From Pseudotabrizicola sp. (lineage in GTDB: Bacteria; Pseudomonadota; Alphaproteobacteria; Rhodobacterales; Rhodobacteraceae), in contig NZ_JAUXOV010000066.1 of the NCBI RefSeq assembly GCF_030684215.1, positions 1 through 53,272 of the forward strand: a stretch of 53,272 nt of DNA. Reading direction: 5' to 3'. Positions 1 to 53,272 of the stretch are shown piece after piece; position 1 is the first letter of the stretch, and every line of letters begins with the position of its first letter. Made by a program: the position numbers and the translations under genes. A model generated the notes under the pieces. That model was not told the DNA's origin and ran no database searches. It worked only from the letters and a program-made list of their open reading frames with translations.

Positions 1-1
1 T

Positions 2-1180
2 GTTCCACCACGCGCACGGATCATCGGGATCGATGATTGGAGTTGGCGAAAGTCGCAGAACTACGGGACGATCATCATCGACCTCGAGCGTCGCGCCGTC
101 ATCGATGTTCTCGAAGATCGTGATGTCGTCACATGCACCGACTGGCTAAGGCGTCATCCTGAGGTGGAAGTCATAAGCCGGGATCGCTGCGGTCTCTACG
201 CCCAAGCCGCCCGAAAAGGAGCGCCGCAGGCGGAACAGGTCGCCGACCGGTTTCATATCGTGCAGAACCTTCGCATGGCAATCGAGGAGCAAATGAACTT
301 GCACGGTCGCGCGACTGGCAGAGCATTGCTCTCCGATGCAGACAACATCAGCACGGCCAGTAACCTTCTGAAGTCACGTCTTGCGCACCGCAAGTCTCGC
401 GAGGAGATATACGAGACAATTCGGGCACTTCGGCAGCAAGGGCTGACGTGCAGCGAGATCGGGCGGAGGACGGGGTTTCCCCGACGTAGCGTCGCGAAAT
501 GGCTGCAGTTCGAGACGCCACCGGACCGAAAGCGCGCGGTCCTCAAACGCTCGTCTGCATGGTATTTTGAAGAGTGCCTGAAGGAATGCTGGGAGAACGG
601 TATTCGCAGCGGCAATGCACTGCTCCCTTTGATCCAAGAACGTGGTTACGAGGGCAGCCTGTCAAACTTGCAGCGGCTCTTGGCCGGATGGCGCAGAGCC
701 GAAAAACAGGAACAGGAGGGACCCATCAAGGAAGATCAGATCCTTGCACCGGTCCGGGACCCGGAAACCGGGCACGCGATTTCCCCGGTTATCGCGGCCG
801 CACTCTGCATCAAACCAAGAGGAAAGTTCACCTTGGAACAGGCGAGAAAAGTCGAAGTTCTCAAGGAAGGCTCGCCTGCCTTCACAACAATGCGGCGCCT
901 CGCCATGCGTTTCAATGGCATCTTGCGTGGTCGAAAAGCAGACCCGCTGCCCGCCTGGATCGACGATGCGATCGAAACGGACCTAGCGCCCATCGTGCGG
1001 TTCGCCCGAACCTTGAACAGAGACATTGATGCGGTCAGGAATGCCATCGAAATGGAGTGGAGCAATGGTCAAGCCGAAGGCCAGATCAACCGATTGAAGA
1101 CCTTGAAGCGCGCGATGTATGGGCGAGCCGGCCCGAACTTGCTCAGGGCCCGAATGCTCCCTCTGCACCACACAAATTGA
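2..1180 (+). pseudogene. ISL3-family transposase, 5' end outside window
   Basis: The reading frame is open from the first bases of the window, so the amino end lies outside. The start of the visible part reads GIDDWSWRKSQNYGTII, the first catalytic Asp region of ISL3-family DDE transposases, followed by EQVADRFHIVQNL, the second conserved block of the family. A helix-turn-helix stretch follows (CSEIGRRTGFPRRSVAKWLQ), and the end carries EWSNGQAEGQINRLKTLKRAMYGRAG, which holds the catalytic Glu block. The 3' end looks intact and stops 19 bp before an IS110 fragment resumes, so this element probably inserted into that older transposase gene. Whether the copy is functional cannot be decided without the upstream part. 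Confidence 0.85.
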
Positions 1181-1198
1181 GGATGACCCCAATTAAGG

Positions 1199-1873
1199 GC
1201 TACGCGACAGCTCAGCTTCCTGCTTCGGCATGGGTTGCGATACGAGAATGGCAGTTACTGGACGAAGCGCCACCGCCGTTGGCTCGCCGAACTCCGCCGC
1301 TTCCGCTTCTCGCATCAGCAACTGGCCTTCGAGGAGTTGAAGCGGGCTGTCGACCAGGCGGAGACCCGCGTTGCGACGCTGGATCAAGCGATCGATGAAG
1401 CGGTTCAGACGTGGCGCTTCGTCCCTGTCGTCGATGGCCTTCGCGCATTGCGCGGCGTGAACACGATCATCGCAGCGACCGTGGTCGCAGAGATTGGCGA
1501 CATCACCCGCTTTGAAAATCCACGCCAGCTTATGGCCTGGCTCGGGTTGGTCCCAAGCGAGCATTCCAGCGGCAACACGACGCGGCGCGGGCGCCTGACA
1601 AAGACTGGGAACGCCTTGGCCCGCACGATGCTTGTCGAAGCGGGATGGTCCTATCGCCACCCACCCAAGGAGGGGCAGCCGTTCCTGAAGCGGTCAGCGC
1701 ATCTGCCGCAGGAGATCAAGGACATCGGCTGGAAGGCGCAGACGCGGCTTTGCAAGCGGTTCCGCCATCTGTCAAACGCTGGCAAACCTCAGCCGCGCGT
1801 GCTCGCAGCCATCGCGCGCGAACTCGCGGGCTTCATCTGGGACATCGCACGCAAGACGCCGTTGCCCGCGTAA
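1199..1873 (+). pseudogene. IS110-family transposase, C-terminal fragment
   Basis: This is the carboxy half of an IS110-family transposase. The frame picks up at about 1199 with RATRQLSFLLRHG, a typical mid-protein segment, and continues through GVNTIIAATVVAEIGDITRF and GLVPSEHSSGNTTRRGRLTKTGN, the Transposase_20 region. The amino-terminal DEDD catalytic domain is missing because the ISL3 element lies directly upstream. A TTG at 1235 could start translation but would only give the non-catalytic half. I regard it as a dead remnant, interrupted by the ISL3 insertion or left by a deletion. Confidence 0.85.
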
Positions 1874-2140
1874 TGCGGCGGCTCATACTGCCTGTGCAGT
1901 ACGCTGGAGATGGCGGCCATTGATAGGGAAATCCTCGGCATACGTTGGGAAACATATCCGTTCTTAGAGAGAGGTAACCCGTATCGAATTTGGTCAGGCG
2001 GTAACCAATCCGCGGATGAGAGCATGACAATCATCGATTCGGCCACCGTCTCCAGCGCCTGCACAGGCTACATATTTGACGAACCCGTGTCAGCGCGGTA
2101 GTTTAATAGTGTCAGGAAACCTGAAAACGCTCATGAGAGG

Positions 2141-2578
2141 GTGTCATTCTGCACTCACCGGCATTCGACCCCAGAGATGACGGATCCGGACCAGCAGCGG
2201 CGCAGCACAGGTCGCAGCGGCGGCGACAGCGGGTTTGTGGGGCCAGCAGACAGTTCGTCCTATCTCAAAGCCCGCACGGCGCTGACGGTTTATCAGGCGC
2301 AGGAAAAACAGCTGGCGATCCAGAAGCGCAAGGGCACGCTGGTGGATCGCGCCCGCGCGGAAGCGCTGGTGTTTCGGCTTGCGCGGCAGGAACGCGACAC
2401 GTGGGTCACCTGGCCCAGCAGAGTCGCCGCATTAATGGCCGCCGAAGTGGTCGCGGTGGTGGAAAAACAATCGGCCAAGCCAGTTACAATCGAGGCCGCG
2501 ATCCTGCAGAGGGTGCTGGAAACCCATGTCAGAGCGCAACTCGAAGCCCTCGCCGATCTCAGGGTTTCGCTGGGATGA
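2141..2578 (+). CDS. phage-like protein, possible small terminase subunit
   Basis: A protein of up to 145 aa from a GTG start. An in-frame ATG at 2177 gives a 133-aa protein that begins MTDPDQQRRSTG and is the likelier start, because the GTG has a purine-rich stretch only one base away. The middle (YQAQEKQLAIQKRKGTLVDR, then ALVFRLARQERDTWVTWPSR) resembles the phage DNA-packaging Nu1/small-terminase-like proteins common in Rhodobacteraceae prophages. This rests on recall of the pattern, not on an alignment. No large terminase or other phage gene is nearby, so it would be an orphan. It sits between a transposase fragment and a 460-bp gene-free stretch. Confidence 0.45.
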   Translation: MSFCTHRHSTPEMTDPDQQRRSTGRSGGDSGFVGPADSSSYLKARTALTVYQAQEKQLAIQKRKGTLVDRARAEALVFRLARQERDTWVTWPSRVAALMAAEVVAVVEKQSAKPVTIEAAILQRVLETHVRAQLEALADLRVSLG

Positions 2579-3039
2579 AGATGAGGGGGGGGTAAGAAAA
2601 CCCAAAGACGATAAGATCAGCACATCGACTGGATAGCCTTCGCAATTTTATAGACGCCACCTCATTCTTGAGGTCGATCTGGACAAAGTTGCGGGCGTGA
2701 CTGACCTCCTCAGGCGTTGTGTCCGACAGCGGCGAATTGTCGCAGCAGGTTTTCATAGCGGGAAGGTCGGCACTCATGCTCCGATGCGACCGGTCGGGTT
2801 TCAGGCGGGAAATGGACACTTTTGCATATGCCAATTGTAGCCCGACATGGCAGAAAGCTGTACCTGAGCCACAGCGCCTGCCTGGCAGACCGTGAAGATG
2901 CCTGAACATCCCCATTCTGCGCAAAACACCTTTCGAGGTGCTCGGGTGCGATGCTCTTAAGCGGCATTTAAGGGAAGGGGATCAGACAGGGTTCAGCGCG
3001 TCCAAAGAGATGCCGAAACGATCCTTGAAGGAGATCCAA
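2579..3039. other. gene-free stretch upstream of secreted protein
   Basis: No convincing gene. On the minus strand a frame from about 2778 to 2559 is open and begins MSADLPAMKTCCDNSPLS, but it matches nothing I know and shares its end with the 2141-2578 gene. The right part holds a TCAG direct repeat (see 2982) and the ribosome binding site of the next gene. Confidence 0.5.
2982..2996 (+). promoter_or_regulatory. TCAG-N7-TCAG direct repeat, possible response-regulator half-site
   Basis: TCAG at 2982 and again at 2993, exactly 11 bp apart, 43 bp before the start codon of the secreted protein gene at 3040. The same spacing forms one half of the 49-bp element found three times further on (14593, 15370, 17018). 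The matching CTGA pair is absent here, so this could be a weaker half-site, a site of the neighbouring first response regulator, or chance. Confidence 0.35.
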
Positions 3040-3513
3040 ATGCTGACTGTAAAATATATTGCCCCCGCCTTATTCGGGATTGCTCTTTCGCTGACCCCTG
3101 TGTCCGGGTTCGCACAAAGCACATCTCATGACGGGCATGCCGCAAGCGAGCTCGCCCTGACACTAAACGCTGGCGCCAAATGGCAGGGTGACGACAACAT
3201 GCACAAGGGAATGGACGCCATCCGGACGGCCTTCGCCGCCGATCTCGACGCGATTCACGAAGATCGCCTGCCCGCTGAAGACTACAAGACGCTAGCGGCT
3301 GAGGTGATGGCGCAGACAGATTTCATGATCGAGAACTGTGTGTTGGAGCCAGCTGTTGATGAGCAACTTCACAGCGTCCTCGGTCAGGTCATCGAAGGTG
3401 CATCCGACATGGAGGCAGGCAGCGAGCCCCGCGCCGGTGCGGTGCTGGTCGTTGAGGCCCTCAATGCCTATGGCGAGCATTTCGAGCATCCAGGCTGGCA
3501 GCCGCTGGACTGA
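3040..3513 (+). CDS. small secreted or periplasmic protein of unknown function
   Basis: A 157-aa protein. The start at 3040 is chosen because GAAGGAG lies 6-7 bp upstream and because it places a clear signal peptide at the amino end (KYIAPALFGIALSL hydrophobic core, cleavage after GFA). The mature part is helical, with the segment LNAGAKWQGDDNMHKGM, and lacks cysteine pairs or haem motifs. It resembles small proteins sometimes annotated DnrO-like in proteobacteria, but I am not sure of that. It is followed by a hairpin and then by a two-component system in the same direction, so it may be controlled by, or sensed with, that system. Function not assigned. Confidence 0.7.
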   Translation: MLTVKYIAPALFGIALSLTPVSGFAQSTSHDGHAASELALTLNAGAKWQGDDNMHKGMDAIRTAFAADLDAIHEDRLPAEDYKTLAAEVMAQTDFMIENCVLEPAVDEQLHSVLGQVIEGASDMEAGSEPRAGAVLVVEALNAYGEHFEHPGWQPLD

Positions 3514-3537
3514 TCCAGCCGATCACAGACACAAGTC

Positions 3538-3567
3538 GCACGGGCCGCAAGCGATCGTGGCCCGTGC
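3538..3567 (+). terminator. hairpin after secreted-protein gene
   Basis: GCACGGGCC at 3538-3546 pairs perfectly with GGCCCGTGC at 3559-3567 across a 12-nt loop, followed by TTGCTT. It lies 25 bp past the stop codon and separates the secreted protein from the response regulator gene. The poor T-run makes it a moderate terminator. Confidence 0.5.
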
Positions 3568-3640
3568 TTGCTTCGCCACCGGTTCTGACGTTCAGTGTTC
3601 GGGCGGCAGAAAATCGGGGAAACAGGAGTTCATTCGGGCC

Positions 3641-4306
3641 ATGCGCATTCTGCTGGTTGAAGACGACAGCCTTCTGGGCAAGGGCGTGGCCGCAGGTCTT
3701 GTCCAGGCTGGCTGGGCAGTCGACTGGGTCGTCGACGGCCTTGATGCCGAAGCGGCTTTGCGCACCAATTCCTATGACAGTATCGTCCTCGACCTCGGCC
3801 TGCCGGGCATCGACGGGCTCACCCTGCTCGGACGGCTGCGTGCGACGAAGGACAGCACCCCGGTTCTCGTGCTGACGGCGCGCGACACCCTTGCGGATCG
3901 CATTGCCGGACTTGATGCAGGGGGCGACGACTACCTGGTAAAACCGTTCGAGCTGACCGAACTGCAGGCCCGGCTGCGCGCACTTCTGCGCCGGTCAAAA
4001 GGTGCGTCAGGCCCGCTTTTGCAGCGCGGCAGGGTCGTGCTTGATCCCGCCAGCCACGCCGTGCTTCTGGATGGCGAACCGGTGGAGGTATCAGCACGCG
4101 AATTCGCAACCTTGCAAGCACTGATGATGAATGCAGGAAGGGTGCGCACCCGCAGCCAGTTGGAGGACAGCCTATATGGCTGGGGCGAAGAGATCGGCAG
4201 CAACACGGTCGAAGTCTATATCCACAACTTGCGGCGCAAGCTTTATGCCGACCTCATCCGCACGGTCCGCGGCGTGGGCTATATCATTGCGGCAGATGAC
4301 AAATGA
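3641..4306 (+). CDS. OmpR/PhoB-family response regulator (first system)
   Basis: A 221-aa DNA-binding response regulator. The receiver domain covers roughly residues 1-115, with the acidic pair D8/D9, phosphoacceptor D51 (in LDLGLPGIDG) and K101 (in YLVKPF). A winged-helix effector domain follows and ends RGVGYIIAADDK. The start at 3641 gives the usual family amino end MRILLVEDDS; longer upstream reading has no family match. It overlaps the histidine kinase gene by ATGA, so the two are translationally coupled. The sequence is closest to the QseB/PmrA-like regulators of gram-negative bacteria. Its targets are unknown; the secreted protein just upstream is a candidate. Confidence 0.93.
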   Translation: MRILLVEDDSLLGKGVAAGLVQAGWAVDWVVDGLDAEAALRTNSYDSIVLDLGLPGIDGLTLLGRLRATKDSTPVLVLTARDTLADRIAGLDAGGDDYLVKPFELTELQARLRALLRRSKGASGPLLQRGRVVLDPASHAVLLDGEPVEVSAREFATLQALMMNAGRVRTRSQLEDSLYGWGEEIGSNTVEVYIHNLRRKLYADLIRTVRGVGYIIAADDK

Positions 4307-5664
4307 TCCGCTCGCTGCGCCAACGGCTGCTGGTGATTCTTGGCAGTAGTATTGTCGCGGCCTGGCTGGCCACAGCACTTTTCTCATATCTCGACACAAG
4401 ACAGCTGATTGATGAGATGCTGGACACCCAGCTGATGCAATCAGCCGATCTGCTTATTATCTTGCTCGACCGCCTGCCGCAGGGCGATCTTGCGGAACCT
4501 ATGCTGCAACAACCGGACGCGGATGCAAATCAGATGATTGCTTTTCGTGTGCAGGATGGCCCAGTTGGCACGACAGGCGGAACCGTGGGTTCATCGAATT
4601 TTCCAACGGGCCGTTGGCAACCAGGGCTTCGCGATGCAGCCAATGATGGTCAGATGTGGCGCGTGTTCGGTACATCGGACGGTGCGGGGCGACGTATCCA
4701 AGTGGCGCTGCGCCAAGATGTAAAAGGAAAATTCGCCGACCTCGTGGCCGTTCATATCCTGCATCCGCTGTGGATTGCGATTCCGCTTCTTGCAGGTTTG
4801 ATCTGGCTGTCTGTAGGATGGGGGCTGCGCCCGTTGCAGGACATCACCTCCGCCGTGGAGCGACGCAGCCCCGATGACATGCAGCCACTCGGCGTTGGTG
4901 CCGCGCCCGATGAAATCCGGCCGCTGCTTGAAGCACTTAACCAGCTGTTTGGCCGTATCGCCCTGCTTCTTGATCGCGAGCGCCGCTTTGCCGCTGATGC
5001 GGCGCATGAGTTGCGCACGCCGCTCGCAGCCATCAAAACGCATGCTCAGGTCGCCCGGCAAGAACGAGACCCCGGAAAGTGCGCATTGGCGATCGACGGG
5101 GTGATCGAAGGTGCCGACCGGGGCACCCGCCTGGTGGAACAGCTGCTTGTGCTGTCACGGCTGGAGCAGGAAGCGGTCATCGGCCCCTGCGAGACCGTGA
5201 ACATATCAGATTTGGTGATCGAATGCGTTGCATCAATAGCGCCGGAAGCCGCAACCGATGGTATCGATCTGGGGGCCGCTGACATGCTTTGTGGTCGGGC
5301 GGTTGTGAACGGGAACGCTGATCTTCTTCGGATCATGCTGCGCAATCTGCTTGATAATGCGGTTCGCTATACCCTTGAGGGTGGCGAGGTAACGGCCTCC
5401 GTCGAAACCGTCAATCAGGCTGTCATTCTTCGGATCACCGACGGCGGGCCGGGTATTTCCTCGGACTTGCAGCAGCGGGTGTTTGATCGATTTTACCGTG
5501 TGGCGGGGAGCGGGCAGCAAGGGTGTGGCCTGGGCCTTTCGATTGTTTTGCGCATTGCCGAACTGCATGGCGGAACTGTCAACTTTGAGGGCGGAGCAGG
5601 CGAAGGCACGTTTGCCGTTATCGTTACTCTGCCTATCGTCGACCGGATGAAATTGTCGAGCTGA
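4303..5664 (+). CDS. sensor histidine kinase (first system)
   Basis: A 453-aa membrane kinase partnering the regulator just upstream. A first membrane segment lies near residues 7-29, a sensor region of about 120 aa faces the periplasm, and a second membrane segment lies near 151-171. The HAMP-like linker leads to the dimerisation helix with phosphoacceptor H235 (DAAHELRTPLA). The ATP-binding domain shows the N box (NLLDNAVRYT) and a G box (GCGLGLSIV). The overall layout is that of QseC/BasS kinases. The signal sensed cannot be read from the sequence. A palindrome without T-run at 5730 follows the gene. Confidence 0.93.
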   Translation: MIRSLRQRLLVILGSSIVAAWLATALFSYLDTRQLIDEMLDTQLMQSADLLIILLDRLPQGDLAEPMLQQPDADANQMIAFRVQDGPVGTTGGTVGSSNFPTGRWQPGLRDAANDGQMWRVFGTSDGAGRRIQVALRQDVKGKFADLVAVHILHPLWIAIPLLAGLIWLSVGWGLRPLQDITSAVERRSPDDMQPLGVGAAPDEIRPLLEALNQLFGRIALLLDRERRFAADAAHELRTPLAAIKTHAQVARQERDPGKCALAIDGVIEGADRGTRLVEQLLVLSRLEQEAVIGPCETVNISDLVIECVASIAPEAATDGIDLGAADMLCGRAVVNGNADLLRIMLRNLLDNAVRYTLEGGEVTASVETVNQAVILRITDGGPGISSDLQQRVFDRFYRVAGSGQQGCGLGLSIVLRIAELHGGTVNFEGGAGEGTFAVIVTLPIVDRMKLSS

Positions 5665-5729
5665 GGGCCCTACACGCATCTCCTGCCGCTTTGAGACTGC
5701 GTATCCCAGAATGGGGATGCACTCCCAGT

Positions 5730-5747
5730 CCGCAGCGTGCGCTGCGG
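5730..5747. terminator. GC-rich hairpin between convergent genes
   Basis: CCGCAGCG and CGCTGCGG form a perfect 8-bp stem with a 2-nt gap, between the ends of the convergent histidine kinase and LysR genes. There is no T-run, so termination is a guess from position. Confidence 0.3.
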
Positions 5748-5784
5748 CCCAGTGTCGTATATCCGGGCCGATGAAACGTTCGGA

Positions 5785-6681
5785 TCAGATTTCCGGCCCT
5801 TTGGTACATTTTTTTAGGCTTTCCGCCAGTGCCGGTGTCAGGAATTCCAGCACGGCGCGGATGCGGGCGGTGTGGCGCAGATCTTCGTGGGTCAGCAGCC
5901 ACAGATCAAGGCCGAAGGACTCAGGCAGTTCTGCGACGCGGATCAGGTCGGGTTTTTGTTCGGCAATGGCACAGGGCAGAACCGCGAGGCCAAGGCCCGC
6001 CTTGGCCAGTTGCACGGTGCAGGCGACCGAGTTTGAGCGGATGGCAGGCCGCACTCCGGGCAAGAGTTGCGCGAAAGGCCGGGTCAGGGCTGCGTGGCCG
6101 CCATCAAGGCCGATCCAGCTATGCGTTGCCAGATCGGGGTCGGTATGGGCGGCACAATAATCCGGTGCGCCATAGACGGCAAACTTCAACTGGCCAACGC
6201 GGCGCCCCACCAAAGTCTCGGGCGGGGTGTTGCCGATGCGCAGGGCAATGTCGGTTTCACGCCGCGACAGGTCCAGCGTCTGGTTGCCAACGGCGATGCC
6301 GACCTCAATCTTGGGATAGGCCGCGCGGAACTTTGCCAGATGGTCCGGCAAGAGCCAGAGCGCAAGCATATCGGTCGCGGTGATCCGCACGGTACCACTA
6401 AGCCGCAAATCTTGCCCCGTCACGGTGCGGTCAAGCGTGGCGACGTCTTCCTCGATCCGTTCCACAATGCCCAGCGTCTCCACGCCTGCCGGGGTCAGCG
6501 CATAGCCGGTCGGCATCCTCTCAAACAGCCGCACGCCCAGCATCTCCTCAAGCCCGGCGATACGGCGAAAGACGGTCGAATGATTGACCCCAAGGCTGCG
6601 CGCGGCCGCTGACAGGCCGCCCTTGCGCGCGACCGCAAGAAACACCCGCAAGTCATCCCAATTCGCAAGCTGTGTATTCAT
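5785..6681 (-). CDS. LysR-family transcriptional regulator
   Basis: A 298-aa LysR-type regulator. The amino-terminal winged helix-turn-helix (residues about 6-65) has the usual layout: DLRVFLAVARKGGLSAAARSL, then STVFRRIAGLEEMLGVRLFER. The carboxy part is a periplasmic-binding-protein-like effector domain (about 90-290). It belongs by appearance to the group acting on nearby oxidoreductase or transport genes. It is divergent from the metal-binding protein and P-type ATPase genes starting at 6778, with 96 bp between start codons, so it could regulate them. However, metal-export ATPases are more often under MerR or ArsR control, so this assignment is only by position. Confidence 0.9.
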   Translation of the reverse strand: MNTQLANWDDLRVFLAVARKGGLSAAARSLGVNHSTVFRRIAGLEEMLGVRLFERMPTGYALTPAGVETLGIVERIEEDVATLDRTVTGQDLRLSGTVRITATDMLALWLLPDHLAKFRAAYPKIEVGIAVGNQTLDLSRRETDIALRIGNTPPETLVGRRVGQLKFAVYGAPDYCAAHTDPDLATHSWIGLDGGHAALTRPFAQLLPGVRPAIRSNSVACTVQLAKAGLGLAVLPCAIAEQKPDLIRVAELPESFGLDLWLLTHEDLRHTARIRAVLEFLTPALAESLKKCTKGPEI

Positions 6682-6777
6682 GCAAAGACGCCTTTCATTT
6701 TTAGCCAGTTCCTGTGCGCTGATTGTGTAGCCATATCATAAGCAGACGCAACCACGATCCCTTGAAAGGAACCAACC

Positions 6778-7008
6778 ATGGCCGATACAAAAATCCACAC
6801 AAAACTGCGCAGCGACGAGCTTTCCTGCCCATCTTGCGTGCCGAAAATTGAAAAGGCGCTGCTGGCCTTGCCGGGGGTGACAAAGGCTGAGGTGAAATTT
6901 GCCACTGGCCGCATTGAGGTCGAACATGACCCCGCGCAAAGCGATGTGGCCGCCCTCATCAACTCCATCGCCAAGACCGGCTACACCGCCAAAGCGTCGG
7001 CATTCTGA
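6778..7008 (+). CDS. heavy-metal-associated (HMA) domain protein
   Basis: A 76-aa soluble protein made of one ferredoxin-like HMA fold. The metal-binding motif is CPSC in ELSCPSCVPKIEKAL, where most family members have CxxC preceded by M or G. The end IAKTGYTAKA is typical. A GAAAGGA ribosome site precedes the ATG. It would bind a soft or transition metal and pass it to the ATPase encoded next; that ATPase has no HMA domain of its own, so the two genes look like a split version of one transporter. A strong hairpin separates them, which could set more chaperone than pump. Confidence 0.85.
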   Translation: MADTKIHTKLRSDELSCPSCVPKIEKALLALPGVTKAEVKFATGRIEVEHDPAQSDVAALINSIAKTGYTAKASAF

Positions 7009-7030
7009 CCCATAAATCACGCCGCCCCCA

Positions 7031-7060
7031 CCCACCGCACACATGCGGTGGGTTTTTCTT
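7031..7060 (+). terminator. intrinsic terminator or attenuator before ATPase gene
   Basis: CCCACCGCA (7031-7039) pairs perfectly with TGCGGTGGG (7044-7052) over a CACA loop and is followed by TTTTTCTT. It lies between the HMA gene and the ATPase gene in the same direction, only 16 bp before the ATPase start, so partial read-through probably sets the ratio of the two products. Confidence 0.75.
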
Positions 7061-7075
7061 GAAAGGAGAGAGCAC

Positions 7076-8995
7076 ATGTTTTCCGGGCTCATGGATATCT
7101 ACCGACACCCCGCTGATCGGCGCAAATGGCTGACCATCGCCAGCGGCGTGTTCATCACCGCAGCACTGACCGCCTGGTACGGCTTCGGGATCGCCGCCCC
7201 CTGGGCACCGCTGATGACGATTGCCGCCGTGCTGGCCGGCTATGACATTGCCCTGCGGGCCTGGGCGTCACTGAAGCTGCGCCATCTCAGCATCGAGTTG
7301 CTGGTGATCGTAGCGGCCACCGGTGCGCTGTTCATCAACAACCACTGGGAATCCGCCGCCGTCACCTTCCTGTTCATGCTGGGCGCCTGGCTTGAGACCC
7401 GCACCATGAGCCGCACCCGTGGCGCGCTGAAGGCGCTGATCGACGCGGCACCGGCGACCGCAACAGTCCTGCGAAATGGCGAGACGGTTCAAGTGCCCGC
7501 CCATGAGGTGCAACTTGGCGAAACCGTTCTGGTCAGGGCCGGAGAGCGGCTGCCGGTCGACGGCGAGGTGGTTGAGGGCACCGCCGCGGTCAATGAGGCC
7601 TCGATCACCGGCGAGCCGATCCCGGCCGAAAAATCTCCCGGCTCAAAGGTCTTCGCCGGAACTCTGGCCGAAAACGGTCTGCTGCACCTGCGTGCCACCG
7701 GCGTTGGCGCCGATACCACGCTGGCCCGCATCATCACCCGTGTTGAGGAGGCGCAAGAGGCCAAGGCCCCGGCGCAGCGGATGATAGAATCCTTTGGGCG
7801 CTGGTACACGCCCGGCGTGTTCGTGATGGCGGTGGTCAGCTATATCGTCACGCGCAACGTCGAACTGGCACTGACGCTGCTGGTGGTTAGTTGCCCCGGC
7901 GCGCTGGTCATCTCGACCCCGGTTTCGGTGGTCGCAGGGATCGGCCGTGCCGCCCGCGCCGGTATTCTGATCAAGGGCGGCGAGCATCTGGAGAACGCCG
8001 GGCGCATCACCGCACTGGCGCTGGATAAAACCGGCACGCTGACCGAAGGCCAGCCGCGTCTGGCCGAAGTCATCGCGCTGGCAGGCCAAAACAAGGCCGA
8101 TGTCCTGCTCTGGGCGGGTATCGCCGAGACTGGATCGAACCACCCGCTGGGCCGTCCGATCATCGAGGCCGCGCGCAAGCAGGGCCCGCTGCCCACTGCC
8201 GCGTCACTTGAGGAAATCGCCGGCATGGGGCTGATTGCGCGCCATGACGGTCACGACATCGCCGTCGGCAGCCACCGCCTGTTCGATCACCTCAAGATCG
8301 CCTTCAACGCCGAGGCGAAAGACGGCATCGCCCGCCTGCACGGGCTGGGCCATACGGTGGTGATCGTCGCGCGCAATGGCGAAGTGGTGGGTCTGCTTGG
8401 TCTGGCCGATATGGCGCGCGCCAGTGCCAAGCCGATGATCGACCGGTTGCACGCCCTTGGGGTGCACCGCGTGGTGATGCTGACCGGCGATCAGCGCCCG
8501 GCAGCCGAGGCGATTGCAGCGGCGGTCGGCGTCGACGAAGTGCATGCCGGGATGATGCCCGACGACAAGCTGGAGCGCATTCAGGCAATGCGCGCCGAAG
8601 GCCTGCACGTGGCGATGGTCGGCGACGGTATCAACGACGCTCCGGCGCTGGCGGCGGCTGATATCAGCATCGCCATGGGTGCGTCGGGCAGCGACATCGC
8701 CATCGAGACGGCGGATATCGCGCTGATGACCGACGATCTGGGCAAGATCGCCGAGGCGATGGAAATCGCCCGCGCCACCTTGGCCAACATGCGCCAGAAC
8801 CTTGTGATCGCGGTGCTGACGGTCGTGGGGCTGCTGTTTGGGGTCTATACCGGCTCGATCCACATGGCGGGCGGTATGCTGGTGCACCAGCTCTCAGTGC
8901 TGATCGTCATCCTGAACGCCATGCGCCTGCTGCGGGTGCCAGCCGCTACGAAAGCACACAGGGCTGAAGCCAAGGCCAAAACAGCCGTGGCATAG
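7076..8995 (+). CDS. P1B-type heavy-metal ATPase with CPG motif
   Basis: A 639-aa metal-export ATPase. The start at 7076 is chosen for its GAAAGGAGAG ribosome site; the longer frame from 7043 overlaps the hairpin. Domains in order: membrane helices, actuator domain with TGEP, a membrane motif, phosphorylation motif DKTGTLT (Asp317), ATP domain with the HP dipeptide (SNHPLGRP) and GDGINDAP. The membrane metal-binding motif reads SCPGAL (Cys273-Pro-Gly275); the usual Zn/Cd/Cu pumps have CPC and the Co group SPC. The last helix carries HQLSVLIVILNAMRLL. Neither feature fits a standard P1B class, so the metal is open. It works with the HMA protein upstream. Confidence 0.9.
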   Translation: MFSGLMDIYRHPADRRKWLTIASGVFITAALTAWYGFGIAAPWAPLMTIAAVLAGYDIALRAWASLKLRHLSIELLVIVAATGALFINNHWESAAVTFLFMLGAWLETRTMSRTRGALKALIDAAPATATVLRNGETVQVPAHEVQLGETVLVRAGERLPVDGEVVEGTAAVNEASITGEPIPAEKSPGSKVFAGTLAENGLLHLRATGVGADTTLARIITRVEEAQEAKAPAQRMIESFGRWYTPGVFVMAVVSYIVTRNVELALTLLVVSCPGALVISTPVSVVAGIGRAARAGILIKGGEHLENAGRITALALDKTGTLTEGQPRLAEVIALAGQNKADVLLWAGIAETGSNHPLGRPIIEAARKQGPLPTAASLEEIAGMGLIARHDGHDIAVGSHRLFDHLKIAFNAEAKDGIARLHGLGHTVVIVARNGEVVGLLGLADMARASAKPMIDRLHALGVHRVVMLTGDQRPAAEAIAAAVGVDEVHAGMMPDDKLERIQAMRAEGLHVAMVGDGINDAPALAAADISIAMGASGSDIAIETADIALMTDDLGKIAEAMEIARATLANMRQNLVIAVLTVVGLLFGVYTGSIHMAGGMLVHQLSVLIVILNAMRLLRVPAATKAHRAEAKAKTAVA

Positions 8996-9019
8996 CGACA
9001 CCACCATCAAGACCCGAAA

Positions 9020-9046
9020 GCCCGCGCCAGATTGGTGCGGGCTTTT
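9020..9046 (+). terminator. terminator after CPG-type ATPase
   Basis: GCCCGCGCCA and TGGTGCGGGC form a 10-bp stem with one G-U pair and a 3-nt loop, followed by TTTT, 25 bp after the ATPase stop codon. Confidence 0.75.
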
Positions 9047-9193
9047 CGACTCGTAGCGCGGCGTGTCCGGTCCATAAATGTTTGATGATATTCCAGCCTG
9101 CAATGATCTGTCGCAATGACATGAAAATTTCTTCCGATCACCCTTCTTGAAAACAAAATGCCCATAAAGTGGCTTTCCCAGGGGGGGATCAAT

Positions 9194-10303
9194 ATGCATT
9201 GGATAACCAAAACACTCGCGCCTAGCATCATCTTATGCGGCCTGATCGCCGTTGGCTTTTCGGCCACGGCACAGGAACAGAGAAAGCCCGATCTGGGGAA
9301 GATCACCGAGGCGTGGCTCTCCTCGCCCCATGCCGACCGAAGCGCGGAAGCCTTCAAGCACTGGAATGATGAGGACATCCGGATGGTGCCAAAGGAATGT
9401 TCGACCTGCCATACCAGTCGCGGGATCATCGACTATCTGGGCACGGATCTGCGCGCGGTGAATGTGATTGAGCAGCCGCAGCCGCTGGGCTCGACCGTGG
9501 ATTGCGTGACCTGCCACAACCCGAAATCAATGGCGCTGCAAAGCGTGGTGTTCCCCTCCGGCGCGCGTGTTGATGGGCTGGGCAAAGAGGCGATCTGCGC
9601 CACCTGCCATCAGGGTCGCGCCTCGGGTACGGATGTAACGGCAGCGGTTGCGGGGCGCGAGGATGATGTGGTCGCGGGCGATCTGACCTTCATCAACGTC
9701 CATTACAAAGCGGCGGCGGCAACCCAGATGGGCAGCGTGGCGGCGGGCGGCTATCAGTATGAGGGCCAGACCTATGCCGGCATTTTCATCCATGTGAAAG
9801 AGGAACCATCGACCTGCCTGTCGTGCCACAACCAGCACAGCCTGAAGGTAAAACCGATTGACACCTGCGTGACCTGCCACAAGGGGGCGACCAAATATTC
9901 CGATATTCGCAGCACAGAAATGGACGTGACCGGAACAGGCGACACGGCGCAGGGTATTGCCCATTCGATCACAACATTGCACGCCATGCTGGGGGCCGCG
10001 ATCCAGAAATACGCCGCCGAAGTTGCGGGGACGCCGGTTGTCTATGACCCGCACGCCTTCCCGTATTTCTTCATCGACACGGATGGAAATGGCGCAATCA
10101 CCCCCGGCGAGGCGATCTTTCCGAACCGCTATCAAAGCTGGACACCGCGCCTGCTGAAAGCGGCCTATAACTATCAGTTCATCGCCAAAGACCCCGGCGC
10201 CTACACCCATAACCCGCATTACGCGATCCAACTGCTGCAAGACAGCATGGCCGATCTGGGCAAGGCGGTAGAGGTTGATATGGCCGGGATGGTCCGGCCG
10301 TAA
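9194..10303 (+). CDS. periplasmic pentaheme cytochrome c
   Basis: A 369-aa exported protein. The start at 9194 gives a signal peptide (residues 1-26, cut after ATA). Five CXXCH haem sites are visible: residues 69-73, 104-108, 135-139, 208-212 and 225-229. The last 140 residues lack haem motifs but contain an EF-hand-like calcium loop, D295-x-D297-x-N299-x-x-I-x-x-x-E306. Multihaem cytochromes of this kind carry electrons in the periplasm between a membrane oxidoreductase and a terminal acceptor. It points toward the flavin/PepSY operon and ends 84 bp before the convergent ApbE gene. It lacks the 49-bp promoter element of its neighbours. The partner and the acceptor are not known. Confidence 0.88.
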   Translation: MHWITKTLAPSIILCGLIAVGFSATAQEQRKPDLGKITEAWLSSPHADRSAEAFKHWNDEDIRMVPKECSTCHTSRGIIDYLGTDLRAVNVIEQPQPLGSTVDCVTCHNPKSMALQSVVFPSGARVDGLGKEAICATCHQGRASGTDVTAAVAGREDDVVAGDLTFINVHYKAAAATQMGSVAAGGYQYEGQTYAGIFIHVKEEPSTCLSCHNQHSLKVKPIDTCVTCHKGATKYSDIRSTEMDVTGTGDTAQGIAHSITTLHAMLGAAIQKYAAEVAGTPVVYDPHAFPYFFIDTDGNGAITPGEAIFPNRYQSWTPRLLKAAYNYQFIAKDPGAYTHNPHYAIQLLQDSMADLGKAVEVDMAGMVRP

Positions 10304-10387
10304 CCTGCGCTACCGTTGATGCTTGCGGCAAGGCTGCCAATCCCCGCCCCGGTTTACTTATCTGACCGGCGTGGGGTCTTCAGCGCC

Positions 10388-11398
10388 TTACAACAGTCCG
10401 TGTTCGCCAGCTTCTGACCATTCACCCTCTTTTGCCAAGCCCTCCGCCGCTTGACCAAACACGCGCCCAACAGGCATACTTCGAATGCTATCCGTATTGT
10501 CACGCAGCAAAAACAACGCGTCGAGCCTAAATTGTCGGGCAAGCGTCGCACCATCGTCCAAGCCCATAACCATCAGCGCGGTCGCCCAGGCATCGGCCTC
10601 GGCACAGGTCTGGGCAATGACGGTGACCGAGACAGGCGGGGCCAGCAATGGCGCGCCTTTGGTTGGGTCCATGGTATGCGACAGGCGGCGTCCCTGCACA
10701 TTGACCCAGTGACGGTAATCGCCCGAGGTCGCAACGGCGGCGTCTTGCAGCGCCAAGATGGAATGCGGAGTGCGGCGCGTCATGTCGGGGGCCTCTACCG
10801 CGATCGTCCAGGGGGTGCCGTCCGGCCTTAACCCAAGCGCGCGCATCTCGCCGTCGATGCCGACAAGGGCGGAGGTAATCCCAAAACCGGTCAGCACCTC
10901 AGTCAGCCGGTCGACACCGTACCCCTTGGCAATCCCGTTCAGGTCTAGCGTGATCGGGGCACGCTTGCGCGCGCGCCCCGCTGCATCAAGGTCTAACACC
11001 TCATACGCAGGCAAGCGCGGCGCGCTCATCGCGGCGCGGATGTCTTCGGGTGTTGCGCATTGCGGACCAAAGCCCCACGCTGCCACGGCGTCGCCCATGC
11101 CAATATCAAACGCCCCATCTGTCGCCCGCCCAATTTTCAAGCCAAGGCGCAAAACCGTCATCAGCCGCGCCGGAACTGCCACCCATTCATCGACAGGTGC
11201 CGCGTTCAGACGCGTCAGATCGCTGGTGGGGTTCCATGTGGACATCTGATCATCCACCTCTCCTACCGCTGCTTGAAGTGCGGCCTGCACGGGTGCGGGG
11301 TCAAACCCCTCTGCCCTATAAAACAGCGCAGACCAGCGCGTGCCCATGGTGGGGCCGTTCAGCGCATGGCGCTGCAAGTCAGTAAACATCTTCGACAT
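10388..11398 (-). CDS. FAD:protein FMN transferase, ApbE family
   Basis: A 336-aa ApbE-family enzyme, which attaches FMN covalently to Thr or Ser of target proteins. Family blocks are visible: GPTMGTRWS near the amino end, STWNPTSDLTRLN, DGAFDIGMGDAV, LDLNGIAKGYGVD and VGIDGEMRALG. Unlike many relatives it has no evident signal peptide or lipobox, so it may act in the cytoplasm or modify the cytoplasmic part of its target. Its start overlaps the end of the PepSY/flavoprotein gene by 20 bp, so it is the last gene of a four-gene operon. The likely substrates are partners in the same operon, although I see no certain flavinylation motif in them. Confidence 0.9.
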   Translation of the reverse strand: MSKMFTDLQRHALNGPTMGTRWSALFYRAEGFDPAPVQAALQAAVGEVDDQMSTWNPTSDLTRLNAAPVDEWVAVPARLMTVLRLGLKIGRATDGAFDIGMGDAVAAWGFGPQCATPEDIRAAMSAPRLPAYEVLDLDAAGRARKRAPITLDLNGIAKGYGVDRLTEVLTGFGITSALVGIDGEMRALGLRPDGTPWTIAVEAPDMTRRTPHSILALQDAAVATSGDYRHWVNVQGRRLSHTMDPTKGAPLLAPPVSVTVIAQTCAEADAWATALMVMGLDDGATLARQFRLDALFLLRDNTDSIRSMPVGRVFGQAAEGLAKEGEWSEAGEHGLL

Positions 11399-13583
11399 AA
11401 CGCCCCTCTGCTTTCAGTGCGATTGGCGTCAGCCCAACGGGGGCGAGAATATCCGCCAGCGCATCGGCGACCCCGACGGCCATCTCTCGGCCGCCGCACA
11501 CCATCACCCGCGCGCCATCTCGGATCAGTCGGGCAACCTCCGCCCCCTCAGCGCGCAACGCGTCCTGAACATAATGCGGCTTGGCCCCGCGTGATATGGC
11601 TGTGACCAGTCGGGTCAGGTGACCCTGCGCCTGCCAGACCCCGAAATCTTCGCCGTAAAGAAAGTCACTGTCGGGGTGGCGCATGCCAAAGAACAGGTGA
11701 ATCGGGCGGTTGCGGGCATTGGCACGGGTGAAGCCTGCAAGCGGGCCGATGCCGGTGCCCGCCCCGATCAGAATCAGCGGTGCAGCGCTGCGGTCCGCGT
11801 GGAACCTGGGGTTGGGGCGCAGGAAGGCGGCCACGCTGTCACCGGGTTCCAACGCCATAAGCTGGCCGGAGCAAAGACCGCCGGGCAGTTTTCGGACCAC
11901 AACCTCAACAAAACCATCCCGACGTCCCGAGGCCAGCGAATAGAAGCGGGGCAACGTCGCACCCTCGGGCAGGATGCCCAAAAGGTCGCCCGCCTGAAAC
12001 CGACCAAAGCCACGGCCCGTCAAACGTCGCCAAAGCGAAATCTTCGGCAGGGCAAAGCGCAGGATTGCGGTCTGGGCCTGCACCTCGGCCCCGTAATCGC
12101 GGCGGGACATCAGCGTCAAAGGCTGCGATTGCGGCACAACCGGTAGGTGGGTGAGGGCAAGGGTGATGCCCATAGCGGCCCCAAGCGCCTGGCCCCAGCG
12201 GGCAAAATCCTGCGGCGATTGGCGGTCGACGGTATCAAAAGCAAGCAGCTCCTGCCAGCCTTTGGCCTCGGCGGCAGTAGATACCGCTTTGGCAAAGGTG
12301 CAGTATTGCGGAAAACTGCGATCCCCAAAGCCAAGCACCGCGAGCGGGATTGCGGGGGCGGCGTCACCCTGCTCAAGCCGGTCAAGAAAACCTCTGGCCG
12401 AGGCAGGTGCAGCCCCATCGCCATAGGTCGCGGCAAGCACAATAATACGGTCCGCACGCGCATAGCGTTTTGGATCAAAAGCCGACATCGGTGCGGCATG
12501 AACAGTTTGCCCGGCCTCGGTCAGCGCGCGGTGCAGCGTTGCCGCAAAGCCCCAGGTGCTGCCGCCCTCGCTACCAACCAGCAGAATCGTTTGCGCCTGC
12601 TCGGCGGGTTGATTGCCCCGGATCTGCGGCCTGCCGCGTCGCGCCGCCAGCCAGATCACAACACCCGTCACGCCCATCACCGGCACGCCAAGCGCCATCA
12701 TCCCCAGCACCAACCCCAAAACTGCCGCCCCCTGCCCGGTATGCAGCATCACGATGGTTTCCGATGCCCGTTCCCACCCGGTCAGATCGGCCCAGCCAAG
12801 CAACGCGCCGGTGCCTTGGTCAAGGTATCCGGTGCCGCTGTCAGTCTTCAGCGTAAAAACATCAGTGGCGTCATCCAGATAGGGAAAGCTCAACTCGCGC
12901 AGCGCTGACGCTGGGGTCTGCCCGAGCAGATCAATTGCACCCGGTATCATACCCGTCTGACCACTTGGCGCTGCATAGCTCAGCGTAGTGCCGCCATCGG
13001 GGAGAAAATCAAAGGTGGAGGCGGTCATCCACAGCGCCGTAAGCGAGGACAGCACAAGGCCGACAATGGCGACGCGCGCGATTTCCACATGCAGCCGCCC
13101 CGATAGCGGTCCGCGCAAGGGTGCGAACCAGCGCCGCCAGCCGCCGGCACGCCGCACCACAAGCACCGCGCCAGACAGCGCCAGCACCAGCATTGCCGCC
13201 GCCCCTGCTGCCATAGCAATGCGCCCGCCATCCCCCAAGAACAGTGAGCGGTGCAGGTTGGTCAGCCAGCGTTCAAATCGATTGGGGTCGGCTGATGCGA
13301 CGCCCTGGCCGGTTGCAGGGTCGATGACCGCCGCGCCTGGTGTGCCGCCATCGAACCAATAAGCGGTGATCCGGCCAGACGGCGCGCGCCGGATTTGTTC
13401 AACCCCCGGATAGGCAGTCTGGATGCGCGCTGCGAGGTCGGCCACGCTCAGTCCGGCCTCGACCTGCGGCGCAGTCAAACGCTCGGCAGCTGGAAACACC
13501 GACAGCACAGCGCCGCTCAGCGCCAGAACGGTTATCAGGGCAAGGGCCAACAGACCCGGCCAACGGTGAAGGATGCGGATCAT
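11379..13583 (-). CDS. PepSY membrane protein fused to flavodoxin and NAD(P)H reductase
   Basis: A 734-aa fusion. The first ~320 residues are a PepSY-associated membrane unit: a helix near 8-28, PepSY-like periplasmic segment, and further helices near 120-140, 170-190 and 285-315. Then comes a flavodoxin-like domain (LLVGSEGGSTWGFA, later VLAATYGDGAAP) and a CysJ-like ferredoxin-NADP reductase module with the FAD motif RFYSLASGR, the NAD(P) loop GAGTGIGPLAGF and the terminal YVEDVY. It should take electrons from NADPH in the cytoplasm through FAD and FMN and across the membrane. Related fusions occur in ferric-siderophore or periplasmic reduction clusters with DUF2271 proteins and ApbE. It is the third gene of the operon. 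Confidence 0.92.
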   Translation of the reverse strand: MIRILHRWPGLLALALITVLALSGAVLSVFPAAERLTAPQVEAGLSVADLAARIQTAYPGVEQIRRAPSGRITAYWFDGGTPGAAVIDPATGQGVASADPNRFERWLTNLHRSLFLGDGGRIAMAAGAAAMLVLALSGAVLVVRRAGGWRRWFAPLRGPLSGRLHVEIARVAIVGLVLSSLTALWMTASTFDFLPDGGTTLSYAAPSGQTGMIPGAIDLLGQTPASALRELSFPYLDDATDVFTLKTDSGTGYLDQGTGALLGWADLTGWERASETIVMLHTGQGAAVLGLVLGMMALGVPVMGVTGVVIWLAARRGRPQIRGNQPAEQAQTILLVGSEGGSTWGFAATLHRALTEAGQTVHAAPMSAFDPKRYARADRIIVLAATYGDGAAPASARGFLDRLEQGDAAPAIPLAVLGFGDRSFPQYCTFAKAVSTAAEAKGWQELLAFDTVDRQSPQDFARWGQALGAAMGITLALTHLPVVPQSQPLTLMSRRDYGAEVQAQTAILRFALPKISLWRRLTGRGFGRFQAGDLLGILPEGATLPRFYSLASGRRDGFVEVVVRKLPGGLCSGQLMALEPGDSVAAFLRPNPRFHADRSAAPLILIGAGTGIGPLAGFTRANARNRPIHLFFGMRHPDSDFLYGEDFGVWQAQGHLTRLVTAISRGAKPHYVQDALRAEGAEVARLIRDGARVMVCGGREMAVGVADALADILAPVGLTPIALKAEGRYVEDVY

Positions 13584-13596
13584 GGCCCTGCCTTTC

Positions 13597-14067
13597 TTAC
13601 ATGTCGTAGGTGAAGCTGGCGACGTAGCGACGCCCTTTCACGGCTGTTCCGGCACCAGTCGTGGTCAACGGCACCGCAACCTCATTCGGGCTGTTGCGCA
13701 TCTCCTCAACCGCGGCGTCGATATGCAGGGTATAGCCCGCGTCAAACAGCGCATCGGCCAGATCCAGCGTAATCTCCAGTGTCCGGCCTGCGCCAACACT
13801 GGCCCCGGTGATACCGTTGATCTGGCCCAAATCGCCGCCAGTGGCACGATACCAATCGCTCAGGCTATCGTAATATTTCGACTTGCCACCCGCCATCCAA
13901 AGCGTGCCTGCATAGGCCCCCGAAGGATCAGTGACATAAAGCGCAAGATAGGCACCGTCGCCGCCGTAATTGCTCAGTTGCGTGGTCAGCGTGACCGGCC
14001 GTGCAATAGCAAGGCCGGGAAGCGTCAGCGCCGTTGTCAGCGCCAGAGTTGCGAGAAGGGATTTCAT
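13597..14067 (-). CDS. DUF2271 family periplasmic protein
   Basis: A 156-aa exported protein with a signal peptide (MKSLLATLALTTALTLPGLA, cut after AIA). The mature part is beta-rich and matches the DUF2271 pattern: YLALYVTDPSGAYAGTLWMAGGKSKYY, then SDWYRATGG, and a closing RRYVASFTYDM. The family is of unknown biochemistry but is regularly encoded beside PepSY-domain flavoreductases and ApbE, as here, and may be a periplasmic partner of the reductase. It starts after AAAAGGAAAA and ends 13 bp before the reductase gene. Confidence 0.85.
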   Translation of the reverse strand: MKSLLATLALTTALTLPGLAIARPVTLTTQLSNYGGDGAYLALYVTDPSGAYAGTLWMAGGKSKYYDSLSDWYRATGGDLGQINGITGASVGAGRTLEITLDLADALFDAGYTLHIDAAVEEMRNSPNEVAVPLTTTGAGTAVKGRRYVASFTYDM

Positions 14068-14110
14068 CGGGATTTTCCTTTTTAGTCTGGGAAGGAGCGG
14101 GCGTGCGGGA

Positions 14111-14548
14111 TCATTTCACCAGAACCTTTGGTGGCGCGCCGTTGCCAAAGAGGGGGTTTGGAGGTGCCATGCTGGGTGCTGTGGGGTTTACTGCGTCCTT
14201 GCGATCACGACGCGGACGATCCTTGTCATCGTCATCATCGTCATCATCGTCGTCATCCCCGTCATCACTCTTGTATTTCATCTTGATTATCCGAAGCGTC
14301 GCGGGGTCGATCTTGGCCTTGATTTCCCGCCCAGTGGCATCGCGGCCTTTGATCTCATAGCAACCGTCATCGATCTTGATGCGGCGCAGGGTCCAGCCGT
14401 TGTCTTGCGCCAAGCGCTCCACCGCCTCGCGCGGCTGCCAATTGGCCAGCGGCACAGAGCAATCATCATCGGCAAACGCCATGCCCGCCGGGAGGGTGGC
14501 AAGCAAAGCGAGGACTGTCAGAGTCCTTTTTATGGGGGTCTTTTTCAT
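14111..14548 (-). CDS. exported PepSY-domain protein with poly-aspartate tract
   Basis: A 145-aa protein. The start at 14548 is preceded by AAGGAGA; the frame reaches further up but the signal peptide begins here (MKKTPIKRTLTVLALLATL, cut after AFA). Residues about 26-85 form one PepSY domain (WQPREAVERLAQDNGWTLRRIKIDDGCYEIKG). Then follows an acidic run with 13 Asp out of 14 residues, and a proline-rich tail. PepSY domains bind or gate redox partners or proteases. The acidic run could bind calcium or ferric iron, which would suit a reductase that reduces bound metal. It is the first gene of the operon and lies 44 bp downstream of the 49-bp element. Confidence 0.85.
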   Translation of the reverse strand: MKKTPIKRTLTVLALLATLPAGMAFADDDCSVPLANWQPREAVERLAQDNGWTLRRIKIDDGCYEIKGRDATGREIKAKIDPATLRIIKMKYKSDDGDDDDDDDDDDDKDRPRRDRKDAVNPTAPSMAPPNPLFGNGAPPKVLVK

Positions 14549-14592
14549 TGGGGGTCTCCTTCCACCTGATAAGATCACCCTAGAGGGGGCAC

Positions 14593-14641
14593 CTGAGGGG
14601 GGGCTGACGGTCTGGCCGTTTTTGCTTCAGCTTGGCGTCAG
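14593..14641 (-). promoter_or_regulatory. 49-bp palindromic element, copy A
   Basis: CTGA at 14593 and 14604, TCAG at 14627 and 14638: two 11-bp-spaced pairs in opposite orientation with 19 bp between them. The inner edge is 44 bp before the start codon of the PepSY operon. The 11-bp period is the one at which OmpR/PhoB-family dimers bind. The same arrangement recurs at 15370 and 17018. The likely binder is the response regulator encoded at 17111. Confidence 0.8.
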
Positions 14642-14644
14642 GAA

Positions 14645-14683
14645 CGCGACAAAAAAGAAGGCCGACTGCGACAGTCGGCCTTT
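14645..14683 (-). terminator. intrinsic terminator, minus strand
   Basis: AAGGCCGACTG and its perfect complement form an 11-bp stem with a 3-nt loop; read on the minus strand it is followed by TTCTTTTTTG. It closes the transcript of the broken gene at 14718-15326 and insulates it from the PepSY operon promoter. Confidence 0.85.
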
Positions 14684-14717
14684 CATTGAAGTGTGCCCAT
14701 GTGGCGCGACCCTTGGT

Positions 14718-15326
14718 TCAGTTCCGCTTGTCGGTTTCATGCGGATTGCCAACGCCCATCATCGGGAAGGGGCTTGAACCATTAAGCGGGCCGGGATCTA
14801 TTTGAAATCCGGCGGGGCGTGGGATGCTCAGCTGCGCTTGCAACGATGCGCCGACAAGCAGTGCCGCGGGGTAAAGCACCTGAACATCGCTCACCTCATG
14901 CCAGATCATCCGCTCGGCAAGACGCACGGTTTCGGGTTGCCCGGCCTCATCCGCTGCGGCGTAGAGATCAACAAGGGCGATAACGAGGTCCACATCGCTG
15001 TCGTGTATCTGCGCCAGCTCTGCCTCCAGCACCTGCAACCGTTCAGGCATTTGCGGGTCCTTCGGCATCTGCCCACCGGCGGCGACATCGGTAAAGCCAA
15101 GGATCGGCAAGATGAGCCTTTCCTACGCTGCGTTATGCGGCCCCATAAGGTCGGCCGCGACGCGAGCTGTGCTGCCAACCGCGCCGGACTTGTCCGCGAC
15201 CTGTTCAAGCTGTGACTGGAAATCCGCGTGAACGGCGCTCAGGGAATATGGCGCCTCAAAGGGGGCGGCCAATACTGTCGTGGCCAGTGCGGACAGGACT
15301 GCGGATACAACAAGGTTCGTATGCAT
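14718..15326 (-). pseudogene. exported protein gene interrupted by one in-frame TAG
   Basis: Two frames, 15326-15123 (67 codons) and 15110-14718, lie in the same phase and are divided by a single TAG at 15125-15123. The first has a start with GAAAGGAG and a signal peptide (NLVVSAVLSALATTVLA). Reading through gives LMGPHNAA, then the stop, then ERLILPILGFTD, which is a continuous helical motif, and a helical rest (LVIALVDLYAAADEAGQPE). One change (for example from CAG or GAG) explains it. The protein family is not known to me. The intact promoter element B and terminator suggest the loss is recent; suppression or a sequencing error are alternatives. The second frame has an ATG at 15110 but no evident ribosome site. 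Confidence 0.7.
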
Positions 15327-15369
15327 GATATTCTCCTTTCATCTGATGTACTCAATCTGCGCTCACCAA

Positions 15370-15418
15370 CTGATCCGCACCTGACGAAGCCGCAATTATT
15401 GCTTCAGCTTGCTGTCAG
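15370..15418 (-). promoter_or_regulatory. 49-bp palindromic element, copy B
   Basis: CTGA at 15370 and 15381, TCAG at 15404 and 15415, the same 11-34-45 spacing as at 14593. Its inner edge is 43 bp before the start codon at 15326. The first TCAG pair shares CTTCAGCTTG with copy A. Confidence 0.8.
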
Positions 15419-15427
15419 AAATGACAA

Positions 15428-15452
15428 AGCCCCGCCGGGAACCTGCGGGGCT
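15428..15452 (-). terminator. terminator after membrane flavocytochrome gene
   Basis: AGCCCCGC and GCGGGGCT form a perfect 8-bp stem with a 9-nt loop; on the minus strand it is followed by TTTGTCATTT. It lies 43 bp past the stop codon of the 15496-16851 gene. Confidence 0.65.
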
Positions 15453-15495
15453 TACGGGCACTGTTTTGCGGCCTATCGATCTGATGAACTGCATC

Positions 15496-16851
15496 TCATG
15501 CGAATTCAAAATGCTCAAACCGCACCCGTCGCGGCGTCTGGCCGCGGGTTTTCAGATCCTTGAGGATTCCATCCTTCAAGCCCTTCGGCCCGCAGAACCA
15601 AAGTTCGGCCTCCCCAACCGGGAAGCGGACCGACCCGATCACATGGTCCCCTGTCAAGCGCCCATCGCGCGCAGTCGCAACCACCTCATAGCTGAAGCGC
15701 GGATTGCGCCCGACCGCAGCCTGCAGGATTTCCAGACCGATTGCGTCTTCCGGCGTGCGGACACAGTAAAGGAGGTGGATTTCACGCCGCTCCGTCTCCG
15801 CGAGGCTCTCTGCCCAGGCGAGAAACGGCGTGATGCCAATACCGCCAGCCAGCCAGATCTGCCGCGTGCCGCCCTTGCGGAAATTGAACCGTCCGTAGGG
15901 GCCTTCGACCTGCACGCTCATGCCCGCTCGCAGGGCGTCGGGCAGTCGTCTTGTCCAACCGCCGAGCGCCCGTATATACAGTGTCAGCGTACCATCAGGG
16001 CGCGCGGCGCTGGCAATTGTGAAGGGATGCGGCTCTGACAACCCAGCCTCAGGCGCGCGGACAAAGGCAAACTGCCCCGGCCGCCAGCGCATGGCCCGCC
16101 CCTTGGGTGTCAGGGTCAGTGCTGTAATCTCCCCTTGCCGGCTGACCCGACTGACTGTGAACGCCCGGCGGCGCAGATGCGGGGCTATGAACTCGGTATG
16201 GACCCATGAGATCAGCCCGGCGATTCCAAACAGGTTCAGAAGCACTGATAGCGACGGATCAACCCCGGTTGGCAGGTCGACGAAAAATTGGTGAAACACG
16301 ACGATAGCGAAAAGAACGCCCATGAAGCGATGGCTGAAACGCCAGAGCGGATAAGGAATCTCCAGCCTGACAAACGGAAGCCGTCGGAACCAACTGATCG
16401 CGATCAACGCAAGCAGCGCATTGAAAGCGAACTCGCCTGCGTCGCTGGCGAAATCGCCCAACCCGGTCTCCCGGACCGTGCGCTCAAAGTCGGGTTCAAA
16501 CTGGTCATGCAGGATCATCAGGACCAGCGCCGATATGCCAAGCCATTTGTGAACCCGGTACATGCGGTCGAGCCCGCCAAAGGCAGGCTCCAGCAGGCGC
16601 GGGCGCGCCGCAAGGATCAGGGTCTGGCTCATGGCGACGACGGCAGCGGCCCCAACAGCGATTCCGATGGCCACATCAAATCCATAGGGCGCATAAGTGA
16701 CGAAGCCGAGGACGCCCGCCAGAATGCACGGCAGCCCGACCATCAAGAGCCCGGTCACATTCAGGGCGCTGCTCGCGGCAGGAACCCCGGGGATGGATCG
16801 AAGGTTTGACGCCAGGCGGGTATTGCTGGCGCGTTCTGCTACATCCGACAT
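15496..16851 (-). CDS. ferric-reductase-like membrane flavocytochrome
   Basis: A 451-aa protein. The start at 16851 (MSDVAERASN) is chosen because a small upstream ORF ends 7 bp before it; an in-frame ATG at 16890 is an alternative. The first ~220 residues hold six or so membrane helices of the ferric reductase-like transmembrane type, with histidines in HKWLGI, ILHDQF, FSHRF and VFHQFF that can hold two b haems. Then comes an FAD domain (PHPFTIAS) and an NAD(P) domain (LAGGIGITPFLAW, FCGPKGLKDG). It should move electrons from NAD(P)H across the membrane to an outside acceptor such as ferric iron or a periplasmic partner. Expressed with the leader ORF from element C. Confidence 0.88.
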   Translation of the reverse strand: MSDVAERASNTRLASNLRSIPGVPAASSALNVTGLLMVGLPCILAGVLGFVTYAPYGFDVAIGIAVGAAAVVAMSQTLILAARPRLLEPAFGGLDRMYRVHKWLGISALVLMILHDQFEPDFERTVRETGLGDFASDAGEFAFNALLALIAISWFRRLPFVRLEIPYPLWRFSHRFMGVLFAIVVFHQFFVDLPTGVDPSLSVLLNLFGIAGLISWVHTEFIAPHLRRRAFTVSRVSRQGEITALTLTPKGRAMRWRPGQFAFVRAPEAGLSEPHPFTIASAARPDGTLTLYIRALGGWTRRLPDALRAGMSVQVEGPYGRFNFRKGGTRQIWLAGGIGITPFLAWAESLAETERREIHLLYCVRTPEDAIGLEILQAAVGRNPRFSYEVVATARDGRLTGDHVIGSVRFPVGEAELWFCGPKGLKDGILKDLKTRGQTPRRVRFEHFEFA

Positions 16852-16858
16852 TGCCTCG

Positions 16859-16966
16859 CTACTCCCTGTCCTGCCGCGCATCGGCCTCACGCAGGGGCCG
16901 ATGCGCCAAAGCCACCCCAGCCGGAAAGACCATCAGAAGGTCGAGAATTGTTAATGTCTTCTTCAT
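16859..16966 (-). CDS. 35-codon ORF with signal-peptide-like sequence upstream of flavocytochrome
   Basis: ATG at 16966 follows AAGGAG with good spacing. The product begins MKKTLTILDLLMVFPAGVAL and ends after 35 residues with a TAG 7 bp before the flavocytochrome start. The amino end closely resembles the signal peptide of the PepSY protein at 14548 (MKKTPIKRTLTVLALL, then LPAGMAFA). It may be a decayed PepSY gene that has kept its start and now serves as a translational leader, or a real small exported peptide. It lies 51 bp from element C. Confidence 0.55.
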   Translation of the reverse strand: MKKTLTILDLLMVFPAGVALAHRPLREADARQDRE

Positions 16967-17017
16967 AGGTCAAACTCCTTGCAGGGTTCATCGTGCTACA
17001 ACTCATGCGCGGTGAAA

Positions 17018-17066
17018 CTGACAGCATCCTGAAGCGTTTGCCCTGGCCGCATCAGCGTTGCGTCAG
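17018..17066. promoter_or_regulatory. 49-bp palindromic element, copy C, between divergent promoters
   Basis: CTGA at 17018 and 17029, TCAG at 17052 and 17063, again with offsets 0-11-34-45. It sits between the leader ORF/flavocytochrome transcript (start codon 51 bp to the left) and the response regulator (start codon 44 bp to the right). The symmetry of the element suits divergent control and means the regulator probably controls its own gene. Confidence 0.8.
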
Positions 17067-17110
17067 GTAGACCGATCATTAAGGGTCATAGTGAAAGGAA
17101 CCAACCGGCC

Positions 17111-17770
17111 ATGCGCATCCTGCTGATTGAGGACGACACCGTCTTGGGCTCTGCCGTGCGCGACCAGATCGCTGGCGACGGCCAGTCGGTGGATTGGGTC
17201 ACGCGACTTGATGCGGCGGGCGATGCGATTGCAGGGGCGGCCTATGATCTGCTCTTGCTTGACCTGATGCTTCCGGATGGGCGCGGCATTGGGTTTTTGA
17301 AAACCTTGCGCGCGCGGGGCGATGTGACGCCGGTGATTATCCTGACCGCGCTGGACCAGATTTCCGACCGGATTGAGGGGCTGAATGCGGGTGCGGATGA
17401 CTACCTTGTGAAACCCTTTGATCTATCGGAACTTTCCGCACGGATCGGGTCCGTCGCGCGCCGCTATTCCGGCAACCCCAACCCGATCATCAGCCACGGC
17501 GCGCTGACCATCGACATCGCGTCGCGCACCATCCGCAGCGAAGGCAAGCCGATCCTGCTGACCGCCCGCGAATGGGCGTTGTTTGAGGCGTTTCTAGCCC
17601 GCCCCGGTCAATTGTTGTCCAAACCGCAGCTTGAAGAAAAGCTTTATACTTTTGACGCGGAAGTGGAGAGCAACACCATCGAAGTTCATGTCAGCCGCCT
17701 GCGCAAAAAGCTTGGTGCAAGCGTGATCGAGACTGAGCGCGGCATGGGTTATCGTCTGGGCACACCATGA
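17111..17770 (+). CDS. OmpR/PhoB-family response regulator (second system)
   Basis: A 219-aa regulator. Receiver domain with D8/D9, phosphoacceptor D51 (LDLMLPDGRG) and K101 (YLVKPF), then a winged-helix domain (AREWALFEAFLARPG, VSRLRKKLGA) ending RGMGYRLGTP. GAAAGGA lies upstream of the ATG. The stop overlaps the kinase start (ATGA). Element C lies 44 bp before the start. I infer that it binds the CTGA/TCAG repeats and so controls the PepSY/flavin operon, the broken exported protein and the flavocytochrome; the sequence shows only the shared sites and the location. Confidence 0.93.
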   Translation: MRILLIEDDTVLGSAVRDQIAGDGQSVDWVTRLDAAGDAIAGAAYDLLLLDLMLPDGRGIGFLKTLRARGDVTPVIILTALDQISDRIEGLNAGADDYLVKPFDLSELSARIGSVARRYSGNPNPIISHGALTIDIASRTIRSEGKPILLTAREWALFEAFLARPGQLLSKPQLEEKLYTFDAEVESNTIEVHVSRLRKKLGASVIETERGMGYRLGTP

Positions 17771-19092
17771 GGTGGCCGCGCAGCCTGCAATCGCGTCTGG
17801 CCCTGTCGCTGGGTGTTCTGCTGACGCTTCTGTGGGTGGCAGCGGCTTGGGGGACCAGTGTCGCACTTCGGCATGAAATGGATGAGGCCTTCGATTCCGC
17901 CCTGCAAGAAACCGCACAACGCCTGCTGCCGCTTGCGGTTCTGGACGTGCTTGGGCGCGACGAGGATGATACCCCGCAACGTCTGGCCACTATCCGCGAC
18001 CACGATGAATTCTTCACGTATATTGTCCGCGACGCACGGGGCCAGATGCTGTTGCAATCCCACGCGGCAGAGGCTGCGGTCTTTCCCCCTTATGATGGGG
18101 TGGGGTATCACCAGACTGCAACCCACAGGCTCTATACCGAGGCCGCCTTGCAAGGCAGCATCCGGATTACCGTGGCGGAGCCCGTGGAGCACCGCAGCAC
18201 GGTTGCACGCAACATCCAGATCGGTCTTGCACTGCCGCTGCTTGTCGTAATTCCCGCAGCCCTGCTCGCCATTCTTCTGGCGGTTCGGACAAGCCTGCGC
18301 CCGCTGAGAGAGTTCCGCAAAACTCTTGGCGGACGCGATGCGCATGACCTGTCGCCGGTCCCGACCAAAGGCCTGCCTTGGGAAATCGCCCCGGTAGCGG
18401 CCACACTGAACGACGTCTTTGAGCGCTTGAAAGCCAGTTTTGATGCCGAGCGCAGCTTTGCCGCCAATGCCGGGCATGAATTGCGCACCCCGCTTGCGGG
18501 GGCCATCGCACAGGCACAACGCCTTCGGTCCGAAACCAGTGAGCCTGGCACCGTGCAAAGGGCCACTGACATTGAGGCCACACTGAAGCGGCTAACACGC
18601 GTGGCCGAACGCCTGATGCAACTGGCCCGCGCCGAAGGCGGGCAGCTTCGCCTGGATCACGCTTCGGACCTGCGCCTGGTGGCACGTCTTGTCGTTGCGG
18701 ATATTGACCGCACGGCTGCGCCTGATCGCATTAGACTGACGCTGCCGGAACAGCCCGTGATGTCAGACCTCGATCCCGATGCATTCGGCATCCTTTGCCG
18801 GAACCTGATTGAAAATGCCCTGCGTCACGGACAGGAAGGCAGCGCGGTCGAGGTTGAGTTGACGGCAGACGGCACTTTGATCATTGCAAACGCGGGGCCG
18901 GTTGTTCCTGCGCAAACGCTGGCCCGCCTTACTGCCCGGTTTGAGCGCGCGGGGGCAAGTGCCGAGGGAAGCGGTCTTGGCCTTGCGATTGTCGCAGCGA
19001 TTGCGGACCGGTTGGGAAGCGAGTTGATCCTCAAATCACCCCGGACCGGCCAAGCATCGGGTTTTGAAGCTCGTCTGAAACTATCGGTTTAG
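17767..19092 (+). CDS. sensor histidine kinase (second system)
   Basis: A 441-aa kinase. Membrane segments near residues 11-34 and 150-172 bracket a periplasmic sensor of about 115 residues rich in charged residues. A linker is followed by the phosphoacceptor helix with H237 (NAGHELRTPLAG), the N box (NLIENALRHG) and the G box (GSGLGLAIV). The nucleotide domain is short and lacks an obvious F box. It is translationally coupled to the regulator upstream. Given the regulon it probably senses metal, flavin or redox state at the cell surface, but no specific ligand motif is visible. Confidence 0.92.
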   Translation: MRWPRSLQSRLALSLGVLLTLLWVAAAWGTSVALRHEMDEAFDSALQETAQRLLPLAVLDVLGRDEDDTPQRLATIRDHDEFFTYIVRDARGQMLLQSHAAEAAVFPPYDGVGYHQTATHRLYTEAALQGSIRITVAEPVEHRSTVARNIQIGLALPLLVVIPAALLAILLAVRTSLRPLREFRKTLGGRDAHDLSPVPTKGLPWEIAPVAATLNDVFERLKASFDAERSFAANAGHELRTPLAGAIAQAQRLRSETSEPGTVQRATDIEATLKRLTRVAERLMQLARAEGGQLRLDHASDLRLVARLVVADIDRTAAPDRIRLTLPEQPVMSDLDPDAFGILCRNLIENALRHGQEGSAVEVELTADGTLIIANAGPVVPAQTLARLTARFERAGASAEGSGLGLAIVAAIADRLGSELILKSPRTGQASGFEARLKLSV

Positions 19093-19262
19093 GCTCGGCG
19101 TCAAAATCATTCCGCCCGGCTTTGGGATTGCCTCACTGACGCTGATCCACATTACACCCGCGCCTGCATCTCATTTGACAAAAAATCGATGCCCGCGATG
19201 AAAATCGGCTCTCGCATCCCTATGTTGGTACGAGAATTCACAGTTTTCAAAGGGGAAAAGCC

Positions 19263-20018
19263 ATGGATCTGCGGTTTGACGGCAAAACGATTATTGTGAC
19301 AGGCGGGGGGTCGGGCATTGGTGCTGCCACAGCCGAGGAACTCGCGACGAGTGGTGCCACCGTGATTGTCGCGGACCTTGACCGGGCCAATGCCGACAGC
19401 ATTGTCAAAAACATCGCGAGCAAGGGCGGCAAGGCCCATGCCTGTACCGTGGATGTGGCGAAGGCCGCTGAGGTCGAAGCGATGGTGAAATTTGCGGTCA
19501 AGACGACCGGCGCGTTGCACGGGATTGTCAATAACGCGGGCATCGGGGGCCCCTCGGCGCCAACTGGCAGCTATGATGTCGAGGCGTGGCAAAAGGTGAT
19601 CAACATCAACCTGTCCGGCGTTTTCTATGGGATGCGTTTTGCCATCCCTGAGATTGAAAAAGCGGGTGGCGGCGCGGTGGTCAATGTGGCCTCGATCCTC
19701 GGCTCGGTCGGTTTTGCGGGGTCCTCGCCCTATGTCAGCGCCAAGCATGGCGTTCTGGGGGCGACAAAAAATGCGGCGCTTGAGCATGCAGCGACCGGCG
19801 TGCGGGTCAATTCCGTGGGGCCGGGGTTTATTCTGACGCCGCTAGTAAGCAACGCGCTGGACGCCGTAGCGCTGAAGCAGCTTGAGCGTGAGCACGCCCT
19901 GAACCGGCTTGGCACGCCCGAAGAGGTCGCGGCGCTGATCGTGTTTTTGCTGTCGGATCGTGCCAGCTTTATCACCGGGTCGTATCACTTGGTCGATGGT
20001 GGCTATACGGCGCGCTAA
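19263..20018 (+). CDS. short-chain dehydrogenase/reductase
   Basis: A 251-aa classical SDR enzyme. The NAD(P)-binding motif is TGGGSGIG near residue 14, with an acidic residue pattern VADLD after the second strand that favours NAD(H). The NNAG motif (VNNAGIGG) and the catalytic Ser-Tyr-Lys set (ASILGS, SSPYVSAKHGV) are present, and the end GSYHLVDGGYTAR is typical. AAAGGGGAAAA precedes the ATG. It stands alone, 170 bp after the kinase gene, with a GC-rich hairpin after the stop. The substrate cannot be told; such enzymes oxidise secondary alcohols or reduce keto groups. Confidence 0.9.
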   Translation: MDLRFDGKTIIVTGGGSGIGAATAEELATSGATVIVADLDRANADSIVKNIASKGGKAHACTVDVAKAAEVEAMVKFAVKTTGALHGIVNNAGIGGPSAPTGSYDVEAWQKVININLSGVFYGMRFAIPEIEKAGGGAVVNVASILGSVGFAGSSPYVSAKHGVLGATKNAALEHAATGVRVNSVGPGFILTPLVSNALDAVALKQLEREHALNRLGTPEEVAALIVFLLSDRASFITGSYHLVDGGYTAR

Positions 20019-20164
20019 CCTTGCGGGCCCGCTCTTGCCGGGCGGGCCACGGGGTCAAAGGCTGATCGCGATTGGGAACTGACGATCTGTTTAGCTGGGC
20101 TGCAAAGCAGCACATCAAAGCCCTGACATCTGGCGGCATTTATCGGTATTTTACCGAAACGCTT

Positions 20165-20797
20165 TCATATGGGGAACTGGCCTTTAGCGAGATAGGCCTC
20201 CTCCACGGCAGTCGATTTGCGGTTCAGCACGCCATTACGATGCGGATGCCGACCAAAGGCCGCGATGATTTTTCGAACGTCGCGGGCTTGACTGACCAAG
20301 CCGGAATAGATTGGCTGCAAAGGGGCCGGGGCTGTGATGGCAATCCCTTCGCGTAGGGTGATCAACTGGTCGAGACGCTGCAAATGGTCCGGCCCCTCGC
20401 AATGGCCCAAGGGCAGGCCAAAGACGATCTGGGACCACGGCGTTTCCAGCCGGGCATAATCACCGTTTGATATTCCGCTCATTGACAGCGATAGCGCGTA
20501 AGGATCTTGCGCAAAGGCGCGGGCATCATCGCGCCAGACCGAGCGGGAAAACTGATCCAGCACGGTGATCAGCGCCAGCCTGCCATGTGGGTCCTGCGCC
20601 CAAGCGTCAAGCCGCCCCTGTGCCGCGCTTTCGGTAAGATCCGCAAACCGCGCCATGATTTCAGCATCCGCACCGCCCTGCATCCGCCAGCGCCAATGCG
20701 CATGGTGCGCCTGTGGGTCCACATCCAAAGCGCGCCCTTCAGGAAACCAGAAATCGAGAACCTCGTCCCAGTCCTCACGGGGCTTTTCAGGCATCAT
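20165..20797 (-). CDS. DUF924 family protein
   Basis: A 210-aa cytoplasmic protein. The start at 20797 is chosen for GAAGGGAG upstream; the longer frame runs into the ATPase gene. It matches the DUF924 pattern throughout: VLDFWFPEGRA, HWRWRMQGGADAEIMARF, TVLDQFSRSVWR, and the end region NGVLNRKSTAVEEAYL. The family is widespread in proteobacteria with a TPR-like helical fold, but its role is not established. Its start lies 40 bp after the ATPase stop on the same strand, so it is probably co-transcribed. Confidence 0.85.
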   Translation of the reverse strand: MMPEKPREDWDEVLDFWFPEGRALDVDPQAHHAHWRWRMQGGADAEIMARFADLTESAAQGRLDAWAQDPHGRLALITVLDQFSRSVWRDDARAFAQDPYALSLSMSGISNGDYARLETPWSQIVFGLPLGHCEGPDHLQRLDQLITLREGIAITAPAPLQPIYSGLVSQARDVRKIIAAFGRHPHRNGVLNRKSTAVEEAYLAKGQFPI

Positions 20798-20837
20798 AAC
20801 AAAGCTCCCTTCGCAAAGCGGGCAAGGGCCACCACCC

Positions 20838-22796
20838 TCATGCAGCAGCCTCTTTCGGCCCGCGGATTGGCGCATTCCGCTTTGCCCTGCGCGCGGGGTT
20901 CGACAGCAGTCGCAACCCGTTCAGCACCACAAGCACCGTGCCGCCTTCATGACCGACGACCGCAAGCGGCAACGGCAGGTCAAAGAACAGCCCGGCGATG
21001 ACCAAAATCACCATGACTCCGATGGCAAAGATCAGGTTCTGGCGGATGATCCGTGCGGCGCGGCGGGCAAGGCGGTGGGCATCGGCAAGCTGGCGCATAT
21101 CCTCCGACAAGAGCGCCACATCGGCGGCTTGCAAGGCCACCTCGGACCCCGCGGCCCCCATCGCAATGCCGATATCAGCGCGCGCAAGGGCTGCGGCATC
21201 ATTCACCCCATCGCCGACAAAGGCCACCTTGCCGCGTTCGGCCAGTCTGGCCACGGCCTTTACCTTATCCTCAGGCAGCATTTCGGCGTGGATTTCCCCC
21301 TCGGCAAGGCCGAGTTCCAACCCGATCCGCAGCGCCACGGCGCGCCTGTCACCTGTCATCATCACGATCCGGCGCACACCGCTGGCCCGCAGCGCGGCAA
21401 TCGCGGGGGCAGAGCTGGGCCGTGCCTCATCCGCTACACTGACCGCGCCCAGCACCTCTGCCCCGCGCCCCAGATAAATCACCGTATCACTGCCGCCGGC
21501 CATTGCCTGCAAGTGCGGGGCATCAATCGACGCGCCCATATTTTCCGCCAGATAGGGGTTTCCGGCCCAAACCGGACCCAGATCATCCTGCCCGGCAATC
21601 CCGATCCCCGGCTGGGCGCTGACCTCGCGCACCTCAATCGAATCAAGCCCGCGCTCGGTAGCGGCGCGCCGGATTGCAGCGGCGACATGGTGTTCGGAAT
21701 GCGCCTCCAGCCCGGCGAGAAGCGACAAAAACCCCGCCTCATCGCCGTTCAATGCCACGATTTGCGTCACCGCGGCCTGCCCTTTGGTCAGGGTGCCGGT
21801 CTTGTCAAAGGCAAAGGTGTCAACGGCAGCAAGGGTTTCCAGCGCGGCGCCGCCTTTGAACAACACGCCCATACGCGCGGCGGCGGACAGCGCCGACAGG
21901 ATCGCGGCGGGGACCGAGATGACAATCGCGCAGGGACTAGCCGCAACCAGCAGCGTCGCCGCCTTGTAAAGTGCAGGCCGCCAATCGCCGCCCAGCCCGT
22001 AGAACGCCACGAAAGCCAGCACGGCCCCAATCAGCACCGCGATGGTATAGCGCTGGCCGAACCACGCGCTGAACCGTTCCGACGGGGCCTTGGCGGCCTG
22101 TGCCTCGGTCACCAGCCGGATCATGCGGGCGATGGTGCTTTCGCCGACCGTGCGAGTGATCGTGACCTCCAGCACGCCATCAAGGTTTACCGTCGCCTCA
22201 AACACCGGCTGGCCGACGGTTTTAGAAACAGGCATGGATTCGCCGGTGATATTGGCCTCATCAAGCCCGCCCCGCCCCAGGCTGATGGTTCCATCGCTCG
22301 GCACCCGCGCACCGGGACGCAGCACCACGATATCACCAACCTCCAGCGTCGCTGCCGAAACCTCCTCAACCCCGCCCGACGCGGTTTTGCGCAAAGCGGT
22401 TTCAGGGCGCAGCGCCATTAGCGCCTCGATTGCACTGCGCGCACGACCAAGCGCGCGCTCCTCCAGCGTGCCCGCCACGCTGAACAGCGTCAACAAAACC
22501 GCGCCTTCAAGCGGTGCGCCGACAGCCGCGGCTGCCACGGCGGCAACCACCATCAGCAGGTCAATATCCAGAACATGATCGTTCCAAAGCGCCGAGAGCG
22601 CCCGCCACGCCGCAGGAAGCCCCCCCGCAAGGTAAACAGTTGCCAGCGAAGGAAGGGTGACCATTGCAAGCCCGTCAACCGGCAGCCACGCCCCGGCCAT
22701 ACCCAAAAGCATGCCCAGAACCGTCAGCAACGACAGAATGAAAGCGGGGTCGCGCAGCAGCGCTTTGGTGGGGATTCGTTTGGCCAGCTCGGTCAC
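20838..22796 (-). CDS. P1B-4-type heavy-metal ATPase
   Basis: A 652-aa metal-export ATPase from a GTG start that overlaps the stop of a small ORF. The membrane metal site is SPC (S287-P288-C289), and the last helix region carries HEGGTVLVVLNGLRLL; both are marks of the P1B-4 group (CoaT/CtpD/PfeT), which exports Co2+, Fe2+ or Zn2+. Further motifs: TGES in the actuator, phosphorylated Asp331 in DKTGTLT, HHV dipeptide region, GDGVNDAA. There is no HMA domain, as usual for the group. With an iron-reduction-like module nearby, Fe2+ export is attractive but not shown. This is the second such pump in the window and is only distantly similar to the CPG pump. Confidence 0.92.
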   Translation of the reverse strand: MTELAKRIPTKALLRDPAFILSLLTVLGMLLGMAGAWLPVDGLAMVTLPSLATVYLAGGLPAAWRALSALWNDHVLDIDLLMVVAAVAAAAVGAPLEGAVLLTLFSVAGTLEERALGRARSAIEALMALRPETALRKTASGGVEEVSAATLEVGDIVVLRPGARVPSDGTISLGRGGLDEANITGESMPVSKTVGQPVFEATVNLDGVLEVTITRTVGESTIARMIRLVTEAQAAKAPSERFSAWFGQRYTIAVLIGAVLAFVAFYGLGGDWRPALYKAATLLVAASPCAIVISVPAAILSALSAAARMGVLFKGGAALETLAAVDTFAFDKTGTLTKGQAAVTQIVALNGDEAGFLSLLAGLEAHSEHHVAAAIRRAATERGLDSIEVREVSAQPGIGIAGQDDLGPVWAGNPYLAENMGASIDAPHLQAMAGGSDTVIYLGRGAEVLGAVSVADEARPSSAPAIAALRASGVRRIVMMTGDRRAVALRIGLELGLAEGEIHAEMLPEDKVKAVARLAERGKVAFVGDGVNDAAALARADIGIAMGAAGSEVALQAADVALLSEDMRQLADAHRLARRAARIIRQNLIFAIGVMVILVIAGLFFDLPLPLAVVGHEGGTVLVVLNGLRLLSNPARRAKRNAPIRGPKEAAA

Positions 22797-22882
22797 ATCT
22801 GCACCCCGCAGATGACCATATTCTGATCACCAGAGTCGAACGGTGCCAGCGCAAGCGCCATCATATATACGATCGCATTCAT
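22793..22882 (-). CDS. 29-codon ORF coupled to SPC-type ATPase gene
   Basis: ATG at 22882 after AGAGAAG; product MNAIVYMMALALAPFDSGDQ plus nine residues. Its TGA overlaps the GTG start of the ATPase (ATGTGA), so ribosomes ending here could restart on the ATPase. It may be a leader ORF controlling the pump or the end of a lost gene. No similarity recognised. Confidence 0.4.
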   Translation of the reverse strand: MNAIVYMMALALAPFDSGDQNMVICGVQM

Positions 22883-23170
22883 AACACTTCTCTTTGCCCT
22901 CTGAATTTTCCACGATAGAACTTCAAGCCGCCTTGGGCATTGGGGATTTCGACACATGGCTTGCATGGTGGTCGAAACCGGGATGCTTCACAAGGTGCCG
23001 GGTCAGCCGGGGTCAGTACCATCGGATCGTAGCGACCCATCACCCACGCCCGTGTCCTTTTGCACAAGCTGGCGACGATCAGCGAAAGCTCTGCGCCGTT
23101 GGGCGCGGAGTGGGGACGGTGGTGCCCCTCAAGATGGTTTGAATTGTCTTTTGCTGGCCTGCGGTCATGA
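22883..23170. other. stretch without recognisable gene
   Basis: Open frames on both strands are short and match nothing I know. It probably holds the promoter of the ATPase transcript and debris of a gene lost at the junction to the left of the membrane-protein fragment. Confidence 0.4.
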
Positions 23171-23497
23171 TCACTTCACGTCGTTGGTCGCTGCTGGCGT
23201 GGCTATATAGCGAAACGCTACGACCGAAATGACGGCCCAGACTTTCTTGCGCAGGAACATTGCGCCGACGATGCGCGACTCGAACGCGCCGCCTTGCAGC
23301 ATATGAACACCGAAAACGATCCCGACCAGCGCTGTGCTGGTCGGAATGCCAAGGGAGATCCACACGGCGGGACGGTGCTGCAAGAATAGCCCGACGCTAG
23401 CCAGCATATAGGCAAACCCGGCCAGAAAGTTGAACCACAGCACAAAACCCACGGCATTGCCGACGGCCGCTTGGTCCTCGGCTGCTTGCGGCCGCAC
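23171..23497 (-). CDS. small membrane protein, possibly 5'-truncated
   Basis: A frame of 108 aa with three hydrophobic segments: NAVGFVLWFNFLAGFAYMLA, then AVWISLGIPTSTALVGIVFG, and KVWAVISVVAFRYIA. The middle loop HMLQGGAFESRIVGAMFLRK resembles small integral membrane proteins of Rhodobacteraceae, but I cannot name the family. The annotated start lies inside the fragment of a transporter gene on the other strand and has no ribosome site, so the true amino end may have been lost where the two fragments were joined. Confidence 0.5.
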   Translation of the reverse strand: MRPQAAEDQAAVGNAVGFVLWFNFLAGFAYMLASVGLFLQHRPAVWISLGIPTSTALVGIVFGVHMLQGGAFESRIVGAMFLRKKVWAVISVVAFRYIATPAATNDVK

Positions 23498-23793
23498 TTT
23501 ACGGAATGGGCGACGGGATCAAAACCATCGCGCGCGGTACCCTGCCTTTGGCGCTATTCGGTACCAAAGGTTACGGTGCACGACTGGGGTGGATCTCCTT
23601 CGTGCAAATGGGGATCAACGCCTCCGCCCCTTTTGCTTTTGCATGGACCACACAAACCTACGGCGGCTGGTGGTCTTTTGCTGTCATGGCCCTGTGTCTT
23701 TGCTGTGCCATCGCTACCTATATGTTTATTCCCGACCCAAGGACCCACAGACATGACCCCGCTCAAAATAGGCGCCTGCCTGAAAACATCTGA
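23482..23793 (+). pseudogene. MFS transporter, C-terminal fragment
   Basis: The frame reads LLAAALYGMGDGIKTIARGT, then LPLALFG, a hydrophobic segment (GINASAPFAFAW) and a last membrane helix (WWSFAVMALCLCCAIATYMF) followed by a short charged tail. This is the last fifth of a major facilitator transporter. The rest is absent, and sequence to the left belongs to another gene, so it is a deletion remnant. Its end overlaps the start of the isomerase gene by 41 bp, which indicates that the two were once an operon. Confidence 0.7.
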
Positions 23794-24568
23794 GATTGCA
23801 GACCACCGCGATTGGCTGTTTGATGCCGCCCGCGATATCGAACTACAGGATTTCATGTCCCATGTCGCGCTAACCACCGGATTCGACGATCGCATTGCCG
23901 CCGCCAAGACGGCGCTTGATGGGCATACTGGACGCCTTGGCATTCATGGGCCTTTTGAAGGTCTGGATATCGACAACAAAGACTCGGAACTGCGCCCGAT
24001 CATTACTGCGCGGTTCCTCAAAGCTCTCGAGGCCGCGGATCGGATCGGCGCGCGCCAGATGGTCCTGCATTCCCCTTACACGGCTTGGTATCAGAACAAC
24101 TTCTTCAGCTTTCCGGGCTACGCCGAAAGCAAGATTGGCCGCATCCATCAAATTCTAGACCCCGTCGTGCGCGCAGCCGAAAACATGGGCATCACTCTTG
24201 TGATCGAAAACATTCAGGACGTTCGCCCAGAAACACGTCGCGCGATGGTGGATGGCTTTGGCTCACAAGCAATCGCACTTTCCATCGACACCGGGCACGC
24301 TCAGTTAGCCCGTCGCATGTCTGGCGCCCCACCCGTCGCTGACTTTATCACTGATGCCGGTGCGCAGCTTGCCCATGTCCACCTGCAAGACGTCGATGGC
24401 CATGCCGACCGCCACTGGGCCCCGGGGGAAGGGGAAATCGAATGGACAGCTGTCTTCCGTGCCTTGGCTGCTTGCGAAAGCGACCCGCACCTCGTGCTGG
24501 AACTGCGTGATAATGCGGACATTCCGAAGGGATTTCGCGCGCTGAGTGATCTTGGTGTGGTGATTTGA
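23753..24568 (+). CDS. sugar phosphate isomerase/epimerase-like TIM-barrel protein
   Basis: A 271-aa protein of the AP-endonuclease-2/xylose-isomerase-like TIM-barrel superfamily. Metal-site residues typical of the fold are visible: LQDF near residue 30, HGPFEGLD, LVIENIQD (Glu), SIDTGHAQ (Asp and His), HVHLQDVDG (His) and LVLELRDN (Glu). The substrate is unknown; relatives act on sugars, inosose or hydroxypyruvate-like compounds. It follows the transporter fragment. Its stop codon ends exactly where the left inverted repeat of an IS begins, so the last residues may have been changed by that insertion. Confidence 0.8.
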   Translation: MTPLKIGACLKTSEIADHRDWLFDAARDIELQDFMSHVALTTGFDDRIAAAKTALDGHTGRLGIHGPFEGLDIDNKDSELRPIITARFLKALEAADRIGARQMVLHSPYTAWYQNNFFSFPGYAESKIGRIHQILDPVVRAAENMGITLVIENIQDVRPETRRAMVDGFGSQAIALSIDTGHAQLARRMSGAPPVADFITDAGAQLAHVHLQDVDGHADRHWAPGEGEIEWTAVFRALAACESDPHLVLELRDNADIPKGFRALSDLGVVI

Positions 24569-25577
24569 CAGCTTGTTGCATGGGTCGCGGATTTTGGCGA
24601 AGACGCCGGTTCTGATATCCTCAAGGTAGCGCCCTATGCCGCATATATTCAACGCTGGTCGACGCGATAAGTTTTCCAAGGCGAAATACACGGTGACGAA
24701 TTGGTCGGATTTCAACGAGGCTCTGCGCCGTCGCGGAGACGTTACGATCTGGCTTGAGGCCGGGGCTGCCGGGCGATGGTCAGCGCCGAAGCGAAAGGGT
24801 CGCGGTGGTCAGCCAAAATATTCGGACTTCGCGATTGAGACGTGTCTGACGCGGGGGCTGATCTTTCACCAGCCGTTGCATCAGACCCAAGAGTTCGTCC
24901 GGTCGCTACTTGGACTGATGGGCGTGGAGTTGCCGGTTCCAGACTTCTCGACCTTATCGCGGCGGGCGATTGACCTCTCGGTCGTGGACGAAAGGCCACA
25001 ATCCAGTGGCCCCACCACGCTGATCGTGGATAGCACAGGCCTGAAGATCCATCGCGGTTCGGGCTGGCAGGACGAAAAGCATAGCACGTGAAAGACCCGC
25101 AAATCCTGGCGTCAACTGCACATCGGGTATGACCCGGACAGCGGTGAGATCGTCGCCTCACTGTTGACCACAGACCAGATCGGCGACGAAACCGCCTTGC
25201 CCGACCTCATCGTGGGGATCGCAAGCCAGGTGACCCGCGTTCTGGCGGACGCCGCTTATGATGGCACCGTAGTTTCCGATTGCTTGACCCAAAAGTTCTG
25301 ACCCGATGTCGAGATCACCATCCCGCCACTAATTACCGCTGTTCCCGGCCTACGCGATGGGCGCAACGCTCACATAGAGCATATCGCCGAGCATGGCCGA
25401 ATGGCAGGGTAGTCAGCAACGGGATACAATCGCAGAGCCCTCGTCGAAGCCCAGATCGGGCGCCACAAAGACCCTCAACCGCATGACCCGCCTCGGTCAT
25501 GCGGTCTTCAAACGTGCCGCATAGTCGTTCGGGGAAAGGGGCGCCTGCACCCATATTTTGACCCATGCAACAAGCTG
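24569..25577 (+). mobile_element. IS5-family element with both inverted repeats
   Basis: CAGCTTGTTGCATGGGTC at 24569-24586 is repeated in exact inverted form at 25560-25577, giving an element of 1009 bp around one transposase gene. Clear target duplications are not visible at the edges. The transposase is broken, so the copy cannot move by itself. Confidence 0.85.
24636..25577 (+). pseudogene. IS5-family transposase, broken by stops and frameshift
   Basis: The first 151 codons read normally (YTVTNWSDFNEALRRRG, SDFAIETCLTRGL, LIVDSTGLKIH with the first catalytic Asp). A TGA at 25089 interrupts HST/KTRKSWR; the same frame continues with LHIGYDPDSGEIVAS and LADAAYDG (second Asp) to another stop at 25299. 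After that a different frame carries RNAHIEHIAEHG and GYNRRALVEAQIGRHK, the catalytic Glu block, with one more stop. At least three lesions make it inactive. Confidence 0.85.
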
Positions 25578-25648
25578 GCATGAAAGAAAACTGAACCGTT
25601 GAGGTGATGGCTCATTGTTCGAGCAAATCACCTTGGCATCTGCTTAAA

Positions 25649-26473
25649 TCACCGGAACTTCGCACGGAGCATATTGCTGAGTATATCCACAACGGTCACA
25701 CAGGCGAGGATGACCAGCAAAACCGCTGACACCTGTGGGTAGTCCAGAAGGCGGAGCGAGCCGACGAGCTCAGTGCCGATACCGCCTGCACCAACCATAC
25801 CCATGACGGTCGAGGCTCGAAAATTATATTCCCAGCGATACATGCTCACATCTGCGAATTGCGGAAAGACTTGAGGCAGGACGCCATGCAGGATGACTTG
25901 CATTGACGTGGCTCCTGACGCCTCGGTCGCTTCAATCGGTGCAGGATGCGCGTGCTCGATGGCCTCCGCAAAGAATTTTCCGACCATTCCAACCGAATGG
26001 AGGCCAAGGGCCAAAACACCAGGCAACATGCCAAACCCTACAGCTGCAACGAAAATTATACCCATGATCAATTCTGGGATCGAGCGAAGCGTATTCAGGA
26101 CGACCCGCGAGACTTGGTAGATAACCTTGTTGGGCGATGTGTTCCGTGCGGCCAAGAAGCCCAGTGGCAAAGAGAGAGCGACCGCCAGCGCCGTGCCGGC
26201 GATAGACATAGCCAGCGTCTCGACAAGGGGTCCTACCCAGTCGCGCCAACGGCCGAAATCCGGCGGGAACATCTCAGTGCCGAGGATACCGATAGCCGGC
26301 AAGCCGCTGGTCAACCGGCTCCGATCTAGCATCCCGGTCATCCATAGCGATACAATGACGATCGCGGCGACTACGGCGATTTGAAGGAGCAGCTTTCGCC
26401 GCCCCTTGCTGTCCTCGGCCAGCACATCTTCAGCGTTGGTCAGCGCAGGCTGGGCAGTCAAGAGGCGGGTCAT
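25649..26473 (-). CDS. ptxC: phosphite ABC transporter permease PtxC
   Basis: A 274-aa PhnE/PtxC-type permease with about six membrane helices (QIAVVAAIVIVSLWMTGML first, VSAVLLVILACVTVVDIL last). The ABC-contact loop is HAHPAPIEATEASGATSMQV. By itself it cannot be told from phosphonate PhnE; the phosphite assignment comes from the divergent phosphite dehydrogenase gene. It is the last gene of the ptxABC operon and starts 24 bp after ptxB ends. The region downstream is the IS5-family remnant. Confidence 0.85.
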   Translation of the reverse strand: MTRLLTAQPALTNAEDVLAEDSKGRRKLLLQIAVVAAIVIVSLWMTGMLDRSRLTSGLPAIGILGTEMFPPDFGRWRDWVGPLVETLAMSIAGTALAVALSLPLGFLAARNTSPNKVIYQVSRVVLNTLRSIPELIMGIIFVAAVGFGMLPGVLALGLHSVGMVGKFFAEAIEHAHPAPIEATEASGATSMQVILHGVLPQVFPQFADVSMYRWEYNFRASTVMGMVGAGGIGTELVGSLRLLDYPQVSAVLLVILACVTVVDILSNMLRAKFR

Positions 26474-26497
26474 GGCGGTCTCCTAGTTCGGGCATTC

Positions 26498-27373
26498 TCA
26501 GTCGGCTTGCAGGTTCTTGCGGATGTCACGGATGATGTCGTAGTCGGCATCCGTGATTGCTGCGAACCCGTCGGCCTTGAACGGCGTCAGGACTGCATCG
26601 CCCGCGTCGGTCCCTGGCTCCAGCGTCAGGAAGGCGTCCTTGATTGAGTCTTCAAGCGCCTCGGTCATGTCGGTGCGCATAACCCAAGGATATTGTGGGA
26701 TATCGGCGGAGTAACCGATGACAATCAGCTTCGATGCATCAACCGACCCCTTGGCCAGCAGGCTCTCGTAGATCGGACGGCTCAGACCGCCGACAGCGGC
26801 ATTGCCCAGCTCGACGTTGCGCGCCACCGCGTCGTGCGCGCCCGTGAAGTTCTGGGTATAGTCATCGCCCTCCGTCACGCCTTCGAGCATCATCGTGTAT
26901 TTCGGCGCGAAGTGGCTCGAGGTGGATGCCTGATCGCCAAAAGCCACATCGATGCCCGACCCTTCGATATCGTCGATCGAGTCGATACCGCTTTCGACAT
27001 TGGCAATGAGGACAGACTGGTAGGTGGTGCTTCCATCCGTCACGCGCGCGGCGAACGGCTCGATGTCCAGATCGCCATCCGCCATCTTGGCCTTGGCGAT
27101 GGTGTAGGAGGCCGGCCCAAAATACGCGACATCCACGCGGCCAAAGCGCATCGCCTCGATCATCGAAGAGTAATCGGTCGTGACGATCAGTTCGATATCC
27201 TTGCCGAGCTTCTCTTCAAGATACGCGGCCAGCGGCTTGTTATCCTGGATCACGGTCGAGGCGTTTTCATCAGGAAGCAGCGCGACGCGCAAAGTGTCCG
27301 GATCATAATCGCCTGCTGCGAATGCGGCTGTTGAGGCCAGCAGCATGGCGGTGAGAGTTGCGATATTCTTCAT
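26498..27373 (-). CDS. ptxB: phosphite-binding periplasmic protein PtxB
   Basis: A 291-aa solute-binding protein of the PhnD/PtxB family. The start at 27373 is chosen because GGAGA lies upstream and the signal peptide (NIATLTAMLLASTAAFA) starts here. Binding-site signatures: VTTDYSSMIEAMRFGRVDVAYFGPASY and later FGDQASTSSHFAPKY, where the STS turn would hold the anion through backbone nitrogens as in PhnD. The substrate, phosphite rather than a phosphonate, is inferred from ptxD. Confidence 0.87.
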   Translation of the reverse strand: MKNIATLTAMLLASTAAFAAGDYDPDTLRVALLPDENASTVIQDNKPLAAYLEEKLGKDIELIVTTDYSSMIEAMRFGRVDVAYFGPASYTIAKAKMADGDLDIEPFAARVTDGSTTYQSVLIANVESGIDSIDDIEGSGIDVAFGDQASTSSHFAPKYTMMLEGVTEGDDYTQNFTGAHDAVARNVELGNAAVGGLSRPIYESLLAKGSVDASKLIVIGYSADIPQYPWVMRTDMTEALEDSIKDAFLTLEPGTDAGDAVLTPFKADGFAAITDADYDIIRDIRKNLQAD

Positions 27374-27396
27374 GGCAGTCTCCAAGAGTTGAAAGA

Positions 27397-28176
27397 TCAG
27401 TTGGTCGTATCGGCCGGCGCGCCGTAGATGCGCGACAGCGCGGCGTTATCCAGTGCCGAGGGCGGTCCGTCAAAAACGATGTCACCATCACAGAGGCCGA
27501 TGATGCGATCGGCATAGGCCTTGGCAAAATCGAGTTGGTGAAGGCTGACAATGACGGGAATTCGGTCTTCGCGGCATACGTCGCGGAGGATTTTCATCAC
27601 CCGGTCCGAAGATGCTGGATCGAGCGATGCGATAGGCTCGTCCGCGAGGATCAGCTTTGGCTCCTGCGTGAGCGCGCGCGCAATGCCGACGCGCTGCTGC
27701 TGGCCACCCGAAAGGCTGTCACAGCGTGTCAGCGCCTTGTCAAAGAGGCCCACGCGGCTGAGAGATTCCAGCGCAAGGTGTTTCTCGGCGCGCGAAAAGC
27801 CTGCCAAACTGCTCCAGACAGAATGGCGACCGAGACGCGCCATGAGGACATTGCGCAGAGCGCTCAGGCGGCCGATCAGTTGGTGCTGCTGAAAGATCAT
27901 GGCGGTGTCGCGCCGATGAAACCGGATATCGCGGCGCGACTTCAACTGCTGGCCCGCCGATGTCACGATATGTCCTGCGCTTGGCTGGGTCAGCAGGTTG
28001 AGAGTGCGAAGAAGCGTAGACTTACCGGCGCCCGACGGACCAAGAAGGACGGTCACTTCCCCGTCCATGAATTGGCAGGTGGTCTTATTGAGTGCGCGTG
28101 TGCCGTTCGGGTACACGACTTCGACATCGTCGACGCTCAGAATATCACGTCCCATAATACTCATTGACCCATCCAT
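27397..28176 (-). CDS. ptxA: phosphite ABC transporter ATPase PtxA
   Basis: A 259-aa ABC ATPase of the PhnC/PtxA group. Walker A is GPSGAGKST, the Q loop lies in [10 protein letters not shown], the signature is [15 protein letters not shown] and Walker B is [13 protein letters not shown]. The D and H loops follow ([11 protein letters not shown]). It is the first gene of the ptxABC operon; 121 bp with a palindrome separate its start from that of ptxD. An in-frame ATG at codon 5 (28164) is another possible start. Confidence 0.88.
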
Positions 28177-28209
28177 CGCACCGATTCTCCTTCTGTTAGT
28201 TCTTTGATA

Positions 28210-28243
28210 CGCAATATATATGACAGTTTTATTACATATTGCG
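28210..28243. promoter_or_regulatory. palindrome in ptxA-ptxD intergenic region
   Basis: CGCAATAT at 28210 pairs with ATATTGCG ending at 28243, with an AT-rich 18-bp centre. It sits midway between the divergent ptxA and ptxD starts. Candidates for the binder are the LysR-type PtxE, or PhoB, since CTGTCAT (a perfect Pho-box half) occurs on the minus strand at 28219-28225. Confidence 0.5.
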
Positions 28244-28297
28244 ATATATGTTCCTTGCTGTTAGTGATTGGAAAATCGCAGCTAAGGATGTTGGATA

Positions 28298-29293
28298 ATG
28301 GTCAAAATTGTAGTGCCCAACTGGATCGAAGATGAGACGCTGGCACGCCTTTCAGCGCACGGGGATGTCGTGACCAGCGAGGGGCGCGATCCACTCGCCG
28401 ACGACGAATTGCGTGCGGCTTGCGCGGATGCATCGGCGTTGATGGCCTTCATGACCGAGTGCGTCGACCGCCCATTTCTGGACGCCTGCCCCAAATTGAA
28501 GATTATTGCCGGCGCATTGAAAGGCTTCGATAATCTTGATCAGCGGGCCTGCACAGATGCCAGGGTGCTGTTGACCTATGTTCCGAACCTTTTGACCGAG
28601 CCGACGGCCGAGTTGGCCATTGGCCTCAGCATTGCGCTCGCACGGAACATGCGTGCGGGAGACGCGCATCTACGGTCAGGAACGTTCGCCGGGTGGCGGC
28701 CCAATTTTTATGGTGGCAGCCTGCAAGGCGCGACCGTGGGCATCATCGGCGGCGGTGCAGTGGGCCGCGAGACAATGCGGCTCCTTTCGGGTTTTCGAGG
28801 CCGGCGCATCTACTTCGACGAAAATCGCCTCGACCCCACGACGGAAAAAGCTCTCGATGCGCAGTACGCTCCGCTCGATGATCTCACCCGCCTGTCTGAC
28901 TTCATCATCCTTGCGCTGCCATTGACGGACCAGACCAAGCACATCGTGAATGTATCTTTTCTAGCAGCGATGAAACAAGGGACTTATCTGGTCAATCCCG
29001 CGCGCGGATCGTTGGTGGATGAGGCCGCCGTCGTGGAGGCGCTGAACACAGGCCGCCTTGCCGGCTATGCCGCGGACACGTTCGAGATGGAGGATTGGCA
29101 TCGCCCGGATCGGCCAAGGCAAGTTCATCCAGCGCTCCTCGCCTGTGACCAAACGGTTCTGACACCGCATATCGGATCGGCAGTCAGCGAGGTGCGCCGC
29201 CAGATTGCAGCCGAGGCCGCCGATGAGATCATCGCCTTTCTTTCTGGCAAGCGGCCGCGCCACGCCGTCAATCCCGAGGTGCTCGAGACGTGA
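28298..29293 (+). CDS. ptxD: phosphite dehydrogenase PtxD
   Basis: A 331-aa NAD-dependent phosphite dehydrogenase of the D-2-hydroxyacid dehydrogenase superfamily, oxidising phosphite to phosphate. It differs from ordinary hydroxyacid enzymes by PtxD-specific blocks: ALMAFM, ALKGFDN, GWRPNFYGG and FEMEDWHRPDRPR. All residues important in the Pseudomonas stutzeri enzyme are here, shifted by one: M52, K75, W133, R236, E265, H291 and R300. The Rossmann motif is GIIGGGAVG, and Asp174 at the end of the second strand suggests NAD over NADP. The stop overlaps the ptxE start (GTGA). The enzyme lets the cell use phosphite as its only phosphorus source. Confidence 0.94.
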   Translation: MVKIVVPNWIEDETLARLSAHGDVVTSEGRDPLADDELRAACADASALMAFMTECVDRPFLDACPKLKIIAGALKGFDNLDQRACTDARVLLTYVPNLLTEPTAELAIGLSIALARNMRAGDAHLRSGTFAGWRPNFYGGSLQGATVGIIGGGAVGRETMRLLSGFRGRRIYFDENRLDPTTEKALDAQYAPLDDLTRLSDFIILALPLTDQTKHIVNVSFLAAMKQGTYLVNPARGSLVDEAAVVEALNTGRLAGYAADTFEMEDWHRPDRPRQVHPALLACDQTVLTPHIGSAVSEVRRQIAAEAADEIIAFLSGKRPRHAVNPEVLET

Positions 29294-30156
29294 ACCCGAC
29301 TGTTCTCAAAAGCTTCGTCGCGCTGGCCGAACTCGGCAGCTTCCAGACTGCCGCCGTCCGGATCGGCATCGCGCAGCCTACCCTGTCGCAACATATCAAG
29401 AAATTGGAGGAGGACTTAGGCGCGCCCTTGATCCAGCGCAGCCATAGCGGCAGCCGCCTGACCGACGCCGGGCTGCGACTCCTGCCACATGCACAGCAGA
29501 TTCTTACATCCACTCAAAGGGCACAGGCCGCCGTTTTATCCGAGTCGCTCAAGATCGGGTGCAGCGGCAACATCGCATCATACTTCATGCCGGATGCGCT
29601 GGCATCCTTTCTCAAACAGACATCATCGCAGATGCGATGGGAGGTCATCTCAGCCCCAAACCCTCGCGTTGCGCAGATGTTGCTGGCCGAAGAGATCGAC
29701 ATCGCCGCGATGGAGTGGCCAATTTCCCACCCCGCCGTAACGGTGGCTCCTTGGCTCAGCGATGAAATGATCGTCATCCTGCCAAGCGATCATCCACTTG
29801 CCACGCGCGAAGAGATCAGCTTTGCCGAACTCAAGACGCTCAAGATGCTGGGCGGCGAGCGCGGCAGCGGGACCGGCACCCTTCTGACAGAAGCACTAGG
29901 GCCCCAAGCAGAAGATGTCGACACCATCGGCAATGTGGGCTCGACCGAGGCAGTTAAGCGCAGCGTGGCCGCCGGTCTGGGCGCGTCCATCGTGCTGGAG
30001 ACGGCGGTGCGAGGCGAAATTGCTTCGGGCTCGCTGGCACGAGCAAGGCTCGAAGGAATGCCTTTGAGAAAGCAGTTTTTCATCGCGCAAATCACATCAA
30101 GCGCCGAGACCGGCCCAGCGGCCCGGCTTTTCAAGTTTCTACTTGAGTCCGACTGA
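29290..30156 (+). CDS. ptxE: LysR-family regulator of phosphite use, PtxE
   Basis: A 288-aa LysR-type regulator starting with GTG inside the ptxD stop. The DNA-binding domain occupies residues 1-60 (FVALAELGSFQTAAVRIGIA, LSQHIKKLEEDLG). The effector domain has the usual periplasmic-binding fold and includes NVGSTEAVKRSVAAGLGASIV. In P. stutzeri a LysR gene, ptxE, follows ptxD, which supports the name. It most likely acts on the palindrome between ptxA and ptxD and responds to phosphite or phosphate need. Confidence 0.87.
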   Translation: MNPTVLKSFVALAELGSFQTAAVRIGIAQPTLSQHIKKLEEDLGAPLIQRSHSGSRLTDAGLRLLPHAQQILTSTQRAQAAVLSESLKIGCSGNIASYFMPDALASFLKQTSSQMRWEVISAPNPRVAQMLLAEEIDIAAMEWPISHPAVTVAPWLSDEMIVILPSDHPLATREEISFAELKTLKMLGGERGSGTGTLLTEALGPQAEDVDTIGNVGSTEAVKRSVAAGLGASIVLETAVRGEIASGSLARARLEGMPLRKQFFIAQITSSAETGPAARLFKFLLESD

Positions 30157-30254
30157 CGACCCTACCCGGATAGATTGGATCGACGCGCTAGTCACAGAGG
30201 GGGTTCCGTCGCAAAGTTCAGTGTGGCCAAGAAAGACGCTTCCTCGGTTGCGCG

Positions 30255-30458
30255 TCACGCGGCAAGACTGGCATAGATCTCGAAGGGGCAACCACTTCCC
30301 AACTCTCCTTTCCTGATCATGTGTGCCGTTTCTATACCGTCCAAAGTTGCAGTTGCTGATCTGAATGACTTGAAGCCCAACATCGGCCTGATCCGCCGTT
30401 TTACGCCTCGGTGATCCTGCTCAACGATGTTGTTATCCGGCATGAATGATCTCGGCAC
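30255..30458 (-). pseudogene. IS6-family transposase, C-terminal part
   Basis: Reads PDNNIVEQDHRGVKRRIRP, the catalytic Glu block of IS6-family transposases, then GFKSFRSATATLDGIETAHM. In-frame upstream codons (PPIGVPRSF) no longer match the family, which marks the IS110 insertion edge near 30470. The amino part is at 31985-32455. Confidence 0.85.
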
Positions 30459-30484
30459 CCCAATCGGAGGTTTATAATACCTCG

Positions 30485-30683
30485 ATGTGGGTTAGAATTG
30501 ACCCACCGGGATTGGGGTGTTGGGAGCACGAATGGCGGGCAGGCCGAAGTATCTCATGAGCTGAGAGCTCGAGTTGTTATCTGGCCGCCCCTTCGACTTG
30601 CCCGGTTGCGCTGCGAGCGCGGATCCGTAGTTGTCGTGTGGCCCGCTGGCTCCCTTGTTTTTGAACATTGAAAGGAGCCAATC
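30485..30683 (+). ncRNA. non-coding left end of IS110 element, candidate bridge RNA
   Basis: About 200 bp between the IS110 insertion edge and the transposase start contain no gene. In IS110-group elements this end is transcribed into a bridge RNA that pairs with donor and target DNA. I see short repeats (TGACCCACCGGGATTGGGGTG region) but cannot fold the whole. The assignment is from family knowledge and position only. Confidence 0.3.
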
Positions 30684-31901
30684 ATGAAGATCATTGCCCT
30701 CGATGTGCATCGTACCTTCGCACAAGTGGCGATCCTGGAGAACGGCAAGATCAGGGATGCCGGTCGCCTGGAGCTTGAGCGCGAGCATATCCTGAAATTT
30801 GCAAAGCGGCTAAATGTGGAGGACGAGATCGTTCTGGAAGCGACGGTCAACACAAAAGCCATCGTGCGACTGCTGTCGCCCCATGTGAACCGGGTTGTCA
30901 TCTCCAACCCTCTTTTGGTGCGCGCTATTGCCTGGGCCAAAGTCAAGACCGACAAGATCGACGCGTCGGTTCTGGCGAAACTACACGCCAGTGGGTTTCT
31001 GCCTGAGGTTTGGATGCCAGATGAGGAAACAGAACGGCTTCGTCGCGTCGTGGCTGAGCGGGTGCAACTGGTCTCCCAGATGACCCGTCTCAAAAACCGG
31101 ATCCATTCGGTTTTGCATGCCAATCTGATCCCGCCCTTTTCCGGCTCTCTGTTCTCAAAGCGCGGAAGGGCCTGGCTTGAGGCGCTACCTGTTGCCGAAG
31201 ATCAGCAGCGCGTCATCCTCCGCCATGCCAGCGAACTTGATCGGCTCGGTCACGACCTCAAGCAGATCGATGAGGATCTTGCACAGGCAGCACTCCAGGA
31301 ACCGCGGGTGAAGCAACTGATGACTATCACCGGCGTCAACATGATCGTCGCATTGAGTGTCCTGGCTGCCGTTGGCGATATCGGACGGTTTTCATCGCCA
31401 GAGAAGCTTGTCAGCTATTTCGGCCTCAATCCCCGGGTACGGCAATCTGGTGACAAGCCTGCCTATCACGGGCGCATCACCAAGCAGGGTCGATCACATG
31501 CGCGAGCGATGCTGGTGGAGGCAGCCTGGTCGGTGTCTCGAACACCTGGCCCGCTGCGAGCCTTCTTTCAACGGATCAAAGAAAAGCGCGGGAACCAAGT
31601 CGCAGCAGTCGCGACAGCGCGTAAGCTGACGGTGGTCATCTGGCACATGCTATCGAAGGGCGAAGAGTACATCTGGAGCCGTCCTGCTCTCCTGGACTGG
31701 AAGCTGAGAAAACTGGAATTGGCCGCAGGGTACCCTTCTAAACGGGGTGGCAGGACAAAAGGGTCAGCAGCCGACTACAGCCTCAAATCGGTGCGCGATC
31801 GGGAAAGAGAAGCTGTCGGCCACGCGGAGGAAGTATACCGCCGCTTCGTCACAAAATGGAAGCAGAGGTCGCCAATGGCCAATCCGGTTTCACATCAGTA
31901 G
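30684..31901 (+). CDS. IS110-family transposase, complete
   Basis: A 405-aa protein with GAAAGGAG before the ATG. The amino-terminal RuvC-like DEDD domain shows the first Asp in IALDVHR, a Glu in VLEATVNT and Asp residues in KTDKIDASVLAK. A coiled middle part leads to the Transposase_20 domain (LMTITGVNMIVALSVLAAVGDI, YFGLNPRVRQSG, GRSHARAMLVEAAW with the serine-type region). Nothing is missing, so the element may be active. It is inserted in an IS6-family element and is distinct from the IS110 fragment at 1199. Confidence 0.92.
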   Translation: MKIIALDVHRTFAQVAILENGKIRDAGRLELEREHILKFAKRLNVEDEIVLEATVNTKAIVRLLSPHVNRVVISNPLLVRAIAWAKVKTDKIDASVLAKLHASGFLPEVWMPDEETERLRRVVAERVQLVSQMTRLKNRIHSVLHANLIPPFSGSLFSKRGRAWLEALPVAEDQQRVILRHASELDRLGHDLKQIDEDLAQAALQEPRVKQLMTITGVNMIVALSVLAAVGDIGRFSSPEKLVSYFGLNPRVRQSGDKPAYHGRITKQGRSHARAMLVEAAWSVSRTPGPLRAFFQRIKEKRGNQVAAVATARKLTVVIWHMLSKGEEYIWSRPALLDWKLRKLELAAGYPSKRGGRTKGSAADYSLKSVRDREREAVGHAEEVYRRFVTKWKQRSPMANPVSHQ

Positions 31902-31984
31902 GTCGACCAAAAAAAAGGAGCTCCGTACTTCAAAAACTTCTTGTCAAATACATCCGTGAGATATTTGAAACGATAGACCCTTAT

Positions 31985-32455
31985 TCAGCGATCGGAACCG
32001 ACCTTTCGAAGCGCGGCGTTCATCCCCTTCAGGCCGGCAGTGTTCGCCCCGCTCTTGTCGATCGCACAGGCCCGGGGGAGCCCGTTCGACGAAATCGTTT
32101 GCGCCAGAAAACTCAGCGCCGCCGCCTCATCGCGATGCTCAGAGAGCATGAAGTCAAGGGTTTGGCCGTTTCGATCGACCGCACGATAGAGGTAACACCA
32201 CTCGCCGCGGACCTTCACATAGGTCTCGTCTAGGCACCACGACAGAGCCGTCGCGGCTTTCCTGCGTTGCGCCACCGTGGCCAAACCCGAGGCGTATCTG
32301 ACCACCCAACAGTTCAGAGTAGCGTGGTCGACCACCACGCCGCGCTCCGCCAGGATTTCTTCGAGATCACGGTATGACACACCGTACCGCACGTAGAAGA
32401 AAACGGCATGCAGGATCACGTCCTGCGGAAACTGAGCACCTTTGAACGACACCAT
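31985..32455 (-). pseudogene. IS6-family transposase, N-terminal part
   Basis: Reads FPQDVILHAVFFYVRYGVSYRD and EEILAERGVVVDHATLNCWV, the amino part of IS6-family transposases, and then WCLDETYVKVRGEW (first catalytic Asp) and AIDKSGANTAGL (second Asp). It ends abruptly at ALRKVGSDR at the IS110 edge. The Glu block is on the far side, at 30255-30458. ATCGGA stands at both edges and could be a small target copy, although joining there does not restore the frame. Confidence 0.85.
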
Positions 32456-32561
32456 CTGACGGACCTCATCGACAAATCACGCTGCCTGATAGACCATCAC
32501 GCCAAAGTTTGCGACAGAACCTCCTGCCTTTGCCTGACGGCTGACACTGCGCTCAGGGCCT

Positions 32562-33563
32562 TCAGTTCAGGGCGCGCCACATCCTGAACCGCCCCTGCCC
32601 GGTCAGCTCACGGATCAGGCCCTTCTGTTCCATCCAGGTGAGATTGCGCTGAACCGCTGCTCTGCTGGCGCCTGTCAGCTTTTCAGCCATCGGGGCCGAT
32701 ACCAGTGGCCATTCCGTCAGCACTGCGCGCAAGGCCGGTGGTGTTTTGCCTGACAGCGACATCATTATCGTTTCAGACCGCGCGGACCATGCCTCGATGT
32801 CGTCAAGGTGGCGCATTGCTGTGAGAGCTGCGGCCTCCATGCCATCCAGCCAACGGCGCAATCGCATGGCAGGTGGGCCACTGGCACGTATCCCCCCTGC
32901 CCCGCCCATGGCCAATGGTGCAAAGACTACCCCTTTTCCTTCGCTTGCCGCAATCCGTGCCGCAGTTACTGCGGCTTCCATTTGATCGCCTTGATGACCG
33001 AGACCTGCCGAGCTCCACAGATGAAAGCCCATGCAGGCCCGCGCAATTGGATGCAGATCATCCGCAGCCTGCATCAAGTCGGACCATCCAGCAGCGCGAC
33101 CGGCAAAAGGTTCAGCGTCATCCGTTATGTTTTCAGGGTCACGACGGTCAAGAAACGCACCAAGACTATCCTGCGGTCCCGGCCCGCCCGTGAGGCGACG
33201 GACGGCCCAACCAACGCGCGCGAGTGCAGCCATGTCATCGTCTGCGCCTGACAGGCGTAAAGACATCCACAAGGCAAGGCGATCCAAACCAACTCTGTCG
33301 CCGACCAACCAGCTGAGATCAGCAGCCTCGATTTGCGCAAGCCGGTGACGCCACCCCTCAGGACCGCGGCGAAGACGATCGTCAAGGGAGCCGAGCCGGC
33401 CAGCCACTCGAGCAAGACGCGCCGCATCTGATGCTTGTGCTGCGAGCCAATCATTGATGACGGATGTTTCAGCAACCTGTGCCCTTGGTACTGGGGCAAG
33501 GTAATCCGGCTCCTCGCCCATGGGACCCGGCAGAAACCACAAGTGTCGCATTTTCTTCACCAT
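32562..33563 (-). CDS. DUF1612/HTH_13 domain regulator-like protein
   Basis: A 333-aa protein of the plasmid-borne RHE_PE00001 type. The long amino part (SWLVGDRVGLDRLALWMSLRL, HLWSSAGLGHQGDQMEAAVTAARIA) fits DUF1612; the last 60 residues form a winged helix (LVSAPMAEKLTGASRAAVQRNL, then RELTGQGRFRMWRALN). The role of the family is unknown, probably DNA binding. The closing RELTG..FR pattern is shared with the DUF1403 protein at 37852. It is divergent from TniA. An in-frame ATG at codon 5 is an alternative start. Confidence 0.75.
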   Translation of the reverse strand: MVKKMRHLWFLPGPMGEEPDYLAPVPRAQVAETSVINDWLAAQASDAARLARVAGRLGSLDDRLRRGPEGWRHRLAQIEAADLSWLVGDRVGLDRLALWMSLRLSGADDDMAALARVGWAVRRLTGGPGPQDSLGAFLDRRDPENITDDAEPFAGRAAGWSDLMQAADDLHPIARACMGFHLWSSAGLGHQGDQMEAAVTAARIAASEGKGVVFAPLAMGGAGGIRASGPPAMRLRRWLDGMEAAALTAMRHLDDIEAWSARSETIMMSLSGKTPPALRAVLTEWPLVSAPMAEKLTGASRAAVQRNLTWMEQKGLIRELTGQGRFRMWRALN

Positions 33564-33619
33564 TTCAGCACATGATTATTACGTGATTTCTGGATGATAC
33601 GGGGTAAGCACACATCATT

Positions 33620-33640
33620 TTTCAGCTTAAGGCTTCAATT
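33620..33640 (+). repeat. 21-bp direct repeat, left copy
   Basis: TTTCAGCTTA, two bases, GCTTCAATT. The same string with only the two middle bases changed lies at 40059-40079 in the same orientation. This copy is 21 bp before the TniA frame and could be a transposase-binding or end sequence. Confidence 0.5.
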
Positions 33641-33660
33641 TTGGCTACGTATTTCAGCAA

Positions 33661-35346
33661 GTGGCCGCCCTGTTGGCGCATGACCCAGCCGGTCTCGGAA
33701 GTTTCATATCGATGACGTCCGGCGAAGCGCATGCCTCGGATGAAGCGTGGGCCAAGGCGACGCGTACCGCGCGCGAGTTGGACCGGATTCTTGACGGAGC
33801 GGCGCCGGTGCGTGAGGCCGTGATGCGCGCGGCATCCGAGCTGCGGCTCTCGACACGCCAAGTCTACAACTATCTGGCGCGGTATCGGGAAGAGCGCAGG
33901 GTATCGTCCCTTCTGCCGCGAAGGAGTGGAACAAGACAACCAAGGATCAACCCCGCAGTCGAGAACATCATCGCGGTGACCCTGCGGGAGATGTGGTTGC
34001 GCCCGGAGCAGCCGGACCTTGCACCGATCGTTGAAGAGATCCGCACCCGCTGCGCAGAGGAAGGGCACACTCCACCCGCCTATGTCACTGTCGCCCGGCG
34101 GATCCCCATTCTGTTCGCCCCGGAAGAAATTGCCCGCCGCCGCCTGTCGGATGGTAAACACCTGCACCGGCTGAAGGCGCGACCGGGCTACATCCGGGCT
34201 AACCACGCGCTCGACGTTGTCCAGATCGATCACACGCCGGCAGACATCCAATTTGTTGAGGTGATTGATGACCACGGTGTCTTCGTTGGTCGTCCCTATC
34301 TGACCATCGCTGCAGATGTGGCCACGAGCGCGATCATCGGCTTCTGCCTGACCCTCGAGCGGCCGTCACGACTGTCTGTCGCGCTTTGTCTGGCGCACGC
34401 GATGTGCTGCAAGATTGACTGGCTGGCAGAACGCGGTATCGATCATGCTTGGCCGATGCACGGTCGCCCGAAGCAAATCGTCGTCGATTCCGCCAAGGAG
34501 TTCCAGAGCAGCACCTTCAGCAGAGGATGCGCGGACTATGGCATCGCCATACGCATGCGGAACAAGGGCACCGTGCATCGGGGCGGAGTCGTGGAACGCC
34601 TGCTTGGGAAAGTGAACACCGCGCTACGCGCCTTGCCCGGCAAGACGGGGCGTTCCATCGCGGATCGGGGCGACTATGCCTCGGAAGCGCGGGCACGGCT
34701 CAGCTTCGCGGATCTTGAACGCTGCATCGCGCTCGCGATCATCGACCACAACCTGAGCCAGAATGCGCGCAGGCTGACCGTTCCGGCGAAAGAGTGGGAA
34801 GATCGGTTCCAGCCGAAGGACCGGCCTATCGATGCGCCTGTCGATGTGCTGCTGAATTTCCTGCCACGCAAGACGCGGAAAATTTCACCTCAGGGCATCA
34901 GTCTCTTCGCCATCGACTATTTCGAGCCCTGGCTTGGCCCGCTGGTTGCGCGTCGTGACCGGCTGGAGCCGCTCGATCTGTGCTATGATCCTCGCGACAT
35001 CAGCCATGTCTACGTCAAGGATCCGGATACGCAGGCCTGGCGGCCGGTCAGGCGACGGGACGGACTGGCCGAGCCGATCACGCTTTGGCAGCACCAGGCG
35101 GATCGACAGCAGCGGCGTGAAATCCAGCGGCGCCCTGTGCAGGAGGCATCAGCCATCCGACGCGAAATCGCAGCCACTGCTGCCGCCGCCAAAACCCCCA
35201 AAAGCCGGTTGAAGGAGATGACCCGCGCCCGGCATGCCACCGAGGCAAAGAAGCCTTATGCCGACTTCGCCGCGCCTTCCGTCCCGACCCAAGAAAAGCT
35301 CGATCCGGATCGCCCTCGGCGGGTCTTCCCTGTCGAGGATTGGTAG
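33661..35346 (+). CDS. tniA: TniA transposase (Tn5053/Tn7-like, DDE)
   Basis: A 561-aa DDE transposase of the TniA/TnsB/Mu group. An amino helix-turn-helix (LRLSTRQVYNYLARYR) precedes the catalytic core with Asp in VVQIDHTPADI, Asp in IVVDSAKEFQS and Glu in RGGVVERLLGKVN. The Mu transposase beta-barrel domain follows (IDAPVDVLLNFLP) and a basic tail ends RRVFPVEDW. The GTG at 33661 gives the longest form; ATG 33712 (MTSGEAHASDEA) may be the real start. It is followed by TniB (1-bp gap) and TniQ as in mercury and integron-type Tn402/Tn5053 transposons, but no resistance cargo is beside it. Confidence 0.92.
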   Translation: MAALLAHDPAGLGSFISMTSGEAHASDEAWAKATRTARELDRILDGAAPVREAVMRAASELRLSTRQVYNYLARYREERRVSSLLPRRSGTRQPRINPAVENIIAVTLREMWLRPEQPDLAPIVEEIRTRCAEEGHTPPAYVTVARRIPILFAPEEIARRRLSDGKHLHRLKARPGYIRANHALDVVQIDHTPADIQFVEVIDDHGVFVGRPYLTIAADVATSAIIGFCLTLERPSRLSVALCLAHAMCCKIDWLAERGIDHAWPMHGRPKQIVVDSAKEFQSSTFSRGCADYGIAIRMRNKGTVHRGGVVERLLGKVNTALRALPGKTGRSIADRGDYASEARARLSFADLERCIALAIIDHNLSQNARRLTVPAKEWEDRFQPKDRPIDAPVDVLLNFLPRKTRKISPQGISLFAIDYFEPWLGPLVARRDRLEPLDLCYDPRDISHVYVKDPDTQAWRPVRRRDGLAEPITLWQHQADRQQRREIQRRPVQEASAIRREIAATAAAAKTPKSRLKEMTRARHATEAKKPYADFAAPSVPTQEKLDPDRPRRVFPVEDW

Positions 35347-35347
35347 G

Positions 35348-36229
35348 GTGCCGGATCACCTCATGCCCGCCATAATCCCGCTCTTGCAGGCCGATGACGC
35401 AGTGCGGATCGCCCATGTTCGCGCGCCGCGCTGGATCAGCCATCCGGCCGCCGGCGCGGCGCATGACGCGATGCGACTGCTGCTCGAGCGACCGCCATCG
35501 CTGCGCCCACGCGGTTTGCTGCTTGCCGGTCCCTACCACAACGGCAAGACCATGATCGCCGAACGCTTCGCCATCGAACATCTGCGTACCGCCGACCAGC
35601 AAAAGGTGTGGGTGATCCAGACCCGGGAAGGTGCAGGCCTGTCGCATTTCTATGCCAGCATCCTGTCCGGATTGCGCGCGCCACAAGCCGCGGGCTGGCG
35701 CAGCCTGTCCCGCGCCGGCGATCAGGTCGATCATCTTCTGGAGCGCCTGAAGCCGCGCCTTTTGATCTTCGACGAGTTCCACAGCGCATTGCGCGGGCGG
35801 CGCCAGGATGTGAAGGCCATCTTCTCGTTCTTGCGGCGGATCGCACGGGTGCATGACATCTCACCCGTCCTTGTCGGCGAAATCGCGATCTACGATGCGG
35901 TGCATGACACCGACGAAATGGGCTCACGTTTCGATACGATCCCCATTCCACGATGGGCGTATGACGAGGAATTCGCGACGCTTCTCGACAGCCTGGAAGC
36001 CAGTCTGCCGCTCGCCGACACCTCCGATCTGTCGCGCGAACCCTTGGCGAAGATCATCCATGATCTGTCAGAGGGGCTGATCGGCGAGGTTGTCGAGATC
36101 GTCACCCGTGCCGCAGTGGCGGCAATCTCGCGCGGTGAGGGCCGGATCACGGGCGCAACCCTGTGGGACCTCGGCTATGTGCCTCTCTCGAGGCGCCGTA
36201 ATTCCGCTTTGCGTCACGATATGACATGA
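35348..36229 (+). CDS. tniB: TniB AAA ATPase of transposition
   Basis: A 293-aa AAA+ protein from a GTG start right after the tniA stop; ATG 35363 is an alternative. Walker A is AGPYHNGKTMI and Walker B LLIFDEFHSAL, both typical of TniB/TnsC. In related transposons TniB chooses the target and activates the TniA transposase. The end of the gene overlaps tniQ by ATGA, which shows one transcript. Confidence 0.92.
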   Translation: MPDHLMPAIIPLLQADDAVRIAHVRAPRWISHPAAGAAHDAMRLLLERPPSLRPRGLLLAGPYHNGKTMIAERFAIEHLRTADQQKVWVIQTREGAGLSHFYASILSGLRAPQAAGWRSLSRAGDQVDHLLERLKPRLLIFDEFHSALRGRRQDVKAIFSFLRRIARVHDISPVLVGEIAIYDAVHDTDEMGSRFDTIPIPRWAYDEEFATLLDSLEASLPLADTSDLSREPLAKIIHDLSEGLIGEVVEIVTRAAVAAISRGEGRITGATLWDLGYVPLSRRRNSALRHDMT

Positions 36230-37236
36230 GGTTTGGGCCGACCGAGATATCCGTCACATCTGCAGAGCGGTATGAAAGTGTGGCGGGAAGCCGTTGGCCA
36301 GTGAGCATTATGCCCGCACCAGGTGAACTTCTGTCGAGTTGGCTGCACCGCCTCGCCTACGCGAACGGCATACCTCCGCACTATTTTGGCACGCTTCTCG
36401 GAGCGCCGGGTGAGAACTGGTCGGCGCGGCTTGATCGGGCGTTGCCCGATCGCATCCTGCAGTTTCTGCGAGAGCATACCCACATACCCTTGGAAGACAT
36501 CGCGGCTCTGACCATTGCTCCTGACCCCTTGGCCCGGTTGCGTTTGCCCCTGCGGGCATCGCCTCAGCAGAGTTGCGCACCAAAGACGCAGGCGACCTGG
36601 CTGCAATTCTGCCCGGCCTGTCTGGCGGAAGACGAAACGCCCTATTTTCGCCGAGACTGGCGCCTCGCGACACGCGTTTCTTGCTTTCGCCACAGCTGCC
36701 GACTTCGGGACAGGTGCCCATCCTGCGGACAAGGATTGGCTCCGTTCAGCCAGAAGCGTCTTGTGCCGCATCAGATCTGCGCCTGGTGCGGCGCGGCCCT
36801 CTGCAAACGCATCCGTCCTGCCACCAATGGGGTTCGGCGTCTTGAGCGTCTGATCGACGATCTGCTTCGTCTGCAGGCATCAGGGCATCGAATGGCAGAG
36901 GGGCGATCACTCCCGGACCTTCTTGGATCAGCCTGCTTTCAATTTAGTCGACGGCCAATGTCCATCGCGCGCCTCTCTCATCGGGATCGCTATCAGCTGT
37001 TTCAGAAATTGGCGGAAGGGCGGTCGACGCCGTTCGAAAAGAGAAGAAGTTCCGCGATTATCTATTGGAAACGCGTCGTTCAGGCTGCGCCAGCTTGGAG
37101 CGGACTGGTCACATCTTTCAGCGATGCCGTCCTGCCTCGGCCCAAAGCTGGGCCTTGCTCTACCACCGCTGGCCCGCATTTGGCGGATCTCGTTCAGGCG
37201 GCCGCGCGGCTCGATCAGCAGCGGCAAGCGCTGTAA
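36226..37236 (+). CDS. tniQ: TniQ family protein
   Basis: A 336-aa TniQ-family protein. The amino part has the family start (MPAPGELLSSWLHRLAYANGI). Zinc-finger cysteines are visible: CPACL with CFRHSC, then CPSCG and CAWCG. The last third is basic and not conserved. TniQ proteins help target selection, in CRISPR-linked relatives through Cascade; here no cas gene exists. It ends 17 bp before the convergent ScpB gene. Confidence 0.88.
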   Translation: MRFGPTEISVTSAERYESVAGSRWPVSIMPAPGELLSSWLHRLAYANGIPPHYFGTLLGAPGENWSARLDRALPDRILQFLREHTHIPLEDIAALTIAPDPLARLRLPLRASPQQSCAPKTQATWLQFCPACLAEDETPYFRRDWRLATRVSCFRHSCRLRDRCPSCGQGLAPFSQKRLVPHQICAWCGAALCKRIRPATNGVRRLERLIDDLLRLQASGHRMAEGRSLPDLLGSACFQFSRRPMSIARLSHRDRYQLFQKLAEGRSTPFEKRRSSAIIYWKRVVQAAPAWSGLVTSFSDAVLPRPKAGPCSTTAGPHLADLVQAAARLDQQRQAL

Positions 37237-37252
37237 AAATTCCCGGTGAGTT

Positions 37253-37849
37253 TCAGGCGCGCGCGGCCAGCCCGGCATCATTCAGCTGTTCAGGATCCGG
37301 CAGGTCCCGCAAGCTCTCCAACCCGAAGGCCGCGAGGAACGCGTCTGTGGTGACGAAGGTATAGGGGGCACCACGACGCGGCGCGCGCGGCCCAGTTCCA
37401 ATCAGACCGTGTGCATGGAGCCGCCCGATCAGGTCCCGACCGATCTCCTTGCCGAAGATGTCCTTCAGCCCATCGCGCGTGATTGGCTGATGGTAGGCGA
37501 TGGCCGCCAAAATCGCGACGTCGAACTCGTTCAGGTCCAGCAACTGGTCCCCGACATCCGCTGCGGAGCGGATCGCAGGCGCGTAAACAGACCGCGTCCG
37601 GAACATCCACCCCCCTGCGACCATGGCAATCTCGAACGCCCGCCCTTCTAGATCGGCGGCAAGATCCTCGATCAGCAGATCAACCGAGGTCGCCTGCCCC
37701 ACTATGCGCGCCAGATCCTCGCGCGGTACAGGCGAGGCAGAGGCAAACAGTACCGCCTCGATCCGCCGCATCCATTCGCGCCAGCGCAGCTCCGGCGGCA
37801 GGTCGGACAACTCGCGGTCAAATTCAGGCTCGGAGCGATCCTTGGCCAT
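37253..37849 (-). CDS. scpB: ScpB-family protein (SMC-Scp complex subunit)
   Basis: A 198-aa protein with the two winged helices of ScpB: RRIEAVLFASASPVPREDLARIVG and LNEFDVAILAAIAYHQPITRDGL, followed by LHAHGLIGTGPRAPRRGAPYTFVTT. The chromosomal protein binds ScpA and SMC in chromosome condensation, but no scpA or smc gene is in the window, so this copy serves a plasmid role or uses the host's partners. The start at 37849 lies 2 bp after the DUF1403 stop, so the two are coupled. This pairing of ScpB with DUF1403 is a familiar plasmid arrangement in Rhodobacteraceae and sphingomonads. Confidence 0.87.
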   Translation of the reverse strand: MAKDRSEPEFDRELSDLPPELRWREWMRRIEAVLFASASPVPREDLARIVGQATSVDLLIEDLAADLEGRAFEIAMVAGGWMFRTRSVYAPAIRSAADVGDQLLDLNEFDVAILAAIAYHQPITRDGLKDIFGKEIGRDLIGRLHAHGLIGTGPRAPRRGAPYTFVTTDAFLAAFGLESLRDLPDPEQLNDAGLAARA

Positions 37850-37851
37850 CG

Positions 37852-38736
37852 TTACACCCCGTAGAGCCGGAAGGTGTCGCGGCCAGTCAGTTCGCGCACA
37901 GCGCCGAGATCGACCAGCCGGTCGCAGAGCCGCCGCGCCGCGCGGTCCGGCAAAGGCAAGACTGAGGGAGCGACCGCGTCCTGTTTCAGGAATATCTCGA
38001 CGGCGTCGGCCGCCCCCTTGGCCCGAAGCTTTGGTGCGACCGCCTTCAGATGCGCCGCCCGGCGCGCGAGGTTGGTGGAGAGACGCACGGCCTCGGCCGC
38101 CGATGACACGAGCGCCCGATGACAGGCGAGCTTCAATTCGTCGCCTTGCTTGCGCAGGTCGGCACGTTTCAGGCCAGCCGCCAGCAGCGGCACGACATGA
38201 TCCCAACCAAGCGCCTGGGCGAGTGCAGCATCCGCGAGGATCAGCGCAGCTTCGTCAGCACGTGGCGCCTCGCGCAGAACAGCTTCCAGCACCAGTGCTG
38301 CTCGTTTGACCGGCGCCCCCACCCCCGCATCGAGCCACGTCGCGATCTGGCCCGGCTCGAAGGCCGACAAGGCTCGGCCCAGAGCCTTGACCGCCACCGG
38401 CCGCTCCACCGCGCGCCGCCAGATCAGATAGGTTTCACCTGCCGGTCCGGGTAGATCGCCGGGACGCAGAAGGTGCGCTGCATCGCGCAGTTCCCCTGCC
38501 CGCTCCCGTCGGCCAGAAAACGCAACACAAGCCTCAGCTGCGCACAGCGCGAGCCGCTCCCGCAACAAGGCTTGGGGCACCTCCGCGCATCCCAGCACAA
38601 CATGCAAGTGGTTCAACGCAGCGCCCGACAAAAACGCCACATCTTCAAGGGTTTCAACCCGTGCCGAGGTGACCCAGGCGGGCATCCGGGGTAGAGTGTC
38701 TGTGTCGATGGAGTGTTCCGGTCGGGCAAATGTCAT
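37852..38736 (-). CDS. DUF1403 family protein
   Basis: A 294-aa protein. Family pattern: VETLEDVAFLSGAALNHLH, then LRERLALCAAEACVAFSGRRE, and a closing winged-helix-like part RAARRLCDRLVDLGAVREL ending TFRLYGV. The family is of unknown function and occurs mostly on plasmids and mobile DNA of alphaproteobacteria. It is transcribed with scpB and diverges from a recombinase gene whose promoter region has a palindrome. The C-terminal RELTG..TFRLY resembles the DUF1612 protein end, so the two may bind related DNA or proteins. Confidence 0.85.
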   Translation of the reverse strand: MTFARPEHSIDTDTLPRMPAWVTSARVETLEDVAFLSGAALNHLHVVLGCAEVPQALLRERLALCAAEACVAFSGRRERAGELRDAAHLLRPGDLPGPAGETYLIWRRAVERPVAVKALGRALSAFEPGQIATWLDAGVGAPVKRAALVLEAVLREAPRADEAALILADAALAQALGWDHVVPLLAAGLKRADLRKQGDELKLACHRALVSSAAEAVRLSTNLARRAAHLKAVAPKLRAKGAADAVEIFLKQDAVAPSVLPLPDRAARRLCDRLVDLGAVRELTGRDTFRLYGV

Positions 38737-38814
38737 GACTGAAGCCTAAACCATCGCGGCGCTTTTCTCCAGAAAATAGCACAGAAAACGCCTCACTCTA
38801 TCTTTTGCCATAAT

Positions 38815-38839
38815 GTCCGATAACCTTGCGTTATCGGAC
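38815..38839. promoter_or_regulatory. perfect 9-bp inverted repeat before recombinase gene
   Basis: GTCCGATAA at 38815 and TTATCGGAC at 38831 with a 7-bp spacer; outward one more base pair fits after a mismatch. It lies 11 bp before the recombinase ATG and 78 bp from the divergent DUF1403 start. It may be an operator or a recombination core site of the tyrosine recombinase. Confidence 0.55.
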
Positions 38840-38850
38840 GTAAAAATGAT

Positions 38851-40002
38851 ATGCTCAAAAACATGGGTAGTCTCACAACTAGCAGCACCAAAATCGAGGG
38901 TTTGGGCGGGTCGGAGTCCGAGATTTCGAGCTCAGCGTCCTATGACTCGTTGAACGGTGACGAACACGACGAGAGAACCTCTCGGGATCGAGCCTCAATC
39001 GCCCTGCCCGCCAATGTGGCCGGCTCCGGCGCGCTCGACCGGCTGATCGATACCGCCCGGGACTACGCTGAGGCCTCGACTGCTGGGAACACGAACAAGG
39101 CCTACGCCGCCGACTGGAAACACTTCACCCGCTGGTGCCGACTGAAAGGCACAGAACCTCTGCCCCCCTCACCCGAGATGATTGGACTTTATGTGGCTGA
39201 TCTGGCTGCACCAACCGGGAAGACCCCTGCCCTTTCGGTCTCCACGATCGAGCGTCGTCTCTCGGGGCTTTCCTGGAACTATAGGCAGCGCGGCTTCACT
39301 CTTGATCGCAAGAATCGCCACATCGCCACTGTTCTGGCTGGGATCAAACGCAAGCATGCGCGCCCGCCGGTTCAGAAGGAAGCTATCCTGCCTGAGGATA
39401 TCCAGGCCATGGTGGCCACCCTGCCCTACGATCTCCGCGGGCTCCGAGATCGGGCGATCTTGCTTCTGGGTTATGCAGGCGGCCTGCGCAGGTCGGAGGT
39501 GGTCAACCTCGACATACACAAGGATGATACACCGGACTCCGGCGGCTGGCTGGAGATCTTCGACAAAGGCGCGCTGCTCACGCTTAACGCCAAGACCGGG
39601 TGGCGCGAGGTCGAGGTCGGGCGCGGCTCAAGCGACCAGACCTGTCCCGTCCACGCGCTGGAGCAATGGCTACACTTTGCCAAGATCGGCTTTGGCCCAG
39701 TCTTCGTGCGCACCTCGCGGGACGGCAAAAGCGCCCTCGAGGCGCGCCTTTCCGACAAGCACGTCGCAAGACTGATCAAGGCAACCGTTCTTAAGAGTGG
39801 TGTCAGATCCGATTTGCCGGAAGCCAAACGGTTGGCAATGTTCTCAGGGCATTCCTTGCGTGCCGGGCTCGCCTCGTCGGCAGAGGTTGATGAGCGCTAT
39901 GTTCAAAAGCACCTAGGACATGCGTCGGCCGAGATGACCCGGCGCTACCAGCGCAGGCGCGACAGGTTCCGGGTGAACCTGACCAAAGCGGCAGGGCTGT
40001 GA
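38851..40002 (+). CDS. tyrosine recombinase/integrase
   Basis: A 383-aa site-specific recombinase. A poorly conserved serine-rich amino tail of about 55 residues precedes the core-binding SAM-like domain (STAGNTNKAYAADWKHFTRWC). The catalytic domain shows R213 (GGLRRSEV), H334 and R337 (HSLRAG), H357 (HLGH) and nucleophile Y366 (MTRRYQ). An ATG at codon 5 is another start. It may resolve plasmid dimers or move the neighbouring block. The palindrome just upstream is a candidate site. Confidence 0.9.
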   Translation: MLKNMGSLTTSSTKIEGLGGSESEISSSASYDSLNGDEHDERTSRDRASIALPANVAGSGALDRLIDTARDYAEASTAGNTNKAYAADWKHFTRWCRLKGTEPLPPSPEMIGLYVADLAAPTGKTPALSVSTIERRLSGLSWNYRQRGFTLDRKNRHIATVLAGIKRKHARPPVQKEAILPEDIQAMVATLPYDLRGLRDRAILLLGYAGGLRRSEVVNLDIHKDDTPDSGGWLEIFDKGALLTLNAKTGWREVEVGRGSSDQTCPVHALEQWLHFAKIGFGPVFVRTSRDGKSALEARLSDKHVARLIKATVLKSGVRSDLPEAKRLAMFSGHSLRAGLASSAEVDERYVQKHLGHASAEMTRRYQRRRDRFRVNLTKAAGL

Positions 40003-40026
40003 AGACCAGGAATCTTGAGGCGTTGG

Positions 40027-40057
40027 TGAAGCGCTAAGGTGAAATTCCAGCGCTTCA
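40027..40057 (+). terminator. hairpin after tyrosine recombinase
   Basis: TGAAGCGCT and AGCGCTTCA form a perfect 9-bp stem with a 13-nt loop, 24 bp after the stop codon. Only a weak T-run follows (GTTTC). Confidence 0.5.
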
Positions 40058-40058
40058 G

Positions 40059-40079
40059 TTTCAGCTTACTGCTTCAATT
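40059..40079 (+). repeat. 21-bp direct repeat, right copy
   Basis: TTTCAGCTTACTGCTTCAAT plus T; 19 of 21 bases equal the copy at 33620-33640, 6.4 kb away. The two enclose tniABQ, scpB, the DUF1403 gene and the tyrosine recombinase. Confidence 0.5.
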
Positions 40080-40422
40080 GAAATCGGGAGCTAAACGCGA
40101 CAACCAAAGATCATCCTCGGACGACTGTTCCGCCTCCTCAGCATCGAGGAAGAGAGCGTCAGAATCATCATGGAAGTCAGGTGCTTGAGGCTTCATATAT
40201 GCAAAATAATACTATTTTGCAGATTACCCAAGGGTTTTTTCAGAGTGTGCCCACGCTCCCTATATAGCACGCGCGGGCGATGGTCGGCGAGGGCTCTCTG
40301 ATCGCGCTCATTGTATGGAAACCAAGAGCTTTCCGGTAAGCAGCGCCAGAGATCGCGCCCTTGCATTCGTTTACAAACGGTCGTTTATTAGTGGTATCTG
40401 AAACTGCAAACGGCCTGTTTTG

Positions 40423-41313
40423 ATGCCCCTGATCGGCTATGCGCGCGTCTCAACCGAGGATCAGACCCCCCTGCCCCAGTCGCAGGCCCTGAAATCCGCA
40501 GGCTGCGTCGAGATCCACGAGGAGCAGGCCTCGGGCGGGAACCGCGCACGACCGGTGCTGGCGCGGGTGCTGGAGCGGATCGGCAAGGGCGACACGCTGG
40601 TGGTGGTGCGCATCGACCGTCTGGCGCGGTCACTCTCCCACCTCCTCGAGGTGATCGAACGGCTGGAGGCCAAGAGCGCCTTCTTCCGCTCGCTGACCGA
40701 TCCCATCGACACGTCGTCTCCGCAGGGCAAGTTCACTTTGCAGGTCTTGGGCGCCGCGGCCGAGTTCGAGCGCGCCCTGATCCGCGAACGCACCAAGGCC
40801 GGGCTGGCCAGCGCACGAACCAAAGGCCGGGTTGGCGGCAATCCGGGCCTGCGTGCCCGGGATCCAGCGGCTCTGCGCAAGGTGAGGCTGGCGCGGCAGG
40901 ACGGCTACATGAAACGCTTGAACGAGACGGCACAGGACTGGGTTCCCCATGTCCGTCGCCTGCGCCCCGACTTGGCCTGGGAAGACGTGGTACGCATCAT
41001 CAACGGCCCCCTGCCCCGCGATCGCCAGTGGACGCAAAGCCGCCTTTTGCGCGCCGTGAATGCCTATGTCGGCGATGGCTTTCTGCTCGAGACTGTGCTC
41101 GCCCGCGCCGGCCGCCGCGAGACCGACGACCGCCTGCCCGCCATCGTCGCCGCTATCAAGGGCGCGGACCCCGACATCACGCTTCAGGCGATTTGCACCC
41201 GGCTGGAGGCGATGCGCGAGCGCACGCCCCGCGGGCGGACAAGCTGGCAGCCGTCATCCGTGAAGATGCTGCTGGAGCGGGCGGAGAGGCTGGGCTTACT
41301 GCTCCAGAGGTAG
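40423..41313 (+). CDS. serine recombinase with long C-terminal extension
   Basis: A 296-aa serine recombinase of the resolvase/invertase group. The catalytic Ser10 lies in GYARVSTEDQ, and the conserved RIDRLARS and ERALIRERTKAG blocks follow. Residues 1-140 are a normal resolvase domain. The rest, about 150 residues, is longer than the usual 45-residue helix-turn-helix of Tn3 resolvases and has two possible helix-turn-helix parts (WEDVVRIINGPLP, WQPSSVKMLLERAERLG). TniR-like resolvases accompany tniABQ in Tn402 relatives, which fits. The palindromes upstream are the likely res site. Confidence 0.88.
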   Translation: MPLIGYARVSTEDQTPLPQSQALKSAGCVEIHEEQASGGNRARPVLARVLERIGKGDTLVVVRIDRLARSLSHLLEVIERLEAKSAFFRSLTDPIDTSSPQGKFTLQVLGAAAEFERALIRERTKAGLASARTKGRVGGNPGLRARDPAALRKVRLARQDGYMKRLNETAQDWVPHVRRLRPDLAWEDVVRIINGPLPRDRQWTQSRLLRAVNAYVGDGFLLETVLARAGRRETDDRLPAIVAAIKGADPDITLQAICTRLEAMRERTPRGRTSWQPSSVKMLLERAERLGLLLQR

Positions 41314-41404
41314 TCAGCAAAAGTGTTCCGTAAGCGTCCGGTCTGACCGCCCTGCTGCGATTTAAGAGTGTGAGAAAGTGTCCGCGATGGATAGAGGTAC
41401 TTCC

Positions 41405-41740
41405 GTGATGGCGTGGCGCGGCGGACGAAGCGGCTCTGGACGGATGACGAGAGCGGTCGATCTGTTTCCAGACGACTGCACCGGGTGTTTCGGTTGCGTA
41501 GGTTGCGCTGCGCTATGCGGTGAATGCCAATCTGATCTTCACATGGTTGCGTGATGCTCGCTATGCGCCGGAACAGGCACTGACAGTGTCCTCACCGTCG
41601 GAGTAACTGTTTCTGCCAGTACAGAGCGTCGCGGATGCGGGGCCAGCACCGGCAGCGCATGTCGTTTGGAACCTCATCGAGATCAAATTGGCGGACGGGC
41701 ACCGCCTGCGGTCAGCGACAGTTGTGTGTTCTCCCTCATC
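41405..41740 (+). pseudogene. IS66-family accessory protein (TnpA) remnant
   Basis: Joined over frames it reads TKRLWTDDE, ICFQTTAPGVSVA, LRYAVNANLIFTWLRDARYAP and NLIEIKLADGHRLR, the pattern of the helix-turn-helix protein that precedes the IS66 transposase. A frameshift near 41455 and stops (TAG near 41500, TAA near 41605) make it dead. TnpB and TnpC are missing. Confidence 0.65.
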
Positions 41741-42138
41741 TGAACCCTGACTGGGTTTGTTCTTGTCGAAGACTCCGCCGAATCGTCTACGCTTCAACAA
41801 AGGGGCTCGAACCCCGCATATTGATCGCGCATATGCTGTGGCGATGGGCGACGTTGCCTCTAGGCCAAAAGTGCCCAGCATGATAATTTATTGTTTGAAT
41901 TCATATTATTACGTTATTTTCTCGAGTCTTTGGATTAAGTCGCACCACCACATCCTGTAGCAGCTCGTCACGAAGGAACGACATGTCGGGCAGAATTTTC
42001 TTGATTGAGGGCAATGTTTGGTGCCATTCATAGGAAAAGAACGCTGCGCATGGTTTTTCAGGGTGCAGAGCGTTCAAAACGAAAAGCTGCGGTAGCGCGG
42101 CAAAGTGCGCTCCGTGAGGCCGGAGCAACGGGGGCAGT
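41741..42138. other. upstream region of repABC
   Basis: No gene recognised. The part 41880-41935 is very AT-rich compared with its surroundings and may hold the repA promoter. I looked for the 16-bp GTT-N4-GC-N4-AAC parS pattern of repABC plasmids here and did not find it. Confidence 0.5.
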
Positions 42139-43317
42139 ATGGCTGGCGTTCGCCGGATTGACGAGATCATTCAAGAGAATGCCGACCGCCTTGCCGTCGC
42201 GCTTGAAAATCACATGCGTACAAGCTTCATGCCTGACGCACGAAAGGAACTGAGGGCATTTTCGGCTGGTGAAGCGGCTGAATTGTTGGGAATCGACCCT
42301 GCCCGCCTGCGCAAGCTCCATTTCGATGACAAGATCCCCGTTGTAGAAGCTGATGCTCGCGGCCGCCGTATGTACACCGCCGCCGACCTGATTGGCATTA
42401 GGCGGTCTCTCGAAGAGCAGTCGCGAAAACGGGGGACCTTTTTGCCGGGGCGCCGTGAGGGTGACCGCGTCCAGGTTATTGCTGTAGCCAACTACAAAGG
42501 TGGGTCGTCCAAGACCACCACGTCCATCCATTTGGCACAGCGCCTTGCCCTTCGCGGCTATCGCGTCTTGGCGATCGACATCGATCCTCAGGGCAGTTTG
42601 ACGACGATGTTCGGGTATACTCCCGAAACGGAATTTCAAGGTGGCGGAAACATCTACGATGCGATCCGTTACGAGGATCCCGTTCCCATGAGGGAGGTCA
42701 TCCGCAAGACCTACTTCCCGAATCTGGATCTCGCGGCGGCCGGGCTTGTATTGGCCGAGTTCGAACACGAAACGCCCAGAGCTCTCCACGAACGTCGAGA
42801 GCCTATGTTTTTCAAACGCTTGGGGCTCGCCATTGATCAAGTGGAAGCGGATTATGACATCGTCGTGATCGACTGTCCGCCGCAACTTGGGTTCTTGACT
42901 ATGAGCGCCCTGATTGCTGCGACGACAGTGTTGATCACCGTCATTCCGTCGATGCTGGATATCGCCTCGATGAACCAGTTTCTGCAAATGACCGCTGGGC
43001 TACTGAATGTTGTCGCCAGCTATGGGGCGTCTCTTGAGTACGACAACCTGAAGTTTCTGATCACCCGGTTTGAACCGTCTGACGGGCCTCAAGCGCAGAT
43101 GGCTGGATTTCTGCGTGCGCTTTTCGCCGAGCAGGTCATGACCAACACCTTCTTGAAATCCACAGCGGTTTCGGACGCAGGCCTTACCCAACAAACACTA
43201 TATGAAGTAGATCGGAGTGAGTTCAACCGCAACACCTATGACCGCGCGGTGGAGTCGATCAATCAGGTGACAAGCGAATTGGAAGGCCTGGTTCAGGCTG
43301 CATGGGGGCGCAACTGA
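42139..43317 (+). CDS. repA: plasmid partition ATPase RepA
   Basis: A 392-aa ParA-type ATPase of repABC plasmids. A long amino part with a MerR-like helix-turn-helix (FSAGEAAELLGIDPARLRKLH) binds the operator, and the ATPase domain has the deviant Walker A (VANYKGGSSKTTTSIHLA), DIDPQGSLT and VIDCPPQLG. It drives segregation with RepB and represses the operon. The stop overlaps the repB ATG by one base (TGATG), so translation is coupled. Confidence 0.95.
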   Translation: MAGVRRIDEIIQENADRLAVALENHMRTSFMPDARKELRAFSAGEAAELLGIDPARLRKLHFDDKIPVVEADARGRRMYTAADLIGIRRSLEEQSRKRGTFLPGRREGDRVQVIAVANYKGGSSKTTTSIHLAQRLALRGYRVLAIDIDPQGSLTTMFGYTPETEFQGGGNIYDAIRYEDPVPMREVIRKTYFPNLDLAAAGLVLAEFEHETPRALHERREPMFFKRLGLAIDQVEADYDIVVIDCPPQLGFLTMSALIAATTVLITVIPSMLDIASMNQFLQMTAGLLNVVASYGASLEYDNLKFLITRFEPSDGPQAQMAGFLRALFAEQVMTNTFLKSTAVSDAGLTQQTLYEVDRSEFNRNTYDRAVESINQVTSELEGLVQAAWGRN

Positions 43318-44321
43318 TGGCACGTAAAGATGTCTTCAAGGGCACCCTGGAGGCCCTGATCAACCCCCCTGCCCGTCCGCATTCGAAAAGCATCCTGCAA
43401 TCAGCCGCGCTTGGGGCCGTAGAGAGCGGCCTCGCTCGGGGGCTTCAACTCACCGAACTCGAACCGGATCAGATCATCCAATCCGAGTTCGAAGACCGCC
43501 TACCTTACGATGATGCGTCATTGGCCGATCTGGTCGAAAGCATCAAAGCGCACGGCCAGCAGATCCCTATTCTCGTGCAACGCGCTGAAGATGGGTATTT
43601 CCGTATCATCTACGGTCGGCGCCGTCTCGCGGCAGTCCGAGCTTTGGGTCTTAAGGTCCGCGCACTGGTCACGCAAATGGATGACGAGCAACGGATCATC
43701 GCTCAGGGCATCGAGAACTCGGTCCGGCAGGACCTTTCCTTTATCGAGAAAGCGATGTTTGCCCACCGGCTTAGAGAGTCGGGCGTTGAAGACGGTACAA
43801 TCCGATCCGCTCTGAACATCGATTTGGGTTCCCCGAAGGCAACGACTATTTCGACGATGAAGATGGTCGTCGAGACTCTGGGCGAAGACATCATACTCGC
43901 CATCGGTCGTGCTCCTGGCATTGGCCGCCCACGTTGGCGTGCTCTCGCGGACGCAATTCGCGGGCGTACGGCAAGCTTTGCCCCGGAAGATCGTCAGGCT
44001 ATCATCTCAGCGATCATGAGTGGGCCCGAGTTTGCAGCTGCAAACCAGGAAGAGGGGCCCGATCCGTCAGATATGCGCTTCGCTCGCGCGGTCTCAATTC
44101 TGAGTTCCAAGCCGTCGCATACGAGCCCGCAACTGACTGACGTGGCTAACTCGGTTGGCCGGGTCAAAGCATCGCGGTCTGCATTCGCAGTCACGGTGCG
44201 AGCCAAAGACAATCCCGAATTCCATTCATGGCTTGTCGCCAAAGGCGACCGCCTTCTGCAGGCATGGCATGATGAATGGCAATCTGAAGTGAACAGCAAC
44301 CCCAACAAGGAGGCACGCTAG
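43317..44321 (+). CDS. repB: plasmid partition protein RepB
   Basis: A 334-aa ParB-type protein of repABC plasmids. It begins MARKDVFKGTLEALI, then the ParB nuclease-like region (LVESIKAHGQQIPILVQ, IIYGRRRLAAVRAL, GIENSVRQDLSFIEKAMFA) and a helix-turn-helix. It binds parS and RepA. No parS of the usual repABC form was found by eye. A gap of 232 bp to repC carries the incompatibility RNA region. Confidence 0.95.
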   Translation: MARKDVFKGTLEALINPPARPHSKSILQSAALGAVESGLARGLQLTELEPDQIIQSEFEDRLPYDDASLADLVESIKAHGQQIPILVQRAEDGYFRIIYGRRRLAAVRALGLKVRALVTQMDDEQRIIAQGIENSVRQDLSFIEKAMFAHRLRESGVEDGTIRSALNIDLGSPKATTISTMKMVVETLGEDIILAIGRAPGIGRPRWRALADAIRGRTASFAPEDRQAIISAIMSGPEFAAANQEEGPDPSDMRFARAVSILSSKPSHTSPQLTDVANSVGRVKASRSAFAVTVRAKDNPEFHSWLVAKGDRLLQAWHDEWQSEVNSNPNKEAR

Positions 44322-44553
44322 AAACAGAACGGCCCCCCGAGTTATCCCGAGAGGCCGATTTGCCGATCAAACAGAGTTGGCGCTCTGATCTGACCACGTT
44401 CTGCACGGGAAGAATCGCGCAAATCGCCTAGCAAGTCAACGCCGCGTCAGCGGTGAACGAAGGTATTTTGCCCTTTGCCGACCTTCGTTGCGTTCGGAAA
44501 CCGTCAGGTACAGCCTGATCGGTACGGGAAGTCGCATGTTTGCGTGAAAACCA
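44322..44553 (-). ncRNA. repB-repC intergenic region, candidate antisense ctRNA
   Basis: In repABC plasmids this gap encodes on the minus strand a small antisense RNA that controls repC. A 9-bp stem, AACGAAGGT (44456-44464) with ACCTTCGTT (44481-44489) and a 16-nt loop, is visible, and a second short one (ACCG..CGGT) lies near 44500. The exact ends of the RNA cannot be read; I give the whole gap. Confidence 0.45.
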
Positions 44554-45690
44554 ATGCGCAAAGCCCCCTACCCCACTTTCCTTACCCCTCCCAAAGTCGA
44601 CACACACAACGAAAGATCGAGTGCGACATCAGCGTCGTGGGAAGTCCTGGATGCTCTGGCTGCATGTCGGGAGAAGTTTGGCCTGACATCCACAAGTATC
44701 ACCGTTCTTCGCGCTCTTCTAAGCTTTCTCCCGAAGACGCAGGACCAACGGTCTGATCCATTTCTCGTTTGGCCATCCAACGAGGCGCTCGCGAAACGTG
44801 CTGATGGTATGGATGAACGAACTCTCCGTCGCCACCTGGCCCGCCTATGCGATGCCAGCCTGATCGAAAGGCGCGGAAGTCCAAACGGGAAGCGATTTGC
44901 ACTTCGGTACAAGAGCACAGTCGTCGCGGCATACGGTTTCACGTTGTCGCCTCTCTTTGCACGCAAGTCCGAAATCCTGGAAACCGCAGAGACCATGCGT
45001 CTTGAATCGGAGATGAGAGACATAGAACGGGCTCGTATCCTCGATCTTCTGCATCAGTTGGGAACTCAGAGGTTCCACAGCGGAGAACCGAAGCTTTCAG
45101 ACGAGAGTGATCGCGAGATCCGGAGACAGCTTCGTCGCTCAATTCAGGCAAATGAACTGGTAAACATAAAGAAATCTTTGGCTGAACTAGTTGAGCCTTA
45201 CGCACCCGATATCGTGGTTGTGTCCGCCAGCAACAGCCAAAATGACCGCCACCATCAGAAGACAGATAAAGAATCCTTAGAATCTGTAGGCGAACGTCAA
45301 AAAGAGCCTTCAGTCATTTCAAACAGCAACCCCGAGGCGCCTCCCAAACCTTGCGTTGACGAACTGACGTTTGAAGATTGCTTAGAAGCAGCCAGTGAAA
45401 GCCTCGCGTTTTCACCTGAACCAGTCCGCAGTTGGCGAGACCTGATCAAACTTGGGGAAACGCTTGCGCCAATGATCGGCATTGGTTTGGAATTGATGGA
45501 TCATGTCAGACGAGCGATGGGACCACTTGCGGCGTCCCTGAGTGTGCTCTGCTTGGTCCAACGCTCAGACAAGATCAACCGTCCAGGTGCATACCTTAGG
45601 GCACTCGCCCTCAAGGCTGATGCGGGGGAATTCTCGTTAAACTCGCTTGTAAGATCCGCAAAGAGGTCAAGGTTTGCAGCTGTAAACTGA
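44554..45690 (+). CDS. repC: replication initiator RepC
   Basis: A 378-aa RepC-type initiator. The amino domain reads FGLTSTSITVLRALLSFLPK, FLVWPSNEALAKRADGMDER and LRRHLARLCDASLIERRGSPNGKRF, with a winged helix that binds the origin, which in repABC plasmids lies inside repC. A polar linker and a carboxy domain (LGETLAPMIGIGLELM, GPLAASLSVLCLVQR, RPGAYLRAL) follow. Amino-acid use is more AT-rich in the linker. The presence of all three rep genes indicates a complete replicon. Confidence 0.95.
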   Translation: MRKAPYPTFLTPPKVDTHNERSSATSASWEVLDALAACREKFGLTSTSITVLRALLSFLPKTQDQRSDPFLVWPSNEALAKRADGMDERTLRRHLARLCDASLIERRGSPNGKRFALRYKSTVVAAYGFTLSPLFARKSEILETAETMRLESEMRDIERARILDLLHQLGTQRFHSGEPKLSDESDREIRRQLRRSIQANELVNIKKSLAELVEPYAPDIVVVSASNSQNDRHHQKTDKESLESVGERQKEPSVISNSNPEAPPKPCVDELTFEDCLEAASESLAFSPEPVRSWRDLIKLGETLAPMIGIGLELMDHVRRAMGPLAASLSVLCLVQRSDKINRPGAYLRALALKADAGEFSLNSLVRSAKRSRFAAVN

Positions 45691-45812
45691 CTTTCGAGGT
45701 TTGGCGCACCTACCATTCCGGGTGCAGCCTGTCGGGTAGATCTGGTCTGTTTCCGAAAGGTGCTAAGATTGCGGCAAGGGCACGAGAGTTCGAGGCAGGC
45801 TGGGGGTCTGAT

Positions 45813-45865
45813 GACGGGCCAAGGCCGGGAGAGAGGCTTCCGGCGCCCGTCACGGAGAGACTGCT
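45813..45865 (+). promoter_or_regulatory. leader hairpin of DUF932 gene, two stacked stems with ribosome site
   Basis: Outer stem GACGGGC (45813) with GCCCGTC (45845-45851), inner stem GCCGG (45824) with CCGGC (45840), loop containing GAGAGAGGCTT; the ribosome site CGGAGAG follows directly. The leader of the ParB gene at 47751 has the same plan with different paired bases. Confidence 0.6.
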
Positions 45866-47065
45866 ATGAACAATATGGAAATCCTGCAACCCGCGCGGCC
45901 GGTGACAACCGGCGGCTACAAGGTGGATGTGAGCCGGGGTGAGCGGAACGGGCGGGTGTCGTCTGAATGGTTCAACCGTCCCGATGACGAGCGGTATCTG
46001 TCACTCGATGATCTTTGGGCATCGGTGAAGGGCCGGTCCGAGCGCAGCCGCAGCCGGGTGGTCCAAACGGCCGACATCCGGGTCGAGGCCACGCGCGACA
46101 GCGCTGAGCGGTTGCACCTGGTACTGCCGAAAGCGCACGAGCCGGTGGCGCCCACGCACTGGGCCTTTGGTCAGCTCGCCAGCATCGTCGGCGCTCCGGC
46201 GTCCTACCTCCGACAGCTGCCCGCGCCGCTGGCAGGGATCAACCTGCAATACGGTCTGACCAACCATCGCGCCGAACAGGTGAAAACCTTTGAGACCGAG
46301 GATGGCCGCACAGAACTGCGCGCCGTGACCGGCCCCGACTATGGCCGCATCCATGACCATGAACTGGTCGAGGCGGTGCAGCGCATCGCGGGCAATGGCA
46401 CCGGCGACACGCGCTGGAAAGTGCCGGGCGTGCTCGATTGGTCGACCGGGGTCTACAACCCCGATGTCGAGATCAGCCGCGACACGACCACGCTCTATGC
46501 CTCGGACCGCGATGTGTTCCTGTTCCTGGTCGACGATCACAACCCGATCGAAGCGGGCCGTCTGCCGGACGGCTCCCCCGATCTCTACTTCCGGGGCTTC
46601 TACTGCTGGAACTCTGAGGTGGGAGCCAAGACCCTCGGCATAGCGAGCTTTTATCTGCGGGCTGTCTGCCAGAACCGCAACCTCTGGGGTGTCGAGGATT
46701 TTCAGGAGATCACCATCCGCCACTCGAAGTATGCCGCCTCGCGCTTTGCCCATGAGGCGGCCCCGGCGCTGACGCGGTTCGCCAACTCCTCGCCGCAGGG
46801 CTTTGTGAATGGCATCAAGGCGGCACGGCAGCAGATCGTGGCGCGCAACGATGAGGACCGGGATGATTTCCTGAAGAAACGGGGCTTCTCGAAGGCCGAA
46901 TCCGGCAAGATTATCGAGAAGGTGCTGATGGAAGAGGGCCGACCTCCGGAGAGTATTTTTGATTTTATTCAAGGGATTACGAGACTTGCACGCGATAAAA
47001 CGCAGCAGGATGCGCGTCTCGACATGGAAAGCCGGGCCAAGAGGCTGCTCGATCGCGTCAGCTGA
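45866..47065 (+). CDS. DUF932 domain protein
   Basis: A 399-aa protein of the DUF932 phage/plasmid-like family. Pattern: LHLVLPKAHEPVAPTHWAFG, YGLTNHRAEQVKTFETEDG, CWNSEVGAKTLGIASFYLRAVCQNR and RHSKYAASRFAHEAAPAL. It is widespread on plasmids and phages; its biochemical role is not established. The start has CGGAGAGA upstream. It is the first of a series of backbone genes (RadC, ParB, DUF736) arranged in the same direction after repC. Confidence 0.87.
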   Translation: MNNMEILQPARPVTTGGYKVDVSRGERNGRVSSEWFNRPDDERYLSLDDLWASVKGRSERSRSRVVQTADIRVEATRDSAERLHLVLPKAHEPVAPTHWAFGQLASIVGAPASYLRQLPAPLAGINLQYGLTNHRAEQVKTFETEDGRTELRAVTGPDYGRIHDHELVEAVQRIAGNGTGDTRWKVPGVLDWSTGVYNPDVEISRDTTTLYASDRDVFLFLVDDHNPIEAGRLPDGSPDLYFRGFYCWNSEVGAKTLGIASFYLRAVCQNRNLWGVEDFQEITIRHSKYAASRFAHEAAPALTRFANSSPQGFVNGIKAARQQIVARNDEDRDDFLKKRGFSKAESGKIIEKVLMEEGRPPESIFDFIQGITRLARDKTQQDARLDMESRAKRLLDRVS

Positions 47066-47075
47066 GGTGAGGAGC

Positions 47076-47105
47076 GGGGCAGGGGGCTCGGATATCGCCT
47101 GCCCC
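47076..47105 (+). terminator. hairpin after DUF932 gene
   Basis: GGGGCAGG and CCTGCCCC form a perfect 8-bp stem with a 14-nt loop, 11 bp after the stop codon. No T-run follows. Confidence 0.45.
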
Positions 47106-47207
47106 CTGTCATCAGAACGTCCCCTCTTTCCCCTTCCCGGCCAAGTTCGCCGGCGCAGCGCGTTGCCGTTGGGCTGATGCTGGTCGGACTCAACACATGA
47201 GGTCTAC

Positions 47208-47708
47208 ATGTCCCGATTTTCAGAACACCCCACTGCCTTCCTAAACCGGCGCACCGGCAGCTTCGAGCTGAGCGCGCAGGAACAGGCCACGATCTTCGCC
47301 GCCCGCGAAATCCTGGCCCGCCATATCAACCGCAACCCGGTCCTTTCGTCATGGCAGGCCGTGATGGACTATTGCGCCTTCTCGGTGCGCGGTGAAGTCG
47401 AGCGGTTTCACGTCCTGTACCTGGACCGCAAGAACCGGCTTATTTCCGACGAACGCCTTGGCGTCGGGACTGTCGATCATGTGCCGGTCTATCCGCGCGA
47501 GGTCGTCCGGCGTGCCTTGGACCTCAATGCTTCGGCCCTGATCCTCGTCCACAATCACCCATCCGGCGACCCAGAACCATCGGAGGCGGACATAGCTATG
47601 ACGAAGGAGGTGGAGAAGGCTTGTGGCGTGCTTGGGTTGGCCCTGCACGACCACATCATCGTCGGCGCGGGCCGGGAAGTCAGTTTGCGCGGGCTTGGTC
47701 ATCTCTGA
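47208..47708 (+). CDS. radC: RadC-family JAB domain protein
   Basis: A 166-aa protein with the JAMM/MPN+ metalloprotease-like motif of RadC: H115-N-H117 with seven residues to S125 and then D128 (LVHNHPSGDPEPSEAD). The chromosomal RadC has an amino helix-hairpin-helix part that is missing here; plasmid copies are commonly short like this one. Despite the name, a role in repair is not proven. It may act on DNA taken up or transferred. Confidence 0.9.
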   Translation: MSRFSEHPTAFLNRRTGSFELSAQEQATIFAAREILARHINRNPVLSSWQAVMDYCAFSVRGEVERFHVLYLDRKNRLISDERLGVGTVDHVPVYPREVVRRALDLNASALILVHNHPSGDPEPSEADIAMTKEVEKACGVLGLALHDHIIVGAGREVSLRGLGHL

Positions 47709-47750
47709 AGCCTGGCCGTGGGAGAAAGGAAGGGGAGGGCAGGGGGTTTT

Positions 47751-47806
47751 CGACAGGTTGGAAGTCGAGAGAGAGGCTCTCGGCGCCTGTCGCGGAGATT
47801 GGTCCG
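47751..47806 (+). promoter_or_regulatory. leader hairpin of ParB gene, same plan as DUF932 leader
   Basis: Outer stem CGACAGG (47751) with CCTGTCG (47786-47792), inner stem CGAGAG (47766) with CTCTCG (47777-47782), loop AGAGG; CGGAGA follows as ribosome site. Compared with 45813 several pairs are changed on both sides, so pairing is kept. Confidence 0.6.
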
Positions 47807-49945
47807 ATGACCAACATGCAGAAAATCACCCTCGCCTCGTCGCGGGATATTCCCTTCAACAACCTGGTCCTGAGCCAGTCCAACGTCCGGCGCGTGAAGG
47901 CCGGCATCTCGGTCGATGAACTGGCCGAATCCATCGCCCGTCGGGGCCTGATCCAGAGCCTGCATGTGCGCCCGGTGATCGGCGAGGACGGGGCCGATAT
48001 CGGCAAGTTCGAAGTGCCCGCGGGCGGGCGGCGTTTCCGGGCTCTGGAGCTGCTGGTGAAGCAGAAGCGTCTTGCCAAGACCGCACCGGTTCCCTGCATC
48101 GTCAGCGCGGCCGATGACGGCGTGCTGATCGACGAGGTCTCGCTGGCCGAGAACATTGAACGGGCACCGCTTCATCCGCTGGACCAGTTCCGCGCCTTCC
48201 AGGTCCTGCGCAAGAAGGGCATGACCGAAGAGGCCATCGCGGCCGCCTTCTTCGTCGATGTGAAGGTCGTCAAGCAGCGCTTGCGCCTCGTCTCGGTCGC
48301 CCCCGCGCTGTTGGAGGTCTACGCCGAAGATGGCATGACCCTGGAACAGCTGATGGCCTTCACGATCTCGGGTGATCACGCTCGGCAGGCGCAGGTCTGG
48401 GATGCCGTCAAGAACTCCTGGTCGAAGGAGCCCTACCAGATCCGTCGCATGCTAACGGAAACAGCCGTGCGGGCATCGGACAAGCGCGCCCGCTTCCTGG
48501 GGCTCGACGCTTATGAGGTTGCGGGTGGCTTCGTCCTGCGTGACCTCTTCCAGCAAGATGATGGCGGTTGGCTGCAGGACCCGGTCCTGTTGGAACGGCT
48601 GGTCAGCGAGAAGTTGAAAGCGGAAGCCGAGGCCATCGCTGCCGAGGGTTGGAAGTGGATCGAGGTCGCCGTGGGCTTCCCCTACGGTCACACGATGGGC
48701 CTGCGCGAGCTTTTGGGCACCACGGTCGATCTGACCGATGAGGAGCGGGCCACGCGCGAGGCGCTGCGCGTTGAATACGATCGTCTGGAGGCTGAATATG
48801 CTGAGGCCGATGATCTGCCCGAAGAAGTCGATGCGCGACTTGGCGAAATCGAGCGCATCCTTGGCGTCTTCGACAGCCGCCCGATGGCCTTCGATCCGGA
48901 ACAGGTTTGCAGGGCAGGGGCCTTCGTCAGCATCGACAGCGACGGCACCTTGTTGATCGAACGCGGATTTGTCCGGCCCGAGGATGAACTGCGCGAAGTC
49001 CCTGCGGGTGATGCGACTGAAGACGGTCCCCATGAAAACGCGCCAATGGATGCGGATCATGGCGCAAGCCATTCCACAGTGATCAACATGGGCGGTGAGA
49101 CCCGACCGACCGAGGACGAAGAGGACGAAGGCGACGCAATCAAGCCGCTGCCCGAACGGCTCGTCATCGAGCTGACGGCACATCGCACACTGGCGCTGCG
49201 GGACGCAGTGGCCAACAACCCGCGCATTGCGATGACGGCACTCCTGCACAAGCTTGTCATCGACTGCTTCGTCTCCCGCGCCTCTGGTGCGGCCATCGAG
49301 GCGACTGTGCGCGAAATCCATCTGCCGGTGCAGTCCGCCGATCTCGCCGACAGTTTCCCGGCGCAGAACATCGACGCGCGCCACGCTGGCTGGCGTTCTG
49401 ACTTACCGCTGGGGCAGGGGGATGACGTGCTCTGGGACTGGCTCCACGCCCTGGACGAGGCAAGCCGGCAGGCGCTCCTCGCCCATTGCCTCAGCTTCGG
49501 GGTGAACGCCCTCTATGAGCGTCCGAACCCCTACAGCGGCATGGGGATCAGCCAGCACGGCCTCGACCGTCGTCTCCGCGAAGCAGACCGCCTGGCACGC
49601 ACCACCCAGCTCGATCTGGTCGAGGCGGGTTGGAAACCCACCGTTGCCAACTATCTCGGCCGCGTCACCAAGAGCCGCATCCTGGAAGCCGTGCGCGAAG
49701 GGGCAGGGGCGCAGGCCGTTGAGTTGATCGCCCACCTGAAGAAGGGCGACATGGCGCGCGAAGCGGAACGCCTCCTCGATGGCTCAGGCTGGCTGCCGGA
49801 GCCGCTGCGCCTGGATGATCTCGATGTTGGCACGCAAGCCGTGACTGAGGACGTCAGCGTTGAACTGCCCGCCTTCCTCGCCGAGGATGACGAAGTCCAG
49901 CCCGACGACGAAGAGGAGCGCCAGCACCTGATCGCCGCTGAATGA
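47807..49945 (+). CDS. large plasmid ParB/RepB/Spo0J domain protein
   Basis: A 712-aa protein. The start at 47807 is taken because CGGAGA lies upstream; the frame is open further but overlaps radC. The ParB amino domain spans about residues 15-125 (FNNLVLSQSNVRRVKAG, GGRRFRALELLVKQK, LAENIERAPLHPLDQFRAF), with a helix-turn-helix after it (EEAIAAAFFVDVKVVKQRL). The long rest is acidic in places (residues near 410-450 and at the end DDEEE) and not known. Such ParB-like proteins of Rhodobacteraceae and Rhizobiales plasmids are separate from repB and may act in conjugation or maintenance. Confidence 0.9.
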   Translation: MTNMQKITLASSRDIPFNNLVLSQSNVRRVKAGISVDELAESIARRGLIQSLHVRPVIGEDGADIGKFEVPAGGRRFRALELLVKQKRLAKTAPVPCIVSAADDGVLIDEVSLAENIERAPLHPLDQFRAFQVLRKKGMTEEAIAAAFFVDVKVVKQRLRLVSVAPALLEVYAEDGMTLEQLMAFTISGDHARQAQVWDAVKNSWSKEPYQIRRMLTETAVRASDKRARFLGLDAYEVAGGFVLRDLFQQDDGGWLQDPVLLERLVSEKLKAEAEAIAAEGWKWIEVAVGFPYGHTMGLRELLGTTVDLTDEERATREALRVEYDRLEAEYAEADDLPEEVDARLGEIERILGVFDSRPMAFDPEQVCRAGAFVSIDSDGTLLIERGFVRPEDELREVPAGDATEDGPHENAPMDADHGASHSTVINMGGETRPTEDEEDEGDAIKPLPERLVIELTAHRTLALRDAVANNPRIAMTALLHKLVIDCFVSRASGAAIEATVREIHLPVQSADLADSFPAQNIDARHAGWRSDLPLGQGDDVLWDWLHALDEASRQALLAHCLSFGVNALYERPNPYSGMGISQHGLDRRLREADRLARTTQLDLVEAGWKPTVANYLGRVTKSRILEAVREGAGAQAVELIAHLKKGDMAREAERLLDGSGWLPEPLRLDDLDVGTQAVTEDVSVELPAFLAEDDEVQPDDEEERQHLIAAE

Positions 49946-49950
49946 CTTTC

Positions 49951-49981
49951 AACGGGGCGGCTTCGGTCGCCCCGTTTTTTC
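49951..49981 (+). terminator. intrinsic terminator after ParB-like gene
   Basis: AACGGGGCG and CGCCCCGTT form a perfect 9-bp stem with an 8-nt loop, followed by TTTT, 6 bp past the stop codon. Confidence 0.88.
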
Positions 49982-50008
49982 ATGCGGAGGTATGGAGAGG
50001 TGATGCCT

Positions 50009-50236
50009 TCAGGCAAGCCGCTCGGAATACCGCTTCTTCACTGCCCGGTTGATGAATTGGTTCAACCCATCCCCCGCCCGTGCCAGCACGATCATCCGGT
50101 CGAGATTAGCCTGCCCGGCCGAAACCGAGGTGTAGCGGTAGATCGCGCCGTCTTTGAATGCGACATCCATATATGACGAGCCAAGCTCATAAGCCCTGAT
50201 GCCAGAATCCTGGTCCCAATCACGATATGGAGTCAT
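50009..50236 (-). CDS. KTSC domain protein
   Basis: A 75-aa protein. The start at 50236 (MTPYRDWDQDSG) has GGAG 8 bp upstream; the frame extends to 50350 without a ribosome site. The pattern YELGSSYMDVAFKDGAIYRYTSV followed by NQFINRAVKKRYSERL is that of the small KTSC domain, at times linked to RNA or DNA-modifying enzymes, with unproven role. It is convergent to the ParB-like gene. Confidence 0.75.
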   Translation of the reverse strand: MTPYRDWDQDSGIRAYELGSSYMDVAFKDGAIYRYTSVSAGQANLDRMIVLARAGDGLNQFINRAVKKRYSERLA

Positions 50237-50936
50237 GCTGCATCTCCGTTCACAAAATGTAGCTATAGCATAAGGCCTGTTCGTGTTTCGTTCAAGCGTG
50301 GGTGCGGTGTCATGGCCTCGGGTTTCGACGGACCTTTGCCAATCGATCATTGAAACGGCAGGTATTGGGGCGGGAAGCGAGGGCAGGGGCCCCGCCGTCA
50401 GATCATTATCGAGTTGCGCCGGTTGCGGTAGGGTCTCAGCTTGGATTTACCTGCATCTTGCCCGCCCGCAGCACTCGTTCGGATGTCGTCCTTTATCTTC
50501 CATCTTTCTGGCTGACCTGAACCAAATGGAGTGGCGGGTGCCGCGAGGCCGCAAGTCAGGTGGGAGGCGCAAGCTGGCCAGACTTCTGGCAGAGGTGGTT
50601 TTATCGCCGGTGGTGCCTGTCCTGTCTCTCTTGACGGGCCTTCAGGTTCGCCTTGATCTCCGTTGTCTCTCTGTCCCAGCCCGCGTCCAGTGGCCTCTGT
50701 TGATGGGCTGATCTGCCCGAAGGACGTCTTCGCTTCGACCGCTTCGGCGCAACAGCGTCGTCACAACTTTCTTCCCCTGCCGGTGCGGGCACCGTCATTC
50801 CTCGCGAAGCAAGAAAGTTCCTCCTGTGCTGTCTGGCCCCCGCGAGGGGGGTGCGCCACCGGTCGCCTTCGGGCTGTCGATCGCCATCGAGGCCGCAAGG
50901 ACGCGGGCCCGAAACAGAGCAAAACGGAGAAAGAAC
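50237..50936. other. 700-bp stretch without convincing gene
   Basis: Open frames exist on both strands (for example plus 50283-50711 and minus about 50601-50900) but lack ribosome sites, known motifs and convincing codon usage. A minus frame ending DRETTEIKANLKARQERQDR at 50601 could be a small real gene, not recognised. The right end is the leader of the DUF736 gene. Confidence 0.45.
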
Positions 50937-51260
50937 ATGGCGACCATCGGTACCTTCAAGAAGACCGGCACTGAATACACCGGCGAAATCTTCACCCTCA
51001 GCCTGCAGGCCAAGGGTGTGCGCCTCGTCCCCGATCTGCGGGCCTCGGGCGAGAACGCCCCCTCCCACCGGGTCCTGGTCGGCCGCGCCGAGATCGGCGC
51101 CGCCTGGACGAAGAAATCGAACGAGGGCCGCGAATACCTGGGCCTGAAGCTGGACGACCCGAGCTTCGCCGCCCCGATCTACGCCAACCTCTTTGATGAC
51201 GAAGAGGGCGAGGGTTCGAGCCTCATCTGGTCCCGCCCCAACACCCGCCGCGGAGACTGA
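50937..51260 (+). CDS. DUF736 family protein
   Basis: A 107-aa protein. The start at 50937 (MATIGTFKKTGTEYTG) follows ACGGAGAAAG. The family pattern is complete: FTLSLQAKGVRLVPD, HRVLVGRAEIGAAWTKKSNEGREYL and DDPSFAAPIYANLFDDE. DUF736 genes are regular members of conjugative plasmids and integrative elements in alphaproteobacteria, next to DNA transfer genes. Function unknown. A 10-bp perfect stem follows the gene. Confidence 0.9.
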   Translation: MATIGTFKKTGTEYTGEIFTLSLQAKGVRLVPDLRASGENAPSHRVLVGRAEIGAAWTKKSNEGREYLGLKLDDPSFAAPIYANLFDDEEGEGSSLIWSRPNTRRGD

Positions 51261-51273
51261 TCGCCAAGGCAAA

Positions 51274-51297
51274 GGCCCCGGTCGAATGACCGGGGCC
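51274..51297. terminator. bidirectional terminator between convergent genes
   Basis: GGCCCCGGTC and GACCGGGGCC form a perfect 10-bp stem with a GAAT loop between DUF736 and the convergent toxin gene. Only on the minus strand does a short T-run follow. Confidence 0.65.
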
Positions 51298-51345
51298 GAA
51301 GGCGTTCTTGCTTTAGAGATTAACGGCTGCCACGCCGCATTGGCT

Positions 51346-52383
51346 TCAGCCGTTCACCAAGTCTTGGAGGTGCCCGATCCTCGCAATGATTTCGTCGAAA
51401 GCCGGTGGCTTCGCGTCGAACATCATCGGGGCCATGGCCCGATAGTCGGCTCGCAGATCCTTGATGCGTGCCTCACTTGGCAGAAGGCGTAGGGTGCCCG
51501 GGCGGGCAGTTGCATAGCTCGCCCATGCCGAACGGAAAAACACAGCCTTGTGCTTGGCCACCTGCATCAAGAGTTCGTAGTCGCTGCAGACTGCCTTGCC
51601 ATCGTCGGTGTCGAGCAGCATCGCGAGATCATAGAAATGCCGTGAGAAGTACTGCGGCGTTGGCGATTCCGGTGGGCGATGAGCTTCTGCATGGAGCGCC
51701 GTCGCCTTCTCCCAGAAGGTACGTCGTGCTGAAAGCACGCGGACTGTGGTATCTGCATCCTCAAAAAAGGCCGGGTAGTCCTCGGCCGCGTACGGTCGGA
51801 TGACCTTTTCCTCGGTTGGCCAAGGATCACCGCGCGCCCCGAGTTCTAGTTTCACGCGAGGGGTGATGTAGGACATGCCTGCATATTCGGTGGTCGCAAA
51901 TGCTGCCGGGTAGTGAAAGTTCACAGTTTGGGCGTCGTTGGGGTCTATGTCCAACGACCACCCACCTTCGCTTGGTTCGCCCAGTTCCTTGGCGAATGCT
52001 GACTGCAAGGCTGGGAGCAGCTGGTTGGCGATGTGAGTCTCGACGTCGCGTACCAGATTGTCGATCAGCTTGGCGGCCTTGTTCTTTCCGAGACCTTCTT
52101 GCTCTGGGTCGCGATCCCCGGCGTAGCCAAGCTCGGCACGATCAAAAGAAAGGTCGATGTCTTCGGAAAACCGCCGGATCGCGTTGAAGGCTTTCGAAAG
52201 TGAAGTTCCACCTTTGAATACTAGCGAAGCCGTCGGGCCTTTCGGCAAGTTGAAAATGCGCCGCAGGGTCCAGCAGATCCAGAAGTCCTTTTCGATGATG
52301 GTGTTCGCCACGCCCCGACCGGCACCGGTTTCCCCGAAGAGGGCGGCGCGGTCCGCGGCGGAAAGGCGGGCGACCTTATCCAA
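51346..52383 (-). CDS. AbiEii-type nucleotidyltransferase toxin
   Basis: A 345-aa toxin. The start is taken as TTG at 52383, which overlaps the antitoxin stop by 8 bp; the longer frame to 52539 lies within the antitoxin. Motifs of the DUF1814 nucleotidyltransferases are visible: EKDFW near residue 31, FKGGTSLSKAF with Gly58-Gly59 and SEDIDL with Asp75 and Asp77. Relatives (AbiEii, MenT) transfer nucleotides to tRNA or bind GTP and stop growth, and give phage resistance or plasmid stability. It is made with the AbiEi-type antitoxin gene upstream. Confidence 0.88.
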   Translation of the reverse strand: MDKVARLSAADRAALFGETGAGRGVANTIIEKDFWICWTLRRIFNLPKGPTASLVFKGGTSLSKAFNAIRRFSEDIDLSFDRAELGYAGDRDPEQEGLGKNKAAKLIDNLVRDVETHIANQLLPALQSAFAKELGEPSEGGWSLDIDPNDAQTVNFHYPAAFATTEYAGMSYITPRVKLELGARGDPWPTEEKVIRPYAAEDYPAFFEDADTTVRVLSARRTFWEKATALHAEAHRPPESPTPQYFSRHFYDLAMLLDTDDGKAVCSDYELLMQVAKHKAVFFRSAWASYATARPGTLRLLPSEARIKDLRADYRAMAPMMFDAKPPAFDEIIARIGHLQDLVNG

Positions 52384-53005
52384 GGAGGTCGCCCGTCCCG
52401 AGATCGGCAATCGACAGCAAGGTGGCACGCATCCAGGCGGGCGCTTGGGCGGCGCTTTTGGCGAGGGTCCTCTTGTCGCTGTCGGTGAGGCTTCGGGCAG
52501 CGACTTGTAGCACATCTGCTGCACGGGAAGCGCCCACATGGCGCAGCGCCTGAACTACGGTTCCTGCCGGGCTGCCAGGCGCGATCAGATGCTTGGGTGA
52601 GGCATGACGGAGATCGACCACGCGCTTACCCAGAACCACGCGCCGGGACGGCCCATCCGTCAGCCAGGAGCTTTGGGCTGCGACCTGAGTCGAGAGGCCA
52701 AGTGCATTCGCTGCACGCGCGCCATCGATCTGCAAGTGCGATCCGGTTTCCCGGGCGAGAGCCTGTGCCACATCATCAGGTGCAGGGGTAAGGGCCCCAA
52801 GCTTGGGGTGCAACTTGGGGAAGTCGTAGAGCCCCCGGGCAAGCCGTCTGAGATGGCCTGCCCTGGCCAGGCGTGACAGCGCCTGATCAACCGCAGCACG
52901 TGCGGCCATATCGAGGAAGTCGCGCGGCGTGAACACGCTGCCGCGTCCGCTTGCGCGGACACGCTTCATGACTCGATCGGGAACGGAGGCGGACGTCGTC
53001 ATCAT
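52376..53005 (-). CDS. AbiEi-type antitoxin/transcriptional repressor
   Basis: A 209-aa protein. The winged-helix amino domain (GSVFTPRDFLDMAARAAVDQALS, LARAGHLRRLARGLYDFPKLH) is that of AbiEi antitoxins, which repress their own promoter and block the toxin by an unsettled route (type IV). The carboxy part includes LIAPGSPAGTVVQALRHVG. ATG 53005 starts the protein; the next codon is also ATG. The promoter places the likely first base of the mRNA at this ATG, so it may be translated from a leaderless mRNA. Confidence 0.87.
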   Translation of the reverse strand: MMTTSASVPDRVMKRVRASGRGSVFTPRDFLDMAARAAVDQALSRLARAGHLRRLARGLYDFPKLHPKLGALTPAPDDVAQALARETGSHLQIDGARAANALGLSTQVAAQSSWLTDGPSRRVVLGKRVVDLRHASPKHLIAPGSPAGTVVQALRHVGASRAADVLQVAARSLTDSDKRTLAKSAAQAPAWMRATLLSIADLGTGDLLG

Positions 53006-53006
53006 A

Positions 53007-53041
53007 TGTCAGAAAATAGGCTATGTTTTTCTGACAATCAA
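53007..53041 (-). promoter_or_regulatory. abiE promoter with overlapping operator
   Basis: On the minus strand TTGATT (53041-53036), 17 bp, and TATTTT (53018-53013) form a good promoter. A perfect 10-bp inverted repeat, TGTCAGAAAA with TTTTCTGACA, at 53007-53036 covers -35 to the start. It is the expected operator for the antitoxin. Confidence 0.7.
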
Positions 53042-53132
53042 GTGCGGAGATTTCAAGATAGGTTTCGCATTGACCGACTGCAGAACTTCGGCAGGGAAGA
53101 CTATAGCACATCCCGGCAGAGCCGGGACCGGG

Positions 53133-53272
53133 TGAGAACGGCAGTGCAAAAGTTTGCCACGGAAGTGGCGGGATAGTCCTGCTGCGGGCAGAGTAAAACT
53201 TTGCCACTTTGGCCCTTTCTGGCGACAGGGAGGGCGGGGGTATTTTAATCGTGGAACTCTATCGGAAGGTCC
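53133..53272. mobile_element. possible IS21-like end at window edge
   Basis: GCAAAAGTTTGCCAC near 53145 and AAAACTTTGCCACTT near 53190 are repeats of the type found at the ends of IS21-family elements, followed by GC-rich sequence to the window end. The transposase, if present, lies outside. Tentative. Confidence 0.3.

Follow-up and report, generated by a model that had tools for sequence, protein, structure and literature searches.

The window, a 53,272-nucleotide stretch of Pseudotabrizicola sp. DNA analysed here as a whole, contains a two-component system beside genes for a predicted flavin-dependent electron-transfer system. The genes concerned are the following.

10388-11398, minus strand: ApbE, FAD:protein FMN transferase (above the Pfam cut-off; the NCBIfam ApbE model scored below its own cut-off)
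11379-13583, minus strand: transmembrane oxidoreductase with PepSY_TM, flavodoxin and NAD-binding parts (domain search)
13597-14067, minus strand: DUF2271 protein with a TGAS motif, the predicted flavinylation site (Pfam domain; translation; rule from the available text of PMC8238504)
14111-14548, minus strand: secreted PepSY_2 protein with an Asp-rich stretch, leading the operon behind operator A (Pfam domain; translation)
14718-15326, minus strand: exported protein, interrupted and split over two frames, 15123-15326 and 14718-15110 (open reading frames; relatives)
15496-16851, minus strand: ferric-reductase-like membrane flavocytochrome (Ferric_reduct, FAD_binding_8, NAD_binding_1; inferred start)
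16862-16966, minus strand: leader ORF, probable signal-peptide remnant of a PepSY_2 gene (comparison with relatives)
17111-17770, plus strand: response regulator (RR), Response_reg and Trans_reg_C, PmrA/QseB-like, presumed to bind the operators (domain search; co-occurrence)
17767-19092, plus strand: sensor histidine kinase with 2CSK_N, HisKA and HATPase, QseC-like (domain search)

The domains PF03929, PF02424 and PF10029 all scored above their cut-offs in this module. PepSY_TM is clustered with ApbE and with a DUF2271 protein bearing [S/T]GA[S/T] (here TGAS), the combination by which PepSY-like flavinylated electron-transfer systems are recognized. The named models with the best scores for the RR were those of PmrA/BasR and QseB, and the closest solved chains were 8jo2 and 4s04; its scores nevertheless lay below both equivalog cut-offs (201.5 with a cut-off of 330 for PmrA (BasR), NCBIfam NF007928; 199.4 with a cut-off of 345 for QseB, NCBIfam NF007663). 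The domain search placed Trans_reg_C in the RR, and the segment ESNTIEVHVSRLRKKLG, which we take to be its recognition helix, is common to this RR and to a paralogue encoded on contig C36 of the same genome.

An earlier note had described three exact copies of a 49-bp element here, with tetramers at offsets 0, 11, 34 and 45 and a distance of 43-51 bp to the start codon. The copies and offsets are as it stated, and the distances are 44 bp (14548, minus strand), 43 bp (15326, minus), 51 bp (16966, minus) and 44 bp (17111, plus). The elements and the signals around them are listed below.

14593-14641, no strand: operator A, CTGA-N7-CTGA-N19-TCAG-N7-TCAG (exact pattern match)
15370-15418, no strand: operator B, same layout as operator A, with the gene-facing arm toward 15326, minus strand (exact match)
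17018-17066, no strand: operator C, bidirectional (exact match)
14577-14582, minus strand: -10-like hexamer TAGGGT of operator A (read from sequence; 10 bp past the last TCAG; position kept in relatives)
15354-15359, minus strand: -10-like hexamer CAGATT of operator B (read from sequence)
17002-17007, minus strand: -10-like hexamer CATGAG of operator C, leftward (read from sequence)
17077-17082, plus strand: -10-like hexamer CATTAA of operator C, toward the RR (read from sequence)
14658-14682, minus strand: terminator-like hairpin of the upstream gene, adjoining the back arm of operator A (hairpin scan)
15427-15444, minus strand: terminator-like hairpin of the upstream gene, adjoining the back arm of operator B (hairpin scan)

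The gene-facing arm of operator A (14593-14607) points toward 14548 on the minus strand and has an A at position +15, read from the sequence; the back arm (14627-14641) also has an A there, from the A-run that precedes the terminator. Terminator-like hairpin sites numbered 7 in the stretch, with 2.3 expected. The left arm of operator C faces the leader ORF and the ferric reductase, and the right arm faces the RR. This ORF, named a flavocytochrome leader in the earlier note, is present with 35 codons, but it resembles the start of PepSY_2 genes that are intact at the same place in relatives and is better described as the remnant of a PepSY_2 signal peptide. Intact relatives of the interrupted exported protein lie behind the same operator in two other genomes (G106 and G288), and the one in G288 has a weak hemerythrin-like match. 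Because a PepSY_2 remnant sits behind operator C and an interrupted gene behind operator B, part of this copy of the system may be decaying.

Operators A, B and C were the only matches in the window with up to three mismatches; 100 shuffled versions of the window gave a mean of 0.16 such matches and a maximum of 1. With up to two mismatches allowed, the whole genome (4.44 Mb) had five matches, all exact, whereas 0.001 were expected from uniform bases and the reversed-pattern control gave none. All five fall in two paralogous modules. Since the remaining two copies belong to a second RR/HK/PepSY/DUF2271/ApbE module on contig C36, the regulon is not purely local, contrary to the earlier proposal. 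A stricter one-arm pattern matched the genome four times, three times within known operators and once, unexplained, on contig C68. The bases between the tetramers do differ between copies, as observed earlier, but they are not free: relatives have a preferred arm sequence, of which the commonest form at sites other than those of the RR gene (non-RR sites) is GCTTCAG-CTTGCC-GTCAG. Chance does produce single exact matches, since 14 of the 80 matches in named genomes had no related gene nearby, and this is the one observation in favor of a dispersed repeat, a recent duplication or chance as the origin of the element. Such an origin is scarcely credible given five sites in one genome, the differing intervening bases (91 distinct 49/50-mers among the 98 sites in 65 loci of the exact-site data set) and, above all, the co-occurrence with the RR, which refutes it.

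The earlier note had asked whether the pattern occurs only near homologues of this regulator, and with few exceptions it does. Among 295 genomes of the family, 57 had the pattern, 68 had the RR and 56 had both; the RR was thus present in 56/57 genomes with the pattern and 12/238 without it (Fisher p about 4e-47). Thirty foreign loci, drawn from 30 of the 56 other genomes with the pattern, were inspected; 28 lay beside the RR or its module, and two (L013 and L024) lay in unrelated DNA. Starting instead from RR loci found by protein search at ≥60% identity, the element was present with up to two mismatches at 30-300 bp upstream in 61 of 65. Random windows from the same loci (336) had 5-8 mismatches in 329 cases, 4 in three and 0 in four, the last presumably having fallen on real sites. 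Three of the four RR loci without the element also lacked the module. An exact site ended 40-58 bp before the RR start at 54 of 82 RR loci, the window included, and the first genes behind the arms encode mostly secreted PepSY_2, Asp-rich or DUF2271 proteins. In a class sample outside the family, all seven genomes with a match had the element beside an RR homologue; the predicted regulon extends to other Alphaproteobacteria.

Some loci depart from this pattern. One locus with both RR and module (L135) has a degraded match, with three mismatches at a gap of 24, and another with an RR of 56% identity (L141) has DUF2271, PepSY_TM and ApbE and no element. In the other species of the same genus in the sample (G135), RR, DUF2271 and element were all absent at the thresholds used.

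The association points to the RR as the binder of the operators. Another regulator acting on the same modules, such as a metal or redox repressor, is an improbable explanation, even though Fur represses PepSY-like clusters in Caulobacter and Shewanella according to the available text of PMC8238504. The element lies in the promoter of the RR itself, also at L139 and L140, where the RR next to the module has 57-58% identity, and it was absent from all five of the 62 DUF2271 genomes that lack the RR. An 11-bp direct repeat at -35 is, moreover, typical of the OmpR family. We conclude that the element very probably serves as operator for the neighboring OmpR-family RR (PmrA/QseB-like) and its C36 paralogue, working in the way proposed below.

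Half-sites in the 82 RR loci strongly preferred a period of 11 (246, with 22 expected from uniform bases; 17-97 at the other periods from 7 to 16), in agreement with direct repeats about 11 bp apart in OmpR/PhoB-family sites and with the OmpR-type repeat recognized in the earlier note. The inner gap in 99 pairings was 19 in 86, 20 in 12 and 30 in one, and it was 19 in 41/41 distinct sites of the 82-locus set; these loci had no same-direction pairs and one pair in everted order. At non-RR sites, an A was found at +15 in 44/44 gene-facing arms and 6/44 back-facing arms, or 17 and 4, respectively, after collapse to 17 representatives with <80% identity. At RR sites it was found in 50/54 RR-facing and 52/54 divergent arms, giving 146/152 gene-facing arms overall. 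Taken position by position from +14 to +19, the commonest bases of the 44 gene arms at non-RR sites spell CAGATT. The A at +15 would fit a -10 hexamer at a fixed place beyond the gene-facing arms, and we call these hexamers -10-like; they are poor sigma-70 matches and were not called by a generic promoter scan. Each gene-facing box thus lies about one turn upstream of a -10-like signal, in place of a -35 element, as in class II promoters. For single loci an A at +15 in at least one arm was not decisive, being present in 10/14 unassociated named matches and 78/78 associated sites; both arms had it in 1/14 and 39/78, respectively.

Two alternatives bear on these features. The tetramers are inverted repeats and might have formed an RNA stem-loop, either attenuator or terminator. 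We rejected this very improbable possibility on arm complementarity and position: the arm-to-arm match at free positions was no better than with shuffled partners at non-RR sites (0.332 and 0.328 ± 0.011) and little better at RR sites (0.515 and 0.470 ± 0.014), and the element, being upstream of the -10-like A that is conserved, would be outside the gene's own transcript. The second alternative is that the arms are two independent class II boxes placed back to back, their spacing historical and the back arm serving repression, antisense transcription or backup. The -10-like A in both arms at RR sites (50/54 and 52/54) is what two simple divergent promoters would show. We nevertheless consider this rather unlikely, because the back arm at non-RR sites mostly lacks the A (6/44) and in the listed sequences is usually followed by a GC-rich stretch resembling a terminator, but is nonetheless closer to the consensus (GCTTCAGCTTGCCGTCAG), and the gap of 19 is invariant in the 41 distinct sites of the 82-locus set. 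The fixed 19/20-bp gap and the -10-like signal at a fixed distance fit the earlier reading of two dimers; looping, which had also been suggested, finds no support in so short and constant a gap and was dropped.

In the mechanism that we favor, with two cooperating dimers, each TCAG-N7-TCAG would be bound by one phosphorylated head-to-tail RR dimer. Because the gene-facing arm takes the place of the -35 element, 10 bp upstream of the -10, its dimer could touch RNA polymerase, as in class II activation. The inverted arm, at the fixed gap, would hold a second dimer that stabilizes the first by contact; it is the conserved spacing by itself that suggests such cooperativity. At the RR/PepSY intergenic site both arms would be promoters, so a single complex could raise expression of the two-component genes along with that of the first electron-transfer operon. 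Elsewhere only one arm would be a promoter, the inverted arm being retained as a helper site. The output would be the PepSY_2, ferric-reductase, DUF2271, PepSY_TM-flavodoxin and ApbE system, which may pass electrons from NAD(P)H in the cytoplasm to flavinylated proteins of the periplasm. Activation rather than repression, this electron-transfer chemistry and a metal or redox signal are the readings that appear most plausible to us.

It is possible, though we hold the idea tentatively, that the inverted double direct repeat, with its constant gap of 19/20 bp, represents a separate and portable class of operator, bound by one RR complex of four subunits and employed by OmpR-family RRs far outside this clade. 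In a Marinobacter (L165), an exact copy with a -10-type A in each arm separates an RR from a divergent cupredoxin/multicopper oxidase, and in a Clostridiales MAG (L209) another separates an RR from a divergent efflux adaptor-like gene; these RRs have 37-42% identity, and the gene labels come from reading the translations. Four exact copies near distant RR-like proteins (L181, L183, L186 and L192) count against such a class, the A being missing in at least one arm, as does the occurrence of exact matches by chance. The same layout with another word was rejected upstream of RR relatives below 60% identity: 9/11 loci from the RR search had 3-5 mismatches, as did most random windows (127/142), and a third RR of the window's own genome, PmrA-like and on C36, had five. 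If the class is real, a single RR complex would activate both divergent promoters simultaneously and couple autoregulation to output. Within the present regulon, the 98 exact sites in 65 loci form an unusually clean natural data set, with matched promoter-bearing and promoter-less arms, for how two OmpR-family dimers are placed with respect to one another and to RNA polymerase.

The sites of PmrA/BasR and QseB are 11-bp direct repeats of the TTAAG type. The operator here has the same kind of repeat, although the RR falls below the equivalog cut-offs of both. The E. coli ygiW-qseB region was rejected as a homologous operator, since it has one CTTAA-N6-CTTAA direct repeat; a word-free scan there gave two weak candidates with three mismatches each, one at a gap of 19. 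The Pseudomonas aeruginosa PhoP box, GTTCAG-N5-RTTCAG, shares the TTCAG half-sites and the 11-bp period, but the available texts describe it as a single box with a different regulon, for Mg2+ limitation (PMC3156716, PMC7916210). Caulobacter UzcR belongs to an alphaproteobacterial metal-responsive two-component system, and its motif (m_5) was rejected as a counterpart, its half-sites being CATTAC-N6-TTAA and not TCAG in the text available (PMC8963506).

The signals and roles of flavinylated PepSY/DUF2271 systems are poorly known. PepSY-like flavinylated systems combine PepSY_TM, DUF2271 and ApbE as here, with a proposed role in ferric reduction, and the regulation mentioned in the available text is by Fur (PMC8238504), whereas here there would be a dedicated two-component system and a shared operator. 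These flavinylated PepSY/DUF2271 systems thus gain a candidate regulator, operator and sharply bounded regulon, and the signal that activates the kinase would tell the purpose of the electron transfer. In a full-text literature search, mostly of open-access papers and judged by titles, abstract openings and retrieved passages, no listed paper described this operator or this two-component/PepSY regulon.

The layout itself has closer parallels. In the "architecture II" promoters of Salmonella PhoP (ybjX and virK), a direct box precedes the -10 by about one turn (12 nt) and a second box lies mostly upstream; at ybjX this second box is reversed and lies 30 nt upstream, and it raises expression >8-fold, its mutation reducing expression to that extent (PMC3335776). 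The layout here corresponds, with a proximal direct box near the -10 and a reverse upstream box that may boost it. The half-site is TCAG here and (T/G)GTTTA there, and gap and orientation vary by promoter in the Salmonella source, whereas the inverted pair here is fixed at 19/20 bp throughout the regulon and in many genera. ArcA at E. coli dctA has a two-repeat site and, separated from it by 24 bp and on the other strand, a second, weaker one, with an extended footprint for which the authors suggest protein contacts; this is a single weak case, and according to the authors ArcA sites have no conserved position or orientation (PMC3798270). For the layout that the earlier note called uncommon, ybjX and dctA are single-promoter precedents. 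In the literature covered, single promoters of this design were already known, and the regulon-wide version with fixed spacing is new.

The four tetramers of the 49-bp element (CTGA-N7-CTGA-N19-TCAG-N7-TCAG; each direct repeat is termed an arm) were matched exactly at 14593, 15370, and 17018, confirming the three copies with identical spacing claimed in the earlier note. With as many as three mismatches allowed, the window contained no others; shuffled windows (n = 100) gave a mean of 0.16 matches and a maximum of one. The operators and neighboring features are as follows.

14593–14641, operator A
15370–15418, operator B
17018–17066, operator C
17111–17770 (+), response regulator (RR), the presumed binder
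16862–16966 (−), PepSY_2 gene cut down to its signal peptide; operator C before it is intact
14718–15326 (−), exported protein split by a frame change; its operator B is perfect
9158–10303 (+), multiheme cytochrome c, and 7043–8995 (+), P-type ATPase; both adjoin the module at its ApbE end and lack an element

Allowing up to two mismatches, the whole genome (4.44 Mb, 81 contigs) contained five matches, every one exact, and none to a reversed control pattern. The remaining two copies were on contig C36, inside a paralogous copy of the module; the proposed regulon is therefore not confined to the window. In the C36 module, RR and kinase genes are divergent from those for a PepSY protein and a ferric-reductase-like protein, which are followed by Asp-rich secreted protein, DUF2271, PepSY_TM-flavodoxin, ApbE, and P-type ATPase-like genes (named by tblastn with the window's proteins, except the Asp-rich protein and ATPase, named by reading). 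A lone strong half-element with A at +15 (G000:C68:60652–60679), outside the modules, could be a weak sixth site or a chance occurrence.

The best-scoring NCBIfam models were PmrA and QseB for the RR and QseC for the adjoining kinase, all well under cut-offs; the closest solved chains to the RR were BasR/PmrA. Because the segment ESNTIEVHVSRLRKKLG, which we take to be the recognition helix, is common to the window and C36 RRs, both should read all five sites. A third RR, PmrA-like and 52% identical, lies beside the C36 module (L005 3351–4133 (−) and 3979–6200 (+)), together with a kinase and sulfatase-like (EptA-type) and DgkA-like genes (labels from reading). The element is absent there, the best layout of any word having five mismatches. 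RepA/ParA-like and RepC replication genes occupy window positions 42139–45690, with an ORF (43302–44321) between them at the expected repB place. This gene content suggests a repABC plasmid or chromid as the replicon to which the window belongs, and hence its module copy may be mobile.

Co-occurrence was examined in 295 Rhodobacteraceae genomes from 294 genera, one draw serving both searches. The exact pattern was present in 57 genomes and the RR (E up to 1e-60) in 68. The earlier note had asked whether the pattern keeps to homologues of this regulator, and it largely did: 56 of the 57 genomes also held the RR, and RR or module proteins were encoded within 1.5 kb of the match in 28 of 30 foreign family loci (drawn from 30 of the remaining 56 pattern-bearing genomes). 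Fisher p was 4e-47 (1.6e-46 when the own genome was excluded), in a test that assumes more independence than 295 genomes have, given shared ancestry and horizontal transfer. One of the two exceptional loci, L024, is the match of the 57th genome (G131), in unrelated DNA; the other, L013, is a match also found in Brevirhabdus pacifica (L233), and its source genome, G177, contains a proper site as well. A class-wide sample (385 genomes, 380 outside the family by row count) gave seven other matching genomes, all with the match adjoining an RR homologue of 42–78% identity. In the phylum-wide sample 12 of 398 genomes matched, every one within the class, and the pattern was absent from all 263 genomes outside it (row count).

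Loci were also chosen by regulator, independently of the pattern (all 75 RR hits outside the own genome plus the C36 RR, 76 loci; the window and the own third RR were left out). Among the 65 loci whose RR was at least 60% identical, 61 had the element with up to two mismatches 30–300 bp upstream (exact in 46, one mismatch in 14, two in 1); of the 11 below 60%, 2 had it, both adjoining DUF2271. Random windows from RR loci had 5–8 mismatches in 329 of 336 cases. Three of the four exceptions (L133, L137, L138) also had no PepSY_2, DUF2271, PepSY_TM, or ApbE match; the fourth, L135, kept the module with a degraded element. At L141 (RR 56%) the module was present without the element. DUF2271 (E up to 1e-15) was found in 62 of the 295 genomes; the five lacking the RR, including G212, only 62% complete, also lacked the element.

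A GTDB pattern scan gave at least 119 stretches, and 80 loci were examined and classed by reading. Among the matches listed, RR, kinase, or module proteins were found at 60 of 80, with carriers including Sulfitobacter, Roseovarius, Celeribacter, Paracoccus, Thioclava, Hoeflea, Mesorhizobium, Xanthobacter, Thalassospira, and two Burkholderiales MAGs. Six of these 80 listed matches had a distant RR-like protein (36–42%), 45–104 bp from the element in five and 975 bp in L186; 14 had nothing related nearby, counting L198 (38% RR, 3.6 kb off). In a Clostridiales MAG, a nearly perfect palindromic element (L209 1200–1248) with TATGCT at +14 in both arms has an RR-kinase pair on one side and an HlyD-like gene on the other.

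Geometry was determined in 82 RR-centered loci (737 kb; 80 fetched regions, 5 of them picked by pattern, plus the window and C36). The gap between inverted arms was 19 in 86 cases, 20 in 12, and 30 in 1, and no further value between 0 and 60 was seen; one pair was in everted order and none in the same direction. Sites with gap 19 or 20 numbered 98, spread over 65 loci; 54 of these sites ended 40–58 bp before the RR start. Gap 20 was confined to RR-proximal sites in this set, all 41 distinct non-RR sites having gap 19; outside it, one gap-20 site away from an RR was found (G252, L282 5760).

Positions are counted from the first base of the TCAG nearest the gene. Base +15 was A in 50 of 54 RR-facing arms and 52 of 54 arms toward the divergent gene; at the other sites it was A in 44 of 44 gene-facing arms versus 6 of 44 back arms, which face away from a gene (17 of 17 versus 4 of 17 after collapsing non-RR sites to representatives <80% identical). 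Among the GTDB matches listed, the 60 associated loci had this A in at least one arm at 78 of 78 sites and in both at 39, and the 14 unassociated loci had it in at least one arm in 10 and in both in 1. Such an A would be expected at the conserved second position of a −10 hexamer spanning +14 to +19. In the implied promoter this hexamer would lie 10 bp past the box, transcription would start near +26, and the start codon would follow some 45 bp past the box. The window's gene-facing arms read TAGGGT, CAGATT, CATGAG, and CATTAA at +14 to +19; the back arm of operator A also has an A-run there, by happenstance. In operators A and B, the back arm abuts a terminator-like hairpin of the upstream gene. 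Back arms mostly lack the +15 A yet are better conserved than gene-facing arms (GCTTCAGCTTGCCGTCAG). On the simplest account, the promoter on the opposite side would need the inverted arm, the two dimers being in fixed contact.

Behind the arms, the first genes mostly encode secreted PepSY_2-like, Asp-rich secreted, or DUF2271 proteins, usually starting 42–52 bp from the arm (automatic start choice took an out-of-frame ORF in several loci). Relatives retain a full PepSY_2 gene beside the RR, and intact relatives of the operator B exported protein stand behind the same operator in G106 and G288. Since the G288 relative and its operator are on a contig other than the RR's, and a DUF2271 gene and an operator in G252 are about 30 kb from the RR, the element also marks non-adjacent module genes. 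In G288 (L283 427–1035 and 1595–4246) the operator faces the exported protein, whose hemerythrin match is weak and below cut-off, beside SLAC1/TehA-like and NarI-like genes (read labels), hinting at a link to nitrate respiration. The window's DUF2271 protein has a TGAS motif, of the type flavinylated by ApbE according to PMC8238504. The module's likely role is to pass electrons from NAD(P)H to flavinylated proteins of the periplasm by way of the ferric-reductase-like and PepSY_TM proteins, with iron or other metals as the likely target, judging from PMC8238504 and PMC11870441, a Caulobacter iron paper.

Separate parts of this layout are known already: Pseudomonas aeruginosa PhoP has TTCAG half-sites at 11 bp, and a second box in opposite orientation occurs at Salmonella ybjX, of PhoP architecture II, where the reverse-oriented upstream box lifts expression >8-fold (PMC3335776), and at ArcA-bound dctA, on the other strand at a distance of 24 bp (PMC3798270). 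As far as our literature searches show, the new features are a fixed inverted double box as a regulon-wide putative operator shared across genera, its putative use in both directions at the promoter of the regulator itself, and a predicted dedicated two-component control of a PepSY/DUF2271/ApbE system.
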